Positions 1 through 64,000 of a stretch of 64,000 nt of DNA are shown here, in pieces. The notes beneath the pieces are model-generated. The model was not told the DNA's origin. It did not search any database and saw nothing but the letters and a program-made list of their open reading frames with translations. Numbering within the stretch: position 1 is the stretch's first letter; every line of letters begins with the position of its first letter. The stretch lies in the NCBI RefSeq assembly GCF_029633865.1, contig NC_079221.1, positions 4,378,409 through 4,442,408 on the forward strand, written 5' to 3'. Source of the DNA: Lampris incognitus. Lineage: Eukaryota; Chordata; Actinopteri; Lampriformes; Lampridae. Position numbers and translations under genes: made by a program.

Positions 1-3000
1 GCCGGCAAACTTATCAAGGCGTCGAAAGGAATGTCAAACAAGTGAGCAACATGTAACAGAGTTTCAAAGTGACTGGTATCGTTGTGTTTCTGTTCTACAT
101 CTGCAAACAATTGCAACGAGGCTTAATATGATCAAATCACAAGCACATGTAGCACTAACTAGCCCCAACTCCGATCTTTTCACCTCGGCTCCCTGCTTAG
201 TTCCACCTACACTGCATGGTGTCATGTGTCAGATGAGATGTACTCAACAGCAGACACACACAGGTAGTTTTCAACTCCATTCCTATTGTAAAGCTTCCTG
301 TCACCAGTTTTGGTGTACTTTGGATTGGACACTGTAAAAAAAAAAAATGAGTTGGTCATCTAATTTCAGAACACTGGGAAATGCGTTCCAGCAAGAAGCT
401 GTTTTGGAGTTACGGCAAGTCTTGGATGAGCACAACAAGAGGAAAAGGCCTGTATGCAATTTATTTTTTCACTTTAGTATTCTGGTCGGTCAGTCTGTTT
501 GTCTGTCTGTCAGTCAGTCACCCAGCCATATCTCTATACTTGCAATCTCATTTCATTGTTTTGTAATTCCAAAGCTTGATAACGTCATTGAAAAAAATGG
601 AAAACTTCTTGCTGCTAACTGGAATGAGCAACTCAAGGTCAGCATCTTATTCAAAAAATAGAAAATAAAACAATGGCAATGAAAACGAAAAGATTCATAT
701 GTGCCACTTTTGAGCTCATTTCACACAGTATTTTGCAAAAATAAATTAGTTACCATGCATAAAAAACTTTCTCGAATTACTCAAGTTAATTAGGGACTGA
801 TTAAAAATCCTTTATATGACTTTTAATATGTGAATATAAATTGATTTATGTAACCATTTTCAATCAGAAACATGTAAATTTTCGTAGATAATTCCATGTA
901 CGACATCAAATCCTCTTTTGACCAAGGATTTTAATGTTATCGTAATAGAAAGACAGGTACAGTTAAGCTAATTTGCATAAAGACTCATAAAATATTAATT
1001 AAATGCATTTTTTACCTGGTTTCTTGCATTTACTCTGTGGAAACAGATAAAGAAGAAGTTGGTTGGGATAACAAGAGAACATGAGGCTCTATTCAATTTT
1101 GTTGAGAACAACAGGCAAATTTGCACTGAGAAAGAGAAACAAAAGGTACAGTGTTCTCGCTTTTCATCACTACCGTTGTTTTTATTTTTATTTTGGGCAT
1201 GGTTATGTCTTGCTGATGCTGTCAGGATGCTTTATAATGGTGTTCTTTGTTACTTACTACAGATGCTTAACAGGCTCACTAAGTCTGCGGAGACTCAGGT
1301 GCGAGTAGACGAGGAGTACTTTAATATCAACATGGAAGGCCATCACTTCAGACTGAAGTGGGAAAACACGTTGAAAAACTGTTACCAGGTGTGGAGGGAC
1401 AGGCTGCTACACTTACAGTCACTGACACGTCTACATAGAGCAACTCACAACGAGCAGATGCTCGCAAATGGACACTGTGGTAGGGATTGAGCCTGTGACC
1501 CTCTGGCTGCGGGACAGTCTCTTAAACTACAAGGCTATGCTGCTGGCAGAGTTGGTCAACTCCATCGTGACAGTCTAATTTAATACAATTCACCACACAA
1601 TAGATTTTTTTACTCTGACTTATTTGTCACAGGGGGAATGCATCAAGTTTAATTCTATGTATGTGAAATTTACCCGGCAAGTAAAACAGAGGGGTGTCCG
1701 GGTAGCCTGGCGGTCTACTCCGTTGCCTATCAACACAGGGATCGTAGGTTCGAATCCCCGTGTTACCTCTGGCTTGGTCGGGCGTCCCTACAGACACAAT
1801 TGGCTGTGTCTGCGGGTGGGAAGCTGGATGTGGGTATGTATCCTGATCGCTGCACTAGCGCCTCCTCTGGTAAGTCGGGGTGCCTGTTCGGGGGACCGGG
1901 GGGAACAGCGTGATCCTCCCCCGCGCTACGCCCCCCTGGTGAAACTCCTCACTGTCAGGTGAAAAGAAGTGGCTGGCGACACCACATGTATGGGAGGAAG
2001 CATGTGGTAGTCTGCAGCCCTCCCTGGATTGGCAGAGGGGATGGAGCAGCGACCGGGACGGCTCGGAAGAGTGGGGTAATTGGAAATTGGACAGGTACAA
2101 TTAGGGAGAAAAAGGGCAAAAAAATCCAATAAATAAACAGACAAATAATTAAAAAAGTAAAACAAATTCTGATCCCACCCAGTGTAATTATGAATTTATG
2201 CCTCGGTGTCTCCCTCCGTGGCACATCTCCAGTATACTGTATGTGCTCACACTGCAGCAGGGGGATGAGGGTATGGGGTACAGACTCGGGCAACAATTTT
2301 GGTCACACATCGGGGTTCAGTGCCTTATCGAAGGACACTTAAACAGTGCACGTCTTAGCTGTAGCTAAGATCACACTTGTGACATTTTCAGCCAGTCTTG
2401 TTATTTCTTTCTGAATGTTACCTCAAGAAAGGATGACAAAATTACCAGGCAACAGGACAGCACTTAAGGACTCTGATTTAGAGTGAATGTGTGGTACATG
2501 ATGGCATTAAGTATTTTTCCAATGTGCCACGTCCATTTCAGATCATCCAGGACCTGGAGAAGCAGAGGATCGAGGTTTTGTGCAACATCCTGACTAGATA
2601 CAACCTCCACATGTCCAGCTTTGTACAGACTCTCATACATGTGAGACCCTGAACCGTAGGAGACACTCACAAGCCCTCCAAAGACGTCATTATTCACCTG
2701 TACTTTTTCCCCACTTCCAGGGCCAAAGGCAGATAGAGCAGGCAGTCCAAAGGGTCGACGTGGAGAAAGACATACAAAGCCTGGTACAGGAAATCAGAAT
2801 CACAACTGAGGATAACAAAGCAGAGTTTTTAATGACCGATTATTTGGTAAGTATTTGGTAAGTATTTGGTATCTCCTGAAGACAACTGTTGTTGGCTGCT
2901 GTGCCCATTCTCGCATTTAATGTGTAGACATGACAACATGCAGTGCTGTGAAATCATATTCATAGCTAAATAGTTACAAAAGAGGCTATATCTGAATTGT

Positions 3001-6000
3001 GTAAGCTTTATAGCATCTAGCAGGGATGGGCAACATGATCCAGAAAGGGCTGGTGTGGGTGCAGGTCTTTGTTCCAACCGAGCAGTTACACACCTGATTC
3101 TACAAATCAAGGTCCTTAGCAAAAACTATTGGTTGACTAACGGAATCAGGTGTGTAACTGCTTGGTTGGAACAAGACTATCCACCACCCATTATCCAAAC
3201 TGCTTATCCTGCTCTCAGGGTCGCGGGGATGCTGGAGCCTATCCCAGCAGTCATTGGGCAGCAAGCGGGGAGACACCCTGAACAGGCCGCAGGACCATCA
3301 CCGGGCCGACACACACACACACATACACATTCACACCTAGGGACAATTTAACAAAACGAGAAACTTGGGGAAAAAAATTGGAACAAGGCTATTGGTTGAC
3401 TAATAGAATCAGGTGTGTACCTGCTTGGTTGGAACAAAAACCTGCACCCACACCGGCCCTTTCTTTTTTTGGGGGGGTGGGGGTTTCCCCCCTTTTCTCC
3501 CCAGTTGTATCCACCCAATTACCCCACTCTTTTGAGCCGTCCCGGTCGCTGCTCCACCCCCTCTGCTGATCCAGGGAGGGCTGCAGACTACCACATGCCT
3601 CCTCCCATACATGTGGAGTCGCCAGCCGCTTCTTTTCACCTGACAGTGAGGAGTTTCACCAGGGGGACTTCGCATGTGTGAGGATCACACTATTCCACCC
3701 AGTCCCCCCGAACAGGCGCCCTGACCAACCAGAGGAGGCGCTAGTGCTGCGACCAGCACACATGCCCACATCCGGCTTCCCATCTGCAGACATGACCAAT
3801 TGTGTCTGTAGGGACGCCTGACCAAGCTGGAGGCAACACAGGGATTTGAACCAGCGATCCCCGTGTTGGTAGGCAACGGACTAGACCACTGCGCTACCCA
3901 GACGCCCTTCTGGATCCAGGCCCTTTCTGGATCACGTTGCCCATCCCTGCATAGTGCATTTTTGTTGTGGAATGTCTCTGTAGATCTCTCTAAAACTACT
4001 GCCGTGTTATATTCACCAGGAGGAAGACAGCAAGTCACTGATGGGAAAAGACAGACGAAGGGAGGCCATAAAAGTCAAACTCCAGCGGCTGGATGACAGT
4101 ATCACAAAAACAAAGAAGGACTGTGAAGGTAACTAAAGGCTCAAAAGTGTCCTGTATTAACCATTGACCTTGCATTGTGATTACACGAGGGAACCTTTGT
4201 ATTAAGTTTTCATCTTCCCTGGAGTAACAGCTCCATTATTCAGAGGTTGGCAACAGCTGTTACACAACATTTGTGATTCAAAGAGGTCATTGCTGACCGA
4301 GGTCATTCCTTTTCTGCCTTTAAATAGTCTGTAATATTCTCATCAGGGCTTGAGAAACTGATGAAATCCTACTCTGACAATCCATCATTTTCAAACCAAA
4401 AGAACCTTGAAGAAACCGAACAGCTGCTTGACGAGGTACATCAGTTTACATGTATCAAATGAGCATTTTCCAAACCGGAATTGTTTATCTACATGTTCTT
4501 CTTCTTTGTTAACCTGTAGACCACTCTTAAACTGGATCTTCTGGAGGCGACTCATTACAAACTCTCCCTATCACTGTCCGAATTAGACGGAAAACCCAAG
4601 ACATCGTATCGATTCAGTGACAGTATTACAAAATGGAAAGACAAGGTAGGCTAACATCTACCAACACGCCAGTTTATGACCGAGTGTGGGAATATCTGCT
4701 CCAGATGTCTTGATGCACGCTCAAGTGGTCATAATGGTCACAGCAATTTGCATATGAAACTGATTGTTGGTTGCAGTTGTTATACACAGCTGTGCTGTGT
4801 ATAAGGGTGGGGAGGGCATCCGGGTGGCGTGGCGGTCTATTCTGTTGCCTACCAACATGGGGATCGCCAGTTCAAATCCCTGTGTTACCTCTGTCTTGGT
4901 CGGGCGTCCCTGCAGACATAATTGGCCATGTCTGCGGGTGGGAAGCCGGATGTGGGTATGTGTCCTGGTCACTGCACTAGCGCCTCCTCTGGTCAGTCGG
5001 GGTGCCTGTTTGGTGGGGGGGGGACTGGGGGGAATAGCGTGATTCTCCCATGTGCTACATTCCCCTGGTGAAACTCCTGTCAGGTGAAAAGAAGCGGCTG
5101 GTGACTCCACATGTATGGGAGGAGGCATGTGGTAGTCTGCAGCCCTCCCCGCATTGGCAGAGGGGGTGGGCTACAGCGACCGGGACGGCTCGGGAAATTG
5201 GGTAATTGGCCAAGTACAATTGGGGAGAAAAGGGGGGAAAAATAAAAAAACATAAGGGTGGGGATACCTGCAGTCAGCTGAGACTGAAGAAGTCACCTGG
5301 ATGAGTGATGAAACATTTCTCCCAGTAAACGTGTCCAGATGAACTGACTCAACGTTGTTATCGCTTCAGCTCTGTTGTGCAGAAAATCTACCGCCAACGT
5401 AACCACAACTGTGTTCTTGTTCCAGGACTGTGAGCACAGTGTTGTTCAACTTACCCGCCCAGTCAAAATCAGGAAGACGCCTTTCAAATCCCGTCAGTCA
5501 CTGAGAGCTTCAATCATTTATAAGGGACCTGCAAACTCTGTGGTAGCACCACCTGTGGGTCCTTCATTCTGCTCCACCGCCCCAGTCTCTTCTGCCGCCT
5601 CGACCACAGACCCGGCAGCTGAGGAGTCTGCCGGGGCTCTTAATGGAGACACATCTACAAGTGATGACAATGGCAAAGGGCAAGGTGAAGAAAAAGAAAC
5701 AGCTGTAGCCCAAAGTTACAAGGCTTGTTACTGATATGTTTAATTGAGCAAGTTAAGGAATGAAACTGTTCACTGTACAGGTCAAACAAGCGGAGAGTGG
5801 CTCAGTATAGGAAGATGCAAGGCCCTGTATGACTTCACATCGAAACAAGATGACGAGTTAAATTTAAAAGAAGGCAAGTGGCAATTTATTACAGAAAAAA
5901 TACACACAATTTTCACAGAAATTGATGCAAAAATTAAAGAGCTTCATAGAAATAACATAAATAGCCGAATTACACAAACAACTAGGATGGAATGAAGTGA

Positions 6001-6153
6001 TGACAACTTGATTTTTGTTTCACAGGGGATCTTCTTGATATCTACCAAAAGGAGGACAGTGGTTGGTGGTTCGGCATTCTTAATGGGAAGACGGGCCATT
6101 TCCCATCAACCTACGTCGAGGAACTACCCGTTTTAAGTAGTCAAGTCATCTGA
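1..6153 (+). CDS. nostrin: Nostrin (nitric oxide synthase trafficking adaptor), 3' 14 coding exons, 5' end outside window
   Basis: F-BAR/SH3 adaptor that in mammals binds eNOS and dynamin and drives its endocytic trafficking at the plasma membrane. Exons that join in phase: 1-41, 201-263, 370-451, 575-637, 1047-1145, 1263-1388, 2542-2640, 2721-2846, 4020-4128, 4347-4435, 4520-4645, 5426-5684, 5781-5873, 6026-6153. They give 500 codons plus TGA at 6151-6153. Roughly the first 45-50 residues of the protein are missing to the left. The first ~230 residues align with the F-BAR coiled coil ([13 protein letters not shown]-like motif at 1350-1388), followed by an HR1-like coiled region (2721-4645). 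A low-complexity Ser/Thr/Ala linker follows (exon 5426-5684). The C-terminal SH3 has ALYDF, the WW pair and [12 protein letters not shown]. The intron after 5873 begins with GC. Large introns carry SINEs. No disabling change was seen. Confidence 0.93.
1689..2155 (+). repeat. tRNA-derived SINE, family A, copy 1 (nostrin intron)
   Basis: The head carries Pol III boxes (A-box TAGCCTGGCGG, B-box GGTTCGAATCC). A ~350-bp body with conserved blocks follows (TGTCTGCGGGTGGGAAGC; GCACTAGCGCCTCCTCTGG; CAGGTGAAAAGAAG), then an A-rich tail. A perfect 10-bp target duplication, AAGTAAAACA, lies at 1679-1688 and 2156-2165. Confidence 0.85.
3176..3350 (-). repeat. tRNA-derived SINE, family B, copy 1 (partial)
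   Basis: Contains the body blocks shared with the other copies (GCTTATCCTGCTCTCAGGG; TGGAGCCTATCCCAGCAG on the plus strand) but lacks the tRNA-like head. It lies inside the palindromic MITE. Confidence 0.7.
3466..3907 (-). repeat. tRNA-derived SINE, family A, copy 2
   Basis: Inverted copy of the family-A SINE. The tail-side poly(T/G) is at 3466 and the tRNA-like head ends near 3907 (GCGCTACCCAGACGCCC). Confidence 0.8.
4676..5352 (+). repeat. Unclassified interspersed repeat C, copy 1, split by a SINE
   Basis: Shares blocks with the copies near 7.3-8.2 and 11.87-12.07 kb: TTTGCATATGAAACTGAT, AAGGGTGGGGATACCTGCAG, GATGAGTGATGAAAC, GTCCAGATGAACTGA. The end of other copies reads as an inverted repeat of roughly 25 bp, which suggests a DNA transposon of unknown family. 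Confidence 0.5.
4814..5251 (+). repeat. tRNA-derived SINE, family A, copy 3
   Basis: Full-length family-A SINE inserted into repeat C. It has a perfect 13-bp target duplication, ATAAGGGTGGGGA, at 4801-4813 and 5252-5264, so this is a fairly young insertion in a nostrin intron. Confidence 0.9.
5874..6025 (+). other. GC-AG intron inside the nostrin SH3 domain
   Basis: The exon ending at 5873 reads ...AAAGAAG and is followed by GCAAGT, a strong match to the GC-AG donor class. The acceptor is a pyrimidine-rich tract ending CACAG at 6025. Only this junction restores the SH3 frame (LNLKEG joined to DLLDIY). The downstream GT at about 5879 would shift the frame. Confidence 0.8.
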
Positions 6154-6568
6154 CGTGTGACATGCTTTAACTGTACAGACACAAAACACAAATGCATGTG
6201 TCAGTCGAGTCATTCTTAATTTTCTTAAATTCTCAAATGTTGGAATTTGTCAGATCCATTTCATATCAACTAAAAAGCAGCCAACCTTGTGTGTATGTGC
6301 TTACTTGAGTTATAATGTAGAGGTTTATAATGCAAAATAACATTTAAAGTACTTACATTTACCGCTTTCACAAGACAATCTGTTTTTCTAGGTACAATGA
6401 CGTCCAGGAATGAGAAGCAGCATATTCTTACAGGATAAACACCAGGGGGAAAATAGACCACATTTGTGAATCTAATTAAACAAATTATAATATTTACATC
6501 GTCCTAGCTTGAAGTTTTTGCGTTTTAAGTAGGTAATTGTAGATGAGCATATGTCTGTTTAGAAAATA

Positions 6569-6574
6569 TTTATT
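6569..6574 (-). terminator. Candidate spc25 poly(A) signal (AATAAA)
   Basis: This canonical hexamer on the minus strand lies about 210 nt after the spc25 stop codon. Confidence 0.45.
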
Positions 6575-6644
6575 CACAGGGTTTTTTTGTATGTACACTT
6601 TTGAAAGCTGTTAATCGTAGAACATAAAAATTTAACTGTAAAAC

Positions 6645-6650
6645 ATTAAA
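6645..6650 (+). terminator. Candidate nostrin poly(A) signal (ATTAAA)
   Basis: It is the first good poly(A) hexamer on the plus strand about 490 nt after the nostrin stop. It lies in AT-rich sequence and is a common variant of AATAAA. Confidence 0.4.
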
Positions 6651-6783
6651 CTTGATATAAACTAAAATATCTGAGCATGAAACGTCTCAGCTACTTCTGT
6701 ACAAAAACAAGAGCATCACTACAAGCGCCTTTGTCCCATCCAGTCATTCCAGCCCGTGCACGTGCGCCTGCGTTCTGGAGCGC

Positions 6784-9700
6784 TTAAAGGCAACGCGCCT
6801 GACAGACGAATTCTTTCCTGACGTTTGCCAGGAAGGCTGAGAAGTTATTGGTCTCCTGGAGTCTTTTTTCCAAAGCAGGCAGGCACTCGATCGGGGGGTC
6901 ACTGGACAAAACTGGGGCGAGAAGAAAAAAAAAATGTCGGTTTAATTAGTTCTTCACAGTGATGGACACAAACTATAAATTCACATCATTAATGTGACGG
7001 TTTTTACCAGACTGCGTTGTTTTTGCTTTCCGTACAGTACCGCTCAGTGACATGTTTATGAATGTTACCTGCTGCAAGTGTGTGTGTGTGTGTGGGGGGG
7101 GGGGGGCGGCTTAAAAGAAATGAGTATGGGGTCTATTGGTGCCAAAATCCAAAGTGTTGTTATATAGCAACTTGTTGCACAGTATTTACTGATGAACTGA
7201 TGTGAGCAATCCTGTCACAGTACATGTAAGCCCTATTTCACATGTGATTTCGGAGTGTTTTAATGCATGAGCATAAAACTGGTTTTACACATATGTCCTA
7301 ATTCAAAGAAAGTTGAATGGGTTCATGTGGAGACAACGCTTGAGACAAACGTTTCGTCTTCAGTCTAAAGCAGCGCTTCTCAAACCTCTCCTGGAGGACC
7401 ACTTGTCCTGCATGTTTTAGATCTCTCCCTGCTCCAAACACAGCTGATTTAAATGATCAGTTTTATTATTAGGCAGCTTCGGGAGCTCATAACGAGTTGA
7501 TCATTTGCATCAGCTGTGTTGGAGCAGGGAGAGCTCTAAAACATGCAGGACAAGTGGTCCTCCAGGAGAGGTTTGAGAAACGCTGGTCTAAAGTGCCTGC
7601 AGGATCCCCACCCTTATAAACCACACAGCTGCATAATGACCCAAACCAACGATTAATTTTAATATGCAAATATGGGCGTGACCATTAAGTAGTTTCAATG
7701 GCCATGTGTACTACTCACAGAGGATTTGGGAATGTTTGCAATCACAGCATTGTAAGATGGTGACGGATGTACTCTTGACCTCCCCTCAGTTCAGGGATGG
7801 TCATTCCCTCTTCACATAGAGTACATCTGTCACCGATCTGTCGAGGTATGGACACTGTTTGGCATCCTGCTCATCATATTCTTCATAAATTTTATAATTC
7901 CATTATAATGTTGTATTGTGTAACTTGTGTAAACACAACATCATTTGACGTTGTCCGTCTTGGGAGAGAGATCCTCCTCTGTTGCTCTCCCTGAGGTTTC
8001 TTCCTGTTTTTCCTCCTTGTTAAAGGTGTTTAGGGAGTTGTTCCTTATCCAATGTAAGGGTCTAGGGCAGGATGTTGTGTTGCTGTAAAGCCCCTTGAGG
8101 CAAATGTATAATTGGTGATATTGGGCTATACAAATAAAACTGACTTGACTTGACTTAGATGAGTGATGAAACGTATCTGTCAATACACGTTATGTCCAGA
8201 TGAACTGATTCAACTTTATGTGATTTTCTTACCTGGATTACTGAGCATGCATAAAGACATGTGTCCTGACTGCTGATTATCAAGGCTGACATCTTGCTGT
8301 GGTAACTGTCATGGTATCATTTATATAGCAAATGGGAAAAGCTGATGTTGACTTAGTCTCAAGCCAAATGAATGCATTGGGGCAGTTTACATCTTTAGGA
8401 GATGTGTGGCACAATGTGTTATAACCACATGGGGGGGTTAACTACTAAGCATTTGCCTTTTGGAATGTCTGAGATTATAACTAAATCTACAGGTTAGCAT
8501 GTTGTACAGTACTCTAGTTATTGGTTGAACTACAAGATGGCCTTTTCATTTCAGTTTCAAGAGATGGTTACTAGTGGCGGGGCAGAAAAATGTGGATGAA
8601 GACAACAACATAGCATAGGACATGGGTGGTAATGGAAACCTATATACGCACTTGAAATATTTTATGGCAGCCCGGGAACCCATGTCACAATTCTCCAGCT
8701 GTGACAAACTCAGGTTACTGCCAAAAACGTCAGATTTTTTAACATCTGGCTAATGACAGCTCACAGTGGAGAAACTTGCTGGTTGCATCACTGTGTCATT
8801 CAAATCAATAAGTTGGGGCTACATCCGAACCAATCTCAGTCTGTAACGTTACTAAATAAAGAAAGAAAAAAAATTGAAAGAATGTTTTTATGTCAAGAAC
8901 ATGTTTTGCATGTCTTGTAAAGGTGGCCTTGTGGTGATACACAATTGAGGGTAGATTCACCAGGGGCTGCTGCTCCTTTAAGGCAGACATTCAGAGTGCT
9001 GACGTAGGCACTGCTTAGAGTTTTCGGGGTGGAGCCATGTTTGCAGCAGCCTAGCGGTTAGCTGGTTGCCACGAGAGATTGTGCTGTATCGGTGTCGTTT
9101 TGTGTGGCGAGTAAACGGAATTGACTCAACTCGATCTCTCCATTTCATCATTCCTGCACTCCCACAGCCTAATATATATGCAATGACTTTTTGTCCTCTC
9201 TTTCATACTTACTCTGGTATATCCCATCAGCTTGAATTCCCATTATGAAGGTGGATGCATAATCTTCTGCGGGGTTGATGTTGCGGAAAATAAATTGTAG
9301 CTTTTCACCTTTCAAATAAAAACCAAACAAGCAAACAAACAATTAAATCCTTGAACTAAAAATTAATTTTTCCTTTCTTTTCTTGCTTTGAAACCATTCA
9401 GCACTGTTTTCAGTAGATGCTTGCTAGCTAGCTAATCTGTACCAGCATCAGCTTTAGCAATATATCACACTTGTTTGAACTTACAAAGAATCAATTTCCT
9501 GTCAGACTAATTTTATTCACCTGCACCCCCCCCCACACACACACAAAGACAACTGCTGTCTTATATTAATAAGTTTTATCAAAACTGTTGATGATTTAAT
9601 TGTATGCAATATGGGCCTTACCCCGGATTTTTCTGATCTCCAACCCCAAATGTTCCTGAAACACTTCTTTGGCTCTGTTGAGATTCTTCAGTTTCTCTTT

Positions 9701-11546
9701 GTTTACTTTTTTCTGAGATTCCATCACTTAGGAATAAAGAAAAGCATCAGAATACAAAGCATCAGAATAATAGACAACATTTCACAGATGTCTTTGGGAT
9801 GTTTTTTCAGTAACTGTTAATGACCAAAAATGGAGTTAACATGTATTATGCAAGACAATATGTGGCCAAACAGGATCTCTTTTGAGTGTTCTGATCATCA
9901 AACCCAGAAACAGTATGAAGACCGTTTTTAAATATCAACTTACACTTTTTCTTCCTGGCTTGCTCCTCTCCGAGTCTCTGTATCTTCTGGCTCAGGTCAT
10001 TTTTCCGTTCCTCCTTTTGCTTGATGTCAGACAAGGTCTCAGAAATTGAATCCTGTTTCTGCTTAACTGATACAGCCATGTGTTCCAACTCTGATGGAAC
10101 AAAAATTGCATTAGAGTCCTTTGCATTTGTTTTGTAGTAGTGGGTCCAAATACCAAGTAAATTCCAATTGGTACTGGAGCAGAATGTGAAATGTAAGTAT
10201 TACAATATCACTTTATTTCTCTCACAAGAACAGGTAAAAATTGTGCTTTTTCGATTAGTGAAGTACCCAAAAATAAAAATTTAAAAAAGGGTTTTAGTGC
10301 TACCATTAATATGAAACCAAACTAAAAAAATATTTCAAACCTGCAGATAAAAATAAACAAGGAAAAACTGAGTGATTGCAAATTGGCCAGTTGAAAAATG
10401 TATGGAACTACACAGAAAACGTAAAGCTTACCTCTTCTGTATGCCTGCACTGTCTCAAACATTTTTTCATCATCCTTAAATTTCTTTGAACATGTATCTG
10501 GGAAAGAAAAGGGGGAAAGTACTTAAAGCACCTTCCTTTTTGATACTTAATACAACTGATGTATTGAGGACAATAGCTAATTCATAAATACGCAAATAAT
10601 AAAATAGATGCCATAAAAGAAAATTATACACTGCATACAGTTTTGCCCTCAACACAGCAGCAAAATGTGGAAGAAACAGGCAACAAGTACACTGAAGGAA
10701 AAGGAAAGATGTAGCGAACAAGAAGATATGGCAGACCAAACTCATAAAGGAGCTTTTCCAACAAATATGGCAACATCTATAACTAAAACTCAGGTTCAAC
10801 CATGTCTTTTGTCCATCAGAGACGAAGGTGCTGAAACAACACCACTAACCACTGTTTCAATTTGGATGGATGCTGAAACATGAGTGCAGTTATTAGCATC
10901 ACTGTAGGTGTTAGTGAGCCAACAAAAATGAGGCTTTTCAGAATTGTAGCTTGAACCATTATGTAGGTTACAATTTAGATCAAATTAATATGTCATGATT
11001 GGGCAACTGATTGTAATTAGGGCCGAAATAACTATTAAAAGAATTTCACATTTCCCATCAAAAACAAAAACACCCGTATTTCCCTTTAACTAACAATCCA
11101 ATAATCCAAAAACTATGATTTAATTCACTTTGGACAGTGGTATCTGTTGCTGTACAACAGAATTATGAAATTAACGAAGGAGCCACATTCAAGAAGCAAA
11201 TAGTTGTAAAGTAGCACACAGACTCGGCTCTCCATGACTGACCTAGTACATACTACAGCCTATCTACTACATGCTACATGTTTTGAAATTTAACAACAAT
11301 TAGTGTTGAATAACACAGAAAAAAAATTAAAACAGTTGGTGGAATGTAACAGGAAAAATCAAAACCATACCAAAGGCAGATTTCAAAATCTGTTTACTGG
11401 AGTGGTACAACTCCAAACATGCTTCGGTTATCTCCCCAGATGTCGTGACAACAAGTTTGTTATGCGTCTCCTCCATTGATTTGCTGAACAACTCACAGAC
11501 GTTTGAATCTTTAATGGAGGCCATGGTGTTCGAATGATGGATTGAT
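6784..11546 (-). CDS. spc25: Spc25, Ndc80 kinetochore complex subunit
   Basis: Spc25 pairs with Spc24 to anchor the Ndc80 complex at the kinetochore for microtubule attachment. Coding exons on the minus strand: 11371-11524 (exon starts at 11546; ATG at 11522-11524), 10432-10497, 9944-10090, 9622-9726, 9213-9308, 6784-6911. The phases fit exactly: 696 nt, 231 aa plus TAA at 6784-6786 (human 224 aa). The first ~50 residues are a variable N-terminus. Residues ~50-135 form a charged coiled coil (KQKEERKNDLSQKIQRLGEE). The C-terminal globular RWD half contains GLEIRKIRGEKLQFIFRNI and ends NNFSAFLANVRKEF, the two most conserved family blocks. For exon 9622-9726 the upstream acceptor (CTAAG at 9727-9731) was chosen because the nearer CAG acceptor breaks the frame. 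The last intron (6912-9212) holds several repeats. The gene looks intact. Confidence 0.93.
7078..7108. repeat. (GT)n plus poly(G) microsatellite
   Basis: About eight GT units followed by a run of about twelve G, in the last spc25 intron. Confidence 0.8.
7371..7585. mobile_element. Palindromic hAT MITE with perfect 8-bp duplication
   Basis: Terminal inverted repeats of about 50 bp begin CAGCGCTTCTCAAACC and end GGTTTGAGAAACGCTG. The target duplication GTCTAAAG lies at 7363-7370 and 7586-7593. Confidence 0.9.
7826..8155 (+). mobile_element. LINE 3' end (L2/CR1-like)
   Basis: 3' UTR-type sequence ending AAAGCCCCTTGAGGCAAATG...GGGCTATACAAATAAAACTG with a (TGACT)n tail, a widespread fish LINE terminus. 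It is inserted in repeat C inside the last spc25 intron and has no coding part. Confidence 0.55.
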
Positions 11547-11593
11547 CTGTGATGACATAATACAGAAAAAAAGTTTATTGGGTGCGGGTAATT

Positions 11594-11865
11594 AATAATA
11601 ATAATAAACTTTATACAAAGCCTTTCAAAACCATGTTACAAGGTGCTTTACAATACAAGATAAAATAGTAAACACAGTCAAGATAAAAACAAAAACAAAG
11701 CACAAGACCTCAGATCTGCGTTACAGAACAAGGTAAAACAGTCAGGACTCAGGATAAAGATCACAAGAACAGAAAACACAGAACCCGGTAAGACAAAAGC
11801 GGATGATTAAAACAAGTGATAAAACTGGCCAACAACACATTTACTCTAAAAAGCCTTCCTGTAAA
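11594..11865 (-). mobile_element. L2-type LINE 3' end
   Basis: An (AAT)n tract followed by AAACTTTATACAAAGC...TTACAAGGTGCTTTACAA resembles the 3' end of the L2 copy at 40008. It is non-coding and lies just upstream of the spc25 start exon. Confidence 0.5.
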
Positions 11866-11873
11866 AGTACCAA

Positions 11874-12080
11874 AGAAAGTTGAATCAGTTCATCTGCATA
11901 CGAGGTTTATTGACAGATACGTCTCAGGGTAAACTGACTGCAGGTATTCCCCCCTAATAAACGATACAGTGGCGCAACATCAGTTTCATATGCAAATATG
12001 GGCGTAATCATTAGCTAGCGTTTCCATGGCCATGTGCACTATTCACAGAGCATTTGGCCATGTTGTCAAATCTCAGAGAA
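11874..12080 (-). repeat. Unclassified interspersed repeat C, copy 3
   Basis: Begins AAAGTTGAATCAGTTCATCTG and carries the ATGCAAATATGGGCGTAAT and GGCCATGTGCACTATTCACA blocks of the other copies. It abuts the possible spc25 first exon. Confidence 0.5.
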
Positions 12081-12105
12081 GCACATGCAGAAGTGACCTA
12101 CTTAC

Positions 12106-12190
12106 ATAGCCAGCATGCGGACCGGAGACGGGCCCTTTAAGACAGTGGGCGGGGCTAGCGAGGGGCACTGTGGGTAGACACGAGGGGCGG
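12106..12190 (-). promoter_or_regulatory. Possible spc25 5' non-coding exon and GC-box promoter
   Basis: Upstream of the coding start exon (acceptor AG at 11547-11548), the minus strand has a perfect GTAAGT donor at 12105-12100. It follows GC-rich sequence with an Sp1-like GGGCGGGGC on the plus strand near 12150. This is the nearest promoter-like block. It competes with the candidate near 21 kb, and I cannot tell which is used. Confidence 0.3.
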
Positions 12191-12735
12191 TTTAATTAGC
12201 GTAAACCCGGGGTGACCAACCAGCCGTGAAGTCGGTCGCAAGATGATTATGAAAAATGGAGTGAGAGTTTGAAAATAAATAAATAAATAAAACCGGCTCG
12301 TGTTCACATCTTGATTGACGGAGAATCTGACTAACCACCAAGAGGCGAGGTCTGCATTAGCCCCGTATCAGATAGAGCATCAATCAAGGCATCGTCGGCG
12401 AATTAGCGTCTCGCTCGCGAGCTGTGACGTATGGAGGCGTAACCTTACGTTCACCGGCAGCCTCAGAGGGGAGACGAGTTGAGACTAACTAACGTTAACC
12501 AGACCCACTTCTCTCTCGTTTTCTTCTGTGTGTTCGGAGACAAACAGCAAAAACGGCAGAAGCCAAAAGATCGAAAACTTCTCATTTCCACAACGAATGG
12601 GAGGAAGCTTGTTTTTTTTCTTTCTCGTTTATTCCAACGAAAACTCCCATCTGTCTGATGAGCGACGCTAGCTAGTGAGGCTATACTGAAGAGGGGTCAT
12701 CTGGAGCGGTGCACAACAGCTATGCTAGTGTGACC
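12190..12735. other. Intergenic, no feature recognised
   Basis: GC-moderate unique-looking sequence upstream of spc25. I saw no coding exon or known repeat, only AAATA repeats near 12275. Confidence 0.4.
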
Positions 12736-13464
12736 CAGTGGTTCTCCACCTTTTTGGGGTCCTGGACCCCCTGCGTATTTTTGATCTACCCTGAGGACCC
12801 CTCCACCTGATTTTGGGGGAGGGGGTTGCAATTTGATAGAAACAGTAGAAACTGCATTTTAAATTGCGTTATAGCATTTATTCACTCTTTGGGGCAAAAA
12901 TAAGAGCTTTCAGTTGTAACTTAGATATATGTAACAAAACAGAATTCTTATGCAGTAACTTTCAGATATATGTAACAAAACAGAATATGTATTCAGTAAC
13001 TTTCAGATATATGTAACAAAACAGAATATGTATTCAGTAACTTTCAGATATGTGTAACAAAACAGAATATGTATTCAGTAACTTTCAGATGTATGTAACA
13101 AAACAGAATATGTATTCAGTAACTTTCAGATATATGTAACAAAACAGAATATGTATTCAGTAACTTCCAGATATATGTAACAACAGAATTTTTATGCAGT
13201 AACTTTTAACAATGCAAACGGGAGCGAGATCTCTTATTAAAATACAACAAATTACACTTGTGAAACAGATGTAATTAGAGAAAAAAGTCCTGTTACCCTT
13301 TATAGTTTAGGTAGATAAAGGTCTCGGTCACATTTGAGTAAAATAACCCTATTTCTATAAATGTCATAGGATCTTTTTTTTTAAAGATATTTTATTTTCA
13401 CGGACCCCCTGCAATTACACCACGGACCACTAGGGGTCCGCGGACCCCCGGTTGAGAAACACTG
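12736..13464 (+). mobile_element. hAT element with internal 41-bp minisatellite, copy 1 (~6 units)
   Basis: Ends CAGTGGTTCTC...GAGAAACACTG with GGGGTCC-rich subterminal inverted repeats. The flanking 8-bp duplication is GTGTGACC / GTGTAACC (one mismatch). The interior holds about six tandem 41-bp units (CAGTAACTTTCAGATATATG plus ACAAAACAGAATATGTATT). It has no coding capacity, so it is non-autonomous. Confidence 0.9.
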
Positions 13465-13465
13465 G

Positions 13466-13700
13466 TGTAACCTATTTTTCTGCCCGATGCGGGATTCGAT
13501 ACGAGGTGTACTGCGCCACAAGGCGACGTCACTAACCGCTTGGCTAAAGGGTCAGACTCGTTAGCTAGTGGCTAACGTGTCTTATTAGTAGTTTACAGTC
13601 GTCACCCTCCCCGGAAGCGCGCCCTCGCGCTTTGTCATACCGCGCTCCGAAGAGACTTCTGAGGATCCGCACACTTCCGGATCCCACCGCTGCCACCAAT
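13466..13700 (-). mobile_element. Miniature LTR-element fossil: tRNA-like LTR plus primer-binding region
   Basis: One TG...CA terminal repeat (13466-13597, ~132 bp) contains a tRNA-like stretch with A-box-like TAGCCAAGCGG and B-box-like ATCGAATCC. Internal sequence follows, ending at a primer-binding-like TTGGTGGCAGCGGTGGGA. Only one LTR was recognised, so it is incomplete. hAT copy 1 inserted at its edge. Confidence 0.5.
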
Positions 13701-14363
13701 GTAACCGAGGGTTTGTAGATGTCGCCTATACTGTATGAAACTATAAAATAACAAATACGGAGGTTCCACTTTCACACGAGGACCACGTTACTTGGATTCT
13801 TCCCCCAACCGCACTCCACGGCAACAACACTGCGTACAGCACTTCCGCTCTTTCTTCAGCCTTCAAAATAAGAGCTCAAGGCATATACTGTGGCAACAGC
13901 TTATAACAGGAACTTAAAATCACTAACAGGCAAGTCCAGAAAAACTGGTTACAGTAGCTTTCCCAGGGGAAACGGCTCTGCCAACCGGAAGACTGCAGGA
14001 ACTGAAGTCTCAGCTAGCGGCGCAACAGCCAAGCTTTCCGAGCCCCAAGGCCAAGGGCAAGGCTGCAACGACAGCATCGTACGGCGTCGGCCATGCTCTT
14101 GCTGTAAGAACTCTTCCAAAGACGGCGGAACTGTGAAGGAGGCGTCTGTCGTAGCTGCGGACGCACTCCGGTGATTTCAAGAGCAGAACGGGCACTGTGC
14201 ACGCCATTAGACACGTCCAGCTACCCCGGAATACCGCCACACGGCGCTGTGAGGAAACGGCCGAGGGTCTTCACGAGCACCGGAAGGAGGACGCCGAGGC
14301 GTGCGCGTGTTCCCCCTGCAGTTCCACGAGCCAACCGATACGGTAGACGAGGCACCGTCGTTA
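13701..14363. other. Unassigned repeat-zone sequence
   Basis: No host exon recognised. The overlapping ORFs here have no domain I know. It may be the remaining terminal part of the LTR-type fossil to its left or the 5' part of the hAT relic to its right. Confidence 0.3.
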
Positions 14364-15681
14364 GAATGGCCTCTGGAGACACGAGCGCAAAAGAAGAGCT
14401 GCTCACCATTTTGCCACCTAAAGGAAAGACTAGAGGCGAAGATATTTTTCAGGCATTCGTGGAATTCGTCAACCAGAATAAACTGCTCATTTTTAAACTC
14501 ATCTCCATTACAACCGATGGCACCTGCTATGGTAGGCCCTACTAATGGGTTTGTTGAATTGTGCAAGCAAAGTGTTTTCTCCCGGACTTCCTTAATTATC
14601 ATTGCATAATTCACCAACAAGCGCTGTGTGGGACGATCTTAAACATGAAAGAAGTGATGGATATTGCTAAGAGATGTGATGGATATTGCTAAGAGAAGTG
14701 ATGGATATTGCTAAGAGAAGTGATGGATATTGCTAAGAGAAGTGATGGATATTGCTAAGAGAAGTGATGGATATTGCTAAGAGAAGTGATGGATATTGCT
14801 ATGGAGATTGTGTGCTCGGTTAGGGCAAGGAGCCTACAGAGGAGGCTATTAGACCGGAGCAGAACACAGACCTGTTGCTGCATATGGATGTAAGGTGGCT
14901 GAGCAGAGGCAAGTTTTTTGGAGAGATTCAGTGAGTTGTTGCATCAAATCAGAGATTTTCTCAAGCTCGCTAAACATGTTGAATATACACAGCTAGGGGA
15001 CAACAAGTGGCCTTTGGATGTGGCATTCCTAGCCGATCTCGCCAGCACGCGGAATGAGCTGAATTTAGAACTACAGGGAACGGATAAATATGTAAAAAAA
15101 CATGATCAGCTCAGTGAACGCGTTTAAAAGCAAGCTCCAACTTCTGTCAAGTAGGCTGCAATGCAGTGACCTGCGAAACTTTGCTCACGTGCAGGCAGAA
15201 CTTACACGTCAGGGTAACGACACAGCACAGCTTGGTAATGCACATTGAGGAGCAAGTTCAGAGCTGCTTGTCAAAGTTTGACAGGCGCTTTACTGACTTT
15301 GCATCCATTGAACCTGTTGCCAGCTACCTGTGTTTTCCATTTGGAAGTACTGACGTGCATGGCATCGCCTCCAAAGTGGCATCACTGTTTCACCTGGACA
15401 GCCCTGCTGTGGAGAATGAGATCCTCACACTTCAAGCTGACATTGAGATTAAATCCAGGGCAACACAAGGGATGAAGGGAGCATTCTGGGAGCTACTGCT
15501 GCAGGACAAGTACCCCAACCTACGGAGATGTGCCATGAACTTCACAGCACTTTCTGGAACCTACCTGTGCGAATCTGCCTTTTCTCACATGAAGATCAAG
15601 TCGAAGTACAGATCCACAATGACAGATGACCGCCTTCTGGCCTGCCTAAGGCTTGCAACCAGCTGCTACAACCCTGACTAG
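14364..15681 (+). pseudogene. Decayed hAT transposase (ZBED/GTF2IRD2-like lineage)
   Basis: Segments in several frames match hAT transposases: EELLTILPPKGKTRGEDIF (from 14390), IVCSVRARSLQRRL (14806), ERFSELLHQIRDFLKL (14918), and a 171-codon C-terminal frame 15166-15681. That frame has NFTALSGTYLCESAFSHMK and RSTMTDDRLLACLRLA, the hAT dimerisation block. A 22-bp tandem expansion (14655-14804) and frameshifts break it. There is no N-terminal BED finger. Confidence 0.75.
14655..14804 (+). repeat. 22-bp tandem repeat inside the hAT relic
   Basis: About seven near-identical copies of GTGATGGATATTGCTAAGAG(AA). The unit encodes the VMDIA block of the transposase. 22 is not a multiple of three, so the expansion itself destroys the frame. 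Confidence 0.9.
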
Positions 15682-15840
15682 GAGAAACTAGCCTCCTCCT
15701 CCCAGTGCCAGCGGTCCCACCAAGGTAGAGAATGACATTTATTTCTAGAACAAGGAGGGGTAGGAAGCGCTGCATGGGTCCAGTGGCTTAATGGTGACAG
15801 GTGCTCTTCAGTATGGTGGGTAGAGAAATAAGGAAAAATG

Positions 15841-15996
15841 ACTGAAAACTGAGGCACTCCGTAAACCAAAAGAGATGGAATGTATTCACCCAAGGGCAAG
15901 GCAACAAGGAAAGTGGAAACGCGTCAGTCTTGTTGCCTTGCCCTCGGGTGAATAAATTCCAGTTCTTTTGGTTTACGGGGTGCCTCAGTTTTCAGT
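15841..15996. repeat. Long near-perfect hairpin (68-bp arms, 19-nt loop)
   Basis: Arm 15841-15909 (ACTGAAAACTGAGGCACTCC...) pairs with 15929-15996 (...TGCCTCAGTTTTCAGT) with only a few mismatches. It is probably a fold-back MITE. A transcribed hairpin of this size could also be a small-RNA source, but nothing in the sequence proves that. Confidence 0.8.
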
Positions 15997-16278
15997 CAGT
16001 TTTCGACATTTATTTCTGCTTTTCTAACAGAGAACTATACTGTGTAGTGGCTGTATTATGTTCTGTTTGTCTCCAATTAAAGTTACATTTGTATACTATA
16101 ATTGTCTGTCCCAAATTGAGCGAGTGGTCCTCTCGTACAAAGTTTAACAGTGGAAAACAATAAATATGAGTCTGAAATTGTTTTTTTAATGTTGCGAACT
16201 GACTTCTCTTTTCTTTTTTGTAAAAACTGGAATAAAATAGTCCTCTCTTTTCGCCCGCTGGCCCGTTAAGAAAGACGA

Positions 16279-17881
16279 ATACCCCCCCCACGACGGGTTT
16301 AGCTTGTTAGAATACCCCCCCCAACGACGGGTTTAGCTTTTTAGAATACCCCCCCCCGAAACGATGGGTTTAGCTTGTTAGAATACCCCCCCACAACGGG
16401 TTTAGCTTGTTAGAATACCCCCACCCTAAACGACGGGTTTAGCTTGTTAGAATACCCCCCCGAAACGACGGGTTTAGCTTGTTAGAATACCCCCCCGAAA
16501 CAATGGGTTTAGCTTGTTAGAAAACCCCCCCACAACGGGTTTAGCTTGTTAGAATACCCCCACCCTAAACGACGGGTTTAGCTTGTTAGAATACCCCCCC
16601 GAAACGACGGGTTTAGCTTGTTAGAATACCCCCCCGAAACAATGGGTTTAGCTTGTTAGAATACCCCCCCCACTGAAACGACGGGTTTAGCTTGTTAGAA
16701 TACCCCCCCCCACTGAAACGACGGGTTTAGCTTGTTAGAATACCCCCCCGAAACAATGGGTTTAGCTTGTTAGAATACCCCCCCCACTGAAACGACGGGT
16801 TTAGCTTGTTAGAATACCCTCCCCCCAGAAACGACGGGCTTAGCTTGTTAGAATACCCCCACTGAAACGACGGGTTTAGCTTGTTAGAATACCCCCCCCC
16901 CTGAAACGACGGGTTTAGCTTGTTAGAATACCCCCCCCCCAGAAACGACGGGCTTAGCTTGTTAGAATACCCCCCCTGAAACGACGGGTTTAGCTTGTTA
17001 GAATACCCCCCCCCCCTGAAACGACGGGTTTAGCTTGTTGGAATACCTCCCCACTGAAACGACGGGTTTAGCTTGTTAGAATACCCCCCCTGAAACGACG
17101 GGTTTAGCTTGTTAGAATACCCCCCCCTGAAACGACGGGTTTAGCTTGTTAGAATACCCCCCCCCCCTGAAACGACGGGTTTAGCTTGTTAGAATACCCC
17201 CCCCTGAAACGACGGGTTTAGCTTGTTAGAATACCCCCCCCCCCCCAGAAACGACGGGTTTAGCTTTTTAGAATACCCCCACTGAAACGACGGGTTTAGC
17301 TTGTTAGAATACCCCCCCCAGAAACGACGGGTTTAGCTTGTTAGAATACCCCCACTGAAACGACGGGTTTAGCTTGTTAGAATACCCCCCTGAAACGATG
17401 GGTTTAGCTTGTTAGAATACCCCCCCCCCGAAACGACGGGTTTAGCTTGTTAGAATACCCCCCCACTGAAACGACGGGTTTAGCTTGTTAGAATACCCCC
17501 CCTGAAACGACGGGTTTAGCTTGTTAGAAACCCCCCCCCTGAAACGACGGGTTTAGCTTGTTAGAATACCCCCGTTTAGCTTGTTAGAATACCCCCCCCC
17601 CGAAACGACGGTTTTAGCTTGTTAGAATACCCCCCCACTGAAACGACGGGTTTAGCTTGTTAGAATACCCCCCCCCCCTGAAACGACGGGTTTAGCTTGT
17701 TAGAATACCCCCCCCTGAAACGACGGGTTTAGCTTGTTAGAATACCCCCCCCCCCGAAACGACGGGTTTAGCTTGTTAGAATACCCCCCCCACTGAAACG
17801 ACGGGTTTAGCTTGTTAGACCCCCCCCCCGAAACGACGGGTTTAGCTTATTAGAATACCCCCCCCCCCGAAACGACGGGTT
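16279..17881. repeat. C-rich minisatellite, 36-38-bp unit, ~40-45 copies
   Basis: The unit is roughly GAATAC, a C-run of 5-13, TGAAACGACGG, then GTTTAGCTTGTTA. Most length variation lies in the C-run and in presence or absence of ACTG before AAACG. The opposite strand has a G-run in each unit. It has no coding potential. Confidence 0.95.
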
Positions 17882-18201
17882 CAGAGCCCTAGAAAGAGAG
17901 CGTTACGTCAATGAGGGGTCAGAACGTGAGAGGGTCACGTGGTTCACGTAGCCGCCGAATAGTTCCAAACGAAGCTTGGCGGCTCATTTAAATGAACTGC
18001 TTAGCGCCATTTCTAGTAGCTACTAGCCAATATGTTCGGATTTTTACATTTATATATAGATATAGATATATTCCAACGTGACACATATTCTATGCGCACT
18101 GTTTGGAACCATCCGGGGCTCCCATGATCCGCCATTGCTGTTATATAATTGGCCCATCGGCGTCTAGGGAGTTGACGTGACTCTCTCTGTCTAGGGCTCT
18201 G
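17882..18201. mobile_element. hAT MITE inserted into the minisatellite
   Basis: Terminal inverted repeats CAGAGCCCTAGAAAGAGAG / CTCTCTGTCTAGGGCTCTG. The perfect 8-bp duplication GACGGGTT (17874-17881, 18202-18209) is itself part of the minisatellite unit. One degraded array unit continues to about 18235. Confidence 0.92.
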
Positions 18202-18346
18202 GACGGGTTTAGCTCGTTAGACTACCCCCCCGACCCCACTGTACGTCGTGGAGGGTCAAGCGATTCATAAATATTCCGCTGGGTCGGGACACAGTTAATG
18301 GCTATTTTCTTGTTAAATGACCGGGTTTCTGTGCTACATACTATGC

Positions 18347-18954
18347 CAGTGTTTCTCAACCGGGGGTCCGCAGACCCCTAGTGGTCCGTGGTGTAATTGC
18401 AAGGGGTCCGTGAAAATAAAATATCTTTAAAAAAAAGATCCTATGACATTTATAGAAATAGGATTATTTTACTCAAATGTGACTGAGACCTTTATCTACC
18501 TGAACTATAAAGGGTAACAGGACTTGTTTCTCTAATTACATCTGTTTCACAAGTGTCATTTATTGTATTTTAATAAGAGATCTCGCTCTCGTTTGCGTTG
18601 TTAAAAGTTACTGAATACATATTCTGTTTTGTTACATATATCTGAAAGTTACTGAATACATATTCTGTTTTGTTACATATATCTGAAAGTTACTGAATAC
18701 ATATTCTTTTTTGTTACATATATCTGAAAGTTACTGCATAAGAATTCTGTTTTGTTAACTATATCTAAGTTACAACTGAAAGCTCTTATTTTTGCCCCAA
18801 AGAATGAATAAATGCTATAATGCAATTTAAAATGCAGTTTCTACTGTTTCTATCAAATTGCAACCCCCCTCCCCCAAGATCAGGTGGAGGGGTCCTCAGG
18901 GTAGATCAAAAATACGCAGGGGGTCCAGGACCCCAAAAAGGTTGAGAACCACTG
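18347..18954 (-). mobile_element. hAT element with 41-bp minisatellite, copy 2 (~4 units)
   Basis: Inverted orientation relative to copy 1. Ends CAGTGTTTCTCAACC...GGTTGAGAACCACTG with the perfect 8-bp duplication TACTATGC at 18339-18346 and 18955-18962. It has the shortest internal array of the five copies. Confidence 0.93.
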
Positions 18955-19464
18955 TACTATGCGACCAGTCTGCTAAGCAACCTACTTTTTTTAAGCAATA
19001 CATTTACTGAATTTTGTTTGCAAATTACATCAAAACAAGTAATAGCACAGTACAGCAAACATTTTCACCCTACCCCCCCCCCATAACCCCGTCCCTATAA
19101 CAAGTAATACAATTCAAAGCAGGGTTAAAGAAGATAATAAAGATAAAAATTAAATTAATAAAAATAATAAAATAAAATAATAATAACAATCATTTCTTTC
19201 ACAGACTGATTAGAGGGTGTGGGGTTTTTTTTCCAGTTGCTTTTACGCATATAAACAATCAGGTAGAGTTGTTCTACTCCCCCAGAGCTTGTTCTTGCTG
19301 AAGCAAGTTACCAACATTAGTATTACGTCTTAAGAAGTACAGAAACAATCCCCAGATTTGATCAAAAACACTGTGTTACGTCTAACAATATACATGATAT
19401 TTTCCACTGACATGTTTGAAGCCATTTCTTTAACCCCCCATACCAATTCTTGGTCCATCTAAGC
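18955..19464. other. Spacer between two hAT copies
   Basis: AT-rich sequence with a simple (AATAAA)-like stretch near 19150-19185. I saw no gene or known repeat. Confidence 0.4.
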
Positions 19465-20259
19465 CAGTGGTTCTCAACCTTTTTGGGGTCCTGGACCCCC
19501 TGCGTATTTTTGATCTACCCTGAGGACCCCTCCACCTGATCTTGGGGGAGGGGGGTTGCAATTTGATAGAAACTGCATTTTAAATTGCATTATAGCATTT
19601 ATATTGGGGCAAAAATAAGAGCTTTCAGTTGTAACTTAGATACAGTTAACAAAACAGAATTCTTATGCAGTAACTTTCAGATATATGTAACAAAACAGAA
19701 TATGTATTCAGTAACTTTCAGATATATGTAACAAAACAGAATATGTATTCAGTAACTTTCAGATATATGTAACAAAACAGAATATGTATTCAGTAACATT
19801 CAGATATATGTAACAAAACAGAATATGTATTCAGTAACTTTCAGATATATGTAACAAAACAGAATATGTATTCAGTAACTTTCAGATATATGTAACAAAA
19901 CAGAATATGTATTCAGTAACTTTCAGATATATGTAACAAAACAGAATATGTATTCAGTAACTTTCAGATATATGTAACAACAGAATTCTTATGCAGTAAC
20001 TTTTAACAATGCAAACGGGAGCGAGATCTCTTATTAAAATACAATAAATTACACTTGTGAAACAGATGTAATTAGAGAAAAAAGTCCTGTTACCCTTTAT
20101 AGTTTAGGTAGATAAAGGTCTCGGTCACATTTGAGTAAAATAATCCTATTTCTATAAATGTCATAGGATCCTTTTTTTAAAGATATTTTATTTTCACGGA
20201 CCCCTTGCAATTACGCCACGGACCACTAGGGGTCCGCGGACCCCCGGTTGAGAAACACT
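19465..20259 (+). mobile_element. hAT element with 41-bp minisatellite, copy 3 (~8 units)
   Basis: Same termini and internal unit as copy 1, with about eight or nine tandem units (19660-20000). A clean 8-bp duplication was not found at its ends. Confidence 0.85.
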
Positions 20260-20529
20260 AAGCAACCTGCTTCCTACGTTTGCTGGCTGTCAAGTTTCCA
20301 ACACGTTTCCAGAAAGTGAAGTACTTCTCATCCCTTCATGCACGGGTTCCCAAATGTCAATTACAGTTCAGCCTGAAGTGAAACATCTACGAATAACAAT
20401 ATCTACAAACATGTCATTAGAAGAAGGAGAGACGTTAATATTTCTAATCGTGAAGAGAGGAACCCCCAGTGGAGTTGGCGGAGTCGTCTAAAGCAGAAAA
20501 GGCGTCGCCAAATTAACTTATTCTGATTG

Positions 20530-20625
20530 TTAAATGGGGTGGTGGGTTTTTCCTCAATGTGAAGCGCTTCGGATGTCTAGAAAAAGTGCTATATAAACGT
20601 AACGATTATTATTATCAATAATGAT
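20530..20625 (+). mobile_element. LINE/SINE 3' tail fragment
   Basis: The sequence AATGTGAAGCGCTTCGGATG...AAAGTGCTATATAAACG followed by (ATT)n is a common fish retroposon 3' terminus. Nothing coding is attached. The rest of 20260-20930 shows no recognisable feature. Confidence 0.45.
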
Positions 20626-20937
20626 AAACGTAAGAGATTACGTACCGCCCAGCCAGCCGGGTGGGTGGGTGTGTGTCTTTGGCGAGACGTTAAATCTTTA
20701 CATCCTTCACACGAAGTGCCTCGCTAGCTTAGCATGCTAACGCTACCGCTAGCCACCAGCGGCGGCGGCGGAAGAGCCGTTGCGACGTTACCGTCCGACG
20801 AAACTAGCCGAATATTCAGTCGGTCTTTGAAACAAAAAGGAAACGTGCTTGAGTGCTGGAACCACCCGTTTTGTTTTGTTTTATCCTGAGGCCGAAAACC
20901 AAAACAAGACCAACAAAGGAAACAAGTCTCGTTACCT

Positions 20938-21060
20938 GAAACCATCTATCCGGTCCGGTCACTGTTTTCAAAAAACCCGCGGTCGCCTCGGGTTTCTTCC
21001 TCCTCCTCGGGTTTATTGGCGGCTGTAAACAACAATTTGGCGCATTACCGCCACCAAGTG
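20938..21060 (-). promoter_or_regulatory. Alternative minus-strand promoter/first exon with E2F-type site
   Basis: CpG-containing block with a CAG|GTAACG donor on the minus strand (exon edge near 20938). A consensus-like E2F site (TTTGGCGC, plus strand near 21032-21040) lies just upstream. E2F control would suit a mitotic gene such as spc25, which makes this a candidate distal first exon about 9.4 kb upstream of the coding exons. Transcript data would decide. The short ORF crossing it has no recognisable domain. Confidence 0.25.
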
Positions 21061-21261
21061 GACTGGAGTGTGGACCGGAACGTCTATTTTAAAAAAAAAG
21101 AATTCTCTTCTCTTCTCAATCAAACTAGTTATTCTAAGATACTGAAATAAAATTCGATAAGTCTCGTTTCTTGAGTTCCTTTGTAGAATGTCTGCTAAGT
21201 TCAGTTTTAACTCTTAATTTCGAAGGTTTCGAATCAGATTCCTTCTTTCAAGTCAAAGTCC

Positions 21262-21558
21262 ATCCATCCATTATCTGTACCGCTTATCCTGCTCTCAGGG
21301 ATGCTGGAGCCTATCCCAGCAGGCGGGGAGACGCCATCCCAGGGCCCCCCCCCACACACACAATTTAGTACGTCCAATTCACCTGACCGCCATGTCTTTG
21401 GACTGTGGGAGGAAACTCGCGCAGACACGGGGAGAACATGCAAACTCAACACAGAGGACGAACCGGGATGACCCACCAAGGTTGGACTACCCCGGGGCTC
21501 GAACCCAGGACCTTCTTGCTGCAAGGCGACTGCGCTGACCACTGCGCCACCATGCTGC
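21262..21558 (-). repeat. tRNA-derived SINE, family B, copy 2
   Basis: On the minus strand the tRNA-like head (GTGGCGCAGTGGTCAGCGCA; B-box GGTTCGAGCCC) leads into the body and a (GGAT)n tail at 21262. Confidence 0.8.
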
Positions 21559-21574
21559 TCAAGTCAAAGTCAAA

Positions 21575-22330
21575 GTATCTTTATAGTCCCTTACAGGGAA
21601 CTTAGTTTGCGGCCAGTACATATAAAACCCTCACACAAAACATACAAGCACCAAGGCAGAATTGACACATCACTGATGGGCAACAAAAAAACAACAGGAC
21701 ATGGTGGGCGAGGAGACCCAAAGGAGTTCAGATATACAGACCATGGAAACAAGCGACCTGCAGACTACAGATGAACACTATCTGCTATTTAACAGTTGGA
21801 TGGCAGGGGGGACAAAGGAAGCCTTGTACCTCTTAGTCCTAATACAGGGCGTCCTCAACCGACAACCTGAGGGTACCAGCCCAAACTCTGACCAAAGAGG
21901 GTGACCTTGGCACTCCAGAAGGGAAGCAGCCCTTCTGACCACCTTCCTATTATAAAGGTCAGTCAGCTGGGCTTTGCTTCTCCCTGAAATCCTGCTAGCC
22001 CATTTGATGAGACTATCAAGCCTTTTTTTTTATTGGCCAGAGTCACATGACCAAACCAAGCAACAACACAGTGCATTAAAACTGTCTCCACAAAACGTGT
22101 ATAAAAGAGAGTCGTCATCTGGGAGGAGACATTACATGTCCACATTTAATGTCTTCTTTCTGCCTCAGAGCTCTGACAGTGTAGCGTAACATGCTCTGTT
22201 GGTTCTTCTTGCCCATCGTCGTCGCATCTGCCTGGATCATAGTCGCCCATCCAAGTCTAGATATTATTGTACATGGACGACGTGGTCAATGGTTTCAAGA
22301 CTCCTGGTAAGTGTGGGCTCGAATCAGGCA
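21575..22330 (-). mobile_element. LINE ORF2 C-terminal and 3' end fragment
   Basis: Minus-strand frames read FYTRFVETVLMHCVVAWFGH, then a diverged stretch, then TKRYKASFVPPAIQLLNSR before a stop. The 3' end is a (TTTGAC)n tail at 21568-21585. This arrangement is typical of a non-LTR reverse-transcriptase C-terminus. The 5' part is missing. Confidence 0.7.
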
Positions 22331-22472
22331 GGAAAAACAAATCAGTGACACACAATCACGGAGGGGAATGATGGTGATTATTATCTAAGAGCAGTAGATG
22401 GGAGGGAAATCACGGACACTGTAAACCAATGCGACAGCTAAAAGTCGCCCGACTGGAATGACGTTGATATAT

Positions 22473-22630
22473 TGTAGCGAATTCGGGGGGACAACGGAAC
22501 CACAGGAACTGCCACGGCCGGGAAGCGAACCCGTCTCGCCCGCACCGCAGGGGGCATCGCTAACCGCTAGACTAAAGGGTCAGCCCCGCGAGCCAGCGGC
22601 CAGCGTGACTACTAATCCATGCACGTTACA
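22473..22630 (-). mobile_element. Solo tRNA-like LTR (miniature LTR family)
   Basis: TGTAACG...TTCGCTACA, ~158 bp. Internal sequence strongly resembles a tRNA: TAGTCTAGCGGTTAGCGATG, an anticodon-like arm, and a perfect T-arm around GGTTCGCTTCC. Fossil solo copy. No partner LTR nearby. Confidence 0.6.
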
Positions 22631-22769
22631 CTATGAAGGTACTAGAAGAACCCCGCTACAGTGTAGCGGTTCGGTTCTCCACCCGTCTAAATCTCCCTCC
22701 TCTTCATCCTGCCAGCTAACCGCCTTCCCCCTGCCCCTAAACCCCCCCCACTCCAACTCCCTCCCCCCA

Positions 22770-23390
22770 AATGCTCAGAATCATCTGAAATGCCGAGAAA
22801 AGTGGTTTTTAGCCATTTTTAGATACATGCATATTTTGCATAATTATGCATAATTATTATAATGTTCTACTATTTTTCTGGTCCTCTCTGGAACAATACC
22901 TACCACCTCCAAAAATAAAGAGGATCATAAGTGCATTTTTGCAAAAATGCATTTATTTTGCATTATGTCAAAACATTTTGAGTCCCAGAAAAAAAAATTT
23001 TTATAGGTGAAAAAAATCAAAGATGCTCAGAATCATCTGAAATGCCGAGAAAAGTGGTTTTTAGCCATTTTTGGAAAATGCATATTTTGCATAATTATGC
23101 ATAATTATTTTAATTTTCTGCTATTTTTCTGGTCCTCTCTGGAACAATACCTACCACCTCAAAAAATAAAGAGGATCATAAGTGCATTTTTGCAAAAAAT
23201 GCATATTATTTTGCATAATGCCAAAACATTTGTAAGTCCCAGAATTTTTTTTTATAGGTGAAAAAAATCAAAGATGCTCAGAAACATCTGAAATGCCGAG
23301 AAAAGTGTTTTTTAGCCATTTTTAGAAAATTTCATATTTTGCATATTTATGCATAATTAATTATGCATAATTTTCTGCTATTTTTTATAG
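22770..23390. repeat. AT-rich tandem satellite, ~250-bp unit, 2.5 copies
   Basis: Two full units and one partial unit start ATGCTCAGAATCATCTGAAA at 22770, 23023 and 23273. Each holds a TGCATAATTATGCATAATTA-type palindrome and AAGTGCATTTTTGCAAAAA. The first two units are more than 90% alike by eye. Confidence 0.9.
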
Positions 23391-23599
23391 GTGCCCCCGA
23401 TCATCCCCAATAACCTCCAAAAAGAGTCAAGGCCCCAAGTGCTTTAGTTTGGCCGTTTATAGACTCCCGCACAGACACACACCACACACCGGACACACAT
23501 TGTGACAATACAGGAGTAGATTGCAAAACCACTAACCCACATCTATAACACGTCCTTTCAATCTGCTGAAGCGCCAAGCAACATGAAAACCGCAGAAGC

Positions 23600-24186
23600 C
23601 AAACCTTTTATATTAAACCGGAGACAGACGCCAATTTAAAAACTACAGACCGATTTCATTATTGTCACAATTCTCCAAAATATTGGAAAAACTAGTTGCT
23701 GTTAGACAAATTCATTAAGCACAATCTGTTGACCAACAGCCAGTACGGGTTTCGACCAAACAGATCCACGTCTCTGGCGCTCATTGAATTAATTGAAGAA
23801 ATAACCAATTACAGACAACAAAACAACAAAAGAAAAGAGTTTGCTGTGGGAATATTTATAGATCTAACAAAAGCTTTTGACACTATTGATCACAATAGAT
23901 TAGCAGTAGCGAATTCAGGGGGGCAGCCGGGAACCGCCGCAGCCGAGGTTCCCGGGTTAACCAGGGCTGCCCCCCCCTTGAATTCGCCACAATAGATGAA
24001 TTGGAAAGGTGTGGTATCACAGGGGTGGGGGTGCAGAACTGGCTAATAGGCTATTTAAGTAAAAGGCAGCAGTTTGTAAAGATAGGTGAACATAAATCGT
24101 TATATTACCTGTGGTGTACCCCAGGGGTCGATTTTAGGCCCAAAACTGTTCATTCTGTACTTAAATGATATATGCAAGATGTCAAA
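23600..24186 (+). mobile_element. LINE reverse-transcriptase fragment (CR1/L2/Jockey-like), twice interrupted
   Basis: Reads NYRPISLLSQFSKILEKLV, then QYGFRPNRSTSLALIELIEE and FIDLTKAFDTIDHNRL. After an 86-bp insertion it continues DELERCGITGVGVQNWLIGY. The fragment ends where hAT copy 4 begins. No endonuclease part is present. Confidence 0.75.
23901..23986. repeat. 86-bp palindromic insertion derived from LTR ends
   Basis: Both sides carry the GAATTC...GGGGGGCAGCC terminal motif of the tRNA-like LTR family in inverted orientation. It splits the LINE RT, and the 10-bp CACAATAGAT occurs on both sides (23891-23900, 23987-23996). Fossil fragment. Confidence 0.6.
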
Positions 24187-25129
24187 CCGGACCCCCTGCG
24201 TGTTTTTGATCTACCCTGAGGACCCCTCCACCTGATCTTGGGGGAGGGGGGTTGCAATTTGATAGAAACAGTAGAAACTGCATTTTAAATTGCATTATAG
24301 CATTTATTCACTCTTTGGGGCAAAAATAAGAGCTTTCAGTAGTAACTTTCAGATATGTGTAACAAAACAGAATATGTATTCAGTAACTTTCAGATATATG
24401 TAACAACACAGAATTCTTATGCAGTAACTTTCAGATATATGTAACAAAACAGAATATATATTCAGTAACTTTCAGATATATGTAACAAAACAGAATATGT
24501 ATTCAGTAACTTTCAGATATATGTAACAAAACAGAATATGTATTCAGTAACTTTCAGATACATGTAACAAAACAGAATATGTATTCAGTAACTTTCAGAT
24601 ATATGTAACAACACAGAATATGTCTTCAGTAACTTTCAGATATGTGTAACAAAACAGAATATGTATTCAGTAACTTTCAGATATATGTAACAAAACAGAA
24701 TATGTATTCAGTAACTTTCAGATATATGTAACAAAACAGAATATGTAATCAGTAACTTTCAGATATATGTAACAAAACAGAATATGTATTCAGTAACTTT
24801 CAGATATATGTAACAAAACAGAATATGTATTCAGTAACTTTCAGATATGTGTAACAACACAATTTTTATGCAGTAACTTTTAACAATGCAAACGGGAGCG
24901 AGATCTCTTATTAAAATACAATAAATTACACTTGTGAAACAGATGTAATTAGAGAAAAAAGTCCTGTTACCCTTTATAGTTTAGGTAGATAAAGGTCTCG
25001 GTCACATTTGAGTAAAATTTCTATTTCTATAAATGTCATAGGATCTTTTTTTTAAAGATATTTTACGGACCCCTTGCAATTACACCACGGACCACTAGGG
25101 GTCCGCGGACCCCCGGTTGAGAAACACTG
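24187..25129 (+). mobile_element. hAT element with 41-bp minisatellite, copy 4 (~13 units), 5' truncated
   Basis: Lacks the first bases of the 5' terminus but has the complete 3' end (GGTTGAGAAACACTG). The internal array has about thirteen 41-bp units (24340-24875) with scattered point differences. Confidence 0.88.
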
Positions 25130-25440
25130 CCCTAACCGACCCTACATCCGCAAGTTCCCCCCTGACGCCTTCTCCCTCTTCTGGCTTTCAAGTCCTCTCG
25201 CGTCCTCGCGTTCGCTTCCGGTCTCGCTCTCCGACGCCATTTCCGCCATCGCGCTTCCTGTTCTTGTCGGCGACGTCAAGTTTTACTCTTCTCCACAGTG
25301 AAACGGACACATTTCCCCGACTTCCAAGTATTGTGTCGAACATCGACCCCTGTGTGTTTTCCAGTGGATTCTTCATCGGAATTTGTTTTTTAAAATAAAA
25401 TTACGGGCGTCGCCTGGCGCCCCGACACGCGGTGCTTTGT
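25130..25440 (+). other. GC-rich unassigned block with a poly(A) hexamer
   Basis: CpG-containing sequence with short overlapping ORFs and an AATAAA near 25397. I could not match it to a gene family. It may be an exonic or promoter relic. Confidence 0.3.
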
Positions 25441-25512
25441 TTTGTTACGACGCAGTGCCACCTTGTGGTGGAAGATTGCATCTCTCCAAGGCGGACAGGG
25501 GGAAAAATATTT

Positions 25513-25998
25513 TGGTAACAAAAACTACACAAATGACGCCTTAGGTTAAGTATTAGTAACTACTGAAGTCGTCGTTTGTAAAGCAAGCCATGCACCAATG
25601 GTTAGTGAGTGTTAATAGATGTTTATAAATACTTATTAATACTGCAATTCATGATTAATTCATGTATAAATGTACATGTAAATAGTGTGTTAATCGTGTA
25701 CTTACACTTTCTGAAGGATCTCATGATCCTTTAGACTGTTGTGAGTCTCAATGTGCTGCTGGCCTTTCAGTCTCATGTGTATATGCTAGCTAGTCCTCAC
25801 TTTAGATGAGCTCTTACAAAATACTTCACTGACAACTAGTAACTACCTGAATTAATCATGAATTGCAGTATTAATAAGTATTTATAAACATCTATTAACA
25901 CTAACCATTGGTGCATGCCTTGCTTTACAAATGATGAATTCAGTGGTTACTAATACTTAACTAGTGCTTCATTTGTGTAGTTATTATAAAGTGTTACT
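25513..25998. mobile_element. Long palindromic MITE
   Basis: Arms of about 200 bp: GTAACA...ACTACACAAATGA at the left and TCATTTGTGTAGTTATTATA...GTGTTAC at the right. Internal blocks are mirrored (CACCAATGGTTAGTG / CACTAACCATTGGTG; TTATTAATACTGCAATTCAT and its complement). The family was not assigned. Confidence 0.85.
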
Positions 25999-26639
25999 GA
26001 TCTTTCTGTTTCTATTTAACTATGTGCCTTGAATTGGATACCAACACTGAGTGCTGAGCAGTCATTTCGCCTATGTCGTTTTCCTCTTTTTGTAATATGA
26101 TACATATAGTATTTGATTGTAGCCTAAACAAGGCTAATATAAGGGGTCATATAACGAGGGGCATATTGACTAGGGACTTCTAGTTGTACAAAACAGATGG
26201 GCTGTGTTCTCAGTTGCAGCAGTATGAGAGGGCCATGGTTGCTATGTTAACAGAGAATGAGAATACTAATGGAGCTGAAAGGATGCATTTGTTTGCATAA
26301 GAGTTCTGTCCCTAGAGTTTAGGCGGTGGCTGCTGTTTAAACTAATAAAAGGAATTGTCCTGTGAAATATCTACTGTATAAACAGTCATCCTGTAAACTC
26401 TTAAAATTCTGAGTTCTCATGGCTCCCGTGCCACTTTATTTTACACCACGTGGATTTAAACCCTAGAGTCTACAAGTGCGGCCACACTCTGTGAAATGAT
26501 TTATGACTCCAGGTAGAGATATAAAGCAGTCTTTGATGTAAAAAGGAGAGAGAATATTGTGTTCGTTGCTTAACTGAAGAGCTTTGGCCAGGGAAGTCGC
26601 TGCCCCCCCCCCCCAAAAAAGAAAGAACTTTAGGTGGAC
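25999..26639. other. Upstream region of the g6pc2 relic
   Basis: No exon or named repeat seen. This is where the g6pc2 promoter would have been. No intact TATA plus start codon could be identified. Confidence 0.35.
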
Positions 26640-27087
26640 ATTATCTACAGCAGTGGAGCCCTCCTTATACAGCACCTCCAGAAAACTATAAGGACTACTA
26701 CTATGACTTCCTTGACATGATATGCACCCCAGTAGCATCTACTCCATCTATTGCCCTCTCTGGTTCCACTGGTACCAAAATGATCTGGGTGGCAGTTATT
26801 GGTGTATGGTTCGAATCTCATTTTTAAATGGTAAGTCGTCTTTGATGTTGTTGTGTTTTATATTCACGTGACATACCAACTTCATTTTATTTTGTATTTT
26901 TTTGCAAAAGTATCTCTTAAATCAATTTTGATTTTTCTTAGGATTCTGTTTGGTCACTGATCTTACTGGTGGGTATGGGAAACTCACCTTTACCATAATG
27001 ACTCACGACCACATCTGGGACAATTTTACATTACCTGTGAAACCAGGTTAGTGTTATGCATATATTACCTTTCATCAGCTGGCAGTG

Positions 27088-27091
27088 TCTA

Positions 27092-27145
<54 letters not shown>

Positions 27146-30100
27146 TTGGCTGCTCCCGTTAGGGGGCGCCACAGCGGACCATCCGTTTCCATCTCTTCCT
27201 GTCCTCTGCATCGTCCTCTGTCACACCAGCCACCTGCATGTCCTCCCTCACCACATCCATAAACCTCCTCTTTGGCCTTCCTCTTCTCCTCTTCCCTGGC
27301 AGCTCCATATTCAGCATCCTTCTCCCAATATACCCAGCATCTCTCCTCCACACATGTCCAAACCATCTCCATCTTGCCTCTCTTGCTTTGTCTCCAAACC
27401 ATCCAACCTGAGCTGTCCCTCTAATATACTCGTTCCTAATCCTGTCCTTCTTCATCACTCCCAATGAAAATATTATCTTCACCTCTGCCACCTCCACCTC
27501 CACCGCCTGTCTTTTCATTAGTGCCACTGTCTCCAAACCATACAACATAGCTGGTCTCACAACCGTATTGAAAACCTTCCCTTTAACTCTTGCTGGTACC
27601 CTTCTGTCACACATCACTCCGGATACTCTTCTCCACCCACTCCACCCTGCCTGCACTCTCTTCTTCACCTCTCTTCTGCACTCCCCATTACTTTGTACAG
27701 TTGACCCCAAGTATTTCAACTCATACGCCTTCATCACCTCCACTCCTTGCATCCTCACCATTCCACTGTCCTCCCTCTCATTCATGCATAGGTATTCCAT
27801 TTTGCTCCAACTTATGTTCATTCTTCTCTCCAGTTTACACCTCCACCTCTCCAGGCTCACCTCCACCTGCAACCTACTCTCGCTACAGATCACAATGTCA
27901 TCCGCAAACATCATCGTCCATGGAGACTCCTGCCTGATCTCGCCCGTCAACCTGTCCATCACCATTGGAAACAAGAAAGGGCTCAGAACCGATCCTTGAT
28001 GTAATCCCACCTCCACCTTGAACCCATCTGTCATTCCAACCGCACACCTCACCACTGTCACACTGCCCTCATACATATCCTGCACCACTCCTACATACTT
28101 CTCTGCAACTCCCGACTTCCTCATACAATACCACACCTCCTCTCTCGGCACCCTGTCGTATGCTTTCTCTAAATCCACAAAGACACAATGTAACTCCTTC
28201 TGACCTTCTCTATACTTCTCCATCAACATTCTCAAAGTAAACATCACATCTGTGGTGCTCTTTCCTGGCATGAAACCATACTGCTGCTCGCTGATCATCA
28301 CCTCTCCTCTTAACCTAGCTTCTATTACTCTTTCCCATATCTTCATGCTGTGGCTGATCAACTTTATACCTCTGTAGTTGCTACAGTTCTGCACATCACC
28401 CTTGTTCTTGAAAATTGGTACCAGTAGGTTTCTTCTCCACTCCTCAGGCATCCTCTCACTTTCCAGGATTGTGTTAAACAATCTAGTTAAAAACTCCACT
28501 GCCATCTCTCCTAAACACCTCCATGCCTCCACAGGTATGTCATCAGGACCAACTGCTTTTCCACTCTTCATCCTCTTCATAGCTGCCCTCACTTCCTCCT
28601 TGCTAATCCGCTGAACTTCCTGATTCACTATCCCCACATCATCCAACCTTCTCTCGATCTCATTTTCTTCATTCATCAGCCCCTCAAAGTACTCCTTCCA
28701 CCTTCTTAGCACACTCTCCTCGCTTGTCAGCACATTTCCATCTCTATCCTTCATCACCCTAACTTGCTACACATCCTTCCTAGCTTGGTCCCTCTGTCTA
28801 GCCAATCGGTACAAGTCCTTTTGTCCTTCCTTAGTGTCTAATCTGTCATACAACTCACCATACGCCTTTTCCACCTCTCTCTTTGCTTTACGCTGCATCT
28901 CCTTGTACTCCTGTCTACTTTCTTCATCTCTCTGACTATCTCACTTCTTCTTTGCCAACCTCTTCCTCTGTATACTTTGCTGTAATTCCTCGTTCCACCA
29001 CCGAGTCTCATTGTCTTCCTTCCTCTGTCCTGATGACACACCAAGTACCTTCCTAGCTGTCTCCCTCACTATTTCTGCAGTGGTTGTCCAGCCATCTGGC
29101 AACTCTTCACTACCACCCAGTGCCTGTCTTAACTCCTGCCTGAACTCCACACAACAGTCTTCCTTCTTCAACTTCCACTATTTGATCCTCGGCTCTGCCT
29201 TCACTCGCTTCCTCTTCTTGGTCTCCAAAGTCATCCTACAGACCACCATCCGATGCTGCCTAGCTACGTTCTCCCCTGTCACCACCTTGCAGTCTCCAAT
29301 CCCTTTTAGATGGCGCCTTCTACATAAGATATAGTCCACCTGTTTGCACTTTCCTCCACTCTTGTACGTCACCCTGTGTTCCTCCCTCTTCTTGAAATAT
29401 GTATTCACCACAGATTTCCCTCCTTTTCGCAAAATCCACCACCATCTGTCCTTCCACATTTCTCTCCTTGACACCATACCTTCCCATCACCTCCTCATCA
29501 CCTCTGTTTCCTTCACCAACATGCCCATTGAAGTCCGCTCCAATCACCACTCTCTCCTCCTTGGGTACCCTCTCCACCACTTCATCCAACTCACTCCAGA
29601 ATTCTTCTTTCTCTTCCATCTCACACCCAACTTGCGGGGGCATATGTGCTGATAACATTCAGCAATACACCTTCGATTTCCAGCTTCATACTCATCACTC
29701 TGTCTGACACTCTCTTCACCTCCAGCACGCTCTTGACATACTCTTCCTTCAGAATTACCCCTACCCCATTACTCCTCCCATTCACACCATGGTAGTAGAG
29801 TTTGAACCCACCTCCGATGTTCCTGGCCTTACTCCCCTTCCAGCTGGTCTCTTGCACACACAGTATGCCTACCTTTCTTCTTTCCATCATATCAGCCAGC
29901 TCTCTCCCTTTACCAGTCATAGTGCCAACATTCAAGGTTCCAACTCTCACTTCACACTCCTACCCTTCCTCCTCTCCCGCTGCCTCCAGACATGCCTTCC
30001 CCCTCTTCTTCTCCTTCACCCAACAGTAGCATAGTTTCCACCCGCACCCTGCTGGCCAACAGTATTGTGGCGGTCATTAGTAACCCAAGCCTCGGCCGAT

Positions 30101-30256
30101 CCGGTATGGAAATCTGACTTATGATCCACATATTTGATTTGGAAAAGATTTTACGCCGGATGCCCTTCCTGACGCAACCCTCCCCATTTATCCGGGCTTG
30201 GGACCGGCACTAAGAATGCACTGGCTTGTGCATCCTCAGTGGCTGGGTTGTGGGAT
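27088..30256 (-). mobile_element. RTE-clade LINE, nearly full length, in intron 2 of the dead g6pc2
   Basis: On the minus strand an apurinic endonuclease region (29178-29950: TLNVGTMTGKGRELADMM, VQETSWKG, IGADFNGHVG) is followed by reverse transcriptase (28757 to 27159, one 532-codon frame). RT landmarks are NYRGIKLIS, QYGFMPGKST, FVDLEKAYDRVPR, LHQGSVLSP and FADD. The C-terminal part has RRRGRPKRRFMDVV. The 3' end is GCGCCCCCTAACGGGAGCAG followed by an (AGT)n microsatellite tail at 27090-27142, typical of RTE elements. The endonuclease and linker part (28.76-29.95 kb) is broken by frameshifts and at least one stop. Possible target-site copies, CATCAgCtGGCAGTG at 27071 and CATCAaCcGGCAGTG at 30257, differ at two bases, which suggests a moderately old insertion. 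Confidence 0.85.
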
Positions 30257-31228
30257 GCATCAACCGGCAGTGCGTTTGTGAAAAATAACATGGCATGGTC
30301 TGAAGTTATCCCATCTGGTGATGCAATGGGCTCGCCATGTGTGGTATTTGATGGCCACTTCAAACCTTAATTTCACCAGGCCTACCAAGGACAACTCTGT
30401 CCATGGCTTTCAGAGGTGGGCAATCATGTTGTTTGGTCTCGATATTCCTATTTGTTCTGAATTTTTCTCATTTGGTCCTGATTATTGGTGCCTTTTTGGG
30501 TCATTCAAATAAGTGTTTGCATCTCAAAGATTTCCATTGCAACACATTTCCTACATCAGGTTATCCTTGGTGTTTTAACTTTTAACTTCCATATTTTTAC
30601 TACAAAATTCACAAGTTATCTTTTTTTTTGTGATGCCCTCTGGTAGATATAGGCATAATTTGCATGCTCTTCTTCCTTACATTTCTTAAGTATGCTAGTT
30701 ATTGAGTTGTTTGCTCACATCCCCTCAATCCACACTGCAAGTTAGGTGTACCTCCAGACGAATATTTTTCTTTTTTTTTCCTTTTGCCATTTGCCTTTAT
30801 TTGCTCTTGAAACTGATGGAAATTGATGTGTTGTGGTTCATGCTTAAAGCAAAGCCATGGTGTGCTAACCCAGACTGGAACGCCATTTAGTAGTGTGATG
30901 AGAAACCTGGGGGCCTTACTTAGTCTGGACCTGAGATGTTTGTTGACAGTTGCAAAGGGGAGAATGGTTACAAGACAAGTTTAAACTAATGTGTGTTACA
31001 GCAACTCTCACCTCTCTGCAGCTTTATAATTTCATAAAAGTCCCAACTCACAGTGAAGTTTTGATTTACACGCTATCACCCTGAGAGTGTTTTAATTCCT
31101 CTTAGTGTGGTTGCCCCTAGTTCCTTACTGTGTTCACTTACTGATAGGGTATGAAGACAGGAAACTAAATTAAGTTTGGTTGCAATTTATTCTCATTTTA
31201 TTATGCGCAAGCCCTCTATTCATCCTTA

Positions 31229-31234
31229 TTTATT
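31229..31234 (-). terminator. Candidate abcb11 poly(A) signal (AATAAA)
   Basis: Canonical minus-strand hexamer about 530 nt downstream of the abcb11 stop codon. A second one lies at 31202-31197. Both fall at the 3' edge of the g6pc2 relic, which is convergent with abcb11. Confidence 0.35.
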
Positions 31235-31761
31235 CCTAGTTAGATTAAGGTTTTTGGTTCAAAATATATTAAAAAAATGTCTCTCAATAAAACAGTGGGC
31301 ACATGATGGAGAAAAAAACCACGTCACGGCATTTTGTGGCTTCTGCTAATTTAACACTATCAGGGTTGATCAAGGACACTGCAAAGACGAGACGTCATTG
31401 TACGCCTCGCTCTGAAACGAATGCAGTACATTCCTGTTACTGTTCTATGCTAAAACCACCACGTGTTAAACGACAACAGCTAAAAATGTTCATTGTAGTT
31501 GAAAAAGAAAATCTTGTTCGGACACATTTAAAAAGCCTTCTAAATTAAAATCAAAATAACTACATGAACTCATAAACAAATAGAAATATTTGCTCTCAGT
31601 GCACAAATTAGGAAGATTCTCTAAGTGTATATTATTTGGGAGAATGAGGATGATAACAACAACAAGAATTATAATATTGATATCAATCATATTAATTATA
31701 TAACACACACTTGGACCTCATGCCCATAAAAAGTCCTTGCTAAGGCCTACCTTGCTAAGGC

Positions 31762-34700
31762 CTAGCTTAGAGGAGCCCCTGTTGTGACCAATTTAAAATA
31801 AGCACCCTTCTTAGCCATGAGTTCGTCGTGGGTGCCCTTCTCTATGATAACTCCCTGAGACATCACTGCTATGATATCAGCAGTCTGGATAGTGGACAGT
31901 CGGTGGGCGATGACGACGCAGGTTCGTCCATTTCGGGCTTCATCCAGAGCGTCTTGGACAGTCTGTGGGAAAACAGAAAACAAAGGCTTTTTATTCCCCT
32001 CCCCCCTTTTCTCCCAGTTGTACATAGCCCATTACCCCACTCTTCCGAGCCATCCCGGTCGCTGCTCCACCCCCTCTGCTGATCCGGGGAGGGCTGCAGA
32101 CTACCACATGCCTCCTCTGATACATGTGGAGTCGCCAGCTTCTTCTTTTCACCTGACAGTGAGGTGTTTCACCGGGGGGACGTAGCGCATGGGAGGATCA
32201 CGCTATTCCCCCCAGTTTCCCTTCCCCCCCCGAACAAGCGCCCCGACCGACCAGAGGAGGCACTAGTGCAGCGACCAGGACACATACCTACATCCGGCTT
32301 CCCACCCGCAGACATGGCCAATTGTGTCCGTAGGGACGCCCGACCAAGCCAGAGGTAACGCGAGGATTCAAACCGGTGATCCCTGTGTTGGTAGGCAACG
32401 GAATAGAATCGGAAAACGTGACTTGCCGTTTGAAAATCGGCTGAAGGAGGGTGTCTTTGATAATTTATCTATACAGACGGGTGACAAATTTAAGGAATAA
32501 CCAACATAAAAGTGTCTCAGAAAGGAGCTGGGCCACCACGAGCCTCCAGAACGGCTTCAATGCTCCTTGTCATAGATTCTACAAGTCTCTGAACTCTACT
32601 GGAGGGACGGAACACCATTCTTCCAAAAGATATTCCCTCGTTTGGTGTTTTGATGACGGTGGTGCAGAGCACTGTCTACCACGTCGGTCCAAAATATCCC
32701 ATATGTGTTCAATTGGGTTGAGATCTGGTGACTGTGAAGGCCATAGCATATGATTTACATAATTTTCATCCTCATCAAACCATTCAGTGACCCCTTGTGC
32801 CCTGTGGATGGGCACATTGTCATCCTAGAAGAGACCACTCCCATCAGGATAGAAATGTCTCAGAATAACTTTCTATTGATTTACAGTGACCCTTCCCTCT
32901 AACCGTACAAGTGGACCCAAACCATGCCAGGAAAAATTCTCCCCACAGCATAACAGAGCCCCCGGACCCCCTCACCGTTGGGGTCAAGTGTTTAGGTCTT
33001 TCCTTTAATTTGTCATCTGTCTGTATATCATGTATATGGTAGGCCACTACGACATATTGGTATTGGGTACCTTTTCACTTTCACAATCAAGGGCAGAGGT
33101 GGCTTCATCAAGCAGAAGTATCCTGGGGTTCCTGACAATGGCCCGGGCAATGGCAATGCGTTGTTTCTGTCCTCTAGACAGCTGAGACCCCTGGGAACCA
33201 ACTTGAGTCTCGTATTTCTGTCAGTTAGAAGTGCATCGATGGGAAATTACATCAGAAATGCTGTCGAACTGTACAAACAAAATTGCATGTTTTATACTTT
33301 TCTTTATATCGTTTATTGTTAAATTGATAGGTCTTAGATTGTGTCACATGAAAGGTTATAAATAATGTTTCCAACATGGTTTTTGTCTTTCTGGACAACT
33401 CACATCTGGCAGAGCCATCACAAAGTCATGGAGATAGGCTTTCTTAGCAGCGTCAACAATCTCCTCCATGCCAATGCTGCGTGTGTTGTCTCCATACCGT
33501 ATATTCTCAGCGATGCTGCAGTCAAACAGCACTGGCTCCTGGGACACTATGCCAATCTGAGCCCGCAGGAAGGGCACGCTAATTTTCGGAGATGGGCAAC
33601 CATCAATCAGCTGAACGTGAAAGTGAAAACTATTCGTTAATTGGCTCTTCTTTTGAGTAAAACATTTTATGATTAGCAAAAATCAAATGATAAAAGTGTA
33701 AATCGGTGTACAAACCACTTCCCCCTCATCAGGATCATAGAACCTCTCCAGCAGTTGAACACTGGTACTTTTCCCACAGCCGCTGCTACCTACAAATGCC
33801 AAAGTCTGTCCAGGCGTCACAGTCACCGTCAGCCCGTTCAGCACCTGGCTATCTGGCCGTGTTGGATAGGTGAACTTACAGTTGACAAACTGCACTTTAC
33901 CTTCAAAGCTGTCCTAGAGATGGAAGATAAAGCTAAATCATATACAAAGTAAATAATGATCATGACATCACCAAATACTTTGTTTTTTTTGGGGGGGGGG
34001 GGTTAAACCACTCTTCTGAGCCGTCCCAGTCGTTGCTCCACCCCCTCTGCCGATCCAGGGAGGGCTGCAGACTGCCACGTGCCTCCTCACATGTGGAGTC
34101 ACCAGCCGCTTCTTTTCACCTGACAGTGAGGAGTTTCGCCAGGGGGACGTAGCGCATGGGAGGATCACGCTACCCCCCCCCCCGGTTCCCCCTCCCCCCT
34201 GAACAGGCGCCCCGACTGACCAGAGGAGGCGCTAGTGCAGCAACCAGGACACATACCCACATCCGGCTTCCCACCCGCAGGCATGGTCAATTGTGTCTGT
34301 AGGGATGCCTGACCAAGCTGGAGGTAACACGGGATTTGAACCGCGGATCCCCATGTTGGTAGGCAACAGAATAGACCACCACGCCACCCGGACGCCCACT
34401 TTACTATGTTTTGATCACTCTTGTTCACGGTGAACACATTTCACCTACCCATTTCTTTCCATCTGCGTGGCTTATGCTGATTTTAGGAATCCGATCCAGT
34501 AGTTTGAAAATCTGTGCAGCAGCAGTCTTGGCTTTGGCATAATCCGGGGTGAAGGAAGAAGCTTTCCCAAGAGCTGTGGCACCAACAACTAAGACTGAAA
34601 TTACTCTTGAGGAGCAATAAGGAATAACATTAGTTCAGTTCCCTTTGACTGCGCCGCTGCAAACCAAAACATCTGAATACAGATCAGTAGAGCTGATTGG

Positions 34701-37700
34701 CAAAATCTATTTTGGTTTTAATTACATCTGTACGTAAAATGAGGGAAGAACATTATTCTGTGAAGCCTATGGTCAAACGGACAAACCTGAAAACCACCAT
34801 GTAATGTACTCCTTCAGCGCTAACCAAATAGCCCCCATATCTGAATGAAGCTGCATTTGCCATGAAAACAATACATTCGGCAAAACCAACAGAGACGCCA
34901 TAGATGACTGCTCTCTTCTTGGCAGACTTGTACGGAGACTCAAGGCGCTGCTGGAATTGCTCCACAAAAGCGCTCTCCTTGGCCAGGCTGGCAATGGTTC
35001 TGATTTTGGCAAAAGCATCACTGGACAGCTGTGGGAGAACACGGAGATCATATTCTGTAGTATTTGATTTCACAAGGTAATTAATGGATGTCTGTTAAAA
35101 TTACTGAATGTTCGGAGAGAAGTGTGGAAAAATGTTTATTTATTAAAACGGGAAAAATATAAACAGTTATTTTTGATTATCTGAGCCAAGGCCACCCCCA
35201 GTAAATACCTGGCCATCCCTGCTGCCACCCAACCTTCTACAGTGAAACAAGACAAAAAACTACATGCTGATTTTGTTTAGTGGTCAGTTCACATGGCAAT
35301 AAGCAATACACGATGAGCTTGTTGGTTTTAGATCAGTATTACTACAAGTCTTACAACAGACCTTAAAATCTAAATATGTATGTATAGGCTTGTATATAGC
35401 CATTTCAATACTGCACCATAGAATCGTCAGCAAACAGTTGATACCATGTGGCAATAAGGGAGACTGCAAAGCTGGTTTGGGCACAATATTTCTAATTCTC
35501 TATGACTTCATACAGGGTTCTTATTTTATCATATTCAAATGGTCGTTTGCATCAGTTTGCCAAATTATGTCTCTTCTTCTTGATTGCACAACTGGGTAAG
35601 CTGCAAATGTGTTGTAAAGAACATACTACAAACTTTAAACATTTTCAGTGCCAACCTCCATTCTCTGCAGATGCCACTGCTGCCAGAAGCACTGACAAAA
35701 TGGACCCCCCCCAACAAGGTACCCGCACCCTCCATCTGCCCAGTTTCCCCTGGATGTTGGCAAGGTGAGAAAAGTCATGTGTGAGGATCTTACCTGACCC
35801 GCATCTTCCATTGCTTTCTTATCTTCATTTGCAAAACCTGTCAGCAGTCTTACTTGGAGGACTATAGACACTCCGATGAGTGGCAGGAAGCACATAACCA
35901 CCAAAGATAACTTCCAGCTGAAGTAAAAGGCAATGATTAAAGCTGCTCCAACATTGGTCAAGGAATTCACAACTAAGCCAATCTGAGGTCCTGTTGCCTA
36001 CAGAAACAAGAACAATCATACAGAACTCAAACACAATAACGATTTGAAAGCTATCCTTCTTAATATTGAAGATAATGCTATGTGGGTACAGGCCTGCAGC
36101 TTTGTGGTCACTGTTACTCACCCCTTTGACCATGGAGGCATCAGTGGCCAGTCTGGTGGTTAGAGCCCCAGCGCTATTACTGGGATCATCAAACCAGCCT
36201 ATCTCCTGTCTTAACATGGCCTGAAATCCCTTTTTCCTTAGGCGGCGGGAGAGCAGTTCCCCAGACTTAGCAAAGGCATACCCCTGGATGAATGACCATG
36301 CCAACAATTTACCCATATTCTGGTTTGATTCTGCTCTACGACAACTTGGCATCAATTTATGCTGGCGTGTAAGTTATCTGCTCTTAACCATAAAATTAAA
36401 TCACACTTGGTGATGCAGACCTGAATGAAATGGGAGAAGAAACTCGCCCCGGCCAGAATGCAAAACAAAACACATACTCCGTTGATCTGCTGCCTCTGAT
36501 CATTCAAGTTGGGGATGGAAAACGTCTAGAGAATACAAAAGAGACATGAACAACTTCCAGAAAGTGAGACTTGATTTCTGCTAAAACAAGTCATGCATGA
36601 GACTTTTACCTCACCCATCTCATTTACATAATTGCTTAGTGTTTTAAAGTTCTTACGCTGCAGGGGTGAGGATTGATGTGAGGATGTAGTAGTTTTATAA
36701 GGAGGATATATCTTTACTTCAGTTTGTGTCTGTAAATGTTTGCATAGTTTTGGGTGTGTACAAGCATAGTGAATATAAGGATAACAAAGAAAAAAGGAAA
36801 CGAAGCATGACTATATAATTTTCCTCACCCCCAAGAGCTGGCTGAATAACACAGCATAGATAGGGCTGACGGCGCCATTGAGGGAAGCTCCCAGTGATCC
36901 CAGCAGTAAATAAGGCCATTCTTTTTGGTTGTACTTAAAGATAGATGCCACTAAAGCTGGCTCTATATCGTCCTCCGGATCATCCTCATATTCCTGTTGA
37001 GAGATTTGTGTTACAGCTAAATAATTTCATTCCCTCAAGGGAATGAGTTGGTAATAGTTATATTCATGTATGGCACTATCCAGAAAAGAAGCTCAACACC
37101 TTTGCTGGTCTCATTTCACTGCCTGGATTTATTTTGAGATCACTAGATATAGCATCTGGTGAATAATCTCTAGACAATTTGGATTGAGATCGCAGACAAA
37201 GAGATCTACAGGAAATGCATTGAGAAAAACACAGTTATTGCCAATAGACATTGTCTCCCATTTTCTTCCTGTAACAAAAAGCTTTCACGGATGATTCTGT
37301 GGTCGAAAGTAATGCAATATGCCTGTTAACCGGATTTACCTTATGCTGGATCTCGAGTTTTCTCGGCTAAGATTACTTGCTTTTATGTCAGATTCTTCTT
37401 CACTAGATTCGCTGTCCAAACCTGGCACATAAACCATTGCAACAGATTCAGCCGTGTGTCAAGCAAAGCTGAGGGACAGGAGAATGCCCCATGCATGAGA
37501 CCTACCGTTTTCTTCCACCGAAGTACTGCCCCCACTGTTTTGGAGGCTAACCAGAGTAAAGTAGACACCCTGCTTTTCTAGAAGCTCACTGTGTGTTCCC
37601 CTCTCCACACTTCGTCCATTCTCAAACCCAATGATGACATCTGCATTTCTGATTGTGGAAAAACGGTGGGCGACGGAGACGGTTGTCCTGCCTGTGCACA

Positions 37701-40700
37701 CCTGAAATACATAATGGTATATCATGTCATGTAAGGTATCACTGGGGTCACGGATCAAAGGTGACTGTGTCTACGTCCAACACTGAGGTTGCTAATAGAG
37801 AGGGGTCCACCTTATTCAATGCCTCCTGGACGACAGTTTCACTTTCATTGTCTAAAGCAGAGGTGGCCATGTCCAACAGCAGGATCTTGGGGTTACGTAT
37901 CAGAGCTCGGGCAATGGCAATCCTCTGCTTTTGTCCTCCACTCATCTGACTACCACCCTCCCCCACCAAGGTATCAAATTTCTGAAATATTGTGCCGAAA
38001 GGTTACATTGCACCAAAGTAAACTTGAATAAGATGATGTAATTGAAGAGTCACATGCAAAAACAAGTTAGTTTTGATACTTCCCATCCATGGCATCATTA
38101 TACAATAGCTGATCTACAAACATTCATATCATGAGATCTTGATAGTGGATTATTTTAATATTCACTATCACTCAGGACATTCCTGATATTGTGCATAGTG
38201 TTCTATTTCTTTTATGTCTTTTGTAGCAAGACTGCAAATGAATAAGGCAAGTAGCTGCCAGTTTGAAGAAGAAACAATGTTGATGTCGCTGACAAGAAAA
38301 TATGGAAGAGCTCGTATACTGCCTTTGCTAACAGAGACTAATACATCAATAGCTAAAACTCAGGTTCAATCATGTTTGCATGTTTTTTTTGGGGGATCCA
38401 CCCCCCCCCTTTTTTTCTTCCAAATTGTATCTTGCCAATTACCCCACTCTTACAAGCCGTCCCGGTCGCTGCTCCGCCCCCCTCTGTCGATCCAGGGGGG
38501 GGCTGCACACTACCACATGCCTCCTCCGATATATTATGTGGAGTCGCCAGCCGCTTCTTTTCACCTGACAGTGAGGAGTTTCGCCAGGGGGACATAGCAC
38601 GTGGGAGGATCACGCTATTCCCCCCAATTCCCCCTCCCCTCCGAACAGGTGCCCCAACTGACCAGAGGAGGCGCTAATGCAACGACCAGGACACATACCC
38701 GCATCTGGCTTCCTGCCTGCAGACACGACCAATTGTGTCTGTAGGGATGCCCGACCAAGCCGGAGGTAACACGGGGATTCGAACTGGCGATCCCTGTGTT
38801 GGTAGGCAACGGAATAGACTGCTACGCTACCCGGACACCCCTATGTTTTCATGTTTGCCAGTATAAAATGTGCTGATATAACAGCAAAGGTAACTCAAGT
38901 TTCATTTCACATGGATCTCTGGGGCCTTGCCATGTGGTCAGACACCAATGCAGTTCATAGTACTACCATATTTTTCTGTGAGTTAAACAAAAAAAAAAAG
39001 AAAAAAAAAGAAGGATGTTCAGGATTGCAGCTTTAGTTAAATCAACTACTATACTGTTATTCAGAAGAGAAGGTGTTGTGGGTACCTGTGGCAGGTCCAT
39101 GATAAAATTATAAGCATTAGCTTCTTTTGATGCCTTGATAATATCCTCTGTGGCGACCCCTGGTTGACCGTAACGAATATTCTCAGCAATGGTTGTGGCA
39201 AACAGTGCTGGCTCCTGCTCCACAACACCAATTAGAGAGCGCAGCCACCTGACATTCAGGCTACGCATGTCATGGCCATCTAAAGTCACCTGGGATGATA
39301 TAGACATGTGATGTAACACCGTGTTAGCGCAATAGCCTGCACACTTTCTAATGATGTCCTGTGTGTCTGTAAAAGTGGGATGATCGTTACCATTCCTTTG
39401 TTTGGGTTGTAAAACCTCTGGATTAGCTGGATTAAAGTGCTCTTTCCGGATCCACTTGGTCCAACAAAAGCGGTAGTTTGTCCGGATTTGATCAGCAAAC
39501 TCACATTGTCTAAAACCTGAAAAAAAACAACACACATGGCCCTTAGAAAGTCTCACTCTGAGAAGTGTAAATGTAAGTCAAAGTATTCCTATGCACACAG
39601 ATACCTTGACCTCGGGCCGAGAATCATAATAAAATGTGACATTGTGGAATTCAATATCACCCTTCACTTGGTCTAATTTGTGACCCTCTTCTGAGAAACA
39701 GTTGATTTCTGGTTCCTGTTAAGGTGAAAAGTAAACAGATGTGTTTTATGGTTTACATCCAAATGTCTTAAAATCTGTTACCCCAATTTTAGTTTTGGAT
39801 GATATCTAGCCAGGTCTATAGGGACATTTTGGTCTTACCCGGTCGATGGTGTCAAAGACAGGTTTTGCTGCTGCAAGACCGGAAGCAAAGGCCTCCAGGC
39901 AGGGTGAAGTTTGGCCCAGGTTAAGAGCTGCTATGAGTACTCCAAAAAATACCTGGGGACAAACGAGGCCACCACATGTCAACTCAAAACCTTCTAAGTG
40001 TCATAGATAATAATAATAATAATAATGATAATACATTTACTTATAAAGCACTTTTCTAAAACAATGTTACAAAGTGCTTTGCAAAGAAATAAAACCAGAC
40101 AAGGCAAAAATAAGAGTAAGGCCAAATAAGCAAGAGTAAAAACAAAAACAGTATAAATACATAAAAACAAATATCTCAATATCTAAATATCTTTCATAAA
40201 AAGCAAAGTTTTAAGAAAAGATTTAAAGAAGTTAGAGACTTGGTTTGTCTTAGTTCAACAGGAAGAGGGTTCCATGGTGTGGGGGCTCTAACAGCAAAAG
40301 CCTGATCACCCTTTGTAACAAACCGAGACCTGGGCATAACTAGCAGGGCTCCATCTGCAGAACTTAATAGTCGAGGGGTCATATACCAGGTCAATAAATC
40401 AGAAATGTATCTAGGAGCAAGACCATTTGAAGCCTTAAAAGTGAGCAATAAAATTTTAAAATCAATTCGAAATATAACAGAGAGCCAGTGTAGGGAGGCA
40501 AGCACAGGAGTGATATGGTCATGCCTCTTTGTTCCGGCAATGAACCGAGCAGTGGAGTTTTGTACCAACTGCAGACGGTGGAGGGAGCCTTTGCTGACAC
40601 CAGAATAAAGTGTCGATAGTCAAGCCGAGAACAGATAGTCAAGCTGAGAATAGACAAAAGCATGTACAACTTTTTGCAGATAGGCAATTGATATGTGTTT

Positions 40701-43700
40701 TTGTGTTGCACTGCTGTGGGCTGGGGGAAATGGAATTTTGTTTCTTTTGTGTATGTAGTACATAATATGAAACGACAAATAAATTGTTCCTGATTCCTGA
40801 TAAAAATGACCTAACTTTGGAGATTAGTTTAAGCTGGGGAAAGGATGACTGAACAACATGTTTGATTTGATTTCAAAACCGAGGTTAGCGTCGAATATTA
40901 CCCCAAGATTCCTAGCAGCCTATTTAAGACTACCTGACAGACCACCAAGATTAGTAACAAAAGGGCTGCTGGAATTTTTGGGACTGAACAGAATGACCTC
41001 AGACTTATCATCATTAAGTTTGAGAAAATGTTTGGACATCCAGGATTTAATTTCAGAGGCAAGTTGTGAGATTTGTTAGAGCGCTAGGATCTGTGGGTTT
41101 TAGTGGCATGTATACCTGAGTGTCGTCAGCATAATAATGGTAGAGCACATCGTAATTTTGAATGACCTGGCCAAGGAGCAGCATGTATATAGAAAAGAGA
41201 AGGGGGCCAAAAACTGAACCTTGCAGGACACCACAACTCAACTGAGCCATCAAGGAGGTAGAGTTACCTAGAACAACAGAAAAAGTTCTGTTGGTGAGGT
41301 AAGAGCGTAATAAGCTAAGAGCCGAGCCCTTGATGCCAACCTAAGTGTCTAAGCAATGTAAGAGGATGTTGTGATCGACTATGTCAAAGGCAGCACTTAA
41401 GTCTACAAGAACTAAAATCGAGCAGTCACCTCTGTCTGCAGTCAGCATTAGGTCATTAATGACCTTAACTAGAGCTGTTTCGGTACTATGAAGTGATCTA
41501 AAACCAGACTGGAAACTATTAAAAACACTATTAATGTTCATAAAAGAAATCAATTGAGAAGAAATTACTCTCTCCAGAACCTTCAATAGAAAAAAGACAA
41601 TTGGGAGATTGCTCTGTAGTTATTAGGGACAGGGGATCTAAATTAGGTTTCTTCAGCAATGGGTGAACAGTGGCATGCTCAAAAATGTCTGGAAAAGAAC
41701 CAGAGGCCAGAGAATTAAGAATTTGCAGAATAACAATAGATCTAATGCATTAGACAGTATCTCAGAAGGAAAATGAGAATAAAAAGGAAATGAAAATTAC
41801 TTTTCTTGCATACCTGCATGAGACCACCTGGAGAGAGCTCCTTAGTGTCAATGACGAGTTTAGATCCATACCAGAATGCCAAAGCAAAACAAAGCAATAT
41901 GATGGACCATATGAAGCCTTGAAACACTCCTATGATAGTGCCTTTTTTCACACCCCAGTTCTGGGCTTCCACAAGGCTAGTGTCATACCTGTCAGATTTT
42001 ATGTATTATTTTCATTTTCATGTTCAATGGCATGTTCTTAATCATGTGAAAGCATGAAAAAAATACCTTTCAGCTTCCCTCTCCTCTCCTCCAAAGGCTG
42101 CCACTGTTCTAATGGATGATAGGACCTCATCAGCCACCGAGCCTGCCTTTGCATAGGCCTTTATCTCCCACTGTGTCATTCTGGCCAAACTCTTCAGTGG
42201 TAAAGCAGAAAAATGCTGAAATTACTTTTGCTCCAATCAGAAAATGCTGCAATATTTAAAACAATGCATGCAATATACAACAAAGCTTAGAAGCAGGAGG
42301 CTGGTACTTTTGAACTGCAGTTACCAGTCAATCATTCTGTCAAATTGCTGCTCACCCAAGCCATCAGTCCAGCACCTAGGCCAATTAGTGGGCTCACTGC
42401 AATTACCACCACAGTCAGCTTCCATCCCCCTATGAAGCCCACCGTGAAGCCAAAGATAAACGTGGAGATCTTCTCAATGAAGACCGGCATCTGATTAGCA
42501 ATGGCACCATTGATCTTGTTGATGCCACTAAATTGAAGAGAACACATTAAAAATGTAACGTTTAAAAAAAAAAGTCTCTCAACTTTATTAGGTTTAGAAA
42601 ACATTTTTTAGCCAGCCTGCATATATCTATCTCCAGACAGGCCCACAACTCACTCAGATATCCTTGTGTTTAATTCACCAACAGAGTTGAGGTCAAACCA
42701 GCCCATCTCCATTTGCATGACTTTTTGGAAGTATGTTGCCCGGATTCTACAAATTTGACTTGCAGCTGCTGTCACCCAGAGGGCTGTCTACAATAATGAT
42801 ATTTTCAGTAAGACAAAGTTTGTATACTTAGGGAAACATTGTTAATTTGCCTTAAGGCATACTCACAAATGATTTTAATTTTGACTTGTACTGCTATGTT
42901 CCACTTTCCAAATTGCAATACGACTATGGAAACTTGATGTGCATGTACTTACTTGTAAATAACTGCAAAGCAGGACGACTATTCCAATTGCAACATAGTA
43001 ATACGCAAACATGGTCATTTGATCTTCGATACCGCCCCTGCCAAAGGAATTGATACACAGAAATTAAATTAAGAGCAGCTCTTTATTACAACTAGAATCC
43101 AATCAATGCATTAAGCAGCAATAAATGAATCTCCACTTACCCACAATAGACAGTGGTGTTTTCAAAATTCTCATATATTGAGCCATTGGTCCAGTAGATT
43201 GTGTTGTTGATGCATGTTTTATTAACGTGTGACAATTCTTGGATCTCAATCTCATAACTCACAAAGGTGTTGGTCATCCAGCTATACACCAGAAGAATAA
43301 AAGGGCCAGCTGCACCATGTATGAAGGCACACAAGCCTCCTACCACCATCATTAAAGTGTCCTTCCAAGTGGCAAATCGAAACTAGGTTGAACGAGAAAA
43401 GTCTTTTGCAAAATGCTTCAAATAATTCATTTTGTCTTCAAAAGGAAAACAGAGTATGGATGAGTTGAAACAAATAGTGCTCCAGAAATTATATGACTGA
43501 TGATATTTACCAGCTGAAAAAATGCAATACTTTGTGTCTTCTCCTTTTTCTTGCCATTTCTGTTAAACATATTGATGAGAGGAACGCTTATGAATATCAC
43601 AAAGAAATCTAAATATACAGATATCAGTCAGAGGGTTGACATAACAAACACGCTTATGGTACAAACTTACCCTTTTTTGCCATCTGTTGAAAAAAAAAAT

Positions 43701-43856
43701 CAAAATTTTTTTTTTTAAAAAGGTGACCTGCACAATATCAGTTCCTAATTGCAACGAATGTTTATATTCATTTGTTAATTTTTGTCTTGAAAAAGAAGTA
43801 TATGACTTACATCCTTTAACTTCCTCTGGGTTTGTCAGACTACTGCATTCCTCCAT
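31762..43856 (-). CDS. abcb11: Abcb11, bile salt export pump (ABC transporter), 27 coding exons
   Basis: ATP-driven bile salt exporter of the hepatocyte canalicular membrane. Exons on the minus strand: 43811-43856, 43671-43683, 43511-43559, 43141-43382, 42953-43037, 42654-42787, 42356-42527, 42067-42191, 41814-41988, 39839-39952, 39605-39715, 39391-39516, 39086-39289, 37811-37981, 37506-37701, 37340-37421, 37100-37205, 36829-36993, 36421-36525, 36122-36283, 35794-35997, 34787-35028, 34449-34605, 33716-33913, 33404-33610, 33071-33217, 31762-31962. Phases fit throughout: 1312 aa plus TAG (human 1321). Loop 1 has four N-glycosylation sequons. NBD1: Walker [10 protein letters not shown] (~441), MSGGQ (~545), [11 protein letters not shown], with Met replacing the catalytic Glu as in mammalian BSEP. 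NBD2: GSSGCGKST (~1104), LSRGQ (~1210), [11 protein letters not shown] (~1232). NBD1 and NBD2 are joined by an acidic/Ser-Arg linker. It is apparently functional. BSEP was preferred over MDR1/ABCB4 because of the degenerate NBD1 and the locus. Confidence 0.95.
31992..32407 (-). repeat. tRNA-derived SINE, family A, copy 4 (abcb11 last intron)
   Basis: Body and tail are complete, but the tRNA-like head is cut short near AGGCAACGGAATAG. The sequence matches the other family-A copies. Confidence 0.8.
32472..33025 (-). mobile_element. Tc1/mariner element, internally deleted
   Basis: Inverted termini TACAGACGGGTGACAAATTT and AATTTGTCATCTGTCTGTA are each flanked by TA. The minus strand encodes the C-terminal transposase part: [10 protein letters not shown], then [14 protein letters not shown] (second Asp region) and [18 protein letters not shown] (third catalytic region). 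A stop and the missing N-terminal half make it inactive. Confidence 0.85.
33983..34396 (-). repeat. tRNA-derived SINE, family A, copy 5 (abcb11 intron)
   Basis: Complete inverted copy: poly(T)/poly(G) tail at the left, tRNA-like head ending CACCCGGACGCCC at the right. Confidence 0.85.
38383..38840 (-). repeat. tRNA-derived SINE, family A, copy 6 (abcb11 intron)
   Basis: Complete inverted copy with head ending CTACCCGGACACCC. The flanks contain related CATGTTT motifs that may be the remains of a target duplication. Flanking sequence (38214-38380) shares a motif, AGCTAAAACTCAGGTTCAA-like, with 10780-10800, so the SINE probably sits in an older repeat. Confidence 0.8.
40008..41755 (-). mobile_element. 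L2-type LINE fragment in abcb11 intron 9
   Basis: Minus-strand frames give RT blocks [56 protein letters not shown] and YADDTQVYM. The C-terminal [16 protein letters not shown] is followed by [13 protein letters not shown]. An (ATT)n tail lies at 40008. The 5' part is missing and frameshifts separate the blocks. It is in the same orientation as the host gene. Confidence 0.85.
43671..43683 (-). other. 13-bp microexon of abcb11
   Basis: The second coding exon (ATGGCAAAAAAGG) lies between CAACAG and GTAAGT. Including it, with the next exon starting at 43559, keeps the frame into NGKKKEKTQ...FFQLFRF. Skipping it does not, for that acceptor. The human gene also has a very short exon here (about 22 bp as I recall); the 9-bp difference keeps the frame. 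Confidence 0.7.
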
Positions 43857-43999
43857 GTTTTATCCCAGAGCAAGGCACACCCGTCCTCGCTTGGCAATCA
43901 CAGTAAAAGGGACCAAGATAAAAAACTTCATATTATGACTTTCAACCACTCATGGTCGATGTGTTTCTTCATCCATTTTTGCACAATATTATCAAAACG

Positions 44000-46140
44000 C
44001 TAAATAACGTTTTCAGTCACATTAAGGTCCACGTCCATCTCTGACAGAGAACATAAACCTTTGGATGGGGGGGGGGGGCTGATTGCAGTCAGTTCTGGTT
44101 TTGGAGTCACAGTTCACATCATACACAAAATGTGTGATTTATAAATACATCTCTCAGGCCAAATAAGAGCTTAAAAAGCCACAGGGGCTACATATTGTGA
44201 GCGTCTGACATTGATATGGGTGGTCTATGTCACCACATACATATGCTAACAGCCATGCTTGAACAATGTGAGTTTTCCTGTTGTACATTTACAAGGGCTT
44301 AGATGGCATAGAATCAACCAGCTCTTGTAAATATAAAACAAGTTCCTTTGGAAACTAAAATATTTTTTTTCACAGCAGCCAAAACAATATTACATTATTT
44401 GTGGCGCAACATTTTCATTCAAGAGTTTGAAGACAAAGGTTTTAAATCAATTGGACAGAAATCAAGACAAGGGAATACCACGAGAAGTGATGACTATACC
44501 CATTGTACCCATCCAAAACCATTACTGATTCCAAAAAGTCCTGAAAAGGGTATCCGTACAGGAAGGTCTACCATCCAATCAAATATTAGGATGTACCCAG
44601 TAGGGCAGATCATGTCACGGTGTCGCTGTTTAGTTAAGAAGCAGACAAACAGTACCTGTTTTACACTTGTTTCAAGAAACTTCTGAAATGCAGGAATCGG
44701 GAAACAACACTGAAGATCATCCAAGTGAATTCCTGTCTTTTTCCCAGCAACCTATGCCTCTTCTCTCTCTTTATCTTTGTTGCTATTAGACTGATAAGCA
44801 CTGTGTCAGTACTGCGACCTTAACCTGATAGTGTTTGTAAGGCAAGGTGCCATTATTAAAACAAGCTACCCATAGTATATTAACCCTTGTGCAAAGGAGG
44901 GAACATTCTGTGAGCAAACATGCAAACAGCTTTGCTGGAACAAACTTGTTTGCATATTTTTAAACAAGTTTGTTGGAACAAGTGCCGCCTTATTGCATGC
45001 CCTAGAGCCTCTCAAACTGAAATGGGAGATAACCTGAAGTGATACCTTTATTTATGTTCAAAATGAAAAATGCTGTTAAGTTCAATACAGTTTGAGGCCA
45101 TTAGTCAGAGTTAGTTCCTCGGTTGCCAGTCCAGTCCAGTTGGTCACCAGTATGGCTTTTTTTAACTGTTGGCTGTAACTATTTTCCAACATTTATTAAC
45201 AATAACAGAACATCTCAGCAACATACTAATACATCCTTAAAAAATATAGCCAAAATGGTATACAGCAGATCCAATATCACTCATTTAAGACATAGTAAAA
45301 AACTTTTTTGCAACAAAGTACTTAGTTTATGATATTGTTAAAAGCCTTTTATTTATTACCTTTCATTTTTATGCACTGTGGAGAAAGGAACAAAGGAACA
45401 TCGGAAAAAATACAATACATTGAAAAAGTACAGCAATGCAAGAAGGTCAACATTCGCTAGAACAAGCGATAGGTCTGACTTAGTAATTTGCTCCGTCTTT
45501 ACAGCCAGTATTATTAGTCACACCACAGGGTCCTGATAATAAGGCAGGCGGGAAGGGGCACTGGATACGCACTGATGAAAACACATTTTATTGGGTCTCC
45601 ACTGGTTTATAAATATACCAAAGAATTTCAACAGCGTGCAAAGTAAAGGAACTCACTAGGACAGGTTTCTTAGAACAACATCCTGTTTCATTAACATGTT
45701 GCTATCATTAGTCATCATTTATCTTAACTGTAATTAGGAGCTCACATTCAATGTAACTTCCCAGGGTTAAGGAAAGGAGGGAGGGAGGGATGGATGGATG
45801 GACGGACGGATAGACAGACAGACAGATGGATAGATAGATTGATGGATGGATGGACGCAATAATGCACCTGGTGACTTGACATTCCACACATTTGATAGCC
45901 AAAATATCTCAGCCTGGCAAAAATTGACACAGCACAATGCAAAAGCAAGTAGGCTACAGTTAAAAACAAACAGTTGAGTAACAAAGACAAAGGAAATAAT
46001 GTGGAAGTTGGAAGAAAACAGAACAACTTCTCTCTTTCACTACACGAACGTCTGTGTCATTTATTTTTTAATTTCACAACCCTGCCTCAACCACACGGCG
46101 CTCTGTTACCATGGCTACACCCCGAGCCCTTAAAGTGAGC
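44000..46140. other. Upstream of abcb11: no gene recognised
   Basis: AT-rich. The ORFs present have no domain. It contains a small palindrome near 44945-44985 (ACAAACTTGTTTGC / AAACAAGTTTGT) and the GGAT/GACA microsatellite. It may hold the abcb11 promoter and a 5' non-coding exon, which I could not place. Confidence 0.4.
45776..45862. repeat. (GGAT)n/(GACA)n compound microsatellite
   Basis: Runs of GGAG, GGAT, GGAC and AGAC tetranucleotides in succession. Confidence 0.9.
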
Positions 46141-46143
46141 AAG

Positions 46144-47490
46144 TCAACTTAATACAAACAACAAGCTATGGTGAATTATGTCCATAAGTCCACTACACAC
46201 ATCCCCCCAGAATTCACCATAACAGGAAGAGTTAACGAGGTGGGGGCCGGATGGCCTGGCTGGAATGGCTCTGCCGAATGGGAGTGGGGGCCGGGGCTCC
46301 CGCTGGAGGAGCCTTAGGGACCCTGTGACAGTATGAAGGTAGGGTTGGGGATGAAGAGCCTTGGGGACCTTGTTGGGGAGTGGGGGCCGGGTAGGAGGGT
46401 GCCGCCACCGCTGGGGCTGAGCCAGTCCAACAGCCCGGTCCAAGTCCAGGTGAGCCGGTTTGAGGCGATCCATGGAAATGTGCTCCGGCTTGTCAGCGAC
46501 GTCCACAACAAAGTGCTTGTTCCCGGTCTCCAGGACACAGAACAGGCCATTGTAGGGAGGCTGCAGGGGTCCACAGTGGACATCGTAGTGGATGAAAACA
46601 TATTCTGCCAACTGCAGACTTGCGGGGACCTAAGACTGAGAGGCCGTGTTGCGAAGTGGGGACTGGTGCAAAAACTCTGACGTTATCCAGAAGCGTGGTC
46701 CGTTGGTAGGCTGCAGACCAGGGAGCTGTGGTGTTGGGGACGTAAACTAGTTCAGTGAATGAGAACTTGAGGTCTTCCTTAGGGGCGGTTCTGAGGCCCA
46801 GCATGACCCACAGGAGCCTGTCGAGCCAGCTGCTGTCTTTGAGGCTGGCCCAAACAGCACCCTTCACAGAGCGATAAAACCATTTGCACAACCCACTGGC
46901 CCTGTGGGTGGTATGCGGTGGTGTGGTGGAGCTTCACCCCTAGGCTCTCTGCGACTGCGTTCCAGAGCTCAGATGTAAACTGCGAGCTACAGTCAGAGGG
47001 GAGGGTAGATGGGGTGCTGAGCCGGGTGGCCCAGAAGGAAAATGCTCAGGCTACCTCGGTGGACGTCGTCAACGACAGTGTCGGCTTCTGACCATCAAGT
47101 GGTCCTGTCCACCATTGTGAGGAGGTAAGTAAAACCGTGGGAGGGGGGCAGGGGGCCCATCAGGTCTACGTTTATGTGGTCAAACCTCCTTTCGGGGACC
47201 GGAACTGCGCCAGAAGGGCTTTGGTGTGGCAGTGCACTTTTAGAGCACTGTCACTCCACGCAGGTGTCAGCCCAGTCTCTCGTGTCTTTTTTTCTTTTCT
47301 TTTTGAGCCATGAACTTGGCTGCCACCAGTCTTTGAGATGGCTTTTTCCCCGGGTGGGAGAGGCCATGGACAGTGTCGAAAACATGCCGCCTCCATCCAG
47401 TGGGAATGACGGGCCAGGGCTAGGCTGACCTGTCGGCTGTGCAAATTGTAAAGATGGTAAAAACAAGCATCTGCATTTTTATCACATGCC
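46144..47490 (-). mobile_element. Ty3/gypsy retrotransposon fossil: integrase region of pol
   Basis: On the minus strand there is an integrase zinc-type region and core (PERRFDHINVDLMGPLPPS). Integrase C-terminal sequence follows (LGLRTAPKEDLKFSFTELVY; HFVVDVADKPEHISMDRLKP). Fragment only, and broken in several places. It is probably the same family as the gag-pro-pol piece at 59-62 kb, which lacks this part. Confidence 0.8.
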
Positions 47491-49165
47491 GAAAGAGAAA
47501 ACTCCAATCGAAAAATGAAGAAGGGAGGCGTGGATTCATGCGATCCATCGGGAGGACTGGAAGACGTGGTCAGAAGAGCAAACATCAAACGTGAAGATTT
47601 GAGGAGAACATCTCATATCTGGTGTGTGTCCCTTTCCCAAACAAATAAGTGTTGTGACTGAACACACGTACGTAAACAGCTCTAAATGTGATACTGTCCT
47701 AGTACAGCAACTGCCAAACCACAGGTTGAGTTGTTAGTGCCCTCCTCAAGTTTGACCACTAGTCCACCAGCTTGCTTGTGTCATGATGTTTGAGGTCATA
47801 ATTTGACCCCAGCCTCGATCTCATAACCGTACAAACAATTCAACTTTTGTTGAATACAAACAATTCAACTATACAAGCAATTAGCCTATGAGGGCTTACC
47901 TTTGATTCGATGAAGCAAATATACACGCTTTCACCCGAAACGAGTAAAACACAAGTTAATACAAAGATGGTATATACACAAGATATCTATGATTCACCAT
48001 CTCCATATTCAAATGTGAGGCTGCACCCTAGATGACACTATGTGGTGCTCTTGTGTGTGTGTGTGTGTGTACATACACACAGGGTGTTGTGATGCGTCTA
48101 GTGCAGCAGTGTGTAGTTGGAGGGAAGGTGCATGTGTTCTTCCAACCCACTTGTGTCCTTCCTGCCCTTAGCTTGCTGCCGCTGGCTAGCCTCTGTGGCC
48201 AATAGGGAAGCATCCTAGCGTGTAAGCCTTCCCTTGCCAGTACATAGCCTCCCCTTCACCAAGACTCCTGCCAGGCCTCCCCGTGGCCACATGTGGTAAC
48301 TGGGGTCTTGTGGCCCCAGGCTAACTTGGCAGGGGGTCTCGGAGCAGCAGTGGGCCCCAGAGATATGGTGTGCAGGCCCACCCTGGTGGACACGCCCTGG
48401 CACCTATCAACCACTGCCCCGCTGCCTTGTGGGTGAGTCTGGAAGACATAAGGCTAAGGGAGCTCACCCCAACAGAAAAGCAAGCTGTGGCGGCACGCTT
48501 CGAGGCGGTTTCCGAAAAACTGGATTTCCGGCAGCCCCCTGCAGTTGTGTGGAGGTGCCGGTCGTCTAGGGACCCCCCTTGCCATCGGAACCATCTCCTC
48601 TACAATCAAGTCATGTGGCGTTGGGAGAAGCGCACCCCCCATGCCACTTTAAAAACCATCTCTGCGCAGGTATCTTCTGCTATCTGAGTCCTCAAAGGAC
48701 CCACAAATAGAAGAAGATGGTCATCATCGGGCACGATGGACAACCAGCAAGAAGGTGCTCTATAGCGCCCCCTTGGCAAGAGTTTCTGTTGTTCGGTGGC
48801 ACAGCGTAGCTGAGACGGCCACAGAAGAATCCTGTCGCTTTTTGCCAGAACTGCTGCCGAGTTGACTGAGCGGAGCCGCCATGGTTTACCCCCCCTGGGT
48901 ACTGACAGCTGGGTAGACTGTGCCCGGGGATTTGAATTCAGAGTGACCTTCTCCTAGCCTTTGCCTAAAGAGGCATCAACCCACAAGGCAGCAGGTGGAT
49001 TTGAAATCAGAGTTCCCTTCTCCTATCCCAATGTGTTGGCTGGACTGGGCACCAGGGGAAGTACCATGCAGGCATGCAGGAGGAGCAGATCTACCAGTAG
49101 GGACGTCGTCCTTAGCCAAAGGGCCCTTGCTGAGGTAAGGCGCTACCCCTCTACAGCCTGCGGTT
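47491..49165. other. Unassigned, probably mobile-element leader sequence
   Basis: No host exon. GC-rich stretch 48180-49160 with no long frame and a (GT)n run at 48049-48072. A small stem AGGCGCTA / TAGCGCCTT lies at 49137-49182. It could be the 5' region of a LINE, but I do not recognise the family. Confidence 0.3.
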
Positions 49166-49169
49166 GCAG

Positions 49170-49488
49170 TTTAGCGCCTTACCCGGGACAGCGGATGGTA
49201 AAAGCAGTCTCGGACCTGTCCAACAACAAAGTAATAATATGTTTCTAAAGACTTGCATGCCTTCATCGATTCTTTGGTAAATATACTTGGTGTGTCTGTG
49301 AGGTATTGAGTCTCGTCCCTCCAGCCGATGTTTGGAGACTTGGTGACATCGCTTGTCCACCGAGCTTCAGCGAGCATGAACAGATCAGGGAGTCGTTCTC
49401 CAGTGCTCAGCTTAAGTTTCGACTCGTAACGCTTTCTGTCTTCCTTGCTCAGACCTTCGACATATTCTGAGATTTCCATTTTCTCCAA
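49170..49488 (-). pseudogene. Fragment resembling the N-terminus of SWIM/YqaJ-type proteins of fish DNA transposons
   Basis: A 105-codon minus-strand frame starts MEKMEISEYVEGLSKEDRKR and contains SIFTKESMKACKSLETYYYF. Multicopy fish proteins that carry a SWIM finger and a YqaJ nuclease, spread with ISL2EU-type transposons, have a similar beginning. It runs out after the first exon-sized block. The match is from memory and needs a search. Confidence 0.4.
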
Positions 49489-50024
49489 TTTCTACCTTCT
49501 CTCCGTTTAATTTGAAGTTTTATACACTTTCACCTGTGAGTTTCATCGGTACGCACGTTGTTTCTCGGCCGTGTTTCGCCACACGTTCTGCACGCGCATC
49601 TTGCTTACAATGCAGCTTTTACGCCACGCGATAAGGGGGTCTTATCTGACAGTTCCTTACTTGAAACTTTAAAAAAATGTCAAAAACAAATCAGTAACTA
49701 AAAAACTTGGAAATTATCATTCTTTTTTAGCCAAAAGTATTTTCTGGCAATTTCTTTTGTTGTTGTTTACAATGTGTTTTTGGTGAATTATTGAGTTTGT
49801 GTGTTCCTATTGCATGTAACCCACTGTTCTCTATGTGCTGCATAACCTGTTTGATATTTTAAAAAAAAGAAAGAAAAGGAAATAAAAAACTTCCTTATTG
49901 GCAAAATCTTTTATAATAGTCAAAATATCAATCTAGGAGAATAATTAATGAGAAAAAAATGTCACCTGTTTCAAGCACTTTGATGATGCTCCCATACCAT
50001 GTTACTCCTACACTGTGGTAGTTT

Positions 50025-50055
<31 letters not shown>

Positions 50056-50279
50056 ATGTAATCACTATCTTCAGTTATATGTATGCATTTCTTTTGATCT
50101 TCCATATTTATTTGTTCGTTTAATAACGCTTTAATTTTTTCTTGTTTTCTGCTGTATTTTTTTTGGTTTTTTGAGCGAGAACGTTGTTGTCCATGAACGT
50201 AACCAGCAGGTGGCGTAAATTGACACTAATGTTTACACGAAGGTGACAAAGGTGAAATGAGGCAACGACATGCCCCGAG

Positions 50280-50740
50280 GTACAGTTGAAAACCTGACAC
50301 TAGGTTGGTCTTTCAAGATACTGTTTAAGGAAGTGTCTTTCAAGATACTGCATAGAATGTATCCGGTAAAGCTTGTGTTAGTAAGAGTCCAGCTAGATAT
50401 TGACTATAAGTGTGGTTTTTGTGGACTAGAAAAAGAGAGTATTACTCATCTGTTCTTCCGGTGTATAGACGAGAATGTTCTGGATTGATGTACAGACTTA
50501 AGATGAATATTGAAATACATATGCTTGATGTAATGCTATATTTTAGTAAAGATAAGATTGGAAATAACATGCTGTATATCATACAACTAGTTATTATTGT
50601 TGGAAAATTCCATATTCATTAAAAAAAAAAAGGTCAGGAACCAAGCCAAATTTCCTGCCCTTTATTAATGAATTTAAACAATATAGCACCATTTTATTTA
50701 ATCTTCAAAACAAACAAAAAAAGCTATAAAGACTTTTAAG
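50280..50740 (+). mobile_element. L1/Tx1-like LINE 3' end
   Basis: Encodes the ORF2 C-terminus in two frames: EVSFKILHRMYPVKLVLVR, the CGFCGLEKESITHLFFRC zinc-type motif, and IGNNMLYIIQLVIIVGKFHI. 3' UTR sequence follows to about 50740. It is severely 5' truncated. Confidence 0.75.
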
Positions 50741-51112
50741 TCCATCCATCCATCCATTATCTTGACCGCTTATCCTGCTCTCAGGGTTGCGCGGTTGCTG
50801 CAGCCAGCAGTCATTGGGCGGCAGGCGGGGAGACACCCTGGACAGGCTGCCAGGCCATCACAGGACCCCACACCCCACACACACCCATTCATTCCTAGGG
50901 ACAATGTAGTACGGCTGATTCACCTGACCTACATGTCTTTGGACTGTGGGAGGAAACCGGAGCCTCCGGAGGAAACCCACGCAGACACGGGGAGAACATG
51001 CAAACTCCACACAGAGGACGACGCCCCAAGGTTGGACTACCCCGGGGCTCGAACCCAGGAGCCTTCTTGCTGTGAGGCGACCGCGCTAACCACTGCACCA
51101 CCATGCTGCCCG
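50741..51112 (-). repeat. tRNA-derived SINE, family B, copy 3
   Basis: Complete: tRNA-like head at the right (minus-strand GGTGGTGCAGTGGTTAGCGC; B-box GGTTCGAGCCC) and a (GGAT)n tail at the left, next to the L1 end. Confidence 0.85.
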
Positions 51113-51752
51113 ACTTTTGAGTTACTAAGAATGAAAAAAATTTTTTTTTGAAAAACTATCCCAGAAAAAAAATCAGGCAGTTCCTCCTTAGGGTAGAAGA
51201 GGCGCAAACTCCCAGTTTATAGGCATTTATAAAGTTACATTCAATTAAGATAAACTTTAGATGTTTAATCCACATTTCCGTTGACTACTTCGGCCTACAG
51301 CTTATGGGGGCACTGAGAGCAATGAACCCGCCCCTCTCTATGGAGAATGTTTCTATGATTTATGCGGTGTTACTGGACTACATCACTATTTTAAACCCAC
51401 CATTTACTGTCGTCTGTACCCGGCCATTAAGAGGAGTTGTTCTGCTTCACTGCTGAAAATGTCATGTAGGTTACACAGGAAACAGTTCGGCCGTGAAGTA
51501 GGGTGTCCCTGTTTTCCAGAGTAGAGGACTTTAATGTCCAGCAGAGGGACACCCCTGCCTATTATTCAATTCGAATCTTATCAGACACATAGGCAGGTCC
51601 ATATTAAAAAAACAAAATACAACACAGAACAACAGCACAAAAATATAGCCAAAAACAGCAGTTCACAAGCCCACAATGATTAAAAGCTATACAGACATTT
51701 GTTCCAATGCTTCCAGAAACCAGAGGAGTACCTGATGTCACTTTGTGTAGGC

Positions 51753-51996
51753 CAGCGTTTCCCAACCCAGTCCTCAAGGAACCCCTATCCTGCAGATGTT
51801 CATTGTAACCCTGAATAGGTAGCCCTGCTTGTACTTACTCAACCAATCATCTCACAGCACTTAATTATGCAAGGTGTGCAACGTCTGACATAATTCCCGG
51901 CTGATTGGTTGAATAACTACAAATGGGTACCTATTCAGGGTTGCAAAGAAAATCTGCAGGATAGGGGGTCCTTGAGGACTGGGTTGGGAAACACTG
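51753..51996. mobile_element. Palindromic hAT MITE with perfect 8-bp duplication
   Basis: Inverted termini CAGCGTTTCCCAACCCAGTC / GACTGGGTTGGGAAACACTG with GTGTAGGC at 51745-51752 and 51997-52004. The inner arms are also mirrored (AACCCTGAATAGGTA / TACCTATTCAGGGTT). Confidence 0.93.
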
Positions 51997-52045
51997 GTGT
52001 AGGCTCAGTTAAGAGCATTAAAATTACATTCTTGGAATCAATTAC

Positions 52046-52277
52046 TCAACAAATAAATTTGTACATAAAATTCCCCAACACAGCATGAAAAGTGGGAACA
52101 TCACGAGCCACAAACATATGACTTGCACTTGTCCATCTTGGAAACGTGAGCAAGAGTCTGAATGCATCATTATACGCTATCTGCAGCTTTTTCATTGTTG
52201 CTTTGCTATAAGTGCACCACAAGTGGGCTGTATAGAGCGGAGTACAGTAGGCCCTAAAAAGAGCAGTTTTAACCTCA
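52046..52277 (-). mobile_element. LINE RT C-terminal segment, left part of a split copy
   Basis: Minus-strand frame reads DEVKTALFRAYCTPLYTAHL and TMKKLQIAYNDAFRLLLTFP, continuing the RT that stops at 55626. The two parts are separated by the hAT-like element, whose target duplication lies exactly at the join. Confidence 0.75.
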
Positions 52278-52584
52278 TCTGTACACAAGGGCGTAGGACA
52301 GAGTTTTATATGAGGGGGGGGGCAAAACCCTGTAAGGGGGGGGGTCCTGGGGCATGCTCCCCCGGAAAAAAAAAGAAAAAACAAACGGTTTTAAACTGCC
52401 ATTTTACAAGTTTTCAGCAATGAAAAACATGTTTCATGGCCATATGATAAGGTATTGATAATAAAGACTATAGAACAGTGCAAGAAAGCAATATGCAACA
52501 AAGCGCAACAAAACATGCATTTGACCTGCCTGCAATGCATACTGCAAATGCTGTGCAGCCTTGTAAGGTCAGGTTGCTGTACTG

Positions 52585-53724
52585 CAGTAGTTCTCAACCT
52601 TTTTGGGGTGCTGGACCCCCTGCGTATTTTTGATCTACCCTGAGGACCCCTCCACCTGATCTTGGGGGAGGGGGGTTGCAATTTGATAGAAACAGTAGAA
52701 ACTGCATTTTAAATTGCATTATAGCATTTATTCACTCTTTGGGGCAAAACTAAGAGCTTTCAGTTGTAACTTAGATATAGTTAACAAAACAGAATTCTTA
52801 GGCAGTAACTTTCAGATATGTGTAACAAAACAGAATATGTATTCAGTAACTTTCAGATATATGTAACAACACAGAATATGTATTCAGTAACTTTCAGATA
52901 TATGTAACAAAACAGAATATGTATTCAGTAACTTTCAGATATATGTAACAACACAGAATATGTATTCAGTAACTTTCAGATATATGTAACAAAACAGAAT
53001 ATGTATTCAGTAACTTTCAGATATATGTAACAAAACAGAATATGTATTCAGTAACTTTCAGATATATGTAACGAAACAGAATATGTATTCAGTAACTTTC
53101 AGATATATGTAACAAAACAGAATATGTATTCAGTAACTTTCAGATATATGTAACAAAACAGAATATGTATTCAGTAACTTTCAGATATATGTAACAAAAC
53201 AGAATATGTATTCAGTAACTTTCAGATATATGTAACAACACAGAATATGTATTCAGTAACTTTCAGATATATGTAACAAAACAGAATATGTATTCAGTAA
53301 CTTTCAGATATATGTAACAAAACAGAATATGTATTCAGTAACTTTCAGATATATGTAACAAAACAGAATATGTATTCAGTAACTTTCAGATATATGTAAC
53401 AAAACAGAATATGTATTCAGTAACTTTCAGATATATGTAACAACAGAATTTTTATGCAGTAACTTTTAACAATGCAAACGGGAGCGAGATCTCTTATTAA
53501 AATACAATAAATTACACTTGTGAAACAGATGTAATTAGAGAAAAAAGTCCTGTTACCCTTTATAGTTTAGGTAGATAAAGGTCTCGGTCACGTTTGAGTA
53601 AAATAATCCTATTTCCATAAATGTCATAGCATCTTTTTTTTTAAAGATCTTTTATTTTCACGGACCCCTTGCAATTACACCACGGACCACTAGGGGTCCG
53701 CGGACCCCCGGTTGAGAAACACTG
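52585..53724 (+). mobile_element. hAT element with 41-bp minisatellite, copy 5 (~16 units)
   Basis: Ends CAGTAGTTCTCAACC...GGTTGAGAAACACTG with the perfect 8-bp duplication CTGTACTG (52577-52584, 53725-53732). It has the longest array of the five (52800-53460). Units are very similar to each other, differing mostly by ACAAAAC versus ACAACAC. Confidence 0.95.
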
Positions 53725-55136
53725 CTGTACTGGATGCAACGTGTTCGCTTCCCATTTTAAGCTCAACTTGCTAGCAAAGTTACCCAACAGCTTAGTAACA
53801 CATTATGGAGTTACCGACGAACGGAAACACAGTACTGTTAAATGAAGGTAAATGCTTTATAAAACATTGTTTTCACAATAAGGCTAATGGACGCCGTTCC
53901 GTCTTACCGTTATAACCTTTAGAGTTTATCTGCATGTGGCTAGCTAGCTAAAGTTAGCCTTCCCGCTCTTTGACTAGCATCGACAGCAGTTAGCAAAAAA
54001 TACACTTACTTAAACTGTAACACGTGTTTCCGCCACAGGCGTCACCCCAACGACATGTTTATCTTGTAAACATGGGTAAGTACACTTTGTTTGGGAGGGA
54101 ATTTACAAACCTGCGAGCGACGACGAACAGAGGAGAATCCATCACCGCCGCCTTGAAAAGTCGCGCGTGCCGCTGCCACGTCACCGCAGTCACGTGTCAG
54201 CGGGCCGCCGCCAGTACCAAAGACATGGGGGGGGTTGTCGTTGTTGTTGTGGTTGTTGTTAATAACTAATACTTTTACATATTGTGGGATGGGAATGACA
54301 CGAATGCTGGCGCATACAGGGAGTATATGTAAAATATTATATATGTAAGGTAGTAATGTAAATCCGCCACAGGGTGGCACTGTTACGCTGTATGTTCCCC
54401 TGGGAATGCCGCAAATGGCGATGTTTGTCCCTTTTGCAACACCGTACCCCTAGTTCTTGTCCCGGGCAAAAGGCTACGTTGATCACATGTGTTTTTGTTT
54501 CTTCTGCCGGAAGGTGAGCAGTGTTACTGGCGGTCTGCATTATCATAAAAATATTGATTTATATCCCACATATTGTCTAACTGTTTATTCTGTGGTGTTA
54601 ATAGACAAGTTTGCTTATAACCTAGTTAAAGTTTGATGTCGAACATTGTATTTGGCAAGAGAAATGTGACAAAAAGTGTTGGCTAGCCTGTTGAGCATTA
54701 GCATGGCATATAAGGCAGGATGCAGTATTATTTGAGCAGATTATCCATGGTTTTTTTGTTTAATTTTATGGGTAATAAGTGCCTTATTTAATTTATAATG
54801 GATGACATTTGCTTTGGTTTTGCCGTAAGGTAGCATATTGATATGAGATGTGTTTATGTGCACATTTGCACTTTTTATTTTAATTTTATTGAGAAAGAAA
54901 AATGTTTTTTTTGTTTCTTCTGCCGGAAGCTGTGAGTATGATGAGGCCAGCGGCCAGCTGATTGATGAGAGGTGAAGTGCAAGCGAGTGCCAATAAAGTG
55001 TCCAGGTCTCAGCCACGATCCCAAGCCTCCGCCTCCTTCCTTTTCCACGCAAACACCATACCACAACAAACACAACGCAGAGTCCCAGGGCGTGTAGGGA
55101 GACGACGGCCGAACGCAAAGTGCGGGTTACATATAC

Positions 55137-55510
55137 TTAGCACAAAAGTAAGGAAATTTGTGTTTGGTAGATTATTTCTTTGTTGTAACAATGCTTCTTG
55201 GCAATAAATCTGATACTGTTGGAAAGCCTGTTTATCTCCCTTTTAAATGGCGCCACATTTGTAAGGATCATGCATTTGTGGGATGAGCAGCAGAGCTGAG
55301 TATGTGGGTTGCGCCCATGAAACATTTGCCAAATCTTCTCTGCCAATGCCAAACAGCTTATTTTGCTGCTGCTGTTGACTCTTGTGTTGAGCTTCTGGTA
55401 CCCCAGGTGCTGACAATCAGGTGCCTGATAGAAGATTTATGCCGAGTAGCATTGTTACAACAAAGAAATAATCTACCAAACACACATTTCCTTACTTTTT
55501 GTGCTAAGTT
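55137..55510. repeat. Inverted repeat (~60-bp arms) inside the hAT-like element
   Basis: CTTAGCACAAAAGTAAGGAA...TTGTAACAATGC at 55137-55194 is mirrored by GCATTGTTACAACAAAG...TTTTTGTGCTAAG at 55447-55509. It encloses about 250 bp. It may be another nested MITE. Confidence 0.8.
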
Positions 55511-55625
55511 TATATTTATGCATATATCTAGTAGTGGCTACTCTTGTTTATGGGGGGGGGGAGACTTTTTCGCTCCCCCACATTGAGGGGGACTTGTCCC
55601 CTCCCCCGTTCCCCTTGTCTGTACA

Positions 55626-55960
55626 CATGCAATCTGCGTGCCAGCATATTGGCTTGTGCAAACAGTTTGCAACACTGGCGCCGCACATCATCATCATCAC
55701 ATAAATCATTCCTGATGATGTGACCCAGATATCTTACTTTGTTCATCACGTTTAGTGCTTGGCCTGCCAAGATGAATGAAGGAACATTTTGCTTCTGATC
55801 CTCCTTGGTTTTAGCAATCATGACAACACTCTTTTCAGAGTTAAATTTAATGTCATGCTGCACACCATTATTGAGCAGACTGAGCAGTTGCTGTAAGCCT
55901 GCACTATAAGGAGACAGGACGACTAAGTCATCAGCGTACATAAAGGCAAAAAACGTAAAG
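55626..55960 (-). mobile_element. LINE RT segment, right part of the split copy
   Basis: Minus strand: MYADDLVVLSPYSAGLQQLL (RT YADD box), KFNSEKSVVMIAKTKEDQK and VRYLGHIIRNDLCDDDDVRR, ending ANMLARRLHV at the hAT duplication. The clade was not assigned. Confidence 0.8.
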
Positions 55961-56429
55961 ACAAAAAGAAAAAAAAGATGGTGGCCAGCAGGAGAAGTTA
56001 TGTGACAAAAACCAACAAAAAAAAAAAACAACAACCCCACAACAACTGAAAAGAAGACATAGCTTCCTCCGACTTAGATAATGGCCCTCAAGTGGGCAAA
56101 TGCAGTTTGGCTGCACTGTATTTGGGAAAGCAAGGTAGTAGACTTAGTGGCCAAGTCAGCACACAGAAAAAAGCCCTAAATCTTTGACATTACACATTGG
56201 GAGGATGAGTGCATGTCAGTTACTGAGGAGGGTAATACATGCATTTTGGGCCTACCATAAAATGTCACGCCGTATAATCATATATCATGCTTTGAGTGGC
56301 TGTTGCAGCTAGAAAAGCGTTATATAAATGCAACCCATCCATGTATCAAGATTTGTCCTTAGGTAATAATCATGAGTCTTCTGCAGGGTGTGGAGCAAGA
56401 TCAAGACTCAGTCGTTGATTGATTGATTC

Positions 56430-57058
56430 ATTCATCATCAGCCGCTTTTCCGGGGTTGGGCTGTGGTGGCAGCAAGCTAAGTAGGGCACTCCAAACGTCT
56501 CTCTCCCCAGCAACGCCCTCCAGCTCCTCCTGGGGATTACCAAGGCGTTCCCAGGCCAGATTGGACATGTAATTCCTCCAGCACGTTCTGGGTCTACCCC
56601 GGGGTCTCCTCCCAGTTGGCCACGCCCGGTAAACCTCCAAAGGCAGGTGCCCAGGAGGCATCCTAATCAGATGCCTGAACCATCTCAACTGGCTCCTTTC
56701 GACACAAAGGAGCAGCGGCTCTACTCCAAGCTCCCTCCGGATGTCCGAGCTCCTCAGCCTATCTCTAAGGCTGAGCCCAGACACCCTACGGAGGAAACTC
56801 ATTTCAGCCGCTTGTATCCGCGATCTCGCCCTTTTGGTCCCTACCCAAAGCTCATGACCATAGGTGAGAGTTGGCATGAAGACTGGTAAATTGAGAGCTT
56901 TGCCTTCCGGCTCAGCTCCTTCTTCACCACAACGGTCCGGTTCAACGTCCGCATTACTGCTGATGCTGGACCAATCCACCTGTCAATCTCCCGCTCCATC
57001 CTACCCTCACTCATGAACAAGAACCCGAGATACTTGAACTCCTTCACTTGAGGCAAGT
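56430..57058 (-). mobile_element. Rex3/RTE-like LINE 3' part
   Basis: Minus-strand RT C-terminus in two adjoining frames: VKEFKYLGFLFMSEGRMERE, then YGHELWVGTKRARSRIQAAE, RSQLRWFRHLIRMPP and GRRPRGRPRTCWRNY. It ends near (TGAT)n at 56418-56435. Truncated, with a frameshift. Confidence 0.8.
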
Positions 57059-57064
57059 CGTTGA

Positions 57065-57455
57065 TGAATTTGTTAAGTGGTTAGCAGTCTTTCCTCCAAA
57101 TCCCAGAGAACAGACACATTTGGGCCTAATCTGGGGCACTTTTGGTACTTACGGCTGGCTCAGTTATGGCACCGGCAACTGTTGTGTGAGCCACATGTGG
57201 CCCAAACTTCATAAGTCGGGCCTGACTTGCGTTACGGCAAGTGTTGTGTGGGCCAAACATGGCTCAAATGTAATGAACCAGACTTGACTTGGGTTACAGC
57301 ACATACTACGCGGGCCAGATATGGCACAGATGTGGCCCAAGTGCGGCTGAGTTGATGCAGCCGCACTCACTCTGAGTCAACGCCGTCATTCAAGGCAAAA
57401 TGTGGGCCGTAAGGTAACTGCAGATGTGGGCCATATTTGGGCCAGAGATTCGTTG
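57065..57455. repeat. Diverged repeat rich in GTGTGGGCCA / TGTGGCCCAAA motifs
   Basis: The same short words recur about every 40-70 bp, like an old, degraded tandem array. I know no coding family for it. Confidence 0.45.
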
Positions 57456-57985
57456 CTATCTGGGATAAATGTAGCTAAGAGCAAAGAAATGTTTATTGAT
57501 TGTCGGTGAAGGCCCTTGCCCCTGCACCGTGTGTGATTAAGGGGGAGCGAGTGGCAGCCGTGCAGCAACACAAATATTTGGGCACTGTCCTAGACAATAA
57601 GCTTAATTTTGATGCAAGTACAGATGCTATTAAGTAAAAAGGCAAATCAACGGTTGCTCTTTTTAAGGAAGTTGCAAAGTTTTAACGTGAAAATGACACT
57701 GATGAAAATGTTTTATCCTTCTTTTAATGAATCTGTCCTTTCTTTTTCTATGATTTGCTGGTTTGAGGAGTCTTAGTCTAAAAATAGGAGCAAACTGGGG
57801 TGAAAAATCGTCAAGCTGTGCCGTAAGATTATTGGTGCTACCGTTAATGGCCTTTAGCACCTGTATGACGTGAGGGTCATGTCAAAGGCACAGAGGTTTA
57901 GTCTACCCAAAGGCAGCACTAATAGATACCGACTGTCCTTTGTTCCATCTGCTATTGTTTTTTTTCAACAAACTATAACCCCCGG
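57456..57985 (+). mobile_element. LINE ORF2 C-terminal fragment
   Basis: Plus-strand pieces in several frames: NVAKSKEMFIDCR, QHKYLGTVLDNKLNFDAS-like, KANQRLLFLRKLQSFNV, PSFNESVLSFSMICWF, LYDVRVMSKAQRFSLPKGS and NRYRLSFVPSAIV. It resembles the LINE end at 21575-22330 and is heavily decayed. Confidence 0.65.
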
Positions 57986-58361
57986 ATGTCACTGCGTCTT
58001 TCTTTTTCCCATCATTCATGGCGACAATGTGGGAGAGAAATATGGATGTTGTGCTGTGTTTGTGTATAATGTATTCATGTATTTGGGATGGACTACTGTC
58101 TGTAAAGCAAATTGTCCCTTTGCACATTGCAAAGTTTTACTCTACTCTACTCTTCTCTACTCTACAACTTTTGTTAAAAAGGTGGTATTTTCTCCAGCTT
58201 CACCAAGGTTTCTGAGCATGATCTGAAGTATAACTGACTGGATGTCAGGACAAAGCATGTGGACTACTATGGAATGGGAAACATTTGGGCAGACTACCAT
58301 TTGGGCAAATAAATTAGTTATTAACATTTAATAAAGTAATTATTAACTACTAGTAAACCCA

Positions 58362-58655
58362 GCGGCAGTCCCAGCAGTCATTGGGTGGCAGGCAGGGATA
58401 CACTCTGGACAGGCCGCCAATCCATCACAGGGCACACACACACACACACAGGACAATTTAGTATGGCCGAGTCACCTGAACTACATGTCTTAGGACTGTG
58501 GGGGGAAACCGGAGCACCCGGAGGAAACCCACGCAGACACAGGGAGAACATGCAAACTCCACACAGAGGATGACCCGGGACGACCCTGGGGTCCGAACCC
58601 AGGACCTTGTTGCTGTGAGGCGACTGCACTAACCACTGCACCACCGTGCCACCCT
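58362..58655 (-). repeat. tRNA-derived SINE, family B, copy 4
   Basis: tRNA-like head at the right (minus-strand GGTGGTGCAGTGGTTAGTGC; GGTTCGGACCC). Includes a (CA)n run near 58434-58450. The body start is missing on the left. Confidence 0.75.
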
Positions 58656-58758
58656 ATTTTTGTATCCTTATCCTTTTTGTTGAACGTACACCAATCTCCC
58701 TCTGTACTAGTAAACCCTTTATTCATAAAGTAAGCAAAGTGGTGCCTGGGATACATAG

Positions 58759-59173
58759 TGTAATGACCACGGATGACTAGACTCGCTAGCCCTTGGCTAT
58801 TGAGTCTGACCCTTTAGTCAACTGGTCAACGTAGTCGCCCGTGGTTCGCGTCCCGCCTGCGGTGGTTCCCGGCTGCCCCCTGAATTCGCTACATTGGTGT
58901 CAGAAGTGGGATGGTGAGACCGTGAGGCCATCGGAAGCGCGTGCGCCCAGAGGCGTGAGAGAGCTGATATGCTGAAGCGCAGGGACGCACTTCCGGAAGG
59001 AGCGGGGTAGTGTAACAACCACGGATGATTAGACTCGCTAGCCCCTGGCCATTGGGTTGGACCCTTTAGTCAACTGGTTAACGTAGTCGCCCGTGGTGCG
59101 GGAGATAAGGGTTCACGATCCGGGTTCACCTCCCACCTGCGGCGGTTCCCGGCTGCCCCCAGAATTCGTTACA
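58759..59173 (+). mobile_element. Miniature LTR element (TRIM-like): LTR - primer site - purine tract - LTR
   Basis: LTR 58759-58893 (TGTAATG...TCGCTACA) and LTR 59011-59173 (TGTAACA...TCGTTACA) enclose 117 bp. That interval begins with a primer-binding-like TTGGTGTCAGAAGTGGGA and ends in a purine-rich GGAAGGAGCGGGG. It has no coding part. The LTRs contain tRNA-like A- and B-box stretches. The layout looks whole for a non-autonomous element, but no flanking duplication was seen. The LTRs differ visibly, so it is an old fossil. Confidence 0.65.
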
Positions 59174-59175
59174 TT

Positions 59176-61862
59176 AGCCTCCATCCTGGAGCACTGTTCA
59201 CACCCCTCGTCACAGGACCGCCTGGACAGCCCATCAGCGTTAGTGTGACTCTCACCTTTTCGATGCACGACGGTGAACCGATACTCCAGCAGATGTTCAA
59301 TCCACCTGGCCACCTGCCCCTCTGGCTCCCGGAACGACAGCAACCACCACAGTAGGGCATGGTCTGTTCTGATGATGAACGGGAGACCGCACAGGTGATG
59401 TTTAAAGTGTCTGATTGCCTCCACCACTGCCAGCAGCTCCCGACGTGTCACGCAGTAGTTCCGTTCCTCTCTAGAAAAGGCATGGCTGTAGTAGGCGACC
59501 ACTTGCTCGCCCTCTGGAGATAGCTGTGACAGGATCGCCCCCATGGCATCAGCATTCGCGTCCATGTCCAATACAGAGTCTCTCCCGGGCTTTGGGGCAA
59601 CCAGGATGGGGTCGTGGCACAGCACCCGTTTCAGTGTGTCGAACGCCTGTTGCTGGTGGAGGGGGGCAGCCACCCTGGCAAAATCCTGGACGAACCGGCG
59701 GTAGTAGGACGCCAAGCCCAGGAACACCTGCTGCTGTTGCACGTTTTTGGGCATCGGCCAGTCTCGGACCACACAAACCTTGTCCTCCTCTGTCGCCACT
59801 CCATCTCCGCTGACCCTGTGGCCCGGGAACATGACCTCTCTCCTCAGCAGCTTGCACTTCTCTGGATGCAACTTCAGCCCTGCTTCTTCTATTTGGTCAG
59901 GACATCGTCCAGCACAGCTAGGGCGACAGCAAAATCGGGGCCATTGCCTAGGATGTCGTCCTGGTAGACCTGGCAAGACTGCACGGGGACACCTTGTAGC
60001 ACTCGCGCCATCAGCTGCTCAAATGTAGCCGAGGCATTGCACAAACCAAACGGCATAGTGACGAACTGCCAGAGCTCTGTTCCCGTGATGAATGCCGTCT
60101 TCGGACACTCCTCAGCGGTCAGCGCGACTTGCCAGTAGCCGCTCCTCAGATCCAGGGACAAGAACCAGCTGGAGCCCGAAATGCTGTCTAAGGCTTCATC
60201 CATGCGTGGCAGTGGGTAGGAGTCCTTCACTCGGACATTGTTGAGTTGCTGCAAATCTACGCAAAACCTCCATGTGTTATCCTTCTTGGGGACCATCGCG
60301 ACGGGGGACACCCAGGGGCTGTCGGACGGCTCAGTGACTCCGGCCATCTGCATCTCCTCCAGACACCTCTCAGCGGCTGCCTGTCGTGTGGTTTGCAGAC
60401 GGCGGAGGCGTTGGTGGATGGGGCGGGCCGTCCCAGTGTTGACGTCGTGCTGGACCAGATGAGTGCATCCCATATCGACAGGGGGAAGTGGCAAAGGCGG
60501 CAATGTGTCTGGACAGAACATCCCACAGCCGCTGTTGTTGCTCCGTCGTCAGCCCGTCCTGGTTTTGGTTCCCACACTGACCTGACCATGTCCTCCACTG
60601 AGGGGGAAGAGGGTGGGTGGACCGCGTGAATCGCTGCTGCATACAACAGCCCTGGGCGGAGCTGGGAGGCTGTGCAGTGAGACGTAATGGACCGTGGATC
60701 TCCACCAAGGGTCCCTGAGGCTCCCAACCCATCACCTGCGTGTTCAGCTCCTCCAGGTTCGGGGCAGATCATCTCCGGAGCCCGACGCGGACTAGCACGA
60801 CTGATGCGGTGTTCGGTGTGTTGTCTTCTGACAGGGCTCAGTGACGTGCCATGAGGGCGACGCAGCTTCAGCTGGGGGGGGGGGGTGACATGGGCTCAGT
60901 ATGTCGCCCTCTGGTGGGGCACTGGGGCGCTGGATGGTGAGGCGGCGCAGGCTGTGTGCTGTCCTCTAGCAGGGCTCCGTGACGTGGTGCGGGGAGGTGA
61001 CACGGGCACATCGTGTCGCCCTCCTATAGCTAGGCTTGAGGGAGACTGTAACGTTGTTGCAGTGGGTAAGTGCGTCCTTCAAGGTCGCAGTGCGTCCTTC
61101 AAGGTCACCGTGTCGTGCACCAGGTCTAACATGCACCCCGCTCTCCACAGGAAGTCCAGCCCCAACAGGCATGGCTCTGGGATGTCGGCCACCCAGGCCA
61201 GCTGCTCGAAGTCCTGATCAAATGCCCGAATGTTCATCATGCATTGGCCCAGCATCGGGGCCCGGTCCCCAGTGACAGTGATGAGTGGCTGGGTGGCAGG
61301 GGCCGGCGTCTGTAGATCCGTCAACAGCTTGGGCCGCACCAGGATGACAGTGGATCCTGTGTCCACCAAGGCAGGCACCAGTTCGCCTTCCACCTCCACT
61401 TGACGGCGTCGTCAGAGACCACAGACTAGCTTCTTGAATGTAGTTGTTCCTTGCTGGCGACACGGGGGAGACTGTAGTCCCCGGGACGGAGATGCTCCCC
61501 CTTACTCTATCCCCCTCCCATTTCCCGGAGGTGGTGGGTGTGGACTTGACTCGGGGGGTGGCGCGGGGCAACAATACTGGGTGTGCCCCCACCAGCTGCA
61601 GTTCCAGCATCTCGATGGTTGGACGTCGAGGGCAAAGCCCGTGGCTTGACGCTCTGGGGGAGGGGGATCTGGTGGGGTAGGTTGGGGCCGAGTAGGCTGA
61701 GTAGCCGTGTGGTCGGGAGTTTCTTCCAGTCCTTCCTCCAAAATCTGCTCCACCTCACGCACGCGCTTCAGCGCGCCCTCCCAGGACAGTGGATTACTGA
61801 GCCGAACCTGCTGTCGTAGGGGGTGGGGGGTCAGGCCACTGATGAATACCTCCGTCGCCAGG
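59176..61862 (-). mobile_element. Ty3/gypsy fossil: gag C-terminus, protease, reverse transcriptase, RNase H
   Basis: Right to left on the minus strand: gag tail with a CCHC-type knuckle (CWNCSWWGHTQYCC), protease (LVDTGSTVI), RT (WRFCVDLQQLNNV; MPFGLCNASATFEQLM; YQDD) and RNase H (CVTRRELLAVVEAIRHF; IRTDHALLWWL). It is cut at both ends by miniature LTR copies and has no integrase. Degraded in several places. An incomplete, old copy. Confidence 0.88.
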
Positions 61863-62117
61863 AATTCGGGGGGCAGCCGGAAACTGGCGGAATGCGAACC
61901 CGGATCTCCCTCACCATGGGCGACTACGTTAACCAGTCGACTAAAGGGTCCGACCCGATAGCCAAGGGTTAGAGAGTCTAGTCATCCGTGGTCGTTACAC
62001 TACCCCCGTCCTTCGGAAAGTGCGTCCCCGTACTTCAGCATATCAGCTCCCTCACGCTTCTGGGCGCACGTGCTTCCGACGGCTTCACGGTCTCACCATC
62101 CCACTTCTGACACCAAT
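61863..62117 (-). mobile_element. Miniature LTR element, second copy, inverted: one LTR plus internal region
   Basis: LTR 61863-61999 joined to an internal segment ending at the same primer-binding-like motif (complement of TTGGTGTCAGAAGTGGGA at about 62117). The outer LTR is absent. It abuts the gypsy gag fragment. Fossil. Confidence 0.6.
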
Positions 62118-62194
62118 AGTTGTGTTTCCATAAAGGGTTTTAATGCACATTTAGGACGTATCGCATTAAAAAAGTTTATGGAAACGCCAAAATT

Positions 62195-63194
62195 CGACAT
62201 TACATTTACATTACATTACAGTCATTTAGCCGACGCTTTTATCCGACGCGACTTACAATAAGTGCATTTAACGTAGGAAATCAGGAGAACTACTAGTCAT
62301 CAGAGGTCATAAGTGCATCTTCTCTCTAAACAAACATCTAAGAGCAAAACCAGTGCTAAAGTAAAAGCGCGAGAAAGAGATTTTTTTTCAAATGAGTGAA
62401 TACAATAAGTGCTAAGAGCAAGTAACAGGGTAATAGTTCTTGAAGAGGCGAGTTTTCAACCTGCGCTGAAAGGTGGGCAGCGACTCCGCTGTCCTGACAT
62501 CAGTGGGGAGTTCATTCCACCACTGTGGGGCCAGGACAGAACAGAGCCGGGACCGGGTCGATCGGCAGCAGGAGCCTCTGAGCGACGGGGCAACCAGGTG
62601 TCCCGAGGCAGCAGAGCGAAGTGGTCAGGCGGGGGTGTAGGGCTTGACCATGGCCTGGAGATAGGAAGGAGTTGTTCCTTTCACTGCCCTGTAGGCTAGC
62701 ACCTGAATCGCAAACTGGATGTGAGCAGCTCCTGGGAGCCAGTGTAGGGACATGAGAAGGGGAGGAGTGTGGGAGAACTTAGGGCGGTTGACCACCAGAC
62801 GAGCTGCAGCTTTCTGAACAAGCTCCAGAGGTCTGATGGCCGACGCCGGGGTGCCAGCAAGGAGGGAGTTGCCGTAGTCCAGCCGGGAGATGACCAGAGC
62901 CTGGATGAGCACCTGTGCCGTCTCAGCGGTGAGGAATGGGCGAATCCTCCTGATGTTATAGAGGAGAAATCTGTAGGAGCGAGCAACCGATGCAACATTT
63001 GCAGCAAACGACAGTTGGTCGTCCAGGATCACACCCAGATTCCTCACAGTCCGAGTTGGCGTCACCACGGTGTTGTTAATGGTGATGGCCAGGTCTCGGT
63101 GCGGGCAACCTTTCCCCGGGAGGAACATCCGCTCTGTCTTGTCCAGATTGAGTTTCAGGTGGTGTGTCGCCATCCACTCCGAGATGCTAGTCAA
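62195..63194 (-). mobile_element. L2-like LINE 3' part
   Basis: A single minus-strand frame (62625-63194) has ISEWMATHHLKLNLDKTERM, TVRNLGVILDDQLSF and ALVISRLDYGNSLLAGTPAS, followed by QKAAARLVVNRPKFSHTPPL. The 3' UTR reaches a TACATTACATTACA-type tail at 62195. 5' truncated. Confidence 0.85.
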
Positions 63195-63210
63195 GCACGC
63201 AGCAATGCGT

Positions 63211-63297
63211 AGTCACGGGCGACTACGTTAACCAGTTGACTAAAGGGTTCGACCCGCTAGCCAAGGGCCAGCGAGTCTATACATCCGTGATCGTTGC
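63211..63297 (-). mobile_element. Miniature LTR fragment, third locus in this cluster
   Basis: Partial copy of the tRNA-like LTR (complement of AACTGGTTAACGTAGTCGCC). Fossil. Confidence 0.5.
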
Positions 63298-63299
63298 GA

Positions 63300-64000
63300 T
63301 ATTATGCCGTGGATACAGAATTTGACACAACACCCCTCTCCCCAGGCCAAATGAGTCTAGTCGGTGCCGATGCCACCCAACTGCCTGCCCGTGCTAACTT
63401 AATCAGTCTTATATTGATTCGTGTCATTTTGATATATCATGTTTTTATATTGTGACGTGGTTAAATAATGGACTTCTTAGACACCCTTTCAGAATTAACA
63501 AGTAAGCTTTTAATGACCGCAAGTCAGAACAGACACGAGTTGGTATGTGTCTTAGCTCCGCCCCTTTTCTTGGCCACCGAAGCAAACCCATCTATTTGCC
63601 TACTCTTTACCCTCATGGTGGGAAGTAGCACGTTATCTAATGTAACTTCTCTCATAACGTCCCCATCACCTTCCACCACATCGCCGCCGTCTGTGACAGA
63701 CATGTCCGTTTTTAACATGTTCCATATCCCACAACATGACCAAAACGGCGACCGCCCCCGTTGCATTGTGGGTAATATGTGAATGAACCTCGGAGCAGAA
63801 ACACTAGTAGAATTCGCCACAATATGTTCTCTATTCTAGCAAAGCTTAATTTTTGCGGTTAGTGCTTATCTATTTATGTATCCTGTCTGTTTTCTTCTCT
63901 CAGCATTCTTTTTAATCTGCGCACTATCAATAAGTATAAAGTGCATTGCACTTCCACGAAATGCGGTATGAAACGAAGACTGAGCGGTTGATTGGCTGTT
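63300..64000. other. Window end: nothing firmly recognised
   Basis: ORFs on both strands (63468-63782 plus; 63524-63820 minus) overlap and have no known domain. A GAATTCGCCACAATAT motif near 63811 echoes the LTR-family terminus, which suggests more mobile-element sequence. Confidence 0.3.

Follow-up and report, generated by a model that had tools for sequence, protein, structure and literature searches.

Remains of a g6pc2 gene, very probably a unitary pseudogene, between spc25 and abcb11 in Lampris incognitus

The analysed DNA, called the window below, is a stretch of 64,000 nucleotides from the genome of Lampris incognitus (positions C14:4378409-4442408 of the assembly). Remnants of five g6pc2 exons were located at 26634-31164 of its plus strand, between the genes spc25 and abcb11. 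The features of the region are as follows.

6787..11635, minus strand: exons of spc25, the left neighbour (limits approximate, first exons placed by eye; Pfam Spindle_Spc25)
26634..26831, plus strand: g6pc2 pseudogene, exon 1 (start ATG changed to GTG; frame called as broken at four positions; GTAAGT still present as donor)
26942..27046, plus strand: g6pc2 pseudogene, exon 2 (105 nt; splice sites on either side apparently preserved, judged by eye)
27159..30034, minus strand: retrotransposon copy in intron 2, probably non-LTR (limits approximate; reverse transcriptase reading frame and endonuclease-like pieces)
30311..30418, plus strand: g6pc2 pseudogene, exon 3 (alignment to human G6PC2 and to the fish paralogue)
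30467..30580, plus strand: g6pc2 pseudogene, exon 4 (tblastn and alignment; two frame breaks called near each other)
30689..31164, plus strand: g6pc2 pseudogene, exon 5 (tblastn as far as 30933, and alignment)
31768..43382, minus strand: exons of abcb11, the right neighbour (limits by eye; ABC domains and last-exon match)

The remnants were searched for by tblastn, using residues 54-185 and 195-339 of human G6PC1 (letters from PDB 9j7v) against the whole window. All convincing matches fall on the plus strand, at 26765-26824 together with 26928-27044 (E 1e-10), at 30482-30574 (E 5e-8) and at 30710-30933 (E 1e-11), the next best match in the window having an E-value of 0.03. The best match obtained with 21 control sequences, one reversed and 20 block-shuffled, reached 31.6 bits (E 0.007). 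In this search of the window, no match was found to exon 3 or to the end of exon 5; both were recovered by frameshift-tolerant alignment only, exon 3 being the weakest, with 22 aligned residues. The reference for this alignment was a human G6PC2 sequence, supported by its having Arg79, His115, Arg168, His174 and Gln178 at the positions given in PMC10776900. Scores of 164, 114, 68, 131 and 361 were obtained for exons 1 to 5 against this reference, to be compared with background maxima of 39, 36, 29, 43 and 44 over 20 random same-strand stretches of the window per exon.

Remnant pieces, with an X placed at each break, match G6PC1 in PDB with E-values of 2e-25 and 6e-23. A PDB sequence search with exon 1 alone gave no match, and four of the six remnant pieces had none in Pfam; the PAP2 family was seen below the cut-off with exon 4 (E 0.013) and with a joined query (E 2.9). 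The five exon remnants in ancestral order, which an earlier note on this DNA had claimed on reading the letters, are confirmed, all five of them by frameshift-tolerant alignment. The span proposed there, 26640 to 31291, is in need of correction at its limits: the start lies at 26634 and the alignment reaches 31164.

The class of the remnant was established by comparing alignment scores. The highest, 838, was obtained with human G6PC2 (186/306 aligned residues identical, exons summed). Human G6PC1 followed at 609 (143/307), then the intact G6PC1-type protein of this fish at 578 (142/308) and human G6PC3 at 317 (82/212). Nearest to G6PC2, flanked by spc25 and abcb11 and built of five exons, the remnant has what is expected of a G6PC2 orthologue. 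Three joined exon reads of the left neighbour match the Pfam Spindle_Spc25 domain (E 5e-18), and the last exon of the right neighbour has the bile salt export pump as its best match (E 2.7e-46), ABCB1 being second (9.9e-44), so that ABCB11 is preferred over ABCB1 by 8 bits only. The identity of both neighbours, already named in the earlier note, is confirmed by these matches. The order is the same as that at the human locus, SPC25(-) G6PC2(+) ABCB11(-). Assignment of the remnant to g6pcb2, a gene reported as lost in Percomorpha, was considered and rejected on class and neighbours.

Lesions were read exon by exon. In exon 1, the start ATG has become GTG (26634), and in exon 4 the catalytic Arg168 has become Lys; both changes come in addition to those listed in the earlier note. 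Exon 4 also carries Leu in place of Pro176, while His174 is kept. Exon 2, of 105 nt as compared to 110 nt in the intact paralogue on C22, has a TGA at 26958-26960 in place of the catalytic Arg79, and the next residue is changed from Pro to Ser. A stop codon at the Arg of the FGxRP motif had been proposed, and it is indeed there; the motif had been given as FGQRP, whereas the letters read FGH-stop-S. Exon 3 could be aligned over 30311-30377 to human G6PC2 and as far as 30419 to the fish paralogue; from 30311 onwards PSGH reads PSGD, as noticed earlier, with loss of the catalytic His115, and a frame break follows near 30341. Exon 5 contains a stop, as noticed earlier, a TAG at 30743, in addition to further frame breaks. 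This position is called as a stop in the alignment to the fish paralogue and as two breaks in that to human G6PC2. Where two frame breaks are called near each other, some may be a single event split by the aligner rather than separate mutations; for this reason the several frameshifts reported before, although borne out, are given here as breaks called in four of the five exons, and not as an exact number.

The catalytic residues of glucose-6-phosphatase are Arg79, His115, Arg168 and His174, according to PMC10776900. At these positions the remnant reads stop, Asp, Lys and His, so that His174 alone remains of the four residues expected in a functional glucose-6-phosphatase. A broader view was obtained from the 93 positions invariant across human G6PC1, G6PC2 and G6PC3: 58 are kept in the remnant, 26 are changed, breaks and stops included, and 9 are deleted or unaligned, as compared to 85 of 93 kept in the intact paralogue that this genome has on C22.

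Splice sites are readable in some of the introns, namely in intron 1 and, at its donor, in intron 2; judged by eye, donor 1, acceptor 2 and donor 2 seem usable. The claim that introns are kept holds for these sites, and has to be amended for intron 2, which has received a retroelement, and for intron 3, which has shrunk: judging from the aligned exon ends, it would now measure about 50 bases or less. The element in intron 2, about 3 kb in size, carries a reverse transcriptase frame of 535 codons, still open (RVT_1, E 2e-31), a match to Exo_endo_phos just under its cut-off (E 4e-5) and a TAC repeat at its low-coordinate side. The search for target-site duplications around it gave a single 7-base match, which is not convincing. 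Being intronic, the element is not one of the coding lesions.

Other repeated elements were observed in the window. By eye, a minisatellite repeating every 40 bases or so is seen at 24300-24880, a large inverted repeat resembling a non-autonomous transposon at 25550-25970, and, on the minus strand, open frames resembling an LTR retroelement polyprotein at 59100-61980. A possible hAT transposase remnant lies at 15118-15678 of the plus strand (Dimer_Tnp_hAT, E 5e-4, just under the cut-off).

Other G6PC copies were searched for in the whole assembly, 1,481,484,146 bases (1.48 Gb) in 537 contigs. The search with human G6PC1 residues 195-339, the exon 5 stretch, for which all 10 of 10 candidates were scored, identified eight places: an exon of a G6PC1-type gene on the minus strand of C22 (E 3e-54), a second one on its plus strand (1e-43), an exon of g6pc3, also on C22, near 23.926 Mb (E 9e-9), the window remnant (E 1e-5) and four places with E 1.4 or worse. 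With the full fish G6PC1-type protein as query (25 of 25 candidates scored), 20 places were found, 17 of them in the same four G6PC loci (E up to 0.064) and three elsewhere with E 1.4 or worse. In these two genome-wide searches of the 537 contigs, no other g6pc2 locus was found. A PAP2 family search of the genome returned 18 places, the window remnant and g6pc3 not among them; when all 18 were searched by tblastn with the two G6PC1 stretches, G6PC was identified at one only (L017), and a search for G6PC in the flanks L021 and L022 gave no match. The G6PC family is therefore represented by four loci, namely the g6pc2 remnant, g6pc3 and two genes of G6PC1 type, one intact and the other with stops and breaks, a total which depends on the completeness of the assembly. 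The earlier note had made its reading conditional on no other copy replacing g6pc2; no second g6pc2 was found in the assembly, and one intact G6PC1-type gene is present.

The intact gene, on the minus strand of C22, has 360 codons in five exons, with no break; its last residues are KKSL, and the active-site motifs are preserved. The exons of g6pc3 are open in the frames read. The remaining locus is located as follows.

C22:19984851-19988784 (L020:352-4285), plus strand: second gene of G6PC1 type, arranged head to head with the intact one on the minus strand of C22

Its class is G6PC1-type, with a score of 975 to human G6PC1 versus 818 to G6PC2. Exon 1 is interrupted by a TAG and a frame break, exon 2 by a further TAG, and the frame of exon 4 is broken near its end. 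Exon 5 falls within 225 open codons, in which the aligner calls one break near the C-terminal end. Out of the 93 invariant positions 74 are kept, 16 are changed and 3 are lacking. From these features, the locus is a probable pseudogene, which would be younger than the g6pc2 remnant.

Three other explanations of the g6pc2 remnant were weighed. Indel errors of long reads can by themselves produce frame breaks, and an intact g6pc2 might be hidden behind sequencing or assembly errors. Besides the breaks, however, the start codon and three catalytic residues carry substitutions, and among the 93 invariant positions 35 are changed or lacking versus 8 of 93 in the intact paralogue, which in the same assembly runs unbroken over its 360 codons; such an origin is considered extremely unlikely. 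A whole-genome duplication took place in teleosts, which carry G6PC1-type genes in more than one copy (PMC5414149), and the remnant could be a dead duplicate, either processed or derived from that duplication, with a working g6pc2 elsewhere. Against this, the remnant has introns and ancestral neighbours, places outside the four G6PC loci scored E 1.4 or worse in both whole-genome searches, and an intact g6pc2 should outscore its own remnant by far. A surviving copy elsewhere is thus very improbable.

A similarly low probability is given to a new role of the remnant, as a transcribed non-coding RNA or a truncated peptide. Three splice sites, donor 1, acceptor 2 and donor 2, seem undamaged, so that the locus may be transcribed, and an open stretch of 96 codons spans much of exon 1. 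Changes at family-invariant residues and breaks in four of five exons are, on the other hand, what drift predicts, and nothing positive points to a new role.

The locus is therefore very probably a unitary pseudogene, in which the only g6pc2 gene of this fish survives, unprocessed and in its original place, as a remnant; synteny, sequence class and many lesions of different kinds support this. The earlier note is in agreement: the gene is disabled in place and is not a retrocopy, and no intact copy was found in the assembly. With functional human G6PC2 the remnant shares the exon order, the spc25 and abcb11 flanks and the 186 residues counted above; unlike it, the remnant has no start codon, Arg79, His115, Arg168 or open frame.

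In mammals, g6pc2 helps to set the glucose level for pancreatic insulin release, and in beta cells the back-reaction from glucose-6-phosphate to glucose opposes glucokinase. Given the lesions, production of an active G6PC2 enzyme from this locus would be impossible. The back-reaction opposing glucokinase would then be missing, or carried by another enzyme, and insulin release would respond at lower glucose, by analogy with G6pc2-null mice. To judge from mammals, islet glucose cycling would be reduced unless g6pc3 or the remaining g6pc took over. Since an intact G6PC1-type gene remains, glucose release by liver and gut should persist. Glucose production is probably retained, given this gene and the open g6pc3 exons, and a gluconeogenic loss is not supported.

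Loss of g6pc2 is not unique to this fish. Rat G6pc2 is a pseudogene (PMC5017610, PMC5297017, PMC8941207), and glucose cycling was negligible in an insulinoma line of that species (PMC8941207); platypus and most marsupials have only one G6PC gene (PMC5297017). The gene lost in the rat is the same as in L. incognitus, although the rat is a mammal and the fish genome also has a second broken G6PC gene. The G6pc2 knockout mouse is described as mild (PMC5297017), and fasting glucose in humans is determined to an important extent by variants of G6PC2 (PMC5017610). Nile tilapia has g6pca1, g6pca2, g6pc2 and g6pc3, known from complete cDNAs (PMC5483027); the g6pc2 loss is therefore not general to teleosts, and relative to this set L. 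incognitus seems to keep two of four G6PC genes. Teleost losses with remnants are reported in PMC5414149, with two matches for g6pca, 49 and 58 residues long, and two for g6pcb2, of 19 and 20 bases; these concern G6PC1-type genes, whereas g6pc2 is concerned here, and the likeness lies in the loss of a G6PC gene with remnants. The word g6pc2 is absent from the main text of that paper. None of the literature matches listed names a fish g6pc2 pseudogene, which does not prove its absence in print, and no g6pc2 expression data for fish islets were found in the literature.

The glucose-6-phosphatase set is most likely reduced in this fish. It may be proposed, quite tentatively, that the lineage pared the set to one G6PC1-type gene and g6pc3, having lost g6pc2 first and one of the head-to-head G6PC1-type genes later, and having kept glucokinase; under such a double loss, islet cycling would be gone and glucose output would depend on a single gene, perhaps in connection with a carbohydrate-poor diet. 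If so, the fish would be an independent natural knockout in which the glucokinase exons are still open, and it could be asked whether an animal can do without glucose cycling in its islets, and on which diet. As a caution, g6pc annotations should not be transferred between fishes without a frame check.

The statement on glucokinase refers to the two exons read, both open: one matches glucokinase with an E-value of 1.3e-34, hexokinase-2 being next with 1.6e-32, and the assignment of the other was made by eye. At C11:55230233 and 55444425, about 214 kb apart, two hexokinase-type exon sets were observed that closely resemble each other.
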